Notes under the pieces: generated by a model
The model's input: the letters and a program-made list of their open reading frames with translations, nothing else
Told to the model about the DNA's origin: nothing
The model's database searches: none
NCBI GenBank assembly: GCA_017960525.1
Contig: JAGCZA010000052.1
Location: forward strand, 1-47,542
Source of the DNA: Prevotella sp.
GTDB taxonomy: Bacteria > Bacteroidota > Bacteroidia > Bacteroidales > Bacteroidaceae
Direction: 5' to 3'
Length of the DNA: 47,542 nt
Shown here: one piece after another, positions 1 to 47,542 of the stretch
Layout of the letters: each line of letters starts with the position of its first letter
How positions within the stretch are numbered: position 1 is the first letter of the stretch
Translations under genes and position numbers: made by a program

Positions 1-167
1 AACGATTTTTCCTTTAGCCGTTACAAATGTAGCAATTATTTTTGAATCAATAAGCATAAGCATGACAGATTGGCCCTTTATTTACAGATATTTAACAAAA
101 TTGGCTGCCTTAATCGTTACAAATTAAATTAAAATTAAGAAATTTATATTAAATAAGGTATTTATTC

Positions 168-198
168 TTTGCTTTTTGCGAGAAAATGCTTAATTTTG
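168..198 (+). promoter_or_regulatory. Bacteroidetes-type promoter
   Basis: A TTTG box (168-171) is followed after exactly 19 bases by TAATTTTG (191-198). This matches the Bacteroidetes primary sigma consensus (TTTG at -33, TAnnTTTG at -7). It lies 34 bases before the ATG at 233 and would give a leader of about 25-30 nt. Confidence 0.7.
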
Positions 199-232
199 CA
201 GTTGCAGTTTGTATCCTAAGAAAAAATAGTAT

Positions 233-595
233 ATGACGGCAAAGGAACTGATAGAACAGTTACAGAAGGTTGCTCCAGATACGGAAATCATAGGAGGAAC
301 GTGGAACGGGCATGTAGATACCTATACGGTGATAGACAGGGCACGTGTGTTTCTGTATGACCAAGTGTATGCAGACTTCTTTGGCACACCAGGAGCGTTT
401 GACTACAGGCTGATGAAGATAAAGTCAAAGGAAATAGTCTATCTCGGTTCAGAGTTTGAAAGCCTTAACAAAAGAATGGCGGAGGACAGGCGTGTGATAT
501 GGCGCATGCGTCGAGTTCTCGATATGCATAGGGCTAAAGAATGGAAGAAAGAACAGATTTTCAAAATACTTACAGATTTCGGAAAACAAGATTGA
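233..595 (+). CDS. Hypothetical protein, 120 aa
   Basis: I do not recognise a family. The protein is soluble, with no signal peptide or membrane segment. The first half is mixed (starts MTAKELIEQLQKVAPDTEI, which resembles the N-terminal helix of small proteins that begin with an ELIEQLQ segment). The second half is very basic and helical (many Arg/Lys from residue 80 onward, including RRVIWRMRRVLDMHR), which would suit nucleic-acid contact, although that is only inference. The gene stands alone with a near-perfect promoter at 168-198 and faces the Rpn-type genes convergently. The good promoter and an undisturbed frame argue that it is a real gene. Confidence 0.6.
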   Translation: MTAKELIEQLQKVAPDTEIIGGTWNGHVDTYTVIDRARVFLYDQVYADFFGTPGAFDYRLMKIKSKEIVYLGSEFESLNKRMAEDRRVIWRMRRVLDMHRAKEWKKEQIFKILTDFGKQD

Positions 596-670
596 AAAGC
601 GGACGCTATTTCCTTATGTCGTTTAGTCTTTTATCTGTCCATTGGCGTAACTGTTTTTGTTAAACAAAAA

Positions 671-883
671 TTATAGTGAATCAATTTCTTCTGCCATCAA
701 GCCGGTGGCCTTAGCTGTCTGTTCAACACTCATGTCTCCAGCCTTCATACGACGGGCTATCTTACGTTTTCCCCTCTCGTATGCACATTGAATAGAGCCA
801 ATCATATCCCACCAAATGTGTTGCCTTCGTTCGTAGTCTTGCCTTTTTTTGTCAGAACTGAGTTCAAACTGACTGGCGGGCAA
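671..883 (-). pseudogene. Truncated Rpn-family (PD-(D/E)XK) nuclease C-terminus
   Basis: The 70-codon minus-strand frame has no upstream nuclease domain. Its last 30 residues (KIARRMKAGDMSVEQTAKAT and on to a terminal EEIDSL) align closely with the C-terminus of the intact neighbour at 978-1814 (EIARKMKAKGYAVEDIAEIT and on to EEIEAL). It is therefore a remnant of a second copy of the same family. The frame opens at a TTG, and a stop lies just upstream in frame. A different minus-strand frame starts at the ATG at 966 and runs about 56 codons through the same DNA. That may be what is left of the 5' part, or chance. It could alternatively be a short expressed protein that keeps only the C-terminal helix region, but decay is more likely. 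Confidence 0.5.
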
Positions 884-977
884 GAAGCGAAAAAATCATC
901 GCCATAGGTCTTTTGGCCAAAGGCTAACGCTCCTGCTTCGATTTGTCTGATGTCTGCCGTTGTCATGATCCTTGTAT

Positions 978-1814
978 TTATAGTGCCTCGATTTCTTCAA
1001 CCGTCAGGCCAGTAATTTCAGCAATATCCTCGACAGCATAGCCTTTGGCCTTCATCTTACGTGCTATTTCTTTATCCTCATTCCAAACTGCAGTGTCAAG
1101 AGAGTTCTTTAAGTCGCGATAAATCTTGACGCTCTCCTCATAGTCATGACGTTCTTCTGGTGAGAACTTTGCAATCTCAGCCTGTTTGAATAGTTTCTCG
1201 AAAACACGCTCCTGTAAGACTGCGGGTCGTTCCAACAGGCGAGAGAGGTTGCGAAGGACGAAAAGCCACTTGTCAAACATGTCCTCCAACTGGTCTTCGG
1301 TCTTATTGAACTTCGGCATTTCGAGATAGACGAAGGTCAGCTTGTCGAAAAATACGTGCTTGTCATTCGTGTCCATCAGTTTGACTTCGTGATGATAGCA
1401 TTCGTCGTCGTATTCATTGTCAGGGAACACGAAATTTAGGATGCCGACGGTATAAACGCTCTTAAGATTGAAGTCACAGTCAGAACCACGTTGACCTTGC
1501 TCGCGTATGGGAAAAGTAGAGTAGAATACGCTTCGGTCTTTAAAATAACGCTGCTCCACCTTCTGCATCTCCACGATGAACTTCTCGCCGTCCTCGTTCT
1601 CGCAATATACGTCAAAAATTGCCTTGCGGTCACCATAGCCCTCGCCAAGTTTCTCGCTATTAAGGTACTTCACGTCCTTGACGACCTGCTCGTCATGGAA
1701 CAGTGCATTGAGGAAACTGATGAGCAGATCCTTGTTCATCTCTGTGCCGAACAGCTTCTTGAAACCGAAGTCGGTGTACGGATTGATGTATTTCTCTGTT
1801 CTATCGTCCGCCAT
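978..1814 (-). CDS. Rpn-family PD-(D/E)XK nuclease / putative transposase
   Basis: The 278-aa protein starts MADDRTEKYINPYTDFGFKK, the typical opening of the PDDEXK_2 family (PF12784; Rpn recombination-promoting nuclease, often labelled putative transposase). The nuclease core is visible around residues 60-85: an Asp in the strand FDVYCENEDG, then FIVEMQ, giving the D...ExQ catalytic pattern. The C-terminal 40 residues form a helical degenerate helix-turn-helix-like tail (EIARKMKAKGYAVEDIAEIT). Length fits the family. A -7 box (TAAATTTG on the minus strand, 1841-1848) lies about 30 bases upstream of the start without a clear -33 box. Related Rpn proteins are DNA endonucleases that raise RecA-independent recombination and may act in defence. 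The role here is not shown by context, but the adjacent truncated paralogue indicates duplication and loss. Confidence 0.85.
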   Translation of the reverse strand: MADDRTEKYINPYTDFGFKKLFGTEMNKDLLISFLNALFHDEQVVKDVKYLNSEKLGEGYGDRKAIFDVYCENEDGEKFIVEMQKVEQRYFKDRSVFYSTFPIREQGQRGSDCDFNLKSVYTVGILNFVFPDNEYDDECYHHEVKLMDTNDKHVFFDKLTFVYLEMPKFNKTEDQLEDMFDKWLFVLRNLSRLLERPAVLQERVFEKLFKQAEIAKFSPEERHDYEESVKIYRDLKNSLDTAVWNEDKEIARKMKAKGYAVEDIAEITGLTVEEIEAL

Positions 1815-2292
1815 AGCCGTATTACTTTAGAATTATGCCGCAAATTTAGATAAAATTTCCGAGATTATAAGCCAGTCGAGATAAAAACTTACACAAATTG
1901 CCCTAAAAAAATAGAAATCAAGGCTCACATACGCTCAATTCTCTCGTTTTACGTGCTCTACGTCACAATTTATTCTTATTTTTGGAGAGGCATTAGCCAT
2001 TTTATGTTTAATTTCAAAATCGTAGGCTTATGAGAGCAGTATGTGGCCTTGACGTGCTCAAATCTTTTTATCCTGTACGATTCCGGCGAGATTTTTGAGA
2101 ATGTTTATGGGGTTTACACTTTTCTGATGGAGGAGAGCAACTACTCAGTTCACCACGCAGTCTCCCTAGTGAGCGAAACGGGATATAACACGTTATTATC
2201 CATATTTGTTTTCGTCTTATTCTAAAAGTTGACCGTAAAGTAACTTTGTGAGATAGACATTGTATAAATAATGCCACAAATATAAGGAAAAG
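1815..2292. other. Gene-poor intergenic region
   Basis: About 480 bases between the divergent Rpn-type gene and rubrerythrin hold no convincing gene. Short frames near 2043-2277 on both strands have no domain, promoter or start context. The only signals I see are the -7 box of the Rpn gene at 1841-1848 and the rubrerythrin promoter at 2293-2324. Confidence 0.5.
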
Positions 2293-2324
2293 TTTGTGGG
2301 TTTTGTTTTTTCTGCCTATCTTTG
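2293..2324 (+). promoter_or_regulatory. Promoter of rubrerythrin gene
   Basis: TTTG (2293-2296), 20 bases, TATCTTTG (2317-2324). This is a good match to the Bacteroidetes consensus and lies about 50 bases ahead of the ATG at 2376. Confidence 0.65.
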
Positions 2325-2375
2325 CAAAGTAAACTAATTTTTTATTGTCAAATCTAAACTAGTATTGTTTTTCCT

Positions 2376-2933
2376 ATGAAGAAAAAATTTATTTGCGCCG
2401 TTTGTGGATATATCTACGAAGGCGATGCTGCTCCTGAGAAGTGCCCTATCTGTAAGGCTCCCGCCTCGAAGTTCTCTGAACTGAAGGAAGATGGTGAGAC
2501 CACCTACGCCACCGTTCACCGCATTGGCGACGGCAAGCCCGAAGGTGTGTCGGAAGAAATGATTAACGACCTGCGCAGCCATTTCAATGGCGAGTGCAGC
2601 GAGGTGGGTATGTATCTGGCTATGGCCCGTCAGGCCGACCGCGAGGGCTATCCTGAGATTGCCGAGGCCTTCAGGCGCTACGGCTTAGAGGAGGCCGACC
2701 ACGCCAGCCGCTTTGCCGAACTGCTGGGCGAGTGCGTTTGGGACACAAAGACAAATCTGGAGAAGCGTGCTGCTGCTGAGGCTGGCGCTTGCGAGGACAA
2801 GTTCCGCATTGCCAAGAACGCCAAGGCCGCTGGTTTTGATGCCATCCACGACACGGTGCATGAGATGGCCAAGGACGAGGCCCGCCACGGTGCAGGTTTC
2901 GCAGGACTGCTGAAGCGCTATTTCGGTAAATAA
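2376..2933 (+). CDS. Reverse rubrerythrin (rubredoxin-diiron fusion)
   Basis: This 185-aa non-haem iron peroxidase reduces hydrogen peroxide in the cytoplasm of anaerobes. The rubredoxin-type Fe(Cys)4 site comes first: Cys7/Cys10 (CAVCG) and Cys23/Cys26 (CPIC). The ferritin-like four-helix diiron domain follows from about residue 57, with Glu/His ligand segments such as [17 protein letters not shown] and KDEARHGAG. Placing rubredoxin at the N-terminus is the reverse of classical rubrerythrin and is common in Bacteroidales. The gene has its own promoter, suggesting independent control, probably by oxygen or peroxide. Its 3' end overlaps the convergent tilS stop by 16 bp. Confidence 0.93.
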
Positions 2934-4237
2934 TCGATGCGCAGGGTCTGCGCAGTAACGTTGGTGACACGATAGTGGTGGTCGGGCCTTTGGCCTACAA
3001 GCCACACTATCGTGTCATCGGCGTTACATACCACCAACTGCCGACGCTTCTCAATTGGCGAAGTGTGGCGGTTGGTCAGGAAGTCGCTCACCAACTGCGA
3101 ACCTTTCATCCCCAGCGGATGAAAGCGGTCGCCCTGCCGTGTGGGACGGATGGTCAGCGGGAATTTTATTTTGTCGGCGTCTAGACAGCACACGTGGCTG
3201 TCTTTGTTAATGGTGGAACCAGCGACGATGCTGACGCGGAATTTTGCGCGGTCGGCGTAGACGTAAGTACCAATTTCGGGCAACCGTAGGGTGGGGGATT
3301 CTGGCTCTATAGGTACAAGCGTCAGTCGGCCTCTGTGGCTTACCAGCACGTGAGTGCCTGATGACCACTGGCGGCTGCCCTCGGCGGTAGTTTGGCACAG
3401 GGTGTCGTGGATGGCCTCAATGGTCTTTGGCGAAAAGCCCTTTGGGCTGAGCCACTCGAAGAGCAGGCTCTCTGCTGACGGTTCTTGCAGCAAGAGAGTC
3501 GTGTCGATGCTGTCGTTGCAGACCAGCCGCGTCAGGCTTTGACTGACGGCCGAATCGTAAAGACGCAACGCCTCTCCTATGCGACGGGCCGTGGTCAGAA
3601 TGTTGGCGTTGGCTTGCGGGCAGGCCTCCTTCAGTTGTGGGATGACGTTCAGCCGCAACTGGTTCCTTACGATGTCGGGCACCAGGTTCGTCGAGTCCGT
3701 CACATAGTCCTGTCCGCGCTGCTTCAGCCATTCCTCTATTTGCTCCCTGCCGAGGCACAGGAGCGGGCGGACGATATGTCCGCGCCGAGGCTGGATGCCT
3801 TGCAAGCCGCGCAAGCCAGTGCCGCGCACCAGGTTCATCAGAATGGTCTCCACAGAGTCATCCTGATGGTGGGCCACGCAGATGGCGTCAGCCCCAATGT
3901 CCTGCCTCAGTTGCTCGAAGTAGTGGTAGCGCAGGTCACGGGCGGCCATTTCTATGCTTATCTGGTGCAATTCGGCGTAGGCCTTGGTGTCGAAGTGTGT
4001 CAGGTGCAGTTCTGTGTCCGTCTGTTGGCAAAGCCGTTTGACGAAAGCCTCGTCGCGGTCGCTTTCCTCGCCTCGCAGTTTGAAGTTGCAGTGTACGGCC
4101 TCCACCCTGTAGCCCAGTTCCTTGAGCATCAGCAGCAGGCACACGCTGTCAGCCCCTCCGCTGACGGCCACAAGGTGGAGGCTGTCTTTACAGAGCAGCC
4201 CTTCCCGCTCAATGAATTGCCTGACAATTTCTTTCAT
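2918..4237 (-). CDS. tilS: tRNA(Ile)-lysidine synthase TilS
   Basis: TilS converts C34 of the CAU-anticodon tRNA-Ile to lysidine with ATP, so that AUA codons are read as isoleucine. The PP-loop ATP-binding motif SGGADS is at residues 26-31. [10 protein letters not shown] and the [10 protein letters not shown] segment are typical of the N-terminal catalytic domain. The C-terminal third carries the TilS tRNA-binding domain, with [21 protein letters not shown] chose the ATG at 4237 ([10 protein letters not shown]). The frame stays open about 74 codons further upstream, but that stretch lies inside the rlmI-like gene and is not TilS-like. The protein is then 439 aa, the usual size. Only 7 bp separate it from the upstream methyltransferase gene, so they are likely co-transcribed. 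Confidence 0.95.
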
Positions 4238-4244
4238 GAGGGTC

Positions 4245-5426
4245 TTACTCCACGTAGAGAACCAGTCCCTTGAGATATTCGCCTTCAGGGTGGTAGATGT
4301 TGATGGGGTGGTCGGCGGGCTGGTGCAGTTGGTGGAGGATGCGCACCTGCCGGTGTGCCTGTGCGGCAGCGGTGAAGACGGCGTTGCGGAACTGGTCCTT
4401 GGTGACCACCTGCGAACAGGAGAAGGTGAACAGAATGCCACCAGACGCAATTTTCTCAAAAGCCCTGTTGTTGAGCCTTGTATAGCCTTTCAGGGCATTG
4501 TGCAGCGCTCCTCGGTGCTTGGCGAAGGCCGGCGGGTCGAGGATGATGAGGTCGTAGTCGTGTTCAGGATGCTCCAAGAAACGGAAAGCGTCTTCGCAGA
4601 ATGCCTCGTGGCGCGGGTCTTCAGGGAAGTTCAGTTCCACGTTGCGGCGTGTCAGTTCGATGGCTTTGGCCGAACTGTCGACGGAGTGCACCAACTCTGC
4701 CCCTCCGCGCATGGCATAAAACGAGAAGCCACCGGTATAGCAGAACATATTGAGCACGCGGCGGTTGCGGGCGTAACTCTCCAACAGACTGCGGTTCTCA
4801 CGCTGGTCGACGAAGAAACCCGTCTTCTGCCCTTTCAGCCAGTCCACGTAGAAGCGCAGACCGTTCTCCTCGGCGATGTTGTCGGCCTCGCCTCCGCCCA
4901 CGATGAATCCGCTTTCTGGTTCAACAAAGGAGAGTGTTGTCTCACTCTTGTAGTAAACGTTGTCGAGACCGTTCCCCATCACTTGCATCAGGGCATTTGC
5001 AATGTCGTGACGGCTGCGGTGCATACCGATGCTGTGGGCTTGCATCACGGCTGTTCGACCGTAGATGTCGATGATGAGTCCGGGCAGCATGTCTCCCTCG
5101 CCGTGAACCAGGCGGAAGGCTGTCGTTGGGCGTGGGCCTGTGGATGGGAGGTGCAGGGCTTGGCGCATGGTCTTTGCCGAGGCGAGCCGTTGCTGCCAGA
5201 AGGCATCGTCGATAGGTGTTTCGCTGAACGAGAGCACCCGTACGGCGATGGAGCCGCCCTGGTAGTGGCCGTTGGCAATGAACCGCCCGTCGCCATTGAG
5301 CACGTTCACCACATCGCCCTCGTTGATGCCGTGGTCTATGTGGTGGATGGCACCAGAGAAAATCCAGGGATGAAAGCGCAGCAGGCTTTCCTCCTTGCCG
5401 TGCTTCAGATATACGTTTCTATACAT
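4245..5426 (-). CDS. RlmI-like 23S rRNA (cytosine-C5) methyltransferase
   Basis: This 393-aa class I SAM-dependent methyltransferase belongs to the RlmI/YccW family. An N-terminal PUA RNA-binding domain (about residues 1-75, including RFHPWIFSGAI) is followed by a Rossmann-fold methyltransferase. Visible motifs are FVDQRENR, the SAM loop NMFCYTGGFS, and the catalytic region LDPPAFAK with FSCSQ. Family members methylate a cytosine of 23S rRNA; the exact target here is inferred. The start at 5426 (MYRNVYLKHG) was preferred to the ATG at 5456 because family proteins begin here and it leaves only a short overlap with the upstream exonuclease stop (5419-5421), suggesting translational coupling. 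Confidence 0.88.
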   Translation of the reverse strand: MYRNVYLKHGKEESLLRFHPWIFSGAIHHIDHGINEGDVVNVLNGDGRFIANGHYQGGSIAVRVLSFSETPIDDAFWQQRLASAKTMRQALHLPSTGPRPTTAFRLVHGEGDMLPGLIIDIYGRTAVMQAHSIGMHRSRHDIANALMQVMGNGLDNVYYKSETTLSFVEPESGFIVGGGEADNIAEENGLRFYVDWLKGQKTGFFVDQRENRSLLESYARNRRVLNMFCYTGGFSFYAMRGGAELVHSVDSSAKAIELTRRNVELNFPEDPRHEAFCEDAFRFLEHPEHDYDLIILDPPAFAKHRGALHNALKGYTRLNNRAFEKIASGGILFTFSCSQVVTKDQFRNAVFTAAAQAHRQVRILHQLHQPADHPINIYHPEGEYLKGLVLYVE

Positions 5427-6045
5427 TTTCTTCGACTTTAATAAGTTGATAATCACCGCTCTGTATGAGCCGGATCAGTTCGTTGTAAATATTGATGCAG
5501 GCCCAGGCGTCGGTGGCGGCGTAGAGTTTCTGTTTGTCGGTGAGGATGTCGGCCTCCCAGTTGCTCAGTTGCTGTCGTTTGCTGATTTTCTTGCCGAACA
5601 GGTTGGCATAGAGTTTTTGCAGTCCGATGTCCTCAATGCCCAGTTGACTCACCAGTCCCTGAATGTCGGTAAATCCCTGTGGTTTGACCTTTCCCAGTTG
5701 TTGGAGCGAGTTCACGTCGTCGTGCCACGAGAGGCCCACCTTGGTCACGCTGGTGTCTTCGAGCAGTCGTATCAGGGCTGGTGTGAGACCTGTGTTGTGC
5801 AGTCGGAAGAGGAAACACGTGTCGGGGGTTGACACTTGGAGCAGCGCCACCTTGTGGGTTTGCCCACGCTTGAACGTTGGCTTTGTCTCAGTGTCGAATC
5901 CCAGGATGGGTTGCGTCAGGAGGTATCTGACGGCTCTTTCCGTCTCTCCCGGCGTGAGTATGACAATGATTCTTCCCTCAAACTGCACAACGGGCAGGGA
6001 CGGGATGAGGCTCTTGTCATATTTGTTGTAGATGTGCTTTGGCAT
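5419..6045 (-). CDS. 3'-5' exonuclease, RNase D/WRN type (DEDDy)
   Basis: The 208-aa protein has the three DEDDy exonuclease motifs. Exo I is FDTET (Asp51, Glu53). Exo II is in GLSWHDDVNSL (Asp109/Asp110). Exo III is YAATDAW (Tyr175, Asp179). Such proteins remove nucleotides from 3' ends of RNA or DNA using two metal ions. There is no HRDC domain, so it is the short single-domain form common in Bacteroidetes, not full RNase D. It is the first gene of a three-gene minus-strand operon (exonuclease, RlmI-like methyltransferase, TilS), all acting on nucleic acid. A -7-like TATTTTTG (minus strand, 6066-6073) lies upstream. The region to 6153 is shared with divergent ftsK. Confidence 0.9.
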   Translation of the reverse strand: MPKHIYNKYDKSLIPSLPVVQFEGRIIVILTPGETERAVRYLLTQPILGFDTETKPTFKRGQTHKVALLQVSTPDTCFLFRLHNTGLTPALIRLLEDTSVTKVGLSWHDDVNSLQQLGKVKPQGFTDIQGLVSQLGIEDIGLQKLYANLFGKKISKRQQLSNWEADILTDKQKLYAATDAWACINIYNELIRLIQSGDYQLIKVEENV

Positions 6046-6116
6046 AAGAAATCAATTTCGAGGTGCAAAAATACAAAAAAAATGTGATTTTATTGCCGTA
6101 TGTGATTTTTTTACGC

Positions 6117-6124
6117 TAATTTTG
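6117..6124 (+). promoter_or_regulatory. -7 box of ftsK promoter
   Basis: TAATTTTG matches TAnnTTTG and lies 29 bases before the ftsK ATG. The -33 region has only a weak TTG (about 6093-6095). Confidence 0.5.
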
Positions 6125-6153
6125 CACAGAATTAACGAAGTGACCTGTAAAGA

Positions 6154-8604
6154 ATGGTAAAGAAAAAGAAGAAAAGGAGCCCTCAGACGGCCCCACACCA
6201 GTCGTTGCTACAGTCATTGGGACTGGAGCGTTTCGTGCAGATTTTCACCAATGAGCGTTTGCATTTCCTCATTGGCATTCTGCTTTTCGCCGTGTCGGTG
6301 TGTATGGCTTGGGCTTTCGTGTCTTATTTCACTACTGGTGCTGCCGACCAGAGCGTGATAGAGAATCTGCACGATGGCGATATGGAGAATGAGACCCACC
6401 AGTTCCTGAACGGTGTGGGCAGCGTCGGTGCATACACCTCCTATTTCTTTATGAAGCGGTGCTTCGGTATAGCCGCCTTTGGTATCCCCCTTTTCCTTTT
6501 TGTGGTGTCGCTCTCTCTGATGAAGGCTTACAAGCCCAGTTTGCTGAAGTGGTTTATGTGCATCGCCCTGGTGATGGTATGGGCCTCGCTGGTGTTGGCT
6601 CAGTTTGTCACCCCCCTGGTACCCCAAAGCCATTTCTGTCCAGGTGGCGACCACGGCCTGTATATGTGCCAGCGCATCGAGGGCTTTGTAGGGGCACCCG
6701 GCCTTTTTGCCCTGTTGGTCGTCGTGGCCATCCTGTTCCTGATGTATGTCAGCAGCGAGACGGTCATCTTCATCCGCAAACTGCTCAACCCCACAGGCTT
6801 CCTCAAACGTGTGAAGTTTACTGTGAAGGACCCGTCGGAGAAGCCTTCCGACGAAGATTCCTACGAGAACCTGATTGAAACCGAGGACGATCCCGAGGTG
6901 TTCGACAATCCTGAAACCGAGACCATTGACTTTGACCATCACCCCGACAGCCCACACACATCCCCGGCGGCACCCCAGTCACCCCATCCGCCCAAAGAGC
7001 ATGAGTTGGAGATTGAGGCTGCCGCCGACGAGGAGAAAGCCGAAGGCAATGATCTGGTGTCCGTGGGCGAAAAAATGCTGGAGCCATACGACCCCAAGCG
7101 TGACCTGGAGAACTACCACTATCCCACGCTGGACCTGTTGAAGGTCTACGAGGACGACGGCAAGCCTTACATCGACATGGAGGAGCAGACCAGCAACAAG
7201 AACCGCATCGTGGAGGTGCTGCGCAACTTTGGCATAGAGATTACCACCATCAAGGCTACTGTCGGCCCCACCATCACCCTCTACGAGATTACGCCGGCCC
7301 AGGGCGTGCGTATCTCGAAAATCCGCAATTTGGAGGACGACATTGCCCTCTCGCTGAAGGCTTTTGGCATCCGTATCATCGCGCCTATGCCCGGCAAGGG
7401 CACCATTGGTATTGAGGTGCCCAACGAGAAGAAGAACGTGGTGTCGATGCAGAGTGTGCTCAACTCGAAGAAGTTCCAGGAGACCACGATGGACTTGCCC
7501 TGTGCGATGGGAAAGACCATCACCAACGAGGTGTTTATGTTCGACCTCGCCAAGGCACCCCATTTGCTCGTTGCTGGTGCTACGGGACAAGGAAAGTCGG
7601 TGGGCCTGAACGCTATCCTCACCTCATTGCTTTATAAGAAGCACCCCGCCGAACTGAAGATTGTTCTCGTCGACCCGAAGATGGTGGAGTTCAGCGTCTA
7701 CAAGACCATCGACAAGCATTTCTTGGCCTCGCTGCCCGAACAGTTTGAAGACCCCATCATCACCGACACCAGCAAGGTCATCCGCACGCTGCAGAGCCTC
7801 TGTGTGGAGATGGACGCCCGCTACGAGCTGCTCAAGGATGCCGGTGAGCGCAATATCAAGGACTATAACAAGAAGTTCATCGCCCGCCAGCTGAATCCGC
7901 AGTGGGGTCACAAGTTTATGCCCTACATCGTCGTGGTCATCGATGAGTATGGCGACCTCATTATGACTGCCGGCAAGGAGATTGAGCTGCCCATCGCCCG
8001 CATCGCCCAGAAGGCGCGTGCCGTGGGCATCCACATGATTATCGCCACGCAGCGACCCACCACCAACATCATCACCGGCACCATCAAGGCCAACTTCCCT
8101 GCCCGCATCGCGTTCAAGGTGAGCCAGGGCATCGACTCGAAGACCATTCTCGACCGTATGGGCGCCCAGCAGCTCATCGGGCGCGGCGATATGCTCTACC
8201 TACAGGGCAACGACCCCATCCGCGTGCAGTGTGCCTTTGTGGACACGCCCGAAGTGGTCGACATCAACAAGTTCATCTCTGCCCAGCAGGGCTACTTGGA
8301 GCCTTTCGAACTGCCGGAGCCTTTGGTAGAGGGCGGCGACGGCTTTGAGGGCGGTGCCAACGATGCAGACCTGAGCCACCTCGACCCGATGTTCGACGAG
8401 GCCGCCCACCTCATCGTGAGCACCCAGCAGGGCAGCACCTCGCTCATCCAGCGCAAGTTCTCCATTGGCTACAACCGTGCCGGCCGCCTGATGGACCAGT
8501 TAGAGAAGGCCGGTGTAGTGGGGCAGGCCCACGGCTCGAAGCCGCGTGAGGTGCTCATACAGGACGAATTGAGCCTTGACCAGCTCATTGCCTCGCTGAG
8601 ATAA
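6154..8604 (+). CDS. ftsK: DNA translocase FtsK
   Basis: FtsK is a septal DNA pump that moves chromosome ends during division and activates dimer resolution at dif. The 816-aa protein has an N-terminal membrane domain of about four helices (residues 35-215), then an acidic and proline-rich linker (about 225-300). The RecA-like motor follows: Walker A GATGQGKS near residue 475, Walker B VVVIDEYGDL near 590, and IIATQRPTTNIITG. The C-terminal winged-helix gamma domain, which reads KOPS, includes SLIQRKFSIGYNRAGRLMDQ. The linker is short compared with E. coli FtsK but normal for Bacteroidetes. The start MVKKKKKR is supported by the -7 box 29 bases upstream. Confidence 0.96.
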   Translation: MVKKKKKRSPQTAPHQSLLQSLGLERFVQIFTNERLHFLIGILLFAVSVCMAWAFVSYFTTGAADQSVIENLHDGDMENETHQFLNGVGSVGAYTSYFFMKRCFGIAAFGIPLFLFVVSLSLMKAYKPSLLKWFMCIALVMVWASLVLAQFVTPLVPQSHFCPGGDHGLYMCQRIEGFVGAPGLFALLVVVAILFLMYVSSETVIFIRKLLNPTGFLKRVKFTVKDPSEKPSDEDSYENLIETEDDPEVFDNPETETIDFDHHPDSPHTSPAAPQSPHPPKEHELEIEAAADEEKAEGNDLVSVGEKMLEPYDPKRDLENYHYPTLDLLKVYEDDGKPYIDMEEQTSNKNRIVEVLRNFGIEITTIKATVGPTITLYEITPAQGVRISKIRNLEDDIALSLKAFGIRIIAPMPGKGTIGIEVPNEKKNVVSMQSVLNSKKFQETTMDLPCAMGKTITNEVFMFDLAKAPHLLVAGATGQGKSVGLNAILTSLLYKKHPAELKIVLVDPKMVEFSVYKTIDKHFLASLPEQFEDPIITDTSKVIRTLQSLCVEMDARYELLKDAGERNIKDYNKKFIARQLNPQWGHKFMPYIVVVIDEYGDLIMTAGKEIELPIARIAQKARAVGIHMIIATQRPTTNIITGTIKANFPARIAFKVSQGIDSKTILDRMGAQQLIGRGDMLYLQGNDPIRVQCAFVDTPEVVDINKFISAQQGYLEPFELPEPLVEGGDGFEGGANDADLSHLDPMFDEAAHLIVSTQQGSTSLIQRKFSIGYNRAGRLMDQLEKAGVVGQAHGSKPREVLIQDELSLDQLIASLR

Positions 8605-8625
8605 GCCTAAAACCAAAGAAAGACT

Positions 8626-9972
8626 ATGAATTTTGATTTGAAGAACCTGGCTGGCCACGTCAGCGACTATTTCAACCTGCAGCCCGACAAGGACGACGAG
8701 CAGGCCATCATTGCGCAAATCAGTAGCGGTGTATCCTTTCGGGGAGCCAACCTGTGGGTGCTCATCTTTGCCATCTTCATTGCCTCGCTGGGGCTTAACG
8801 TCAATAGCACGGCAGTCATCATTGGCGCCATGCTCATTTCGCCCCTGATGGGACCCATCATCGGTATGGGCCTGGCTGTGGGTATAAACGACCTGGAACT
8901 GCTGAAACGCTCGGCCAAGAACTATGGCGTGGCGTCGCTCATCAGCGTGCTCACCGCCACCGTCTACTTCTTCCTCACCCCGTTGGGCGAGGCACAGTCG
9001 GAGCTGCTGGCGCGCACGTCGCCGACGCTCTACGATGTGCTCATCGCCTTCTGTGGCGGTGCGGCAGGCATCATCGCCCTGTGCACACGCGGCAAGGGCA
9101 ACGTCATCCCCGGCGTGGCCATCGCCACTGCCCTTATGCCGCCGCTCTGCACGGCTGGCTATGGTCTGGCCACCGGCCATCTGCTCTATTTCCTTGGTGC
9201 TTTCTACCTATTCTTCATCAATACAGTTTTCATTGCTCTGGCCACGTATTTAGGCGTGCGGATGATGCATTTCAAGCGTTCTGATTTTATGGATTCCGAC
9301 ATGACGCGCAAGAGCAGCCGCGTTGTGATGGGCATTGTGGTGCTGACTATGATTCCGGCGCTGGTGATGACTATTGGCATTGTGCGCAGAAGTTTCTTTC
9401 AGAACAATGTAAACAAGTTTGTAAAAAATGAATTGGCACAGAAGGGCACTCAAATTCTTTCTTCTGAGGCTGACGGCTCCGTCTTGAACATTGTGGCCGT
9501 GGGGCGCGAGATTGGCGCTGAAAGTCAGGCCGAAGCCCAGCGGCGAATGGCTCAATACGGGCTGGAGGACTATGAGTTGAAAGTCATCCAAGGCGTGCAG
9601 ACCGACAGCCTGTTGCAACTTAACACCCAGGTGGCCCAGTTGAACACCACTCGTGAGGCTGACCGCCAGCGGCTTGTTGAGTTGTCGGCAGAGGCGGCTC
9701 AACTCAACCAGCAATTGTCTGTTTACGCCCGCTACGACGATTTGGCCGCCGAGATTCGCCCTGAACTGTCAGCCCTCTTCCCACAGGTGACGGCTATCGG
9801 CCTGACGCCGGTGGTGGAGGCCCGCATCGACTCGCTTGTGCAGAGCCGCTATGTGGCGGCCATTGTCACCACTGCCAAGTCTGCAACGCTCACCCACGCC
9901 GAGCGCCAGCGGCTGCACGACTGGCTGAAGGCCCGTGTGCAGGCCGACAGTCTGGTGGTAATTGGGAGGTAA
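8626..9972 (+). CDS. DUF389 (TIGR00341) membrane protein with coiled-coil tail
   Basis: The 448-aa inner-membrane protein of unknown function belongs to the DUF389/TIGR00341 family. Hallmarks are GANLWVLIFAIFIASLGLNV, IIGAMLISPLMGPIIGMG and GVAIATALMPPLCTAGYGLA, with about six membrane helices in residues 40-270. A soluble tail of about 180 residues follows. It contains a likely coiled coil (LNTQVAQLNTTREADRQRL through LSAEAAQLNQQLS) and ends in a small alpha/beta-like segment. The tail is probably periplasmic or a membrane-proximal scaffold (inference). The gene begins 21 bp after ftsK on the same strand and may be read with it. The far end meets the TRIC gene with a 7-bp convergent gap. Confidence 0.85.
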   Translation: MNFDLKNLAGHVSDYFNLQPDKDDEQAIIAQISSGVSFRGANLWVLIFAIFIASLGLNVNSTAVIIGAMLISPLMGPIIGMGLAVGINDLELLKRSAKNYGVASLISVLTATVYFFLTPLGEAQSELLARTSPTLYDVLIAFCGGAAGIIALCTRGKGNVIPGVAIATALMPPLCTAGYGLATGHLLYFLGAFYLFFINTVFIALATYLGVRMMHFKRSDFMDSDMTRKSSRVVMGIVVLTMIPALVMTIGIVRRSFFQNNVNKFVKNELAQKGTQILSSEADGSVLNIVAVGREIGAESQAEAQRRMAQYGLEDYELKVIQGVQTDSLLQLNTQVAQLNTTREADRQRLVELSAEAAQLNQQLSVYARYDDLAAEIRPELSALFPQVTAIGLTPVVEARIDSLVQSRYVAAIVTTAKSATLTHAERQRLHDWLKARVQADSLVVIGR

Positions 9973-9979
9973 AGCAGGG

Positions 9980-10600
9980 CTATACCTCTTCCCCTTTGAG
10001 AATTGGGAGCGACAGGTGGTAGCGCACGGCCAGGAAGCGGATGAGGCAGGTGGTGAAGAAACTCACTATGGAAGTGAGGCCCACCGACAGGCCCAGTACG
10101 ATGCCGCACCAGTAGACGATGCCGCCCAGCACGCAGGCTATGGCATAGATTTCGCGATGGAAGATGACCGGCTCGTTGTTGAGCAGCACGTCGCGGATTA
10201 CACCGCCGGCAGCCCCCGTGACACATCCCATAATGATGGCCACCCAGAAGGGCTGGCCCATGGTGAGGCTCTTCTGTATGCCGGCAATGGTGAACAGGGC
10301 CAGGCCCAGCGTGTCGAACACGAACCACGCATTTTTCAGCGGTTCCATCCAGCGGCCGAAGAAAGCCACCGTCAGCAGGGCCACGGCGGTACATATAATA
10401 TAAATAGGTGTAGTCATCCAGAAAGGCGTGGTGCCCAACATCAGGTCGCGTATGGTGCCGCCGCCGATGGCCACGGCAATGCCGCAAACATAACCGCCAA
10501 ACCAGTCGAAATGTTTGGCGGCGGCGTGGCGGATGCCGGATATGGCAAAAGCAAAGGTACCCAGCAGTTCGATGACCTTGACGATGATTTCCTCGTTCAT
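9980..10600 (-). CDS. Trimeric intracellular cation (TRIC) channel family protein
   Basis: The 206-aa membrane protein belongs to the bacterial TRIC/UPF0126 (YicG/YadS) family. Two homologous three-helix repeats each carry the glycine-rich signature, GGGTIRDLMLG in the first and AGGVIRDVLLN in the second, plus a seventh helix. Bacterial TRIC proteins form homotrimeric potassium-permeable pores. The physiological role in Bacteroidetes is not established. The start codon overlaps the stop of the upstream TPR gene in an ATGA arrangement (10597-10600), so the two are translationally coupled. Confidence 0.9.
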   Translation of the reverse strand: MNEEIIVKVIELLGTFAFAISGIRHAAAKHFDWFGGYVCGIAVAIGGGTIRDLMLGTTPFWMTTPIYIICTAVALLTVAFFGRWMEPLKNAWFVFDTLGLALFTIAGIQKSLTMGQPFWVAIIMGCVTGAAGGVIRDVLLNNEPVIFHREIYAIACVLGGIVYWCGIVLGLSVGLTSIVSFFTTCLIRFLAVRYHLSLPILKGEEV

Positions 10601-11475
10601 AGCCCGAAGGGATTGATGGGCGAATAGGCACGTTTCATCATCTGCTCTACGCCCTCGGCCTCATATTCGCCGTTGGTGCCATCCAGTTCGCCAGGGTTCA
10701 GTTCCAGCAAGTGGCGCATATCCTCCTCGGCACCGCGCTTGTCGCCCTGTTCCATTTTCAGTTTGCCGCGCTCGCGCAGGGCGTCAAGCTGGAAGGGGTT
10801 CAGCTCCATCACTTTGTCGTAGATGGCGATGGCCTCGGCGGCGTTGCCCTCGGCGTAAGCCACGCGGGCGGCCAGCAGGAGCACATCCTCGTTGTCCTCG
10901 GTGTGGCTCACCAGCCAGTCGGCATCTTCGCGGGCACCTTTCGCGTCGCCCATTGCCAGCAGGGTCCGGGCGCGTAGCAGTCGTGCGTCGCCTTGTTGCT
11001 CGTCCAGCGCGATGGCCTTGGTGAGCAGAGCGATGGCTTCCACCAGGTCGCCCTCTCCTTTGGCAGCTTGTCCCAGCATATAGCTGATGGTGGCGTTGTC
11101 GCCTGTCTGTTCTTGTGCCTGCAGGCAGAGTGCCTTCATCTCGGCGTAGTCTTCCGTCAGATAGGCCACATGGGCGGCTTGCAGCAGCACCTTGATGTTG
11201 TCGGGTGCTTGGGCGGCGATGGTCTTCAGCTCGGCCAGCGACTCGTCGAGTGCCCCTGAGGCAAGTAGTGCCTGCGAGAGATAGTCGCGTGTCTCCAGGT
11301 CGTCCTTCAGCTTGAGTGCCTCGCGGAAGCACTTGACGGCATAGTCCATCTGGTGGATGCGCATGGCCTTCACCCCGTCATATTTCAGCAAGTCAAAGTT
11401 GCGCGCCTCGTTGTTCTTCTTCTCTTCTTCGGGGTTGGTTTCTTCCCCGCCAAAAAATGTCTTCCAGAATCCCAT
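10597..11475 (-). CDS. Tetratricopeptide repeat protein
   Basis: The 292-aa protein has no signal peptide and consists largely of TPR units from about residue 30 to 265, for example AMRIHQMDYAVKCFREALKL, VEAIALLTKAIALD and AAEAIAIYDKVMELNPFQLD. TPR folds are protein-interaction scaffolds, and no enzymatic domain is present. The N-terminus (MGFWKTFFGGEETNPEEEKK) is charged and probably disordered. Coupling to the TRIC channel gene by ATGA overlap suggests a functional link, but no partner can be named. Confidence 0.85.
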   Translation of the reverse strand: MGFWKTFFGGEETNPEEEKKNNEARNFDLLKYDGVKAMRIHQMDYAVKCFREALKLKDDLETRDYLSQALLASGALDESLAELKTIAAQAPDNIKVLLQAAHVAYLTEDYAEMKALCLQAQEQTGDNATISYMLGQAAKGEGDLVEAIALLTKAIALDEQQGDARLLRARTLLAMGDAKGAREDADWLVSHTEDNEDVLLLAARVAYAEGNAAEAIAIYDKVMELNPFQLDALRERGKLKMEQGDKRGAEEDMRHLLELNPGELDGTNGEYEAEGVEQMMKRAYSPINPFGL

Positions 11476-11512
11476 AGTCTCTTGATATGAGTTTTGATTG
11501 TCAATGTGGGTG

Positions 11513-11544
11513 CAAAGTTACGAATTTTCCGCCAATTGGCCAAG
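11513..11544 (-). promoter_or_regulatory. Promoter of TPR-TRIC operon
   Basis: On the minus strand, CTTG (11541-11544, weak -33) is followed after 20 bases by TAACTTTG (11513-11520, perfect -7). It lies about 38 bases ahead of the TPR start. Confidence 0.55.
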
Positions 11545-11585
11545 GAAGTTGTGCCAGAAATTGTGGCAGCACGTTCAGCCCCAAA

Positions 11586-11670
11586 AATTTGGACGAACCA
11601 AACTCATAGTTTGGACGAACCAAACTGGTAGTTTGGACGAACCAAAGTGGTAGTTTGGACGAACCAAATT
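11586..11670. repeat. 22-bp tandem hairpin repeat, four copies
   Basis: Four near-identical units at 22-bp spacing begin at about 11586, 11608, 11630 and 11652. The core is AGTTTGGACGAACCAAACT, which is itself a 7-bp inverted repeat (AGTTTGG/CCAAACT) around a 5-base centre. The units are separated by 3-5 bases. The same unit recurs at 35299-35361 and in degraded form at 47331-47390. Confidence 0.9.
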
Positions 11671-11991
11671 TTTCTCCCAATTATTTTCTCGTTTCCCAAT
11701 TATTTCGTAACTTTGCACCGTCTTCAGCCCGATGATGATGATGCCTACTGAGGTGGGCGGAGCTACAGGGCTGGGCACTACATAATGGAAAAGCGTCACA
11801 CGATGCTTTGTTGATTGGCTATCTGAAATTACCACAAGAAGATGTGTGTCAATGACAATGCGGAGTATGATGTCACGGGATTGCTGATTACGTATCCCCG
11901 TTGTGTGCGTGAAGGCTAATCAAGACTCTTTCGGGTATATCAGCAATCATACGTGGGTACATGCCACTATTCAAAAGATTATATGAAAGAT
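11671..11991. other. Intergenic region with possible gene fossil
   Basis: There is no convincing gene. A promoter-like TAACTTTG (11708-11715) precedes a run of four ATG codons (11726-11737) that opens a 17-codon frame. Around 11840-11920 a plus-strand frame reads MCVNDNAEYDVTGLLITYPR and ends soon after in a stop. That looks like the decayed tail of some protein that I cannot identify. Confidence 0.3.
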
Positions 11992-12017
11992 AAAACCACC
12001 CCTTGCGGGATGGTTTT
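11992..12017 (-). terminator. Probable terminator of prmC-recX-comF operon
   Basis: The inverted repeat is AAAACCA (11992-11998) and TGGTTTT (12011-12017), with further CCC/GGG pairing inside and a small TTGC loop. On the minus strand it ends in TTTTATCTTT. It lies about 200 bases beyond the comF stop, so it would end that operon if no nearer site is used. Confidence 0.45.
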
Positions 12018-12220
12018 AGTAGTGGAGTAGTTATCGTGATGTCTTGCTCCAAGGGCAATATCAATATAGTCTTGCCCCCCTCGGGATTCTGCCCGGATAG
12101 CCAAACTTAAGTTTGACGCTGCAAATATAGGCATTATTTCTGAATCCTGCAACTTTTTTAGCAACTTTTTTGTTTGGTTCAGGAAAAATGGGGTCAGTTG
12201 AAAATTCCGATGCATATATT

Positions 12221-12922
12221 TCAGACCACTTTCGTGAGGCCCAGCGAGAGGATGCTGATTTTCACGCCGCCGGCTTTGCACAGTTCCTTGGCGCAGGCTT
12301 TGATGGTGGCGCCGGTGGTGACGATGTCGTCGACCACGAGCAGGTGCTTGCCGGCGATGCGGCTGCCATTGGCCAGCAGGAAGGCTTCCTCCACATTCTC
12401 CAAGCGTTCCCAGATGCTGTTCTGTGTCTGGCTCTTGTTGAAATGTTTGCGCCTGACCACATCTGTGTAGACGGGCAGGCCGGTCACCTGGCCGATGCCA
12501 CGGGCTATCTGTTCGCTCTGGTTGTAGCCCCGCTGCCATTTCCGCTTGCGGGTCAGGGGCACGGGCACCGTGGCGTCGATGCCCTCGAAGAAGCCGCTGC
12601 TGGCAAACTGGCGGGCGGCCATACGGCCCAGGTCGGTGCCGATGTCGGCCTGTCCGTGGTATTTCAGGTCATAGATGAGCCGCGCCACCTCCGAGTGCGG
12701 TTCGTAGTAGAACAAGGCTGCTGCCCGCTCAACTGGCAGTACACCCCAAAAGAGCCGCGCCATCACGTTGTCGTAGGCGTTTGATTCCATGTGCGTGAGT
12801 GGCAGATGCAGATGGCAGGCCACGCAGATAGTGTTTTCGTCGGCAGTCAGCCGTTGGCCGCAGACGGCACAGGTGCGTGGGCTTATCAGGTCGAACAGGT
12901 CAGTCCAGAAACTCGTCTTCAT
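12221..12922 (-). CDS. ComF family phosphoribosyltransferase-like protein
   Basis: The 233-aa protein has an N-terminal zinc-ribbon-like pair, Cys18/Cys21 and Cys33/Cys36. A type I PRTase fold follows, with the PRPP-binding loop VVDDIVTTGAT near residues 194-204. LIYDLKYHGQ and KRKWQRGYNQSEQIARGI are hallmark ComF segments. In Firmicutes and Haemophilus, ComF helps DNA uptake for transformation and may assist the helicase at the inner membrane. In Bacteroidetes the protein is common but its role is less clear. It overlaps the upstream recX by 23 bp and is the last gene of prmC-recX-comF. Confidence 0.9.
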   Translation of the reverse strand: MKTSFWTDLFDLISPRTCAVCGQRLTADENTICVACHLHLPLTHMESNAYDNVMARLFWGVLPVERAAALFYYEPHSEVARLIYDLKYHGQADIGTDLGRMAARQFASSGFFEGIDATVPVPLTRKRKWQRGYNQSEQIARGIGQVTGLPVYTDVVRRKHFNKSQTQNSIWERLENVEEAFLLANGSRIAGKHLLVVDDIVTTGATIKACAKELCKAGGVKISILSLGLTKVV

Positions 12923-13397
12923 CTTCTACGTCGATGCATTGCCTGATGATTTCCATGTCGTAGCCACGCGAAAGGGCATACCTGATGAGCTTCTGGTTCA
13001 GCTCGTAGGGGCTGTTGGCCTTGGTGGTGTGCCGCTTTTGCTGGAGCAGGGGCATGAGTGCGTCCACATAGTCCTGTGGCGGCACAGCGTCGAGCACGTC
13101 GCGGCAGACTGCCGGGTCGATGCGTTTCTGGTGCAGGGCCTGCTCCACCTTCCGTCGGCCCCAGCGGTCGTAGTGCACTTTGTCGTTTGCGAAAGCCCGT
13201 GCATAGCGGGCATCGTCCACATATTGTTCCTTCACCAGGCGGGCCATCACCTGGGCCTGCTCCGCCTCGGCCACGCCCCACTGCCGCATCTTGTCCAGCA
13301 TGTCCTGCTGGCAGTGCTCGCTGCGGGCGCACAGAGCCGAGAGGCGCGTGTAGGCCTGCTGGCCGTTCAAGGGTTGCTTTACTGTTTGCATACGCAT
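12900..13397 (-). CDS. recX: Regulatory protein RecX
   Basis: The 165-aa alpha-helical RecX family protein binds RecA filaments and limits their activity. Recognised segments are three-helix repeats: DMLDKMRQWGV, LVKEQYVDDARYARAFANDK and WGRRKVEQALHQKRID. The YVDDARYARAF stretch is the strongest family signature. The start overlaps the prmC stop by 19 bp and the end overlaps comF by 23 bp, so the three genes are tightly coupled. recA is not in this window. An ATG two codons later (13391) is an equally possible start. Confidence 0.9.
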   Translation of the reverse strand: MRMQTVKQPLNGQQAYTRLSALCARSEHCQQDMLDKMRQWGVAEAEQAQVMARLVKEQYVDDARYARAFANDKVHYDRWGRRKVEQALHQKRIDPAVCRDVLDAVPPQDYVDALMPLLQQKRHTTKANSPYELNQKLIRYALSRGYDMEIIRQCIDVEDEDEFLD

Positions 13398-14362
13398 GTA
13401 AATCGTTGTTTGCCAAACTGGTCTTTTCTGGTCTCCACGGTGCTGAAGCCCGCTTGGTGCAGCATAGCTTCAAGAGGTGAGACGTATAGATGGTTGATTT
13501 CAAAGTAGAGCCGTCCGCCGGGAACCAGCGTCTGTGCGGCATAGCCGGCGATGGCGCGGTAGAACAGCAGCGGGTCGTCGTCGCTGACGAAAAGGGCCTC
13601 CTCCGGCTCATAGTCTGTCACGTTGCGGCTCATGTCTTCACGCTCCTGTCGGCAGATATAGGGCGGATTGCTTACAATGATATTCCACGTTGGCGCTGGG
13701 GGCAGGGTAGGGTGGAGGGCATCTTGCCGCTCAACAGTCACCTCGACCCCCAGCCGTCGGGCGTTGTCGGCGGCTGTGTCTATGGCCGTCTCGCTCACGT
13801 CCCACGCTGTCACGCGGCTGCCATCGATTTCTGCCGCCAGCGTGCAGGCGATGCAGCCGCTGCCTGTGCCAATGTCAAGAATCCTGATGTCCTTTCCTTG
13901 CGAATCCCTTTCTGCCGAAAACGGTGGTATAGCCTCTCCCCTCGAAAGCGGTGGTGTGGCTTCTCCCCTCGAAAGCGGTGGTATAGTCTCACCCCTCGAA
14001 AGCGGTGGTATAACCTCTCCCCTCCCTTCAAGGGGAGGGGGCGGGGGTGGGGTCTGTAATGTCGCAAAAATCCACCTGCACAGTTCCTCTGTCTCAGGAC
14101 GGGGGATGAGCACGCCTGGCCCCACGCGGAAACGGCGTCCGCAAAATTCGGCCTGCCCCAGCACATACTGCACTGGCTCACACTGCATCAGGCGCGACTG
14201 CAAAAGACGCAGAGGCATTTCGGGCAGCGTCTCCATTCGTCCGCACAGCAAATCGGCGTGGGTCAGCCCATAGAGTGTCTCCATCACCAACTGCGTCATC
14301 GCTTTAGCCTCGCCTGCCTCGCATACAGTTGTTAGTGGTCTCCAAAATTCATCGTAACTCAT
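13379..14362 (-). CDS. prmC: Release factor glutamine methyltransferase PrmC with repeat-derived insert
   Basis: PrmC methylates the GGQ glutamine of release factors RF1 and RF2 with SAM. The helical N-terminal domain (about residues 1-105) ends in CEPVQYVLGQAEFCGRRF and LIPRPETEEL. The Rossmann domain carries LDIGTGSGCIA and the catalytic NPPY motif. At 327 aa it is about 45-50 residues longer than usual. The excess is one proline-rich insert (about residues 107-155) between the two domains, made of four 9-residue units of the form IPPLSRGET preceded by PPPPPPLEGRGE. The DNA behind it is a 27-bp tandem repeat plus a dispersed palindromic element (13922-14057). The frame is kept and the catalytic motifs are intact, so it is probably functional. 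A -7 box, TAATTTTG on the minus strand (14393-14400), lies just upstream. Confidence 0.93.
   Translation of the reverse strand: MSYDEFWRPLTTVCEAGEAKAMTQLVMETLYGLTHADLLCGRMETLPEMPLRLLQSRLMQCEPVQYVLGQAEFCGRRFRVGPGVLIPRPETEELCRWIFATLQTPPPPPPLEGRGEVIPPLSRGETIPPLSRGEATPPLSRGEAIPPFSAERDSQGKDIRILDIGTGSGCIACTLAAEIDGSRVTAWDVSETAIDTAADNARRLGVEVTVERQDALHPTLPPAPTWNIIVSNPPYICRQEREDMSRNVTDYEPEEALFVSDDDPLLFYRAIAGYAAQTLVPGGRLYFEINHLYVSPLEAMLHQAGFSTVETRKDQFGKQRFTCVCKQ
13922..14029. repeat. 27-bp tandem repeat inside prmC, four copies
   Basis: CGGTGGTAT-type units start at 13922, 13949, 13976 and 14003, an exact 27-bp period. Each unit reads roughly CGGTGGTATAGCCTCTCCCC followed by TCGAAAG. Because 27 is a multiple of three, each copy adds nine residues to PrmC without shifting the frame. 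Confidence 0.92.
14011..14057. repeat. Dispersed C/G-rich palindromic element, copy inside prmC
   Basis: The element opens AACCTCTCCCCTCCCTT, then has AAGGGGAGGGG and a G-rich tail ending GGGTCTGTAA. It is nearly the same as the intergenic copy at 35432-35476 and as the reverse complement of 35503-35545. Here it lies within the prmC reading frame. Confidence 0.8.
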
Positions 14363-14560
14363 ACGTCAAAACCTTCAAATAGATAAACAATGCAAAATTA
14401 GTCAAAAATAGTGAAATAGCTGCAATTATCCCCCTCCATTCATTTTTCTTTGCGTCTCTTACTGTTTTGTTTTTGTCTCATTTTAATAAAATAAGTGGAT
14501 ATTATAAAAATATTAAATAAAATAGCAACGAATTTGTTAATGATGTAAACGAATTTTTCC
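14363..14560. other. AT-rich divergent intergenic region upstream of the PUL
   Basis: About 200 bases separate prmC from the first SusC. I see the prmC -7 box at 14393-14400 and AT-rich sequence running up to the PUL -7 box at 14561. No regulator gene and no clear operator palindrome is visible. Confidence 0.4.
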
Positions 14561-14568
14561 TAAATTTG
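14561..14568 (+). promoter_or_regulatory. -7 box of the PUL operon
   Basis: TAAATTTG fits TAnnTTTG. A TTTG (14533-14536) lies 24 bases further up, which is too far for a good -33 box. This suggests a promoter that needs an activator, as is usual for SusC/D operons. Confidence 0.45.
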
Positions 14569-14647
14569 CAAGCAAAATTTACTATGGCAGGCAATGATTG
14601 AAAAAAATTATATAATAAAAACGAGTTATGAATCAAAAACAGACAAG

Positions 14648-17600
14648 ATGAAACAGTTGACAAACTTTGTGAAAGGGACTGTTCTTCGTAATCCCGTCCG
14701 GCTATGCCGAATGTCGACATTCTTGTTGGCGATGATGTTCTGCACAACAATGTGGGCGCAGGACATTTCCATCAAGGGAACAGTTACCGATTCTAACGGC
14801 GAGGGGCTGATAGGCGCCTCGGTCGTAGTGAAGGGAAACACGTCGCTCGGTACGATTACCGATTTCGACGGTAACTTCCGCCTGAATGTGCCTTCCGAAC
14901 AGTCAGTGGTGGTGATTTCCTATGTAGGAATGGTCACGAAGGAAGTCAAAGTCGGCAAGCAGCGTAACATTAAGGTTGCACTCGCCGACAACACCAAGCT
15001 GGACGAAGTCGTTGTAGTGGGCTACGGACAGCAGAAGAAAGCATCGGTGGTCGGTGCAATCACGCAGACCACGGGTGAAGTGCTTGAACGGGCTGCAGGT
15101 ATCGGTAGCGTCAGTGCTGCCCTTACTGGTAACCTTCCGGGTATCGCAACCATCGCTTCCTCAGGTCAGCCTGGTGAAGAAGACCCGCGCATCTATATTC
15201 GCGGTGCAGCTGCCTGGAACCAGGATGCCCAGCCGCTGATCCTCGTCGATGGAGTCAAGCGTGAAATCAAGGCCGTGGATATTTCTTCCGTGGCTACGGT
15301 GTCAGTGCTGAAGGACGCATCGGCTACTGCCGTTTACGGTGTGGAGGGTGCTAACGGTGTTATCCTTATCACCACCAAGCGTGGTGTCGAGGGTAAGGCC
15401 AGAATCGATGTCGGCTTCAATGCTACGTTGAAGGCTGTCTCGAAGCTGCCCCGCAAGTATGATTCCTACGACGGCTATATGCTGCGCAACCAGGCCATCG
15501 AGCATGAGCTTGCTTTGGGCGGCGCAGGCTCGTGGGCATACTATCGTCCGCAGACATTCATCAACCTCTTCCGCAACCAGGACGGAACGGTGAAGCCAAA
15601 CTATACTGCCGACGGCAACTACCTGGGCGACTACAGCCAGGCAGAGCGCTATCCTAACATTGACTGGCAGGATGAGATGTTCAAAAGCACTGCCCTGTCT
15701 TATAATGCAAACCTCAATTTCTCTGGTGGTACGCAGGCCGTGAAGTATTTCGTGGCATTCGACTTCCAGAACGAAGGCGATATGACCCGTATTTGGGACA
15801 ACAACCAGGGCTACGAAGGCGGTTATGCCTACAATCGTCTGAATGTGCGTTCTAATCTGGACTTCCAGATCACAAAGACCACACAGTTCAGGGTGAGCCT
15901 GGCCGGCTCAAATGCCCAGCAGAAAACCCCGCGTTATTATTATGGTAATAGCGGCGAGTGGTTCCAGCAGCAGAACTGGGCCGGTGCCTATCGTATGCCG
16001 CCAAACGTCTACCCCGTCCGCTTCTCAAACGGCGCTTGGGGATGGTCGCGTCTGGCAGCATCCAACATGGCCAACTCTTGTATGAACGTGTCAACCGCAG
16101 GTTATGAGCTGAAGACCATCACACGTATCTTCACCGACTTCTCGCTCGAGCAGGACCTCAAATTCATCACGCCAGGCCTCATCGCACGCGGAACCATCTC
16201 ATGGGACAACCAGTTCAATGAGGGCGACCGTGGTATCAATGCCGCTGGTGGTTCTCACGTGAATAATACGGCATACATCATCCCTGAGGATGGCCAGCTC
16301 CTTTTTGAGAATGAGATTTACGCACAGACAGGTTTCGACTTCTACGAAAAGCGCGACTGGAGCACTCAGGCCGGTAGCGTCAATTATACAAGCCGTGCAA
16401 CCGAAATGTCGCTCCAGCTTTTCTGGGCACGCCAGCTCGGCATCCATAACATCTCGCTCATGGGTAACTGGAAACGCCGTATCAATGCCGGCAATGCCGA
16501 CCTTGAGAACCGCCGTGAGGACTGGGTGTTCCGTACAACATACGACTTGATGGGCAAGTATTTCGCAGAGTTCAACGGCGCTTATAACGGTTCGCAGAGG
16601 TTCTCGCCCGACAACCGCTTCGCGTTCTTCTGCTCAGGAGCTGCAGGCTGGATGATTTCGGAAGAGAAATTTATGCAGCCGCTGAAGGAAAAAGGTATTA
16701 TTGACATGTTCAAGATACGCGGCTCTATTGGCGAAATTGGTGACGATAGTTCAGGTGCACGTTGGGCATACCTGACTGGTTGGGAAGTCGCCGGGCCTTA
16801 CGCAATGAACCTTGACCACTCCAACAGCCCCTTTACTGGCTATAAGGAGGCAACCATCGCACAGCCTGACCTCCGTTGGGCAACGGTAAGGAAGAAGAAC
16901 CTCGGTTTCGACTACGCCTTCCTCAATGGTATGTTCGCTGGTAGTTTCGACTGGTTCCGCGACGACCGTTACGACATCTTTATTTCGGGTGCCGACCGTT
17001 CCGTGCCTTCATATTATGGTGCTGCCATGACCCCCGATATCAACAAGGGTAAGATCAAGAACACTGGTTTCGAGATTGAGCTTCGCTTCAACAAGGTCTT
17101 GAAGAACGGTATGCGCTTCTGGGCAAACACCAACTACACATACGCCCACAACGTCATCAAACTGAAGGATGACCCGGAATTGATTCCCAGCTACCGCAAG
17201 GCACAGGGCTATTCCCAGGGACAGTACCACTCTTACATCGACAACGGCTACATCAGCACCTACGACGAACTCTACAGTACGCCTGAACGTGAGAAGGACG
17301 ACGAGACAATCCTCATTGGCGACCATTACATCGTAGACTTCAATGGCGACGGTAAGGTGGACGAGACCAACGACCAGGCTCCTTACGGCTATACAGAAAA
17401 CCCGGAGCACACCTACAATGCCACCATCGGCTGGGAGTGGAAGGGATTCTCATGCTTCGCACAGCTCTATGGCGTCACAGGTGTCACCCGCGACGTGGGT
17501 CTGCCCTCATTCGGCGACCAGCTGCTCACAGTTTATGACAATGGCACTTGGTGGAATCCAGAACAAGGAGGCGGTGAAGTGGTCGTCCCGAGATTTACCA

Positions 17601-17866
17601 CACAGGTCTCCTACAACGACGGTACACAGTATCTCTATGATGGTTCTTATTTCCGACTGAAGAATGTGGAAGTTGCTTACACATGGACGAAAGGTTGGAT
17701 TAAGAAACTCGGATTCTCAAGCCTGAAGATTTACCTTAATGGTAACAATCTCTTCCTGATTACAAAGATGCCTGACGACCGAGAGAGTAACTACGGATGG
17801 AGCGGAGGCGGCGGTGCCTACCCAACCGTCAGACGTTATAACTTCGGATTCAAGCTTTACCTGTAA
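14648..17866 (+). CDS. SusC-family TonB-dependent outer-membrane transporter (first pair)
   Basis: This glycan importer forms a 22-strand outer-membrane barrel with its SusD lid and is powered by TonB. From the start chosen here it is 1072 aa. The signal peptide ends near MFCTTMWAQ. A carboxypeptidase-regulatory-like domain follows (about residues 40-120, GTVTDSNGEGLIGASVVVKG). The TonB-box/plug start is DEVVVVGYGQQKKASVVGAI, then a plug and barrel ending FGFKLYL. I preferred the ATG at 14648 (MKQLTNFVKG) to the one at 14594 because it gives a normal signal peptide, but the longer form is possible. It is the first gene of a SusC-SusD-SusC-SusD-DUF1735-GH10-like array equivalent in order to xusA of Prevotella xylan loci. 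Confidence 0.95.
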   Translation: MKQLTNFVKGTVLRNPVRLCRMSTFLLAMMFCTTMWAQDISIKGTVTDSNGEGLIGASVVVKGNTSLGTITDFDGNFRLNVPSEQSVVVISYVGMVTKEVKVGKQRNIKVALADNTKLDEVVVVGYGQQKKASVVGAITQTTGEVLERAAGIGSVSAALTGNLPGIATIASSGQPGEEDPRIYIRGAAAWNQDAQPLILVDGVKREIKAVDISSVATVSVLKDASATAVYGVEGANGVILITTKRGVEGKARIDVGFNATLKAVSKLPRKYDSYDGYMLRNQAIEHELALGGAGSWAYYRPQTFINLFRNQDGTVKPNYTADGNYLGDYSQAERYPNIDWQDEMFKSTALSYNANLNFSGGTQAVKYFVAFDFQNEGDMTRIWDNNQGYEGGYAYNRLNVRSNLDFQITKTTQFRVSLAGSNAQQKTPRYYYGNSGEWFQQQNWAGAYRMPPNVYPVRFSNGAWGWSRLAASNMANSCMNVSTAGYELKTITRIFTDFSLEQDLKFITPGLIARGTISWDNQFNEGDRGINAAGGSHVNNTAYIIPEDGQLLFENEIYAQTGFDFYEKRDWSTQAGSVNYTSRATEMSLQLFWARQLGIHNISLMGNWKRRINAGNADLENRREDWVFRTTYDLMGKYFAEFNGAYNGSQRFSPDNRFAFFCSGAAGWMISEEKFMQPLKEKGIIDMFKIRGSIGEIGDDSSGARWAYLTGWEVAGPYAMNLDHSNSPFTGYKEATIAQPDLRWATVRKKNLGFDYAFLNGMFAGSFDWFRDDRYDIFISGADRSVPSYYGAAMTPDINKGKIKNTGFEIELRFNKVLKNGMRFWANTNYTYAHNVIKLKDDPELIPSYRKAQGYSQGQYHSYIDNGYISTYDELYSTPEREKDDETILIGDHYIVDFNGDGKVDETNDQAPYGYTENPEHTYNATIGWEWKGFSCFAQLYGVTGVTRDVGLPSFGDQLLTVYDNGTWWNPEQGGGEVVVPRFTTQVSYNDGTQYLYDGSYFRLKNVEVAYTWTKGWIKKLGFSSLKIYLNGNNLFLITKMPDDRESNYGWSGGGGAYPTVRRYNFGFKLYL

Positions 17867-17870
17867 TTGA

Positions 17871-17905
17871 AGATTGAGCATTGAAGATTGAACATTGAAC
17901 ATTGA
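17871..17905. repeat. Heptamer tandem repeat at SusC/SusD junction
   Basis: Five 7-bp units (AGATTGA, GCATTGA, AGATTGA, ACATTGA, ACATTGA) run without a break from 17871, with a partial ATTGA before them that touches the SusC stop codon (17864-17866). They fill the gap to the SusD start. Confidence 0.92.
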
Positions 17906-17915
17906 TTATAGGAAA

Positions 17916-19949
17916 ATGAATATTATGACTATTAAGATAAACAGAAGACATCTGATAGGTTTGTCATTTATCATTTGTCATTTATCATTTGGCGTTGCGC
18001 TCACATCCTGCACCGACTGGCTCGACAAAGACCCGGAGTCAATCGTCGCAGAGGATGAGGCATTCAAGAACTACCGAAACTTCCAGGGCTATATTGAGGA
18101 AATCTACAGTCTGATTCCTGACAAGGAGAAGGTGAACTATTGTACCTCTTGGAACTTTGGTGATGACGCTGTCCACAATACTGAAGGCTATGCCCACATG
18201 GACCATCAGGTAGACCTGGGCAACTATCGCAACTGGTACAACAACAACCAGTGCTGGCTGAACGGTGACAGACAGTCGCTTTGGAAAAGTTCATGGTATT
18301 GCATCCGCAAGTGCAATATGGGTATTGAGAAAATCAAGTCCCTCGTCGGCACAGACGAAGAGGAAGACCTGCTGCTTGGGCAGATGTATTTCTTCCGCGC
18401 ATGGTGGCATTTCGAGCTGATGTGTTATTTCGGCGGACTGCCATACATCGATATGGCATTTGCCGCAGACGCCATCCCTGAACTGCCCCGCCTCTCATTC
18501 CAGGAATGTGCCGACCGTTGTGCAGAAGACTTCCAAAGGGCTGCCGACCTCCTTCCCCTGGATCCTCAGGGCTGGGACGAGACCCTCGCCGGTATGCAGA
18601 CATCAGGAATGAACGACCTGCGCATCAACAAGTTTATGGCTCTGTGCTATCTGGGCAAGTGCTATCTCTATGCTGGTTCTCCGCTGATGAAGGAATTTGA
18701 GAAGACCAAGAATGGTGGCGTGGCACAGCTCTTGGGCGCAAGCTCCAATGGCAAGACCTACGACTATGATGTAGAATACTGTAAGAAGGCTGCCGAAGTT
18801 TTTGGCAAGGTTCTTGATATGGTGAACAAGGGAACTGTCAGTTACAAACTTGCAGAGTACAAGTTTTCCAACATCTACGACAATGTGCGTGATGAAAATT
18901 CTGAGACGTGCTACTCAGACATCTTCTGGACGGAAAAGCAGGGATGGCAGACGCCAGGTACTACAGAGGCCATCTTCCGAGGTGTCAATTCGGGCTTAAA
19001 TACTGCCAACTGGAACTGCGCCAAGATTTTCGGCCCGAAGGTGGCCAGTCTGGTGGCTCACGACAAGATTATCCACCACCCGACAGCCAATGTCATCGAC
19101 CAGTACGGAATGGCCAACGGACAGCCTATCTATCTCGTGCAGAACGGACAGTATGTGCTCAACCCGCTGTCTGGTTGGGACCCCGAGCATCCATACAAGA
19201 ACCGCGACCCGAGATTCTATCACGATATCGTGTTCGACGGCTTCCACTACGTCCTCAGTACAGATGCTTTGAACGCCGAGCAGAAGAAGCATGAGTATTG
19301 CACGCTTTATACGGGTGGTGCTATGCGCGGTGTGGCAGATGGCAGCAGCACAGGCTATTTCATACAGAAGCTCGTGCCTCACCAGTGTAACGAGGGAGAC
19401 AAGTGGTACGAATGGGATCACAACTTCGAGTGCTACCTTCCCTATATGCGCCTTGCTGACGTCTATCTGATGTACGCAGAGGCAAGGGCTGCCATTGCCA
19501 CTACGGCTGGAGAGCTGAAAGAGAAGGCTCCATATTCAACGACACTGTCGGCTGTAGACGCTGTCAATGCCCTCCGCGACCGTGTGAACTCTTCTGATTA
19601 TCCGATGGAGCACGTGCAGGCCAACCTGATGGACACCAGGGAGCACTTCATCGATGAGGTGCGCCGTGAGCGTGCCGTGGAGCTTTCGTTTGAGGGCTTC
19701 CGCTGGTGCGACCTCCAGCGTTGGCTCCTCCTGACCGAGCCTCCTTACACGGTGAAATACTCTCATGAGTTTGAGCGTTTGGAAACCGACGCATGGTTTA
19801 AGGATCACGACCCGAAGGATGCACATATTGGCAACTTCCACAAGGAAGAGCTTCTCACCCGTCGCTTGGAATCGAAACACTACTGGTTCCCATTCCCCGA
19901 TAAGGATATTTATCTTTACGAAGGATTTCTCCAGAATCCAGGATGGTAA
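17916..19949 (+). CDS. SusD-family glycan-binding lipoprotein (first pair)
   Basis: This surface lipoprotein caps the upstream SusC and binds oligosaccharide before import. From this start it is 677 aa, on the large side for SusD. A signal peptide leads to a lipobox ending ALTSC, followed by TDWLDKDPES, the classic SusD opening. Helical TPR-like units follow (for example MYFFRAWWHFELMCYFGGLP), and the family C-terminus has RRERAVELSFEGFRWCDLQR and KHYWFPFPDKDIYL. The start at 17916 or 17925 (MTIKINRR) cannot be separated; both fit. The signal peptide is partly encoded by a 7-bp tandem repeat (17960-17987). The position matches xusB. Confidence 0.93.
   Translation: MNIMTIKINRRHLIGLSFIICHLSFGVALTSCTDWLDKDPESIVAEDEAFKNYRNFQGYIEEIYSLIPDKEKVNYCTSWNFGDDAVHNTEGYAHMDHQVDLGNYRNWYNNNQCWLNGDRQSLWKSSWYCIRKCNMGIEKIKSLVGTDEEEDLLLGQMYFFRAWWHFELMCYFGGLPYIDMAFAADAIPELPRLSFQECADRCAEDFQRAADLLPLDPQGWDETLAGMQTSGMNDLRINKFMALCYLGKCYLYAGSPLMKEFEKTKNGGVAQLLGASSNGKTYDYDVEYCKKAAEVFGKVLDMVNKGTVSYKLAEYKFSNIYDNVRDENSETCYSDIFWTEKQGWQTPGTTEAIFRGVNSGLNTANWNCAKIFGPKVASLVAHDKIIHHPTANVIDQYGMANGQPIYLVQNGQYVLNPLSGWDPEHPYKNRDPRFYHDIVFDGFHYVLSTDALNAEQKKHEYCTLYTGGAMRGVADGSSTGYFIQKLVPHQCNEGDKWYEWDHNFECYLPYMRLADVYLMYAEARAAIATTAGELKEKAPYSTTLSAVDAVNALRDRVNSSDYPMEHVQANLMDTREHFIDEVRRERAVELSFEGFRWCDLQRWLLLTEPPYTVKYSHEFERLETDAWFKDHDPKDAHIGNFHKEELLTRRLESKHYWFPFPDKDIYLYEGFLQNPGW
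17960..17987. repeat. Heptamer tandem repeat inside the SusD signal-peptide coding region
   Basis: Four units, TTTGTCA, TTTATCA, TTTGTCA and TTTATCA, are followed by a partial TTTGGCG. They encode the hydrophobic core LSFIICHLSF. Seven is not a multiple of three, so gain or loss of a unit would shift the frame. Confidence 0.9.
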
Positions 19950-19970
19950 ACATTGAACATTGAACATTGA
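19950..19970. repeat. Heptamer tandem repeat at SusD/SusC junction
   Basis: Three perfect ACATTGA units begin at the base after the SusD stop codon (19947-19949). The unit is the same as at 17892-17905. Confidence 0.92.
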
Positions 19971-19982
19971 ATATTCGACATT

Positions 19983-22931
19983 ATGAAAAATATGAAAACA
20001 AATATATTTCTCTTTGCCATGCTTGCAGCATCGCCATTGACGGTCAATGCCCAGACCGCTGACGACGCTGACTCAATCGCGGCAAAAAAGAAAGTCCATG
20101 TCGCTTTCCGCGATAAGGATGCTGACCATCTACTCGGAGGCGTATCATACGTTGACATGGAAGAGCTGCAGAAGAAGGACTATACGATGAGCAGCCTTGA
20201 AGACATGTATGCGCTTGTCGGCGGATGGAATGGCAACAACCTTTGGGGCATGGACAATGACCGTCTTGACAACAACGACAATGGCAACCTTCCGATGGTT
20301 ATCATCGACGGAGTGAAGCGCCCGTCAAACAACGTGCTTCCTTCGGAAATTGAGCAGATAACCTTCCTCAAGGGCGCACAGGCCGTGGTGCTCTATGGCG
20401 CAAAGGCTGCAAAGGGTGCTATACTCATCACCACAAAGCGTGGCAAGGTGGACGGACTGCAAATCAAGGCCAACGCCAACACCGGCTGGCACTTCGCAAA
20501 GGAATTCCCGGAGTATCTCGGTTCTGCAGAGTATATGACACTCTACAACGAGGCTTGTCTTAACGACCAACTTCCCACAGGCGCAAAGTATACCCAGCAG
20601 GATATCTACAACCATGCTTTAGGCGTGAACCCCTACCGCTATCCCAACGTGAACTACTATTCAAGCGACTATGTCCGCAAGGCTTACAACCGTTCTGAGG
20701 GAACGCTTGAGATACAGGGTGGTGGCGCCCGTGCTCATTTCTACACGAACATCAACTACTACCGCCTGGAGGACCTCATCGACTTCGGACCGGCCAAGGA
20801 CAACTACACCGACCGTTTCAGCGTGCGTGGTAATGTGGACCTGGTCATCAACAAGGTCGTCAAGGGCTACGCTGACGCAAGTGCCACTTTCTACAATGAA
20901 AACAAGAACAAGGGAGATTTCTGGAGTGACGCATCTACCATGCGTCCGAACTTCCCGGAAAATGCCGCACCATTGATTTCCATTGACATGGTTGACCCCA
21001 ATGCTTCCAAGGCACTGGCTATCCTTAACAAGTCGCTCAACCTTCTCAACGGTGGTTACTTCCCTGGTGGCACAAAAGCCACACAGACGAATGCGATTGC
21101 AGACTGCTATTTCGGAGGACAGACAAAAGCTGTCAGCCGTCAGTTCCAGTTCGATGCCGGTATTATCTACGATATGAACAAGTTCGTCCAGGGCTTGTCA
21201 TTCAAGACCCAGTTCGCCATCGACTATGCTGCAAACTACAGTCTTTCTTACGACAACAAGTATGCTGTGTTCATCCCCACCTGGAGTAACTACAACTCAA
21301 AGGATGCTATCGTGGCCATTACCCAGCAGAACGATGAGGTGGTGTCCGGCCACATGGTCATGTCGAACTCTGCCTATCGCCAGACCATCAGTTGGAATGG
21401 CCATTTCGACTACGACCACACATTTGCCAGGGATCATCACGTTTCAGGCATTCTGCTCGCCAACATGTTTACTACAACATCCAGCAGCCAGTACCACCGT
21501 TATGCCAATGCCAACTTGGGACTTGAGGCCAGTTACGACTACAAGGGCCGTTACTTTGCCGACATTTCGTTGGCTGGCGTTCATTCCGCACGTCTGCCTG
21601 AAGGCCATCGTGAGGCCATCTCACCTTCTTTCACGATTGGCTGGAACCTTGCCAAGGAGCCTCTGATGAAGCGTGTCAATGGTGTCGATGACCTGTTGAT
21701 AAGTGCATCATACAGCAACCTGAACGAGGATATTGATGTGTACATGGGAGAGAAATATTTCTATCTCTACGATGCCAGTTGGAGTACGACCGGCAGTGGC
21801 TTCACTTGGAATGAAGGTTCTTCCACAAACCACACATTCTCACAGTCCGGCGCCAACCCGTCGCTCGACTTCATTCATCGCAAGGAATTCTCTCTGAGCC
21901 TGCGCGGTTCGTTCTTCAAGAAGCTGATTTCTGCTGAACTTACCTATTTCAATACGGATTTGGATGGCTTTATTGTCGACAACTTGACCACGTTCCCCTC
22001 ACACTTGAAGGGCGGCCTTTCAGGCAGTTCGTTCATGCCGGCCATCAACAACAACATCCAGAACCGCAAGGGACTTGACTTCAGCATCAAAGCCCAGAAA
22101 CAGATTGGCGATGTCAATGCTGCCATTGGAGTTGTCGGTACCTATCTTAAGACAAACTACAAGAAGTACGACGAAATCGTGGAATGGGATTACCAGAACG
22201 TGGAGGGACGCCCGCTTGATGTCATTTGGGGCTACAACTGCTTGGGCTTCTACACTATTGACGACTTCACTGTGTCCACAACATCTGAAGGCAAAACGAA
22301 GTACACTTTGAAGAGTGACCTTCCCTCTCCGAAGATTGGCGGTACCATCCAGCCGGGTGACTTGAAGTACGAGGATGTGAATGGCGATGGTGTCATCAAC
22401 AACAAAGACCAGGTTGATTTGGGCAAGTCTGGAGCATACGGCTCGCCTCTCACACTTGGTTTGAACATCACGCTCAAGTACAAGAACTTCACCCTCTTTA
22501 TGTTGGGCAACGGTCAGTTCGGCGCATACGGAATGAAGAACAATACGTACTACTATATGCAGGGCGATGACAAGTACTCTGTCAATGCACGCGGACGCAT
22601 ACAGTACACCTATGATGATAATGGCGTCATCAACGGGTTTGTCAATCCCAATGCCTCACATCCCCGCCTGACCACACAGAATTCGGCCAACAATGCTGCG
22701 GCATCAACCTTCTGGAAATACAGTACAGACCGTTTCAATATCCGCAAGATTCAGCTTACATACGACTTCCCCGAGGAAATGTTGAAAGGAAAGATTGTTA
22801 AGGCTCTCTCAATTTATTTGAATGGAAACGACCTGCTCACTATCTCAAAGGAGCGTGAGTTGTTGGAGACAAGCGTTGGCTATGCACCACAGACCCGTTT
22901 CTATAATCTCGGTGTTAAGGTAACCCTCTAA
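19983..22931 (+). CDS. SusC-family TonB-dependent transporter (second pair, short N-terminus)
   Basis: The 982-aa outer-membrane importer has a signal peptide ending near SPLTVNAQ. Unlike the first SusC it lacks the carboxypeptidase-regulatory-like domain, and I see no VVVVGYG-type box. The plug begins soon after the signal (about residues 45-150) with PMVIIDGVKRP, ITFLKGAQAVVLYGAKAAKG and ILITTKRG. The barrel ends YNLGVKVTL. The short form is typical of the second SusC (XusC position) of tandem xylan loci. How it engages TonB is uncertain from sequence. A second ATG three codons on (MKTNIFLF) is a possible start. It is followed by the second SusD after 15 bp. Confidence 0.93.
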   Translation: MKNMKTNIFLFAMLAASPLTVNAQTADDADSIAAKKKVHVAFRDKDADHLLGGVSYVDMEELQKKDYTMSSLEDMYALVGGWNGNNLWGMDNDRLDNNDNGNLPMVIIDGVKRPSNNVLPSEIEQITFLKGAQAVVLYGAKAAKGAILITTKRGKVDGLQIKANANTGWHFAKEFPEYLGSAEYMTLYNEACLNDQLPTGAKYTQQDIYNHALGVNPYRYPNVNYYSSDYVRKAYNRSEGTLEIQGGGARAHFYTNINYYRLEDLIDFGPAKDNYTDRFSVRGNVDLVINKVVKGYADASATFYNENKNKGDFWSDASTMRPNFPENAAPLISIDMVDPNASKALAILNKSLNLLNGGYFPGGTKATQTNAIADCYFGGQTKAVSRQFQFDAGIIYDMNKFVQGLSFKTQFAIDYAANYSLSYDNKYAVFIPTWSNYNSKDAIVAITQQNDEVVSGHMVMSNSAYRQTISWNGHFDYDHTFARDHHVSGILLANMFTTTSSSQYHRYANANLGLEASYDYKGRYFADISLAGVHSARLPEGHREAISPSFTIGWNLAKEPLMKRVNGVDDLLISASYSNLNEDIDVYMGEKYFYLYDASWSTTGSGFTWNEGSSTNHTFSQSGANPSLDFIHRKEFSLSLRGSFFKKLISAELTYFNTDLDGFIVDNLTTFPSHLKGGLSGSSFMPAINNNIQNRKGLDFSIKAQKQIGDVNAAIGVVGTYLKTNYKKYDEIVEWDYQNVEGRPLDVIWGYNCLGFYTIDDFTVSTTSEGKTKYTLKSDLPSPKIGGTIQPGDLKYEDVNGDGVINNKDQVDLGKSGAYGSPLTLGLNITLKYKNFTLFMLGNGQFGAYGMKNNTYYYMQGDDKYSVNARGRIQYTYDDNGVINGFVNPNASHPRLTTQNSANNAAASTFWKYSTDRFNIRKIQLTYDFPEEMLKGKIVKALSIYLNGNDLLTISKERELLETSVGYAPQTRFYNLGVKVTL

Positions 22932-22946
22932 TAAAACAACAAGAAA

Positions 22947-24776
22947 ATGAAGACAAGAAACATTATTTTGTATTTCATGGGTCTCCTCGCTATCTGCTCA
23001 TGCGATGACATGTTTGAACCGGCAGACGAGAACACTCGACAGGAGGATGCCATGTACGAGGAGTCAGATTATGCACATGGTCTGTTGATATACGGTTATG
23101 ACCGGCTTCCTTATTTAACCACTACTCAGACCGACATTGCCACGGATGATGCTGTGACCAATTTGAAGAGCAGCTCCTACCTGAACATGGCAACGGGAAC
23201 ATGGGCTTCAGACAACAACCCTATGTCGCAGTGGGACAACTGCAAGGACGGCATACAGTATGTCAATCTCTTCCTCAAAAACGTAGAAAAGGTGAAGTGG
23301 TCACCAAGTGCAGCTTCAAAACAGCAGATGTTCATCGACCGTCTGAAAGGTGAGGCTTTCACGCTTCGTGCCATATTCTATTATTTCCTGCTCCAGGCTC
23401 ACGGTGGCTATGCAGACGATGGCGTGCTCTACGGTGTGCCCCTGCTGACGGCTCCTGAAGACGGTAGTTCCGACTACAACCAGCCACGTGCTACTTTTGC
23501 TGACTGCGTGAAGCAGTGCTTCGCCGACTGCGACAGTGCAATGGCGCTTCTGCCAGCAGATTATGTGGACATCAACAATAATGATGAGATTCCTGTGAAG
23601 TACAAGGAGCTGGGCGCAAACTACTCCAACTACAACCTTGTATTTGGTGGTAAGGCCAAAAACCTCATCTCTGGCAAGGTGGCCGAGGCTGTGAAGGCAC
23701 AGGTTGCACTTCTCGCCGCAAGTCCTGCTTTCATCGAGGGTAGCGGTGTCACTTCTGCTGAGGCAGCCGCTATTTGCGCTAATGTGCTCAATCGCATCGG
23801 TGGAATGGAAGGCTTCGACCCGACTGGCAACATCTGGTACAAGAACAAGCAGAAGCTGGAACCCAGCGCAGCCTCGGAAATGCCGGAAATCCTCTGGCGC
23901 GAAGACCGTGTTAAGAATGCAGAACAGGAAAGAGACAACTTCCCGCCGACGCTCTATGGCAGCGGTCGTGTCAATCCGTCGCAGAACCTGGTTGACGCTT
24001 TCCCAATGCGAAACGGACGGCCCATCACCGACCCCGAGTCTGGTTATGACCCAAAGAACCCGTATGTCAACCGCGACCCACGCCTTTCGGATGACATTCT
24101 CTTCAACGAAACGACATTCAGAAGATCTCTCATCGTTACAGGCCGTTATCCTGCCATCAATGGCGACATAAGCGAGACTGATGACAATATCAACAGCATC
24201 AGCACTTCAACACGTACTGGCTACTATATGCTGAAGCTGCTTCGCGACGATGTCAGCCCGCAGTCCAGCTCACTCATTGAGCAGTACCACATCTACCCGC
24301 GCATCCGCTACACCGAAATCTTCCTCGCATACGCAGAGGCAGCCAACGATGCTTGGGGACCGAAGGCAGACCCGACGGGCATAGGCTTCACCGCCTATGA
24401 TGTCATCAAGGCCATTCGCCAGCGTGCAGGCCTCGCCACCAACGAGATTGGTATGCCGCTTGCAGAAGGCGACGTTTATCTTGAGGAGTGCGCTAAGGAC
24501 AAAGGCGAGATGACTAAGCTTATCCGCAACGAGCGCCGCATTGAGCTTTGCTTCGAGAACAAGCGATTCTGGGACCTCCGTCGTTGGATGCTGCCGCTCA
24601 ACGAAACAGTCAAAGGCATGCAGATTGACCGCGACGAAGAGACGCACACACTCACATACACCATTATTGAAGTGGAGGACCGTGTTTTCGACAACTCTTA
24701 TCAGATGTACGGCCCGATTCCAAAGGGTGAAATGCTCAAATGGAGCAACCTCAAGCAAAACAAGGGTTGGCAATAG
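22947..24776 (+). CDS. SusD-family glycan-binding lipoprotein (second pair)
   Basis: The 609-aa surface lipoprotein has its lipobox AICSC at about residues 14-18, followed by DDMFEPADEN. Typical SusD features are LKGEAFTLRAIFYYFLLQAH near residue 135, PRIRYTEIFLAYAEAANDAW near 450, and the C-terminal LIRNERRIELCFENKRFWDL with RRWMLPLN. It caps the second SusC and occupies the xusD position. Unlike the first pair, the short gap before it (22932-22946) has no heptamer repeat. Confidence 0.94.
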   Translation: MKTRNIILYFMGLLAICSCDDMFEPADENTRQEDAMYEESDYAHGLLIYGYDRLPYLTTTQTDIATDDAVTNLKSSSYLNMATGTWASDNNPMSQWDNCKDGIQYVNLFLKNVEKVKWSPSAASKQQMFIDRLKGEAFTLRAIFYYFLLQAHGGYADDGVLYGVPLLTAPEDGSSDYNQPRATFADCVKQCFADCDSAMALLPADYVDINNNDEIPVKYKELGANYSNYNLVFGGKAKNLISGKVAEAVKAQVALLAASPAFIEGSGVTSAEAAAICANVLNRIGGMEGFDPTGNIWYKNKQKLEPSAASEMPEILWREDRVKNAEQERDNFPPTLYGSGRVNPSQNLVDAFPMRNGRPITDPESGYDPKNPYVNRDPRLSDDILFNETTFRRSLIVTGRYPAINGDISETDDNINSISTSTRTGYYMLKLLRDDVSPQSSSLIEQYHIYPRIRYTEIFLAYAEAANDAWGPKADPTGIGFTAYDVIKAIRQRAGLATNEIGMPLAEGDVYLEECAKDKGEMTKLIRNERRIELCFENKRFWDLRRWMLPLNETVKGMQIDRDEETHTLTYTIIEVEDRVFDNSYQMYGPIPKGEMLKWSNLKQNKGWQ

Positions 24777-24816
24777 AGTTAAGAGTTTAGAGTTAAGAGT
24801 TTAGAGTTAAGAGTTT
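24775..24816. repeat. Heptamer tandem repeat after the second SusD
   Basis: Six units alternate AGAGTTA and AGAGTTT (three 14-bp pairs). They begin inside the SusD stop codon (24774-24776) and run to just before the next gene. The sequence differs from the ACATTGA repeats but the 7-bp period and placement are the same. Confidence 0.92.
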
Positions 24817-24823
24817 TACAATT

Positions 24824-26026
24824 ATGAAACTGAAGAATTATATATACGGAGTAGCTTTGGCAGCACTTTCTCTCACCGTAGCGTCTTGCTATAATAAAGA
24901 GAATGAGTTCCCAGACTATGAAGGAGGTACAACTGCCTACTTCGCATACCAGTACCCAGTACGTACACTCATACTTGGTAACGATATCTATGACAACACG
25001 CTCGACAACGCGCACAAGTGCCAGATATGGTCGACCATGGGTGGAGCATACGGTGGACGTGACGCTTACGTGGACATAGTGGTCGACGAGTCACTCTGCA
25101 ACGACCTCTATTTTACTGATGAAGGTGGAAACGCAGCTGAACCTGTGCGCCCAATGCCATCGTCATACTACACGCTCGCATCCAATGTCATTCCTTACAA
25201 TGGCAATCCTCGTGGCTATGTGGAAGTGCAGTTCACAGATGCTTTCTTCAACGACGAAAAGGCTATCAGCAACACTTACGTCATTCCGCTCGTGATGACA
25301 GGCGTCAGGGGTATTGACCATATCCTTACCGGCACGCCACGCGAAGGCCTCACCCCCGCTCGCACCAACGAGGAGGGTTGGGAAATTCTGCCAAGAGACT
25401 ATGTCCTCTACTGTGTGAAGTATATGAACCCCTGGCAAGGCAAGTATATCCGCCGTGGTCTTGATGTAGTGACGGAAAATGAGGTTAATACAACCATCGT
25501 CCGCAAGGATTCCTCACTCGTGAAGACCGACATTGAGCGTTACACGGAGAATCCTGTCAACCAGAACGATGAAGTCTGCGGTATCAACACCAAGAATATG
25601 AAACAGGCCATATTCCCGGTATCTGTGAATATTGGTAAAGACCCGGATGGAACAACCAGGCCTTCACAGCTGTGCAATCTCATACTCACATTCGATGGCG
25701 ACAACTGCACCATCACCTGCGACGACGAGGAGACACCGTCTGCCGGTTCGGGTGAGTTCATCGTCAAGGGAACTGAAAAGCCCGAGTACAAGGACTATCA
25801 GTGGGGCAATATGAATGGACATCCCGTCCAGCGCGACATTCTCCGTCTGGCCTACAATGTGACCTTCAAGAAAGGCAGAGTCATCGGTAAAAAGATTGTC
25901 AATAGTAAAGAAGTGGACTGGATTCTTGAGAACGATGTGCTGGTTACGACCAACGACACGCTTGTTGCACAAACCCGCGAGTCGAACAAGAAAGAGTTCT
26001 TCAAACCCAAATACGTGAAAGAATAA
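24824..26026 (+). CDS. DUF1735-type surface lipoprotein (XusE-like)
   Basis: The 400-aa lipoprotein has a signal peptide and lipobox LTVASC (Cys at about residue 22). The N-terminal half looks like the DUF1735/BT_3987-type beta-sandwich (FPDYEGGTTAYFAYQYPVRT, YVDIVVDESL, then SYYTLASNVIPYNGNPRGYV and YVIPLVMTGV). The C-terminal part (about residues 270-400), including LRLAYNVTFKKGRVIGKKIV, resembles DUF5627. Such proteins sit after SusD in PULs and several are surface glycan-binding proteins, so a xylan-binding role is inferred. The domain names are from memory and should be checked by profile search. The position matches xusE. Confidence 0.8.
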   Translation: MKLKNYIYGVALAALSLTVASCYNKENEFPDYEGGTTAYFAYQYPVRTLILGNDIYDNTLDNAHKCQIWSTMGGAYGGRDAYVDIVVDESLCNDLYFTDEGGNAAEPVRPMPSSYYTLASNVIPYNGNPRGYVEVQFTDAFFNDEKAISNTYVIPLVMTGVRGIDHILTGTPREGLTPARTNEEGWEILPRDYVLYCVKYMNPWQGKYIRRGLDVVTENEVNTTIVRKDSSLVKTDIERYTENPVNQNDEVCGINTKNMKQAIFPVSVNIGKDPDGTTRPSQLCNLILTFDGDNCTITCDDEETPSAGSGEFIVKGTEKPEYKDYQWGNMNGHPVQRDILRLAYNVTFKKGRVIGKKIVNSKEVDWILENDVLVTTNDTLVAQTRESNKKEFFKPKYVKE

Positions 26027-26039
26027 TAATTTGATTATT

Positions 26040-26046
26040 AAGGAGG
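26040..26046 (+). promoter_or_regulatory. Strong Shine-Dalgarno sequence
   Basis: AAGGAGG lies 8 bases ahead of the ATG at 26055. Such a strong site is unusual for Bacteroidetes and fixes the start of the GH10-like gene, against the in-frame ATG at 26031. Confidence 0.65.
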
Positions 26047-26054
26047 CTAAGAAT

Positions 26055-27704
26055 ATGAATACATTTTTTAGAAACTCTCTCTTGGCGTTGGCAGCAGGAG
26101 CACTGGCAGTATCCTGTGCTGACTATAATGAGACAGACAATTTTTATGCCAAGCCTGACCCTGACTTTGTAGAGCCATACAAGGACTATGCTCCCGTTAA
26201 GTCATACATTGACAGGGAAGAATATCCTAATCTGTCTCTCGGTGCAACCCTGAAGGTGTCGGATTTCAATAAGCAGGAGCTGGCCCATGCCGCAGCTGTC
26301 ACCAATTTCGACAATATCGCTTTCGGCAGCACCCTTATGTCTGGAGCCATTATCAATGCCAAAGGTGTGATGAACTTCCTCGACATGAAAGATCTGCTCG
26401 ACCATGTGCAGGATATTGGCGGCGAGGTGTTTGGCAGCCCTATCGTTGCAAATGCCAACCAGGCTGACGACTGGCTGGCTATGCTCACCGCTCCCATTGA
26501 GATAGTGGTGGACTATGTGGAAGGAAAGAAAGTCAACTACAACGACTCGACGGAATTCCACGGCAAAGTGGAAAAGGGAAAAGCGTCTATCGTCAAATAT
26601 GACGACCAGAATATGCTTCAAATTGCTGCTGCTGCCAATGTGCGCATTGTTGAAGGTTTTGAAGTTGACCCGCTTGCCACTTACACCACCACATTTTGGG
26701 CAAAGGCCGACAAGGACACAGAGTTCTACATCTATTTCTCTGGCAAAAAGGTTGAAGGAAGTGGTGTCGACGGAAAGTGGAGTACCAAGGCCGGCAAACT
26801 GACAAAGATTGTTGTGGAGGCCCAGAGTGCAGAAGGCGAGACCGAAGGGTACCTGAGAATTGAGAATACCCGTAAGTCTGTCGTCCATATCCAGAAGGTT
26901 GAGGTTGGCTACTATCCTGACAACCACCGCCCACAGACAGCCCAGGAGAAGACAGACACCATCAACTATGCTCTCAAAGCTTGGTGTGAGGGTCTGATGA
27001 AGATTAATCTCAGACGTATCAACTCATTCGACCTCATCGACGAGCCTATCGACAACAAGGCTGAGTTGGAGAACGGTGTGTACGACCTGAAACACTCTAC
27101 CGACAAGATTTTCTGGCAAGACGTTCTTGGCAGCGAAAACTATGCTCCTGTAGTGGCAAAGGTGGCGCGTGAAGCCTACCAGAAGTATGAGGGTGAACCT
27201 GACGAATTGAAGTTCTTCATCAGCGAGACAGGGCTTGAAGAGCAGAAGAAATTTGAGAGCCTTCTGTATTGGATAAACATCTGGGACGGAAAAGGTGCGA
27301 AGATTGACGGTATCAATGCCAAGTTGAATCTTAGCTATAGCGAGAATCCAGAGACCCAGGCCGCATACGAGGCTTCTCTTAACAACCTTCTTGACAACCT
27401 TGCTAAGTCTGGCAAACTCATCCGCCTCTCCAACTTCGACATCAAGTATCAGGACGCTGAAGGTGCAAATGTGTTGGCAAAAGACATCACAGAGGCTCAG
27501 CGCCAGAAGCTTGCCGACTACTATGGCTCTGTCATTAAGAGATATATGACCAAGATTCCAAACGAGAAGCAGGCTGGCATCTGTAAGGGCAACATGGCTG
27601 ACACCAGCGACCCCGTTGGCCTTTGGTCTGTCGATAGCAGAAGTAAGGACTGGGTGCGCACCGCCACTTACAAGGCATTCTGCGACGCTCTCAGCGGAAA
27701 GTGA
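26055..27704 (+). CDS. GH10-like lipoprotein with inserted CBM and degenerate active site
   Basis: The 549-aa lipoprotein has its lipobox LAVSC at Cys21. The fold is recognisable as a GH10 xylanase barrel of the Bacteroidetes Xyn10C type. Start: VKSYIDREEYPNLSLGATLK (about 48-67). A beta-rich CBM4/9-like insert (about 155-288) is spliced in. The barrel then resumes with QEKTDTINYALKAWCEGLM, FDLIDEPIDN and KIDGINAKLNLSYSENPETQ. The acid/base glutamate is kept (Glu330), though the usual NE is DE. The nucleophile strand, normally ISELD/ITELD, reads LSNFD, so Asn460 replaces the nucleophile. The strand that usually carries TLxWH reads IVANANQ, the QMH histidine position reads KLN, and the tryptophan-rich C-terminal loop is KGNMADTSDP. 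It is very likely a non-catalytic glycan-binding protein derived from a xylanase. Confidence 0.82.
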   Translation: MNTFFRNSLLALAAGALAVSCADYNETDNFYAKPDPDFVEPYKDYAPVKSYIDREEYPNLSLGATLKVSDFNKQELAHAAAVTNFDNIAFGSTLMSGAIINAKGVMNFLDMKDLLDHVQDIGGEVFGSPIVANANQADDWLAMLTAPIEIVVDYVEGKKVNYNDSTEFHGKVEKGKASIVKYDDQNMLQIAAAANVRIVEGFEVDPLATYTTTFWAKADKDTEFYIYFSGKKVEGSGVDGKWSTKAGKLTKIVVEAQSAEGETEGYLRIENTRKSVVHIQKVEVGYYPDNHRPQTAQEKTDTINYALKAWCEGLMKINLRRINSFDLIDEPIDNKAELENGVYDLKHSTDKIFWQDVLGSENYAPVVAKVAREAYQKYEGEPDELKFFISETGLEEQKKFESLLYWINIWDGKGAKIDGINAKLNLSYSENPETQAAYEASLNNLLDNLAKSGKLIRLSNFDIKYQDAEGANVLAKDITEAQRQKLADYYGSVIKRYMTKIPNEKQAGICKGNMADTSDPVGLWSVDSRSKDWVRTATYKAFCDALSGK

Positions 27705-27781
27705 TTTGTAGAAACTGATAAATAATATAATTATATTCTCTTTATTCATTTATTCTATTATTAACTAATTTTATTTCTATT
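27705..27781. other. AT-rich spacer before the CBM protein gene
   Basis: This 77-base, strongly AT-rich gap is longer than the other gaps in the operon. It could hold an internal promoter or RNA-processing site, but I see no clear TAnnTTTG box. Confidence 0.3.
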
Positions 27782-30082
27782 ATGAAGAAATTATTCACAC
27801 TTGTTGCTCTCTTAGCAGTGTTTATGGGAGCAAAAGCAGAGTGGGTAGAAGATTACAAAATTGACTACTCTACTTTGAGTGATTTCCCATTCTACGTAAT
27901 GGGGTATGCTCCATCTATTATTGATGGTGTTATGGTTGACAACCCAGTTCCTTATCGTAAGCTCTGGAGAGACTCTGACGATGGTTATGCTGATGTTGCA
28001 GGTGAGTGTACTGAAGTAACTATAAATGGTAGCGTTTTCTATGAGCAGCCTCTTGATAGTAACCCGTGGCGTCAGTATATTGTTGCTAATGAGGTTCCAA
28101 TGGAGCTTGATGTTACTTATACTATTAAAGTGGTAGTTAAGGCTTCTGAGGCTGTTAATTTGAATCTCCAATTTGGAAACTGGGGAAAATTAGTAGAGAC
28201 AGCTGTGTCTATTCCTGCAAGTGAAGATTTCCAGGAAGTCGAATGGGAGGTTGCAGGTTGTACCAATTCTGGCGGTGGCTTCATTTGTGTGCAGCCAGGA
28301 ACTTCAGAGGCTGCAATCGAATGGAAGTCGCTTACCGTTTCTCACAACGCTAAGGCTGCAAAGCCTGTTACGTGGATGGAGTGGCTTACCAGCGATGGAC
28401 AGTCTGTCATCGTTGAAACCAAGGTTGAAAACATTCCTACTTGGATGGGTAATGCCGAGACTCCTTGGGCTGATCCTAACGTGAAGTTCAACGACCAGGA
28501 GAACAACTACCTCATTTGCGCTTGGGGCAAGGAGAGAGAAGTCAATATGAATGATGATGGCGGTTGGGATCCCTTCCCCGCAACAATCGAACAGGAAGAG
28601 AGTGGTAACCACTATTTTATCGTTCATGGTAATGCAGCTACCACCGAGGGTGATGCTGCTGCTTGGGACAACCAGTTCTGGATCCAGTCTCCGAGAGAGT
28701 GGAAGTCTGGCACAGCGCTCAAGATTACGTTCCGCTACAAAGCTTCAAAGAACGTTACCGTTGCTACTCAGTGCCACAAGCAGAACCCGTCTGACTACCT
28801 CATCTGGCACGCTATTGGCGACATCGCCTTCACAACAGAATGGCAGACCTTTGAAGGTACAATGAATATTGCCGACGATATGAGCGGCACTTGGTCTATC
28901 GCATTCCAGCTCAACCAGAACGACAAGGACGCCATTGATTTCTATTTCGATGACCTCTCTTGGCAGAGCATGAAGCTCGACGAGGGTCTCTTCGTTGCTT
29001 CTTCCAACACAGTTACTGGCGTGGAATATGACTTCGATAACGCTACTGAATTTGTTGTTGATGAATACGATGATGAAGTGATGGTTGCTACAGTAGGTAC
29101 GCCTGGCAAGCAGGACACTTGGGTCAACGAGGTGATGATTTCAACCATTCGTGGTAACGACGCAGCATTCAAGGGCGCAACCATCAAGCCGACTGCTGCT
29201 ATCGTAAGCGAAGAGTGGATTGGTTATGAGACATCCAGCCTTGCAAAGATTAAGCTCCCCGCAGCTGGTGTATGGAAGATCGAGATTGCCCCATCAACAT
29301 TTGAGATTTGCTTCACAAAGATTGAAGGTGAAGAAGACAGAGAGCCCCTGGAAGAGATTGCCAACCCGACAGAAGTTGTCATCAATGCACCTGAGAGAGA
29401 GCCGACAGCCACTGAGCAACCTAAGGACGAGGAAGCTGGAATTGAAGAAGGCACAGGCCAGCCTTGGGACAGCCAGTTCTGGATTCTTGCTAACCGCGAG
29501 CTGAGCACTGGCGAATCGACCATCATCAAGTTCAAGTATATGGCTGCTACTCCCGCTACGGCTTCTACACAGTGTCACGCCGCACCTGGTGCTTATCTGC
29601 ACTGGGCCGCTATTGGCAACGTAGAATTCACTGAAGAGTGGCAGGAATTCGAGCAGACATTCACTGTTCCTGCTGAGGCAGACAAAATGCAGTCTATCGC
29701 ATTCAACCTCTCTGAGCTCAGGGATGCCAACATCTATAAGATCAAGGATGTCGTTTGGATGACTTCCGACATGTATGAGACGCTTATCGATACAGAGGGC
29801 ACCAAGAACTTCATGTTGAAGGAAGGTGCAAACACCGCAATATTCGAATTCGGTCACAAGCCTTCTGATGAGCAGCCTATTAAGGGTGACGTGAACAATG
29901 ATAAGGAAGTTGACGTGGCTGACATCTCGGCTATCCTGACCGTTATGTCAGGTGACACCTCGAAGTTCTCTTTGAAAGATGCCAATGTGAACGGTGACCT
30001 TGATAATGATGGAAACCCCGTGGTTGACGTGGCTGACATCTCGTCTGTGCTGACCATTATGGCTGGCGGTACAGCAGAATAA
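27782..30082 (+). CDS. Secreted multi-CBM protein with C-terminal dockerin-like domain
   Basis: The 766-aa secreted protein has a signal peptide (residues 1-19, ending GAKA) with no lipobox cysteine. Module 1 (about 20-185), with SDFPFYVMGYAP and NLNLQFGNWG, resembles the first CBM inserted in Xyn10C-type xylanases. Module 2 (about 215-400) has WDNQFWIQSPREW, VATQCH, WHAIGDIAFTTEWQTFEG and IDFYFDDLSW. Module 3 (about 540-665) is its paralogue, with WDSQFWILANREL, ASTQCH, HWAAIGNVEFTEEWQEFEQ. A beta-rich linker domain lies between them. The C-terminus (about 702-765) is a type I dockerin-like pair of calcium loops, GDVNNDKEVDVADISAIL and NGDLDNDGNPVVDVADIS. No catalytic domain is present. It probably binds xylan-type glycan, and the dockerin partner is unknown. 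Codon use in module 1 is clearly more AT-rich than in the rest. Confidence 0.82.
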   Translation: MKKLFTLVALLAVFMGAKAEWVEDYKIDYSTLSDFPFYVMGYAPSIIDGVMVDNPVPYRKLWRDSDDGYADVAGECTEVTINGSVFYEQPLDSNPWRQYIVANEVPMELDVTYTIKVVVKASEAVNLNLQFGNWGKLVETAVSIPASEDFQEVEWEVAGCTNSGGGFICVQPGTSEAAIEWKSLTVSHNAKAAKPVTWMEWLTSDGQSVIVETKVENIPTWMGNAETPWADPNVKFNDQENNYLICAWGKEREVNMNDDGGWDPFPATIEQEESGNHYFIVHGNAATTEGDAAAWDNQFWIQSPREWKSGTALKITFRYKASKNVTVATQCHKQNPSDYLIWHAIGDIAFTTEWQTFEGTMNIADDMSGTWSIAFQLNQNDKDAIDFYFDDLSWQSMKLDEGLFVASSNTVTGVEYDFDNATEFVVDEYDDEVMVATVGTPGKQDTWVNEVMISTIRGNDAAFKGATIKPTAAIVSEEWIGYETSSLAKIKLPAAGVWKIEIAPSTFEICFTKIEGEEDREPLEEIANPTEVVINAPEREPTATEQPKDEEAGIEEGTGQPWDSQFWILANRELSTGESTIIKFKYMAATPATASTQCHAAPGAYLHWAAIGNVEFTEEWQEFEQTFTVPAEADKMQSIAFNLSELRDANIYKIKDVVWMTSDMYETLIDTEGTKNFMLKEGANTAIFEFGHKPSDEQPIKGDVNNDKEVDVADISAILTVMSGDTSKFSLKDANVNGDLDNDGNPVVDVADISSVLTIMAGGTAE

Positions 30083-30098
30083 TTTGATTGATTCCTTC

Positions 30099-30129
30099 AG
30101 TTCCGGCGGATTGTTCATCTGCCGGAACT
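30099..30129 (+). terminator. Hairpin terminator after the PUL, first stem
   Basis: A 13-bp inverted repeat (30099-30111 with 30117-30129, core AGTTCCGGC/GCCGGAACT, one mismatch) has a 5-base loop. It begins 16 bases after the last PUL stop codon. Confidence 0.7.
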
Positions 30130-30136
30130 ATTAAGC

Positions 30137-30173
30137 CTCGCGGCAACAGCCCATCAAGGACTGCTGCCGCGAG
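30137..30173 (+). terminator. Hairpin terminator after the PUL, second stem
   Basis: A second 13-bp inverted repeat (30137-30149 with 30161-30173, CTCGCGGC/GCCGCGAG core, one mismatch) is followed by TCTTTAATT. Together with the first stem it forms a double terminator that should insulate the tolC-like gene. Confidence 0.65.
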
Positions 30174-30221
30174 TCTTTAATTGCCAATAGGGCCTAATAA
30201 TGAAGAAAAGTTGTTGAATTT

Positions 30222-30252
30222 TTTGCTAACTCAAAAATAATCACTAACTTTG
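30222..30252 (+). promoter_or_regulatory. Promoter of the TolC-like gene
   Basis: TTTG (30222-30225), exactly 19 bases, TAACTTTG (30245-30252). A perfect consensus, 20 bases ahead of the ATG at 30272. Confidence 0.72.
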
Positions 30253-30271
30253 CGCCGTAAAACTTATTGGT

Positions 30272-31663
30272 ATGAGGTATATGGAAAACAGGAAATCAAG
30301 GCATACCTTTTTTTGTGTGAAGAGTGTGCAGGCAGTACTTGTCTGTGCTTTCGTTTGGCTTTTCACCCCGTCGCTGAGTTCGGCCCAGAAGCAATGGACG
30401 CTTGACGATTGCATCAATTATGCTTTGGAGAACAACATCACGCTGCAGAAAGCACGACTCAGTCTGGAGTCGGCCAAGGAGGATGTGAAAGCCACCAAGG
30501 GGGCCTTGCTGCCCACCCTCAGCGGCTCCACCAACCAGAGCATCGGCTACCGCCCCTGGCAGGATAGCGGCGTGGCTACGGTCACCAACGGCCAGGTGAA
30601 CTCGAAGGTGAACAAGACCTACTATAACGGCAGTTACAACGTGAACGCCCAATGGACTGTGTGGAACGGCGGCAAGAACGTGAACAACGTGCGGCTGAAC
30701 AAACTGTCGGAACAGCAGGCAGAACTGAATGTAGAGCAGCAGGCCAACAGCATCGAGGAGCGCATTTCGCAACTCTTCGTCCAGTGTCTCTACCTGAACG
30801 AGGCCATCAAGGTGAGCCAGGCCAGTCTGGAGACCAGTCGCAAGAACGAGGAGCGCGGACGGCAGACGGTCGAAGTGGGCAAGATGTCGAAGGCCGATAT
30901 GGCCCAACTCTCCGCCCAGCGTGCCACCGACGAGTACAGTGTAGTCGATGCTCAGAGCCAGTTGGCCAGTTATAAGTTGCAACTCAAGCAGTTGCTGGAA
31001 CTCACGGGCGACGAGCAGTTCGACATTGCCATCCCCGCCAGCACCGATGCCGACGCCTTGGCCGAAATTCCCTCCCTTCACGACATCTACGAGAAAGCCC
31101 TGGCCAGCCGTCCAGAGATAGAGAGTGCGAAACTTTCGATAGAGAGCAGCAAACTGAGCCTGGCCATTGCCAAGGCCGGCTGGCTGCCCACCGTCTCGCT
31201 CACAGGCGGCCTCTCCACCAGCACCAACTCGCTGGCCCAGAATGGCTGGGGCAACCAGATGAAGACCAACCTCAATATGTCTGGAGGCCTCTCACTCAAC
31301 ATTCCCATCTTCGACGGCTGGCAGACCCGCACATCGGTGAACAGGGCGCGCATCCAGCAGCAGCAGGCGCAACTCGACTTGCAGGACCAGCAGAAGACAC
31401 TCTACCAGACCATTGAGGGTTACTGGCTCGATGCCACCACCAACCAGCAGCGCTTCCGTGCCGCCTCGGCCACCGTCGAGAGCGAACAGCAGAGTTTCGA
31501 CCTGCTTACGGAGAAGTTCAACCTTGGACTCACCAACATCATCGAACTGTTGCAGGGCAAGGACAAGTTGCTTTCCGCCCAGCAAAACCAACTTCAGTCC
31601 AAGTACATGACGCTGCTCAACCAGCAAATGCTCCGCTTCTACGCTGGAGGGTCAAAGCGGTAA
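30272..31663 (+). CDS. TolC-family outer-membrane efflux protein
   Basis: The 463-aa protein has a signal peptide (cleavage near SLSSAQ) and two homologous outer-membrane-efflux (OEP) repeats. The first starts WTLDDCINYALENNITLQKA. The second has LASRPEIESAKLSIESSKLS and GWLPTVSLTGGLS. Long coiled-coil helices fit the periplasmic tunnel of TolC trimers. Normally it works with an adaptor and an RND, ABC or MFS pump, but none is adjacent, so it is an orphan or shared exit duct. It has its own promoter and is insulated from the PUL by two hairpins, so a link to glycan import is unlikely. An alternative start lies three codons on (MENRKSR). Confidence 0.92.
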   Translation: MRYMENRKSRHTFFCVKSVQAVLVCAFVWLFTPSLSSAQKQWTLDDCINYALENNITLQKARLSLESAKEDVKATKGALLPTLSGSTNQSIGYRPWQDSGVATVTNGQVNSKVNKTYYNGSYNVNAQWTVWNGGKNVNNVRLNKLSEQQAELNVEQQANSIEERISQLFVQCLYLNEAIKVSQASLETSRKNEERGRQTVEVGKMSKADMAQLSAQRATDEYSVVDAQSQLASYKLQLKQLLELTGDEQFDIAIPASTDADALAEIPSLHDIYEKALASRPEIESAKLSIESSKLSLAIAKAGWLPTVSLTGGLSTSTNSLAQNGWGNQMKTNLNMSGGLSLNIPIFDGWQTRTSVNRARIQQQQAQLDLQDQQKTLYQTIEGYWLDATTNQQRFRAASATVESEQQSFDLLTEKFNLGLTNIIELLQGKDKLLSAQQNQLQSKYMTLLNQQMLRFYAGGSKR

Positions 31664-31675
31664 ACTACTTTGAAA

Positions 31676-31760
31676 AACAACGGATTTAACGGATTTAACG
31701 GATTTCGCCCAATTGATGTTAAGAGGAAATAAATCCGTTTAATCCGTTAAATCCATTGTT
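31676..31760. repeat. Large inverted repeat between tolC and rplS, first
   Basis: The left arm 31676-31705 (AACGGATTT units in tandem) pairs with the right arm 31731-31760 over 30 bases with two mismatches; the loop is 25 bases. The two genes converge here, so it may act as a bidirectional terminator. Confidence 0.85.
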
Positions 31761-31782
31761 CGTAGATAGGAAAGCAGGCAAA

Positions 31783-31845
31783 ACAAACGAATTTCACGGA
31801 TCTTACGGAAGTTATAATTCCGTGAAATCCGTGAAATCCGTTGTT
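31783..31845. repeat. Large inverted repeat between tolC and rplS, second
   Basis: The arm 31816-31845 (AATTCCGTGAAATCCGTGAA and on to TTGTT) pairs with the imperfect arm of about 31783-31812 around a very short loop. It is related to the first element (shared AACGGATTT/AAATCCGTT core) but uses TCAC where the first uses TAAC. Confidence 0.75.
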
Positions 31846-31865
31846 CAAAGATAATTTCTGAACGG

Positions 31866-32234
31866 TTAGGCTTCCTTCTTTGCAACACCGGAGCGCTTCT
31901 CCTTGATGCGGGCAGCCTTACCCGTAAGTTTACGCAGATAGTAGAGTTTGGCGCGACGCACCTTACCCACCTTGTTCACTTCGATGCTCTCAATGTTGGG
32001 CGACTCCAGGGGGAAGATACGCTCCACACCTACTGTACCCGACATTTTGCGAACGGTGAAACGCTTCTTCTCCTGATGGCCGCAGATCTTGATGACCACG
32101 CCACGATAGAGCTGGATGCGCTCCTTTGAACCCTCGATAATTTTGTAAGCGACAGTCACCGTGTCACCAGCCTTGAACTGGGGGTGCTTTTTGCCGGTTG
32201 CAAATGCTTCTTCAGCAACTTTAATCAGATCCAT
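31866..32234 (-). CDS. rplS: 50S ribosomal protein L19
   Basis: The 122-aa L19 lies at the 30S-50S interface and forms an intersubunit bridge. The family signature is clear: [50 protein letters not shown] and [21 protein letters not shown] -7 box TACCTTTG (minus strand, 32342-32349) lies about 110 bases upstream, giving a long leader where autogenous control is possible, but I recognise no known leader RNA. The gene stands alone, without trmD or rimM. Confidence 0.97.
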
Positions 32235-32431
32235 TTTTAATGCTTAATTTTTTAATTTTGTATTATTGCTGTATCGTTCCAGGCGCAACATAACAGGCAA
32301 CTCTCCTATCTTCCTGCCATCGGTTACGCGGAAAGCGGGTGCAAAGGTACACATTTTCTGCCAGATTAGCGGGTTGTGCCTTTGGGAATTTTCAAGTGCT
32401 TAGAGATATTTAACACTTTTTGGCCGAGTGC
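32235..32431. other. Leader region of rplS
   Basis: This holds the presumed 5' leader of rplS and its -7 box (32342-32349, minus strand). There is no gene. I see no recognised riboswitch or terminator for lysC. Confidence 0.4.
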
Positions 32432-33748
32432 TTACTTAAACAGATGGTCACTCAGGCTTTGCAGGGCACGTTTCTTGTCTTCTTCGCGGATGAGGAACGA
32501 GATGTTGTAGTTGCTGCCGCCGTATGAAATCATGCGCACGGGCACGTCTTTCATCGCGTCCATCACGCGGGTCTCGAAGCCGATGTTGCTCCAGTCGAGG
32601 TCGCCCACCACGCAGATGATGCACATACCGGTGTCGACGGTGACAGTACCATATTTCTTTAGTTCGTCCATAATTTCACCCAGATGAGCGGAGTTGTCTA
32701 TCGACATCGACACGCCAACCTCCGAGGTGCACACCATGTCGATGGGCGTCTGGTAACTCTCGAAAATCTCGAAGACCTTGCGCAGGAAGCCCGTGGCCAG
32801 GAGCATGCGGCTCGACTTGATCTTGATGGCGGTGATGTTGTCCTTGGCGGCCACGGCCTTTATCTTGCCGTACTCTGTCTTGTTCGAGATGGTGGTGCCC
32901 TCGGCGTCGGGTTGCATGGTGTTCAGCAGACGCACGGGAATGCCGGCATACTTGGCGGGCTGCACGCAGGTGGGGTGAAGGATTTTGGCGCCGAAGTAGG
33001 CCAACTCGGCTGCCTCCTCGAACTGGAGTTGGTGCACGGGCTGGGTCTTGTCGACAATGCGCGGGTCGTTGTTGTGCATACCGTCGATGTCGGTCCAAAT
33101 CTGGATTTCCTCGGCTCCGATGGCGGCACCGATGAGCGAGGCGGTATAATCGCTGCCGCCGCGCTGCAGGTTGTCTACCTCGCCGTAGGCGTTACGGCAG
33201 ATGAAGCCCTGCGTGACGTAGACCTGTGCGTCGGGCTGCTGTTCCATGATGGCAGTCAGTTTCTGCTTGATATACACCTGGTCCGGCTCGGCGTTCTTGT
33301 CGGTGCGCATAAAGTCGAGGGCGTTCAGCAGCACGGCGTTAATGCCCTGTTCCTTCATGTAGTTCACCACCATGTTGGTCGACATAATTTCGCCTTGCGC
33401 CACGATGCTTTTCTCCTCGAAACTGGTGAACAGTTCCTTGGTGAACGAGCGCAGATAGGTAAACTCCTCCTTGAGGAACTCCTCGGTCTGCTTCCTGATT
33501 TCGTCGTTTTCGAGCAGTTCGGTGAGGTGGCGCATATACTTGCGTTCCAGCATGTTAATCACTTCGTGTGCCCCGTCGGGGTTCTTCTTGTAGAGGTAGT
33601 CGCTTATCTCCACGAGCGAGTTGGTGGTGCCGCTCATGGCCGAGAGCACAACGAACACGGGCTGTCCCGACTTGGTGACCAGCGCGGTCACGTCCTTCAT
33701 TCTTTGTGGCGTCCCTACCGAGGTACCGCCGAATTTCATTACTTTCAT
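32432..33748 (-). CDS. lysC: Aspartate kinase (monofunctional)
   Basis: This 438-aa enzyme phosphorylates L-aspartate, the first step to lysine, threonine, methionine and diaminopimelate. The catalytic domain opens MKVMKFGGTSVGTPQRMKDV and has VVLSAMSGTTNSL, FICRNAYGEVDNLQRGGSDY and IWTDIDGMHNNDPR. Paired ACT domains follow from about residue 300 (ITAIKIKSSRMLLATGFLRK, IDMVCTSEVGVSMSID and CIICVVGDLDW), which would bind the feedback inhibitor. No homoserine dehydrogenase domain is fused. It is the third gene of the hisIE-ftsE-lysC unit, 26 bp after ftsE. The symbol lysC is a generic label, because the effector specificity cannot be read from sequence. Confidence 0.94.
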   Translation of the reverse strand: MKVMKFGGTSVGTPQRMKDVTALVTKSGQPVFVVLSAMSGTTNSLVEISDYLYKKNPDGAHEVINMLERKYMRHLTELLENDEIRKQTEEFLKEEFTYLRSFTKELFTSFEEKSIVAQGEIMSTNMVVNYMKEQGINAVLLNALDFMRTDKNAEPDQVYIKQKLTAIMEQQPDAQVYVTQGFICRNAYGEVDNLQRGGSDYTASLIGAAIGAEEIQIWTDIDGMHNNDPRIVDKTQPVHQLQFEEAAELAYFGAKILHPTCVQPAKYAGIPVRLLNTMQPDAEGTTISNKTEYGKIKAVAAKDNITAIKIKSSRMLLATGFLRKVFEIFESYQTPIDMVCTSEVGVSMSIDNSAHLGEIMDELKKYGTVTVDTGMCIICVVGDLDWSNIGFETRVMDAMKDVPVRMISYGGSNYNISFLIREEDKKRALQSLSDHLFK

Positions 33749-33774
33749 CTTCTATTCTGTTATTTGTGTTTTTT

Positions 33775-34449
33775 TTATTCCTGTACGATTCTTTCCATCC
33801 TGCCTTCCTCGCACTTATACACGCGGCCCGGGTACTTTTCGAGGAGGGGGAGGTTGTGGGTGGACATGACGACAGCCGTGCCCATTTCGGAAATGTCGCA
33901 GAGCAAGTCCATGATGCCGTCGGCGGTGACAGGGTCGAGGTTGGCCGTCGGCTCGTCGGCCACGATGATGTCCGGCCGGTTCAGTATGGCGCGGGCGATG
34001 GCTACGCGCTGCTGCTCTCCGCCCGAGAGGTCGTGGGGCATCTTGGTGCGCTTGTCGGTCATTCCCACGGCGTCGAGCACCTGGTCGATGCGCTCCTCAA
34101 TCCTGTCGCGCTGGTCCCAGCCCGTGGCGCGGAGCACGAAGCGCAGATTGTTCTCAACCGAGCGGTCGGCCAGCAACTGGAAGTCCTGGAACACGATGCC
34201 CATCTTGCGGCGCAGCCTTGGGATGGCCCTCCGGCGAATGGTGAGCATATCGTGCTCCAGCACGGTGGCGCAGTCGGCCTCGTCGATGTCCAGCTCGCCG
34301 TAGATGGTTTTCAGGAGCGAACTTTTGCCCGACCCCACGCGGCCGATGATGTAGACAAACTCGCCGTCGTCCACGTTCAGGTTCACGCCCTTCAGCACTT
34401 CCTTGCCATCAACCTGTGTGATGGTCACGTTCTTGTAGTCTATCAGCAT
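33775..34449 (-). CDS. ftsE: Cell-division ABC ATPase FtsE
   Basis: The 224-aa ATPase would pair with FtsX to control septal peptidoglycan hydrolases. It has Walker A GRVGSGKSS, the Q-loop region IVFQDFQLLADRSVENNLRF, the signature LSGGEQQRVAIARA, Walker B DIIVADEPTANLDP and the switch histidine STHNLPLL. DFQLLADRSVENNLRF resembles the DFxLL(x)RTVxEN pattern of FtsE, which separates it from LolD. ftsX is not nearby; in Bacteroidetes the two are often apart. It lies between hisIE and lysC on the minus strand. LolD-like specificity cannot be fully excluded. Confidence 0.85.
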   Translation of the reverse strand: MLIDYKNVTITQVDGKEVLKGVNLNVDDGEFVYIIGRVGSGKSSLLKTIYGELDIDEADCATVLEHDMLTIRRRAIPRLRRKMGIVFQDFQLLADRSVENNLRFVLRATGWDQRDRIEERIDQVLDAVGMTDKRTKMPHDLSGGEQQRVAIARAILNRPDIIVADEPTANLDPVTADGIMDLLCDISEMGTAVVMSTHNLPLLEKYPGRVYKCEEGRMERIVQE

Positions 34450-34497
34450 CTTGGTGTTTTCGATTTACTGATTTTCGATTCACTTTTTTCCGACTTT

Positions 34498-35139
34498 CTA
34501 TTTCGCGGCGGCCTTGGCGGCACGTCGCTTCGCGTCCCAGTTAGGGTCGTGGCGGCGTTGCAATTCCTGGGCGATGTCCTCAATGCGCAGACCCTTGCTG
34601 GTCAGCAGCACTAGCAGGTGGTAAACCATGTCGCCCGCCTCGTAGACGAGTTTTTCGTTGGTGCCCCCCACGGCCTCGATGACGGTTTCCAGCGCCTCTT
34701 CGCCCACCTTCTGCGCCATTTTGTTCACGCCGTCGCGGAAAAGTCGCGTGGTGTACGAGCCTTCGGGCATCTCCTCGTGGCGTCGTTCAATGAAGTCCTG
34801 CAGTTCGCTGAGAAACGCCAGCGGCAGCCCATTGTTCTCCTCGCCCCAGCACGTGTCGGTGCCCGTGTGGCAGGTCGGCCCCAGTGGGTGCACCTTGACG
34901 AGCAGCGTGTCGTTGTCGCAATCCACCTTCATATCGACCAGTTCCAGGAAGTTCCCGCTCGTCTCGCCCTTCGTCCAGAGCGTCTGTCGCGAGCGGCTCC
35001 AGAAGGTCACCTTGCCCGTCTCCATCGTCTTCTCGTAGGCCTCCGGGTTCATATATCCCAGCATCAGCACCTGGCGCGTGTCCGCATCCTGTACGATGGC
35101 AGGCACCAGGCCGCCCATTTTCTCGAAATCTATAGTCAT
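34498..35139 (-). CDS. hisIE: Bifunctional phosphoribosyl-AMP cyclohydrolase / phosphoribosyl-ATP pyrophosphatase
   Basis: This 213-aa enzyme catalyses steps two and three of histidine biosynthesis. The HisI domain (about residues 1-105) has MLGYMNPEAYEKTMETGKVT, FWSRSRQTLWTKGETSGN and the metal-binding segment CHTGTDTCW. The HisE domain (about 110-200) has SYTTRLFRDGVNKMAQKVGE and VYEAGDMVYHLLVLL. The last residues (AKRRAAKAAAK) form a basic tail. No other his gene is in view. The region ahead carries a strong promoter (35169-35200), which probably drives hisIE, ftsE and lysC together. Confidence 0.96.
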   Translation of the reverse strand: MTIDFEKMGGLVPAIVQDADTRQVLMLGYMNPEAYEKTMETGKVTFWSRSRQTLWTKGETSGNFLELVDMKVDCDNDTLLVKVHPLGPTCHTGTDTCWGEENNGLPLAFLSELQDFIERRHEEMPEGSYTTRLFRDGVNKMAQKVGEEALETVIEAVGGTNEKLVYEAGDMVYHLLVLLTSKGLRIEDIAQELQRRHDPNWDAKRRAAKAAAK

Positions 35140-35168
35140 ATAGCCTCTGTCATATTATATTTAAGGTG

Positions 35169-35200
35169 CAAAGTTACGCATTTCAGCCGAAATGCGCAAA
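35169..35200 (-). promoter_or_regulatory. Promoter of hisIE-ftsE-lysC
   Basis: On the minus strand TTTG (35197-35200), 20 bases, TAACTTTG (35169-35176). A very good match, about 30 bases ahead of the hisIE start. Confidence 0.68.
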
Positions 35201-35298
35201 CTTTCCGCTGTTTTTTAGTGGTTCAATTGCAATTGGCCGTTGGTTTTTAGTGTTTTTCTGCTTTTAGGGGCTTCAAACGTGTTACTGAGCCTGCTCAG

Positions 35299-35361
35299 AG
35301 TTTGGACGAACCAAACTGGGAGTTTGGACGGACCAAAGTCAGAGTTTGGACGAACCAAACT
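35299..35361. repeat. 22-bp tandem hairpin repeat, three copies
   Basis: Units at 35299-35317, about 35321-35337 and 35343-35361 share the AGTTTGGACGAACCAAACT core of the 11586-11670 array and the same 22-bp period. The middle unit reads GGACGGACC. Confidence 0.9.
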
Positions 35362-35431
35362 TTTTACCACGAATTGCACGAATTACACAATGTTTTTCCG
35401 GGTCAGTCGTTTTCTTCGGTGCAACATAGTG

Positions 35432-35545
35432 TAACCTCTCCCCTCCCTTGTAGGAGAGGGGTTGGGGGTGGCGTCAGTATCTTTTTGGCTGACAAGAAAT
35501 TACAGACCCAACCCCTGCCCCTTCCCTTGAAGGGAGGGGAAAAGT
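35432..35545. repeat. Pair of dispersed C/G-rich palindromic elements in inverted orientation
   Basis: The direct copy at 35432-35476 (AACCTCTCCCCTCCCTTG) and the inverted copy at about 35503-35545 (ending CCCTTGAAGGGAGGGG) flank a short spacer. A further partial unit, GATGGGAGGGG, follows to about 35572. The sequence is the same family as the insert in prmC (14011-14057). Confidence 0.82.
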
Positions 35546-35666
35546 GATAGATCCTTCCTTTGATGGGAGGGGAATGACTGCGTATGATTTAGGCAATATG
35601 CACCGGAATTATCGACTGACCTGTTTTTCCTTTTTCCCGATTTTTGGGTTAAAGAAATGAAAGTAG

Positions 35667-35698
35667 TTTGGTGGTTCGCGCTTTTTGTTGTAATTTTG
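35667..35698 (+). promoter_or_regulatory. Promoter of the DUF6057 gene pair
   Basis: TTTG (35667-35670), 20 bases, TAATTTTG (35691-35698). It lies 28 bases ahead of the ATG at 35727. The in-frame ATG at 35709 would be only a few bases from the likely transcript start. Confidence 0.65.
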
Positions 35699-35726
35699 CA
35701 AGCGATTTGTGCAAAGAGAAATTACG

Positions 35727-37559
35727 ATGAAAAACAAGCTGAGACTGTTGCCCCCCCTGGTGGTTCTACTGGCGCTGCTGGCGGCAGGGTGGGGGCTGGT
35801 GCACTACGAGAGCGAATACCTGTGGAAAGTGCAGGAACTGAACCTCTTCCTTGACACGCCTACGTTCTTCCGTCAGCAGATGGTGACGTCGGGCTGGCTG
35901 CTCACTTGGCTGGGCTGCTGGTTCACAGAGTTCTTCTACCACCCTTGGCTGGGTGTCTCCCTGCTGTGTGTCCTCTGGGGGCTGGTGGTCGTGGTGGCCT
36001 GGCGGGCCTTCCGGGTGTCTATAGGATGGGCTGCGGTGCTGCTCATCCCCGTTGCGATGCTGCTGCTCACCGACGTTGAGTTGGGCTACTGGGTGTACTA
36101 TCTGAAGTTGCGTGGCCATTTCTTCGCCGCCACGCTGGGCACGCTCCTGGCCCTCTTGGCTGTGTGGCTCTTCCGTGTGCTGCCGCGTCTGTCCTGGCTG
36201 CGTGCTGCCTTTGTGTTGCTCTCTACGGCTGTACTCTATCCCCTGGCTGGGTTCTATGGCCTGATGGCCACCCTGTTGATGGGTGTACTAGTGTGGCGGT
36301 TAGAGGGGCTGCGGCTGGCCGACAGGGTGGTGACGTCGGTAGCTGCTGTGCTGGCTATCGTCGTGGTGCCGCTGGTGTGCTACCGCTATGTGTTCTCCGA
36401 AACCAACCTGATCAACATCTACTGGACGGGTCTGCCGCTCTTCGTCTTCGACCAGGAGTTTGCGGCCTACTATATACCTTATTATATATTAGTGGTGTTC
36501 TTCCTCGTGTTGGCTGCCACCTACGGATGGGGTGTCTCCCGTCGTGAGCCGCGCTTCGCCCTGTGGCATCTGGGTGTCCAGGCGGTGCTGGTGGCCGGTC
36601 TCGTCGTGGGCGTGTGCCACTTCTGGTATCGCGACTACAATTTCCACAAGGAACTGCGTATGCAGCAATGCGTGGAGCAGACTGACTGGGAAGGCGTGCT
36701 GGCCGAGGCCCGCAATACCGTGGATGAGCCTACCCGCGCCATTGTGATGATGAAGAATCTTGCGCTCTTCCGTCTGGGTCGTCAGGGCGACGAGATGTAC
36801 CACTACCGCACGGGCGCTAAGGCCAGTGACACGCCCATTCCCCTGAATATGACCCAGGTAGTGGGGCGCAGCATCTACTACAACTACGGTCAGTTGAACT
36901 TCTGCTACCGTTGGTGTCTGGAGGACGGTGTGGAGTTTGGCTGGCGGGCCGAATATCTGAAATATCTGGTGCGCTGCTCGCTGCTCAACGGTGAGGACCG
37001 CGTGGCAAAGAAATACATCGACCTGCTCCGCCACACCCGCTACCACCGCGAGTGGGCCGACCGCTACGCCAGATTCCTGGGGCGTGGCGAGGCGCTCAAG
37101 TCTGAGAAGGAGTTTGAGCAGATATTCCATCTGATGAATCCCGAAGACAAACTGAACAGCGACAACGGAATGGTGGAATACTATCTGATGAACCAGTTCA
37201 TTGACAAGGGGAACGACGACCCCGTCTATCAGGAGCAGACGCTGCTTTCTGCCCTCTGGCACAAGGACATACAGATGTTCTGGGGCACCTTCTTCCACTA
37301 TGCCCGCCTGCATCCCACAGGCCACATGCCCACGCACTATCAGGAGGCCGCCTATCTCTACGGACACTTGGAGAACGAGGTTGACGTGAGCGGAATGCCA
37401 TTCGACCCGCAGGTGGTGAAGAACTATGAGGACTTTATGGCCTTGGCCCAGCGCTGCAGGGGTATGAGCGAGGAGCGTATGCGCCCCGTGTTCTATCCCC
37501 AGTTCGGCAAGACGTTCTACTATGAGTACTTCCTTATCAGAAACCAGAAACTCTATTGA
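35727..37559 (+). CDS. DUF6057 family membrane protein
   Basis: This 610-aa integral membrane protein has unknown function. About ten hydrophobic segments fill the first half (to around residue 310), for example LLPPLVVLLALLAAGWGLVH and AVLLIPVAMLLLTDVELGYW. The second half is soluble and helical with TPR-like character (FCYRWCLEDGVEFGWRAEYL, YIDLLRHTRYHREWADRYAR) and ends YYEYFLIRNQKLY. The layout suggests a polytopic protein with a periplasmic or cytoplasmic helical domain. The family name is from memory. It is followed after one base by the CxxCH lipoprotein gene (TGATATG), so the two are almost certainly translated together. Confidence 0.75.
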   Translation: MKNKLRLLPPLVVLLALLAAGWGLVHYESEYLWKVQELNLFLDTPTFFRQQMVTSGWLLTWLGCWFTEFFYHPWLGVSLLCVLWGLVVVVAWRAFRVSIGWAAVLLIPVAMLLLTDVELGYWVYYLKLRGHFFAATLGTLLALLAVWLFRVLPRLSWLRAAFVLLSTAVLYPLAGFYGLMATLLMGVLVWRLEGLRLADRVVTSVAAVLAIVVVPLVCYRYVFSETNLINIYWTGLPLFVFDQEFAAYYIPYYILVVFFLVLAATYGWGVSRREPRFALWHLGVQAVLVAGLVVGVCHFWYRDYNFHKELRMQQCVEQTDWEGVLAEARNTVDEPTRAIVMMKNLALFRLGRQGDEMYHYRTGAKASDTPIPLNMTQVVGRSIYYNYGQLNFCYRWCLEDGVEFGWRAEYLKYLVRCSLLNGEDRVAKKYIDLLRHTRYHREWADRYARFLGRGEALKSEKEFEQIFHLMNPEDKLNSDNGMVEYYLMNQFIDKGNDDPVYQEQTLLSALWHKDIQMFWGTFFHYARLHPTGHMPTHYQEAAYLYGHLENEVDVSGMPFDPQVVKNYEDFMALAQRCRGMSEERMRPVFYPQFGKTFYYEYFLIRNQKLY

Positions 37560-37560
37560 T

Positions 37561-39120
37561 ATGAAACCTAAAGAAATACGCAATATGAAGAAAATGCTGA
37601 TTTTCGGCATGGCCGCCCTGTTGGCTGCCTGCCAGGGTGCCTCGGTGCCCGAATCGTTCACCACCATCGACGAGTATCCCGCCATCTATCCCGACTATGT
37701 GGACGTGACGGTGCCGGTGAACATTGCCCCGCTCACGTTTGAACTGGAGGATAGCTGCGACGATGCAGTCACCCGTTTCTCTTTCGCCGATTGCCAGATA
37801 GTCTGCGGCGGCGTGAAGACGCAGCCCGATCCCGAGGACTGGCGCCAGCTCGTCACGCAGGCCTGCGGAAAGGCCATCGGCGTGGAGGTCTATGCCAAGC
37901 GGGGCGGGCAGTGGACGCGCTACCGCGAGTTCAGCATCAACGTCTCGCCCGACAGCATCGACCCCTACATCAGTTACCGCCTCATTTCGCCCAGTTATGT
38001 GGCCTACGAGGAACTGACGCTCAACCAGCGCTGCCTGGAGAACTACGACGAGCGCGTGATGGTAGACAATATGCTCTGCGGTTTGGAGAAGACCGGCCAA
38101 TGCGTGAACTGCCACAACTACCAGAACTACAACCCACAGCGTATGCAGTTCCATGCCCGCCAGTTCCACGGAGGAACCATCGTGGCCTACGACGGGAGAA
38201 TCAAAAAGGTGAATATGCGCAACGACAGCATTCTCTCGGCTGGCGTCTATCCAGCCTGGCATCCATGGCTGCCCATCATCGTCTACTCGACCAACAAGAC
38301 AGGGCAGAGCTTCCACACCCGCCACCTGAACAAGATTGAGGTGTTCGACTCGGCCAGCGACCTCATTGCCTACGACGTGGAGCACAACCGAGTGACCAAT
38401 CTGGAGAAGGACGGCACCGAGTTCGAGGTCTTCCCCGCCTGGGCTCCCGACGGGCGCACACTCTACTATTGCAGCGCCCACTTCGAGTTCCGCGACACCG
38501 TGAGTGCCGACGTGGAGACCATTCTCAGGTCGCAGGAGATAAAATACAACATCTACAAGAAGAGCTTTGACCCTGAAACCCTACAGTTCGGGCCGCGAGA
38601 AATCGTTTTCCGTGCAGACAGCGTAACGATGGGAACCGACAGCCTTGCCTTTCCGGGGTGTAGTGCCACGTTGCCGCGTGTGTCGCCCGATGGGCGTTTC
38701 CTTATGTTCACCCTGGGCTACTATGGCGTGTTCCACATCTGGCACCGCGAGGCTGACCTCTACTTGATGGACTTGACGACGGGGGAGGTGAGGCCGATGG
38801 AGGAGATTAATTCGTCTGAGACCGAAAGTTATCACTCGTGGTCGAGCAATGGCCGCTGGGTCATCTTCAGCAGCCGCCGCGACGACGGCGGCTATACGCG
38901 CCCATTCATGGCCCACATAGACGAGCAGGGTAGGGGAGCTAAGCCCTTCGAACTGCCGCAGGCCGACCCCGACTATCATCGTCAGTTCTTGAAGTGCTAT
39001 AATATCCCTGAGTTCATGCGGGGTCCCGTGGACATCACTCCCCAGCAGTTTGCCGATGTGCTGAAAGCCAGCGACGGCGAACCGGTGAGCTACGTCAGAA
39101 ACCTTGGAGAAAAGAAGTAA
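37561..39120 (+). CDS. TolB-like beta-propeller lipoprotein with a CxxCH motif
   Basis: From this start the protein is 519 aa. A signal peptide leads to lipobox ALLAAC. Residues to about 150 form a beta-rich domain. A single CVNCH motif (38101-38115, residues 181-185) follows, which could bind c-type haem covalently. PD40/TolB-type propeller blades follow: YPAWHPWLPIIVYSTNK, VFPAWAPDGRTLYYCSAHFE, PRVSPDGRFLMFT and YHSWSSNGRWVIFSSRRDDG. The molecule is thus a surface or periplasmic lipoprotein, possibly with haem. An ATG eight codons on (37585, MKKMLIFGMA) gives a more compact signal peptide and is equally plausible. Coupled to the DUF6057 gene. The function is not known. Confidence 0.75.
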   Translation: MKPKEIRNMKKMLIFGMAALLAACQGASVPESFTTIDEYPAIYPDYVDVTVPVNIAPLTFELEDSCDDAVTRFSFADCQIVCGGVKTQPDPEDWRQLVTQACGKAIGVEVYAKRGGQWTRYREFSINVSPDSIDPYISYRLISPSYVAYEELTLNQRCLENYDERVMVDNMLCGLEKTGQCVNCHNYQNYNPQRMQFHARQFHGGTIVAYDGRIKKVNMRNDSILSAGVYPAWHPWLPIIVYSTNKTGQSFHTRHLNKIEVFDSASDLIAYDVEHNRVTNLEKDGTEFEVFPAWAPDGRTLYYCSAHFEFRDTVSADVETILRSQEIKYNIYKKSFDPETLQFGPREIVFRADSVTMGTDSLAFPGCSATLPRVSPDGRFLMFTLGYYGVFHIWHREADLYLMDLTTGEVRPMEEINSSETESYHSWSSNGRWVIFSSRRDDGGYTRPFMAHIDEQGRGAKPFELPQADPDYHRQFLKCYNIPEFMRGPVDITPQQFADVLKASDGEPVSYVRNLGEKK

Positions 39121-39125
39121 TATCG

Positions 39126-39154
39126 GAGGCGAAGAATTATTTTTTCTTCGCCTC
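39126..39154 (+). terminator. Hairpin terminator after the propeller lipoprotein gene
   Basis: An 11-bp perfect inverted repeat, GAGGCGAAGAA (39126-39136) and TTCTTCGCCTC (39144-39154), has a T-rich 7-base loop. It begins 6 bases after the stop codon. Confidence 0.65.
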
Positions 39155-39224
39155 TGCAACTTTTACAATGGAAATGCCGTCAAATGGATAGAAAATAATA
39201 AACAACTTCTATACCATAGCGATT

Positions 39225-39881
39225 ATGAAACAGATTCTTATTTCCATTGTAATGATGCTGACCATCGCCACAGCTGCGATGGCAAAGCCTGCCGACACGC
39301 TCTCCACCGACACCGTCAACGTTGACGAGGTGGAGGTCTTCTCTGACACTACTGCCACAGACAGTGCCTTCTCTGACAGTTTTCCTTTCGATGAAGAAGA
39401 AGACCGGGACGAATGGGAAGACTGGGAGGAGACCGACGTACACTCGATTATGTCAAATCTGGGCATCGACGGCGGCAGCATTGCAGGCATGTTCTTCGTG
39501 CTTTGCGTGCTATTCCTCCTCTTTATTCTCTTGCCCATCGTCATTATCGGGTTGATTCTCTACTTCATCTACAAGAACCGCAAGAACAAGTTGCGCCTGG
39601 CTGAGATGGCCATGAAGAACGGAAAGCCCATTCCCGTGGACGTGATGGGTAACTACATGGCTACTTCCGACACGCTGTGGAACAAAGGTATTAAGCAGGT
39701 CTTCCTGGGTGTCGGACTGGCCATCCTCCTGTGGGTCATCCTGGGCAAGTTGGGCCTGGCCATCGGTGCACTCATCCTGCTGATGGGCTGTGGCAATATG
39801 CTCATTGCCTACCAGGAGCAGAAGAAGCAGCGGGAGAAAGATTTGTACGACAAAATGTTTAAAACTGGCGACGAGGTTTAA
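39225..39881 (+). CDS. DUF6249-like membrane protein
   Basis: The 218-aa protein has a signal peptide (MKQILISIVMMLTIATAAMA), a Ser/Thr/Asp-rich acidic stretch (about residues 22-75), and then a membrane segment (about 85-115, FFVLCVLFLLFILLPIVIIG). A short basic cytoplasmic loop (KNRKNKLRLAEMAMKNGKPI) and a hairpin of two more membrane segments (about 160-195) follow. MAMKNGKPIP and the closing membrane pair are what I recall of DUF6249 proteins, which often lie beside ECF sigma factors in Bacteroidetes. It begins the cluster that ends at 40827. The function is unknown. Confidence 0.7.
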   Translation: MKQILISIVMMLTIATAAMAKPADTLSTDTVNVDEVEVFSDTTATDSAFSDSFPFDEEEDRDEWEDWEETDVHSIMSNLGIDGGSIAGMFFVLCVLFLLFILLPIVIIGLILYFIYKNRKNKLRLAEMAMKNGKPIPVDVMGNYMATSDTLWNKGIKQVFLGVGLAILLWVILGKLGLAIGALILLMGCGNMLIAYQEQKKQREKDLYDKMFKTGDEV

Positions 39882-39917
39882 GCCCTCGTCGCCACTGACA
39901 GTTGGAGGAAAAGCAGG

Positions 39918-40472
39918 ATGGAGGCATTATCCGACATGGCGCTGGTGGCACAGGTGGCTGTGCTCCACAACAAAAGGGCTTTCGACCAGATTGTGAGAAA
40001 GTACCAGTCGGCAGTGCGCCGCTTCCTGCTCAACCTCACGCTGGGCAACGAGGCCCTGAGCGACGACTTGGCGCAGGACACTTTCCTGAAGGCCTATACC
40101 CACATCACCCAGTTCAGGGGCACGGCGTCGTTGCAGACTTGGCTCTTCCGCATTGCCTACAACGTGTACTACGACCACAAGCGGAGCGAAAAGGGATTGC
40201 AGGCCAGCGAATCGCTGGACACAGCAAGCCCTTTGCTCAGTCCAAGGGCGGCAGATTCCGCCAGCCCGTCGCTCAAGATGGACATTTACCATGCCCTCTC
40301 GCTATTGAAGGAAGAGGAGCGCACGTGCATCACCCTGCAAATGATTGACGGCCAACCCATCGAGCAGATTGCCAAGGTGACGGGCATCAGCGAAAACACC
40401 GTGAAGTCGCACTTGCATCGTGGCAAGCAGCGGCTGGCTACATTCTTAAAACAAAACGGATATGATGACTAA
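39918..40472 (+). CDS. ECF-type RNA polymerase sigma factor
   Basis: This 184-aa sigma-70 family factor has only regions 2 and 4. Region 2 (about residues 20-90) has LSDDLAQDTFLKAYTHITQF and TWLFRIAYNVYYDHKRS. Region 4 (about 125-178) has LLKEEERTCITLQMIDGQPI and the helix-turn-helix GISENTVKSHLHRGKQRL. A GGAGG (39904-39908) lies ahead of the ATG. The next gene overlaps its end by 11 bp and is the likely membrane partner. The target regulon is unknown. It is not next to a SusC with a signalling N-terminal extension, so a PUL role is not indicated. Confidence 0.92.
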   Translation: MEALSDMALVAQVAVLHNKRAFDQIVRKYQSAVRRFLLNLTLGNEALSDDLAQDTFLKAYTHITQFRGTASLQTWLFRIAYNVYYDHKRSEKGLQASESLDTASPLLSPRAADSASPSLKMDIYHALSLLKEEERTCITLQMIDGQPIEQIAKVTGISENTVKSHLHRGKQRLATFLKQNGYDD

Positions 40473-40827
40473 GGAAGAAATAAAACCTACACTCGACGCC
40501 AGCGACGAGCATTTGTTGGAGCGCTTCTTCAGCGAGGCAAGCCAGCAGACCATTGCTGACAACGGCTTCACGCAGCGCGTGATGCGAAGTCTGCCAGACA
40601 GGTCGATGCTGTTGTCACGTCTCTGGACGGCATTGTGCACAGTAGCGGGAATAGGCCTCTTTGTCGGATACAAAGGATGGCAGCCCATCTTGACTGCCAT
40701 TCGTTCATTGGTGAATACGCCTCTAACCGACGTGCATCCGATACCTGTGTTTATTGCCGTGGGAGCCATTTGCAGCATTTTGCTGCTGGAGTTGGCCCAC
40801 CAGGAGGAAATTACTGCTTCAGTTTGA
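40462..40827 (+). CDS. Small membrane protein coupled to ECF sigma factor (possible anti-sigma)
   Basis: The 121-aa protein has a soluble N-terminal part (about residues 1-50, DEHLLERFFSEASQQTIADN followed by GFTQRVMRSLP) and two membrane segments (about 55-70 and 92-112). The N-terminal pattern, with GFTxRVMxxLP, recurs in small Bacteroidetes proteins next to ECF sigma factors. An anti-sigma or membrane-anchor role is inferred from the 11-bp overlap and topology, and no ZAS zinc motif is seen. Its 3' end overlaps the convergent dnaA stop by 17 bp. Confidence 0.7.
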   Translation: MMTKEEIKPTLDASDEHLLERFFSEASQQTIADNGFTQRVMRSLPDRSMLLSRLWTALCTVAGIGLFVGYKGWQPILTAIRSLVNTPLTDVHPIPVFIAVGAICSILLLELAHQEEITASV

Positions 40828-42220
40828 ACGACCGTTCGATACTGCTCAGTTCGTCGAGGAATTTCTTATCTACCCGCAGACGCTGCTCAACGGTGGAACA
40901 ACTGTGAAGCACGGTGCTGTGGTCGCGGCCGCCAATGAGGTGGCCGATGCGCGATGCCGGCATCTTCGTGTATTTCTGTGCCAGGTACATCGATACCTGG
41001 CGTACTTGTACGTATTCGCGCTTGCGGCTCTTGCTGAACACCTGTTGCTGGGTGACGCCGAAGTGCTGGCAAACCTTTTCCAAAATATCGTCGATAGTAA
41101 GCGGGTGGTTGTCCACCTTGACGGCACGCTTGATGACGCGCTCGGCCAAGTGCATATCTATACCCGAATTGTAGACAATGGAGTAGGCCATCAATGAATT
41201 AATCACGCCTTCAAGGTCACGCACGGAGCCGTTGGCCGAATCTGCAATGAACTGAATAACATCGGCGGGAATCTTCAGTCCATCGCGACGGCACTTGGAG
41301 TTCAGAATATCAATACAGAGTTGCAAATTGGGTTTCTCCAACTCGGCAATGAGGCCGCAGGAGAAGCGCGTGAGCATACGGTCATTCAGCCAGTCGAGGT
41401 CCACCGGCGGGCGGTCGCTGGCCAGGATAATCTGCTTGCCCAGACGGAAGAGGTGGTCAAAGATATAGAAGAAAGTAGCCACGGTTTTCTCGGCGGTGGC
41501 CCATTCCTGCACATCGTCGATGATGAGCACGTCGATGGTCTGGTAGAAATTGATGAAGTCGTTTACCGTGTTCTGTCGGCTGGCGTCGGTGAACTGCACC
41601 TGGAAGAGACGCGCCGACACGTAGAGCACGCGCAGACGCGGGTTCTGCTTCTTGGTCTCCACACCGATGGCATTGATGAGATGGGTCTTGCCGCAGCCCG
41701 ATGGCCCATAGACAAAAAAAGGATTGAACGTGGTTTTGCCGGGATGGCCGGCGATGGAGATGCCCACGGTGCGTGGCAGTTTGTTGGAGTCGCCCTCGAT
41801 GAAACTTTCAAAAGTCTTCTTCGGGTCGAGTTGTGGGCTCAGATCCTGCGGCGTGGCGGCATCAAGCACGGTGGGCGACTTGTTGCCCCGCGTGGTGGGT
41901 TGTGGCGCCTCAATGTCGGAGGGGCGGTCGCCTTCCACGTCCTGTGTCTTACGGTTCTCCTTGTCCACCATCAGCCTGTACTTCAGTCGCACGTTGGCCT
42001 TGAAACTGTTGGTCAGCGCCCATGCAATCAGTCGCACGTAGTATTGCTCCAGGTACTCATACACGTATGGGCTGGGTACCTGTACCAGCACCGTGTTCTC
42101 TTGCTCGTCATAGCTCTCGAACACGATGGGTTCAAACCACGTTTTATATATTTGCTCTGTGACGTTCCTCCTAATGAGTTGGAGGCAGTTGTCCCAAAGA
42201 GCCAAATGTGCTTTATGCAT
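40811..42220 (-). CDS. dnaA: Chromosomal replication initiator DnaA
   Basis: DnaA binds boxes at oriC and melts the origin. The 469-aa protein has domain I (HLALWDNCLQLIRRNVTEQI), a polar linker to about residue 120, and AAA+ domain III with Walker A GPSGCGKTHLI and Walker B VLIIDDVQEW. Domain IV follows, with the DnaA signature LIGGRDHSTVLHSC and QVSMYLAQKYTKMPASRIG. I chose the ATG at 42220 (MHKAHLALWD). The frame extends to 42334, but that ATG lies upstream of the likely promoter (42294-42325) and the extra residues are not DnaA-like. No dnaN lies next to it, which is usual in Bacteroidetes. Confidence 0.96.
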   Translation of the reverse strand: MHKAHLALWDNCLQLIRRNVTEQIYKTWFEPIVFESYDEQENTVLVQVPSPYVYEYLEQYYVRLIAWALTNSFKANVRLKYRLMVDKENRKTQDVEGDRPSDIEAPQPTTRGNKSPTVLDAATPQDLSPQLDPKKTFESFIEGDSNKLPRTVGISIAGHPGKTTFNPFFVYGPSGCGKTHLINAIGVETKKQNPRLRVLYVSARLFQVQFTDASRQNTVNDFINFYQTIDVLIIDDVQEWATAEKTVATFFYIFDHLFRLGKQIILASDRPPVDLDWLNDRMLTRFSCGLIAELEKPNLQLCIDILNSKCRRDGLKIPADVIQFIADSANGSVRDLEGVINSLMAYSIVYNSGIDMHLAERVIKRAVKVDNHPLTIDDILEKVCQHFGVTQQQVFSKSRKREYVQVRQVSMYLAQKYTKMPASRIGHLIGGRDHSTVLHSCSTVEQRLRVDKKFLDELSSIERSFKLKQ

Positions 42221-42293
42221 AACTGGCTTTGTATTTTTATGTAAAGAGGCGCAAGGAAAGGTCTTGACTCTTAAGTTTTCGTTTTTGGTTTTG

Positions 42294-42325
42294 CAAAGGT
42301 CGTAAAAAAAAACGAAACGACCAAA
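42294..42325 (-). promoter_or_regulatory. Probable dnaA promoter
   Basis: On the minus strand TTTG (42322-42325), 20 bases, GACCTTTG (42294-42301, one base off TAnnTTTG in its T and one in its A). It places the transcript start near 42288, between the two candidate ATG codons. Confidence 0.45.
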
Positions 42326-42565
42326 CTTTGTCAAAATGGCAGGTGTGTTTACAAAGTCTGTAACTTCTTATTATTTGGCTGGTTAAGTTGTTTCACGTTT
42401 TTTCATTACCACTGCCTATTGCAAGTGTCATTCTTGCTCATTCTCAACGGGTTATTTTGTGTCGAATCGGCTTTCCCAAAGATTTTTTATTTAGACTAAA
42501 TTAAAATTGAACTCTCCGAGGCACTTTTTAAAACGATGGATGAGGTTATCGCATGGAACAAAAGT
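42326..42565. other. AT-rich region upstream of dnaA
   Basis: There is no gene. The region was inspected for an origin. I see no perfect TTATCCACA-type box, only loose resemblance such as TTATTTTGTG near 42452-42461. Origin function is not supported. Confidence 0.4.
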
Positions 42566-42599
42566 TTTGCGCCTGGAAATCGGTTTTTCCAGGCGCAAA
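42566..42599 (-). terminator. Intrinsic terminator of the phosphohexomutase gene
   Basis: A perfect 14-bp inverted repeat, TTTGCGCCTGGAAA (42566-42579) and TTTCCAGGCGCAAA (42586-42599), has a 6-base loop. It sits 17 bases beyond the stop codon, and on the minus strand is followed by a short T-rich stretch. Confidence 0.85.
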
Positions 42600-42615
42600 G
42601 AATTGATTTGTGAGA

Positions 42616-44358
42616 CTAAAGGTTAAGGCTCTTCTTGATGGCCTCAATCTTTTCTCCGGCAACCTTCAGGCAGCGCTCGTAGTCGGCGGCATCCTTGAAG
42701 GAAGCGTCCTTCACCTCCGTGTAGAACTTGATTTTCGGCTCGGTGCCAGAAGGACGCACGCTGACTTTGGTGCCGTCCTCGCAGAACCATTGCAACACAT
42801 TCGAGGTGTCGGGCATGTTGAGTTTCGACACATTGCCCTGAGCATCTTTGGCCTCCAGCGTCTTGTAGTCTTTCCACAGGCAAACCTTGGCGCCGCCCAG
42901 TTCCTTCGGCGGATTGGCGCGGAAGTCGGTCATCATCTGCTTGATTTCGTCGGCACCGGTCTTTCCGGGACGCACCACGTTGATGGTCACTTCCCTTGAG
43001 AAGCCGTACTCCTTGTAGATGTTCATCAGCAGATCGTAGAGCGTCATGCCGTTGTCGCGTGCCCAAGCGGCAATCTCGCAGATGAGACAGATGCTGGCTG
43101 GTGAATCCTTGTCGCGCACCTTGTCGAATGGCAGGAAGCCGAATGACTCCTCGCCGCCGCCGATGTACTTCTTCTTGCCCTCGTTCACGCGGATTTCGTT
43201 GGCAATCCACTTGAAGCCCGTGTAGCAGTCCATGTACTCCACGTTGTTCTTCTTGGCAATCTCGGCGATGACCTCGGTTGTGACGATAGTCTTCACGAGG
43301 AACTCGTTGCCCTTCAACTGGCCTAGTTTCTTCTTGTTGGCGATGATGTACCACGAGAACATCATGCAGGTCTGGTTGCCGTTCAGAATCTCCCATTCGC
43401 CCTTGGCGTTGCGGCAGACGATGGCCAGACGGTCGGCATCGGGGTCGCTGGCGATGACCAGGTCGGCGTTCAGGCGTGTGCCCAACTTCATACCCAGGGT
43501 CATGGCCTCGGCATTCTCAGGATTGGGCGAGACGACGGTGGGGAAGTTGCCGTCGATGACCATCTGCTCGGGCACCACGTGGATGTTCTGGAAGCCCCAT
43601 GAGCGCAGGGCTTCTGGGATGATGACGCGGCCTGTGCCGTGCATGGGCGAGTAGACGATGTTCAGGTCTTTCTGGCGCAGGATGACATCTTGGTCGACCA
43701 TAGCCTCCTTGACTGCCATCAGGTAGTCCCAGTCCATTTCGCCGCCAATGATGTCGATGAGTTCCTTGTTGCCCTCAAACTTCACGTCTTCAATCTTTAC
43801 CTTGTTCACCTCGTCGATGATGCCTTTGTCGTGCGGAGCCAGCACCTGTGCGCCGTCGTCCCAGTAGGCCTTGTAGCCGTTGTATTCGCGGGGATTGTGC
43901 GAAGCGGTGACGTTGACACCAGCCTGGCAGCCAAGTTGGCGGATGGCGAAGGAAATCTCAGGCGTGGGTCGCAGGCTCTCAAAGAGATACACCTTGATGC
44001 CGTTGGCCGAGAAGATGTCGGCCACTGTCTCGGCAAACATACGTCCGTTGTTGCGGCAGTCGTGTCCCACCACCACCGCATTTTGTTTGCCGGGGAAGGC
44101 TTTCAGGATGTAGTTGGCGAAGCCCTGTGTGGCCATGCCCACGATGTACTTGTTCATACGGTTGGTGCCGGCGCCCATGATGCCGCGCAGGCCTCCGGTG
44201 CCGAACTCCAGGTTCTGGTAGAAGGCATCGATCAGGGCCGACTTGTCCTCTGCATCGAGCATGGCCTGTACTTCACGTCGTGTCTCCTCGTCGAAAGCGG
44301 GCGAGAGCCACTCCTTGGCCCGTGCCTCGCACTGGGCAATCAGTTCTTTGTTTTCCAT
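42616..44358 (-). CDS. Phospho-sugar mutase (phosphoglucomutase/phosphomannomutase, PGM2-like)
   Basis: This 580-aa alpha-D-phosphohexomutase interconverts hexose 1- and 6-phosphates. The active-site serine loop is VTASHNPREYNGYKAY, the metal loop is SDPDADRLAI, the sugar loop includes GGGEESFGFL, and the phosphate-binding loop is SVRPSGTEPKIKFY. The long form (about 580 aa) is the PGM2/phosphomannomutase type. The ATG at 44358 (MENKELIAQ) was chosen; the open frame upstream is AT-rich leader. It lies next to gmd and manC, so a supply of mannose-1-phosphate is plausible, but it has its own promoter and terminator. Confidence 0.93.
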   Translation of the reverse strand: MENKELIAQCEARAKEWLSPAFDEETRREVQAMLDAEDKSALIDAFYQNLEFGTGGLRGIMGAGTNRMNKYIVGMATQGFANYILKAFPGKQNAVVVGHDCRNNGRMFAETVADIFSANGIKVYLFESLRPTPEISFAIRQLGCQAGVNVTASHNPREYNGYKAYWDDGAQVLAPHDKGIIDEVNKVKIEDVKFEGNKELIDIIGGEMDWDYLMAVKEAMVDQDVILRQKDLNIVYSPMHGTGRVIIPEALRSWGFQNIHVVPEQMVIDGNFPTVVSPNPENAEAMTLGMKLGTRLNADLVIASDPDADRLAIVCRNAKGEWEILNGNQTCMMFSWYIIANKKKLGQLKGNEFLVKTIVTTEVIAEIAKKNNVEYMDCYTGFKWIANEIRVNEGKKKYIGGGEESFGFLPFDKVRDKDSPASICLICEIAAWARDNGMTLYDLLMNIYKEYGFSREVTINVVRPGKTGADEIKQMMTDFRANPPKELGGAKVCLWKDYKTLEAKDAQGNVSKLNMPDTSNVLQWFCEDGTKVSVRPSGTEPKIKFYTEVKDASFKDAADYERCLKVAGEKIEAIKKSLNL

Positions 44359-44400
44359 AATTCTAGGTTTATTGTTATTGATGATTAAATAAATATGTGG

Positions 44401-44432
44401 CAAAGATAGTGAATTTTTCGCTAACTACCAAA
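44401..44432 (-). promoter_or_regulatory. Promoter of the phosphohexomutase gene
   Basis: On the minus strand TTTG (44429-44432), 20 bases, TATCTTTG (44401-44408). A perfect match, 42 bases ahead of the ATG at 44358. It overlaps the short gap after the gmd stop codon. Confidence 0.68.
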
Positions 44433-44444
44433 AATAAATTCCAT

Positions 44445-45524
44445 TTATTCCATTTGTTCTTTGAGGAAGAGTTTGCGCACCTTCTTCATATCGTGCTCCA
44501 CCATGATGTGCACCAGTTCGGGGAACGTGGTTTTGCGCGGGTTCCAGCCCAGTTTCTCCTTGGCCTTGGCCGGATTGCCGAGCAACTGCTCCACCTCGGC
44601 TGGGCGGAAGTATTTCGGGTCCACTTCGACGATGGTTTTACCCGTGCGCTTGTCGATACCTTTCTCGTTGACGCCTTCGCCCTGCCATTCCAGTTCGATG
44701 CCCACCTCGTGGAAGGCCAGCGTGCAGAACTCCCTGACGGTGTGGTATTCGCCGGTGGCGATGACGAAGTCGTCAGGCTCCGGCTGCTGCAGGATGAGCC
44801 ACATGCACTCCACATAGTCCTTGGCATAGCCCCAGTCGCGCAGGGCGTTCATATTGCCCAGATAGAGTTTGTCCTGATGGCCTTGGGCGATGCGTGCTGC
44901 CGCGAGCGTAATCTTGCGGGTGACGAAGGTCTCTCCGCGCCGCTCGCTCTCGTGGTTGAACAGGATGCCGTTGCAGCAAAACATATTGTACGACTCACGG
45001 TAGTTCTTGATAATCCAGTAACCATAGAGTTTGGCAACACCGTAGGGTGAGCGGGGATAGAAGGGAGTCGTCTCGCTCTGCGGCACTTCCTGCACCAGTC
45101 CGAACAGTTCGCTGGTGCTGGCCTGATAGATGCGGCACTCCTTCTCCAGACCGCAGATGCGCACGGCCTCCAGCAGGCGCAGCACGCCCACGGCGTCGGT
45201 CTCGGCGGTATATTCCGGCACGTCGAAACTCACCTTCACGTGGCTTTGTGCGGCCAGGTTGTAAATCTCTGTGGGGCGCACTTCGGCGATGATGCGAATG
45301 AGCGAACTGGAGTCGGTCATGTCGCTCCAATGCAGTTCCACCAGTCGTTTCTTCTTCATGTCGCGCACCCATTCGTCGAGATAGAGGTGCTCAATGCGGG
45401 CGGTGTTGAACGACGACGAGCGGCGCATCAGTCCGTGCACCTCGTATCCTTTTTCGATGAGAAACTCGGCCAGGTAACTTCCGTCCTGGCCCGTTATGCC
45501 TGTGATAAGTGCTGTTTTCTTCAT
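44445..45524 (-). CDS. gmd: GDP-mannose 4,6-dehydratase
   Basis: This 359-aa extended short-chain dehydrogenase converts GDP-D-mannose to GDP-4-keto-6-deoxy-D-mannose, the precursor of GDP-L-fucose and related sugars. The NADP-binding loop is [16 protein letters not shown], and [20 protein letters not shown] is the Gmd signature. The catalytic parts are [10 protein letters not shown] and the Tyr-x3-Lys in [12 protein letters not shown]. Length is usual. The start overlaps the manC stop by 4 bp (45521-45524), so they are coupled. The next enzyme, GDP-fucose synthase (fcl), is not in the window. Confidence 0.97.
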
Positions 45525-46573
45525 TCTGCCTGGAATTGTTTGATGCGCTGTTCTTCCGACAGTTTACATATTAATAAGGTGTTGTCTTTCTCTGCCACGA
45601 TGTAGCCGTCCAGTCCCTGCACCACCACCTTCTTCTCCTCCGTGGTGTGCACGATGCAGTTGGTGGTCTCGAAGAGTCTGATGTTCTGGCCGATGAGGGC
45701 ATTGCCATAGAGGTCGCGCTTCGACTGAGTGAGCAACGAACCCCAGGTGCCCAGGTCGCTCCATCCGAAGTCGGCGGGGCACACGAAAATCTCTTCGGCC
45801 TTCTCCATAATGGCATAGTCCACAGAGATGTTCTCGCACTTGGGGAATTGCTCGTCGATGGCGGGTTGCTCCTGCGGCGTGCCGTAGACGGGCAGCAACT
45901 GCTCGAATATCTTGCTCAACTTGGGCTGGTAGATGCGGAAGGCATTGACGATGGTCGACACGTTCCAGATGAAGATGCCCGCGTTCCAGAAATAGTTGTT
46001 CTTCTTGATGTACTGCTGGGCGGTCTCCAGGTCGGGCTTTTCGCGGAAGGAGTCCACGCGGAAGATGCCCTTGTTGCGTAGTGAGTTGGCCGAGAGGTCG
46101 GCCTGTATGTAGCCGTAGCCCGTCTCAGGCCTTGTCGGCTTCATGCCCAGAGTGACGATGGCGTCGCTGTCGGCGGTGAAAGCCATGCACTCGCTGATGA
46201 CGCGCTGGAACTCCTGCGTGTTCATCACCACGTGGTCGCTGGGCGTCACCACAATGTTGGCCTTCGGGTCCTGGGCCTTGATGCGCCAACTCACGTAGGC
46301 TATACAGGGAGCCGTGTTGCGACGGCAAGGTTCGCAGAGTATGTTGCCTGCGGGCATATCGGGCAGTTGCTGGTGCACGATGTCCACATAGTCGCGGTTG
46401 GTCACCACCCAGATGTTCTTTGGGTCGATGAGCCTTCCGAACCGCTCAACGGTGAGTTGGAGCAGGGTCTTGCCCGTGCCCAGCACGTCGATGAACTGCT
46501 TGGGCTTCTCGGCGGTGCTCATAGGCCAGAAACGGCTGCCTACGCCGCCCGCCATTATAACAAGATGATTCAT
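45521..46573 (-). CDS. manC: Mannose-1-phosphate guanylyltransferase
   Basis: This 350-aa nucleotidyltransferase makes GDP-mannose from GTP and mannose-1-phosphate. The pyrophosphorylase signature is [31 protein letters not shown] and [13 protein letters not shown] are sugar and nucleotide sites, and [15 protein letters not shown] is the hallmark near the C-terminus. At 350 aa it is the single-function form without a fused phosphomannose isomerase. It feeds gmd, to which it is coupled, for capsule, LPS or glycoprotein sugars. It follows the dedA-type gene after 16 bp. Confidence 0.96.
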
Positions 46574-46589
46574 AATACGTTATTTATTA

Positions 46590-47201
46590 TTACTTTTTGT
46601 TTGACTTCGTCAACAGGAACCAGGCCGCCCCTATCACTACGATGGCCACGATGGCGATGACGATGTAATGGTTGTATTGCTCGATGGTTTGCTCCAGTTC
46701 CTCTTCGGGCACCATAGCGTGCAGATACCACCCCATAGCGGCCAGGATGGTGTGCCAGGCGCCGGCGCCGATAGTGGTGTAGAGCAGGAACTTCCAGTAG
46801 TTCATCCGGGCCAGTCCGGCGGGGATGCTGATAAGGTGTCGAATGCCAGGAATGAGACGTCCCGTCAGGGTGGCGGCCACGCCGTGGTCGTCGAAGTAGC
46901 GCTCGCTCTTTTCCACCTTCTCCTGGTTCAACAGGCACATCTTGCCCCACTTGCTGTTGGCAAACTTATAGATGACCGGCCGGCCCACGTAGAGCGACAC
47001 GAAATAGTTGATGGAGGCGCCCAGGTCGGCTCCTATCGTGGCAAAGAGCACCACGAGCACCACGTTCAGGCTGCCCGAAGCCGCATGGTAGGCCGCAGGG
47101 GCCACCACCAGTTCCGACGGCACGGGAATGACCGTGCTCTCCAGCAGCATCAGCAGCAGGATACTGCCATAGTTCAGATTGTTCAGTAGTGAAGAAATCA
47201 T
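46590..47201 (-). CDS. DedA family (VTT domain) membrane protein
   Basis: This 203-aa inner-membrane protein belongs to the DedA/SNARE-associated family, some members of which flip undecaprenyl phosphate or phospholipids. Features include the re-entrant start LLESTVIPVPSELVVAPAAY, the GADLGASINYFVSLYVGR segment, and LTGRLIPGIRHLISIPAGLA with the conserved arginine and proline. I chose the ATG at 47201 (MISSLLNNLN) because AAAGGAAAG precedes it and the promoter at 47231-47238 lies downstream of the ATG at 47261. It leads the dedA-manC-gmd unit; a link to lipid-carrier recycling for the sugars made downstream is inference. Confidence 0.9.
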   Translation of the reverse strand: MISSLLNNLNYGSILLLMLLESTVIPVPSELVVAPAAYHAASGSLNVVLVVLFATIGADLGASINYFVSLYVGRPVIYKFANSKWGKMCLLNQEKVEKSERYFDDHGVAATLTGRLIPGIRHLISIPAGLARMNYWKFLLYTTIGAGAWHTILAAMGWYLHAMVPEEELEQTIEQYNHYIVIAIVAIVVIGAAWFLLTKSNKK

Positions 47202-47230
47202 TTCTTTCCTTTCTTTTTCATCACGAACTG

Positions 47231-47261
47231 CAAAATTAAACATTTCCCGCGAAATGACCAA
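47231..47261 (-). promoter_or_regulatory. Promoter of dedA-manC-gmd
   Basis: TAATTTTG on the minus strand (47231-47238) is a perfect -7 box. A weak -33 (CTTG, 47258-47261) lies 19 bases away. Confidence 0.55.
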
Positions 47262-47330
47262 GTTTTTTGCAAAAATTTACGCAAGTAATGTGCAAACATC
47301 CGCACAATCCGAACTGGCGAACTACAGAGA

Positions 47331-47390
47331 AAGGACGAACCAAACTCCAAAAACGCCGTCAGCAGACTCTGAAAAAGGACGGAGCAAACT
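47331..47390. repeat. Degenerate 22-bp-type hairpin repeats
   Basis: AAGGACGAACCAAACT (47331-47346) and AAAGGACGGAGCAAACT (about 47374-47390) match the core of the arrays at 11586 and 35299 but with several changes and wider spacing. They are a decayed relative. Nothing else is visible from 47391 to the window end. Confidence 0.55.
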
Positions 47391-47542
47391 CGCAAATTCT
47401 CTAGCCTGAATTATTCATAGATAGGTTTTTCTCCTCACGCTTGGAATGAGACGTTCCCTTACTGGTGGACAAAACATTCCCACACCTGGTGAAAACGCCA
47501 TAACAAGTCAATTCCTGCTATCCAAACGACGTGTTTATTGGA

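Follow-up and report, generated by a model that had tools for sequence, protein, structure and literature searches.

Is the GH10-like gene in a xylan-uptake operon of Prevotella sp. still the gene of a xylanase, or does its product hold glycans that other enzymes cut? The locus lies in a contig of 47,542 nucleotides (JAGCZA010000052.1), analysed whole and referred to here as the window. An initial annotation, made from the sequence alone, had described the product as a GH10 scaffold without its nucleophile, repurposed as a surface glycan-binding protein. Our main reading, held with a probability of roughly 0.7, is that the protein binds glycans at the cell surface without catalysis, that it descends from Xyn10C, the surface xylanase of the xylan utilization system, and that it lost catalysis separately from BACOVA_03431 of Bacteroides ovatus.

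The latter protein is the published precedent. According to its description, BACOVA_03431 of PUL-XylL is a GH10-related surface lipoprotein that has no activity because its nucleophile is lost and its -2 subsite disrupted. It binds two xylans, BGX and CX, whereas no binding was observed for its neighbour BACOVA_03430 (PDB 3N91). At the time of that report it was, according to its authors, the only naturally inactive GH10 on record (Rogowski et al. 2015, PMC4491172).

Gene organization and genomic context

The features of the locus are listed in Table 1. The gene order SusC-SusD-SusC-SusD-XusE matches the core of the xylan utilization system, given as xusA-B-C-D-E-xyn10C in two papers (PMC7848910, PMC3747994). 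Homologous loci were identified with six peptide patterns, the best 80 of 88 being retained. The DUF5627 gene is directly upstream of the GH10-like gene in 78 of the 80 loci, the other two beginning within the gene, and a homologue of the CBM protein is downstream in all 80. The five upstream genes are complete in 69, the remainder being cut by the fetched stretch. A second GH10 just downstream was identified in only two loci (L041 and L065), in both cases a residue-intact Xyn10C. In these two loci the CBM-protein homologue carries, instead of the dockerin-like tail, a short tail resembling those of type IX secretion.

Table 1. Coordinates of the operon genes and of the elements of the GH10-like gene in the window.
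Feature	Position	Strand	Evidence
SusC-like TonB-dependent transporter 1, XusA position	14594..17866	+	TIGR04056, 751 bits; order conserved
SusD-like protein 1, XusB position, provisional start	17895..19949	+	SusD_RagB PF07980, E 4e-43
SusC-like transporter 2, XusC position	19983..22931	+	TIGR04056, 401 bits
SusD-like protein 2, XusD position	22947..24776	+	PF07980, E 1e-47
XusE-position protein, BT_3987-like N-terminus and DUF5627, homologue of BACOVA_03430	24824..26026	+	Pfam; PDB 3n91, E 7.9e-60
AGGAGG, Shine-Dalgarno-like, 8 nt 5' of the ATG	26041..26046	+	sequence read
GH10-like protein without catalytic nucleophile, predicted lipoprotein	26055..27704	+	Pfam profile, alignments, fold comparison
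Cys21 codon, candidate lipobox cysteine (LAVSC)	26115..26117	+	alignment
Barrel part 1, about residues 34-148	26154..26498	+	
Inserted beta-sandwich with CBM fold, about residues 147-291	26493..26927	+	structure searches
Barrel part 2, about residues 290-549	26922..27701	+	
Glu330, GH10 acid/base position	27042..27044	+	alignment
Lys423, in place of Gln of Q-x-H, covaries with residue 330	27321..27323	+	alignment
Asn460 (AAC), GH10 nucleophile position	27432..27434	+	alignment
CBM4_9 protein with weak dockerin-like tail, adjoining the GH10-like gene	27782..30082	+	PF02018, E 1.3e-5; Dockerin_1, E 0.27, below cut-off

No Xyn10C with catalytic residues was found in the window. A scan of ten neighbouring ORFs, nine on the upstream side and one on the downstream side, revealed neither a glycoside hydrolase nor a regulator of a polysaccharide locus; two of the ten had no Pfam hit. 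Promoter and terminator scans added nothing, and a tRNA scan found none. The genome itself contains five GH10 matches, the one in the window being the only one lacking the nucleophile. In the alignment both glutamates are retained by three of the others; the fourth, which is misaligned, reads VVNE and TELD in translation; and none of the four matches Xyn10C at E 1e-20. Another contig of this genome (C137, L245:2-4198) contains a 1398-aa ORF, part of which shares 52% identity with residues 302-412 of the L065 Xyn10C and probably corresponds to the second CBM of that protein. A search of 51 genomes that carry the GH10-like gene, this one and 50 of those behind the 80 loci, identified a Xyn10C-type protein (>480 bits) in 20 and none in 31, including this one, an absence to be read loosely because most are draft genomes. 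The nucleophile Glu is kept in all 20 proteins read, one per genome, a second one in G340 lying outside the count.

Fold and domain layout

The product has 549 residues, and its (beta/alpha)8 fold and GH10 sequence likeness were both identified. Against PDB sequences, phmmer gave just two hits, both chance matches (E 0.65 and 2.4), and hmmsearch with the alignment of the protein nothing at E<=0.01, and NCBIfam has no name for it; it is the Pfam profile and the fold that reveal the kinship with GH10. Cys is found at residue 21 in 80 of 81 aligned rows (the window plus the 80 loci), with a gap in the remaining one, and by the lipobox rule it is the predicted lipobox cysteine.

The initial annotation placed a CBM inside the barrel, and structure searches bear this out. 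The closest match of the insert, of about 145 residues, is the CBM of BiXyn10A solved with xylohexaose, with CBMs of other families and unrelated beta-sandwiches close behind. A profile of six Xyn10C CBM1s gave a weak hhalign match (probability 8.7%, E 0.0039). The GDW motif is invariant in these CBM1s; the opposite stretch of the insert has no Trp.

Xyn10C, known from Prevotella bryantii and Bacteroides (Pm25, BiXyn10A), presents the same architecture, with the slot after XusE and a barrel split by a CBM insertion, reported to lie between beta-3 and alpha-3 (PMC7848910). Identity with the window protein is 31% in the second barrel part (87 of 281). Xyn10C contains both catalytic glutamates and two CBM4 domains, whereas the window protein has no nucleophile and a single insert.

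Loss of the active site

The residue-intact Xyn10C of L065, whose VNE and SEFD align onto VNE and TELD of the solved Cellvibrio Xyn10A, was the reference for the catalytic motifs. From this protein to the one in the window the nucleophile motif changes from RVSEFD to RLSNFD and the acid/base motif from WDVVNE to FDLIDE, the Asn-Glu pair on beta-4 reading DE, with Glu kept and Asn replaced. Further replacements are TQMH by AKLN, HTLAWH by SPIVAN and WCPTD by KGNMAD. The -2 subsite is also disrupted: Met95, invariant in 56 of 56 rows of alignment A1, is opposite the Lys of the Xyn10C AMKM motif, which we take to be part of that subsite. The losses at the nucleophile, at the NE pair and in the TLxWH and QMH motifs had all been noted in the initial annotation and are confirmed.

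A glutamate at the nucleophile position was looked for and is absent in all 81 rows (80 Asn and one Asp), one of the six patterns behind these loci (NFDIKYQD) including N460. In a sample of 301 family genomes, searched with a whole-protein family profile instead of peptide patterns, all 10 full-length relatives, the window's own included, have Asn. A mis-set alignment at the nucleophile was considered and rejected. At residue 329 there are 78 Asp and three Glu, and at residue 330, 74 Glu, six Lys and one Gly. From these residues, catalysis has very likely been lost in the window's clade.

Residue 330 covaries with residue 423 through a charge swap without exception: E/K in 74 rows, K/E in six and G/Q in one (n=81). 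The six K/E rows are somewhat more alike one another than the rest, so that the swap is possibly a single event. Judging from the alignment, the two residues probably form an ion pair in place of catalysis, Glu330 being no longer a catalyst. Four other residues, E391, E430, D462 and K511, do not vary in any of the 81 rows and could be taken, together with Glu330 kept in 74, as a different active site at the barrel mouth with a new catalytic activity. This we consider very improbable: with Lys in six rows and Gly in one, residue 330 offers no conserved general acid, and BACOVA_03431, its nearest characterised counterpart, does not act on xylans (PMC4491172).

Conservation and selection

The nine substituted-site columns, chosen by the author, have a mean conservation of 0.953 versus 0.809 for the barrel, a value reached by a fraction of 0.006 of 20,000 random draws. 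Among homologues at the locus the median dN/dS is 0.168 (241 pairs, dS below 1.2). ORF lengths in the 80 loci are 519-584 aa, the shortest (L054) running off its contig, as does L035. The conserved substituted columns and the low dN/dS indicate selection for a new state, not decay, and with the fixed slot they support the repurposing proposed in the initial annotation.

That the gene is the decaying remnant of an enzyme has a practically negligible probability. The several active-site losses would suit such a remnant, as would one internal stop in some matches to the Xyn10C query (G318, G322, G326, G339 and G346), but those stops probably come from the longer query reaching past the gene end, because the ORFs there are 548-561 aa. 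A further point in its favour is a split gene in the BACOVA_03431 clade (L305), but the ORF lengths and the dN/dS stand against decay, and so do the codons of residue 460 (AAC in 69 of the 80 loci, AAT in 10 and GAC in one). The split gene (genome G398, 1585-3796) consists of two ORFs of 291 and 331 aa and may represent a receptor decaying in that genome, or a sequence error.

Conserved neighbours (78 and 80 of 80 loci) and replaced xylan-contacting barrel motifs would also fit a structural role, in which the protein organises the two SusCD pairs and its barrel binds no glycan. This seems distinctly improbable, since the conserved substituted residues at the catalytic face and the CBM-fold insert suggest a ligand.

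The same slot in related operons

In the 301 family genomes, related operons with the same gene order carry a Xyn10C with both glutamates in the slot behind DUF5627. The count of slots comprises 74 GH10-type ORFs from the 65 genomes with matches, the window's genome not being re-counted. Right behind DUF5627 the nucleophile Glu is present in 24 ORFs, lost in 13 and in a gap in two; elsewhere it is present in 33, in a gap in one and lost in one, a 159-aa piece of undefined context. The 13 comprise nine members of the window's clade and four others: L137 (Gly) and three kin of BACOVA_03431, L266, L274 and L281 (Asp). Beyond this sample, slot proteins without Glu were identified in L192/L243 (Ala, kin of L137), L228/L253 (Ala) and L244 (Asp). 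L191/L242, close kin of L137, keep both glutamates and have lost the HTLAWH motif, looking in sequence like an intermediate.

BACOVA_03431 was located through its neighbour. The 3n91 stretch is 100% present in G370, and the next gene (L302:7924-10176), whose catalytic motifs are GNP and VSDLS, is taken to be BACOVA_03431 by its position directly after this match. Like the window protein, itself a predicted lipoprotein, it is GH10-like and occupies the slot that follows a DUF5627 protein, with the nucleophile lost, the barrel interrupted (two separate matching parts) and the -2 subsite disrupted. It differs in length (750 versus 549 aa), in the residue at the nucleophile position (Asp in VSDLS versus Asn in LSNFD) and, by the operon tree, in the lineage of its operon. 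Identity in the second barrel part is 25% (67 of 264). Xylan binding was measured for BACOVA_03431, whereas the window protein is known from its sequence.

Three other arrangements were observed. G370, a B. ovatus-type genome, contains two different nucleophile-less slot GH10s, the counterpart of BACOVA_03431 (L302) and another (L244/L319) reading ISDLN and ASCP. In L250 (G534, 6370-11163) an 897-aa slot GH10 keeps ISELD and has VSDP for VNEP, and is directly followed by a residue-intact Xyn10C, which makes another pair of an odd and an intact protein. In L253 (G706, 1-19815) more SusC, SusD and SusC genes are found directly behind the nucleophile-less slot GH10, indicating two transporter sets in tandem.

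One loss or several

With the active-site columns removed, the barrel tree requires three or more changes of state (3-4 in bootstraps), and a smaller set of chosen representatives 4-5. The trees exclude near-duplicates and short fragments, which in one of them removed four rows. The AU groups were named after the trees had been seen, and with this reservation a single clade of all 20 lost rows was rejected on the barrel (p 2.5e-7), the first AU test leaving the window's clade and L137 inseparable (p 0.514). The placement of L137 is conflicting: with L192 in the barrel tree (87/83) and with the Glu-keeping L242 in the operon tree (96/85).

The window protein and BACOVA_03431 could descend from one dead ancestor, the former being then a plain member of a known clade. 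The barrel tree without active-site columns that includes BACOVA_03431 joins the two (96/79), 11 of 78 aligned rows having been dropped (the two L305 halves, four close kin of BACOVA_03431, L250 and four distant GH10s). In barrel trees without BACOVA_03431 the window's clade adjoins residue-intact Xyn10C, and adding BACOVA_03431 and its kin shifts it beside other dead proteins; the union comes perhaps from long branches. The barrel also allows a grouping of the window's clade with 15 residue-intact Xyn10Cs (lnL 7.5 higher, p 0.654). The operon tree (SusD1, SusC2, SusD2 and DUF5627), which concerns the partner genes and not the barrel itself, sets the window's operons with L144 and L147 (100/99), whose slot Xyn10C has both glutamates, and the BACOVA_03431 operons elsewhere, with that of L244 (100/100). 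One clade of the two operon groups is rejected (AU p 3.5e-5), and a tree of DUF5627 only agrees. A common dead ancestor is thus unlikely. The better reading from these sequences is that catalysis was lost separately in the window's clade and in BACOVA_03431, provided that the GH10 gene travelled with its operon.

Proposed function

The catalytic residues are lost, yet the gene is conserved and keeps a fixed place in a xylan-uptake operon; this makes a surface receptor the probable function, which agrees with the initial annotation, a reading of the sequence that needs small corrections and whose reading of the function is probably right. By analogy with BACOVA_03431, the protein would sit on the outer face, where the insert and the remodelled barrel mouth, with the former acid/base Glu330 probably paired to Lys423, may hold xylan or long xylo-oligosaccharides. 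The chains would be handed to the two SusD/SusC pairs, and cutting would be left to other xylanases. The barrel may not bind xylan, because the usual GH10 contacts are largely gone, and the ligand may differ from xylan given the absence of GDW in the insert and the changed xylan-contacting motifs of the barrel.

A further proposal, which we offer tentatively and hold doubtful, is that the slot behind XusE is the site of a recurrent switch from surface xylanase to receptor, made independently at least three and probably four times in Bacteroidales, and that in the window's clade the pocket was rebuilt around the 330/423 ion pair for a ligand other than plain xylan, for example one with a charged decoration.

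GH18 chitinase-like lectins are another case of an enzyme fold reused for binding once the catalytic residues are lost; they belong to another family and other systems. They are named as the analogy for BACOVA_03431 in its report (PMC4491172). Within xylan systems, the XusE-position protein of a termite system bound arabinoxylan, and in Pm25 binding was mainly due to the two CBM4s, the dead catalytic module alone not binding wheat bran, both as reported in PMC7848910. Of two other papers, one mentions that the core xylan cluster of PUL-XylL includes the inactive GH10 (PMC4855328), and the other suggests for a Phocaeicola GH10 that it may bind rather than cut (PMC11610566).

Significance

A surface xylan-binding role in the homologous slot, suggested here by analogy, has a published precedent in BACOVA_03431 (PMC4491172), one that the initial annotation does not mention, and the idea of a dead GH10 as a receptor was already known, shown once in Bacteroides ovatus. 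In open-licence literature, by titles and abstract openings, no description of the window's clade or of repeated nucleophile loss was found. New elements are the extent of the clade, the 330/423 charge-swap covariation and the signs of recurrence. A large conserved clade is added in Prevotella-type genomes, many of them from ruminants according to record titles, and the pattern suggests that in this slot an enzyme has repeatedly become a receptor. For annotation, a GH10 label need not mean a xylanase, as one of the five GH10 matches in this genome has lost the nucleophile. The related operons form a natural series of replicates for asking whether the mouth of a glycan transporter needs a cutter or a holder.
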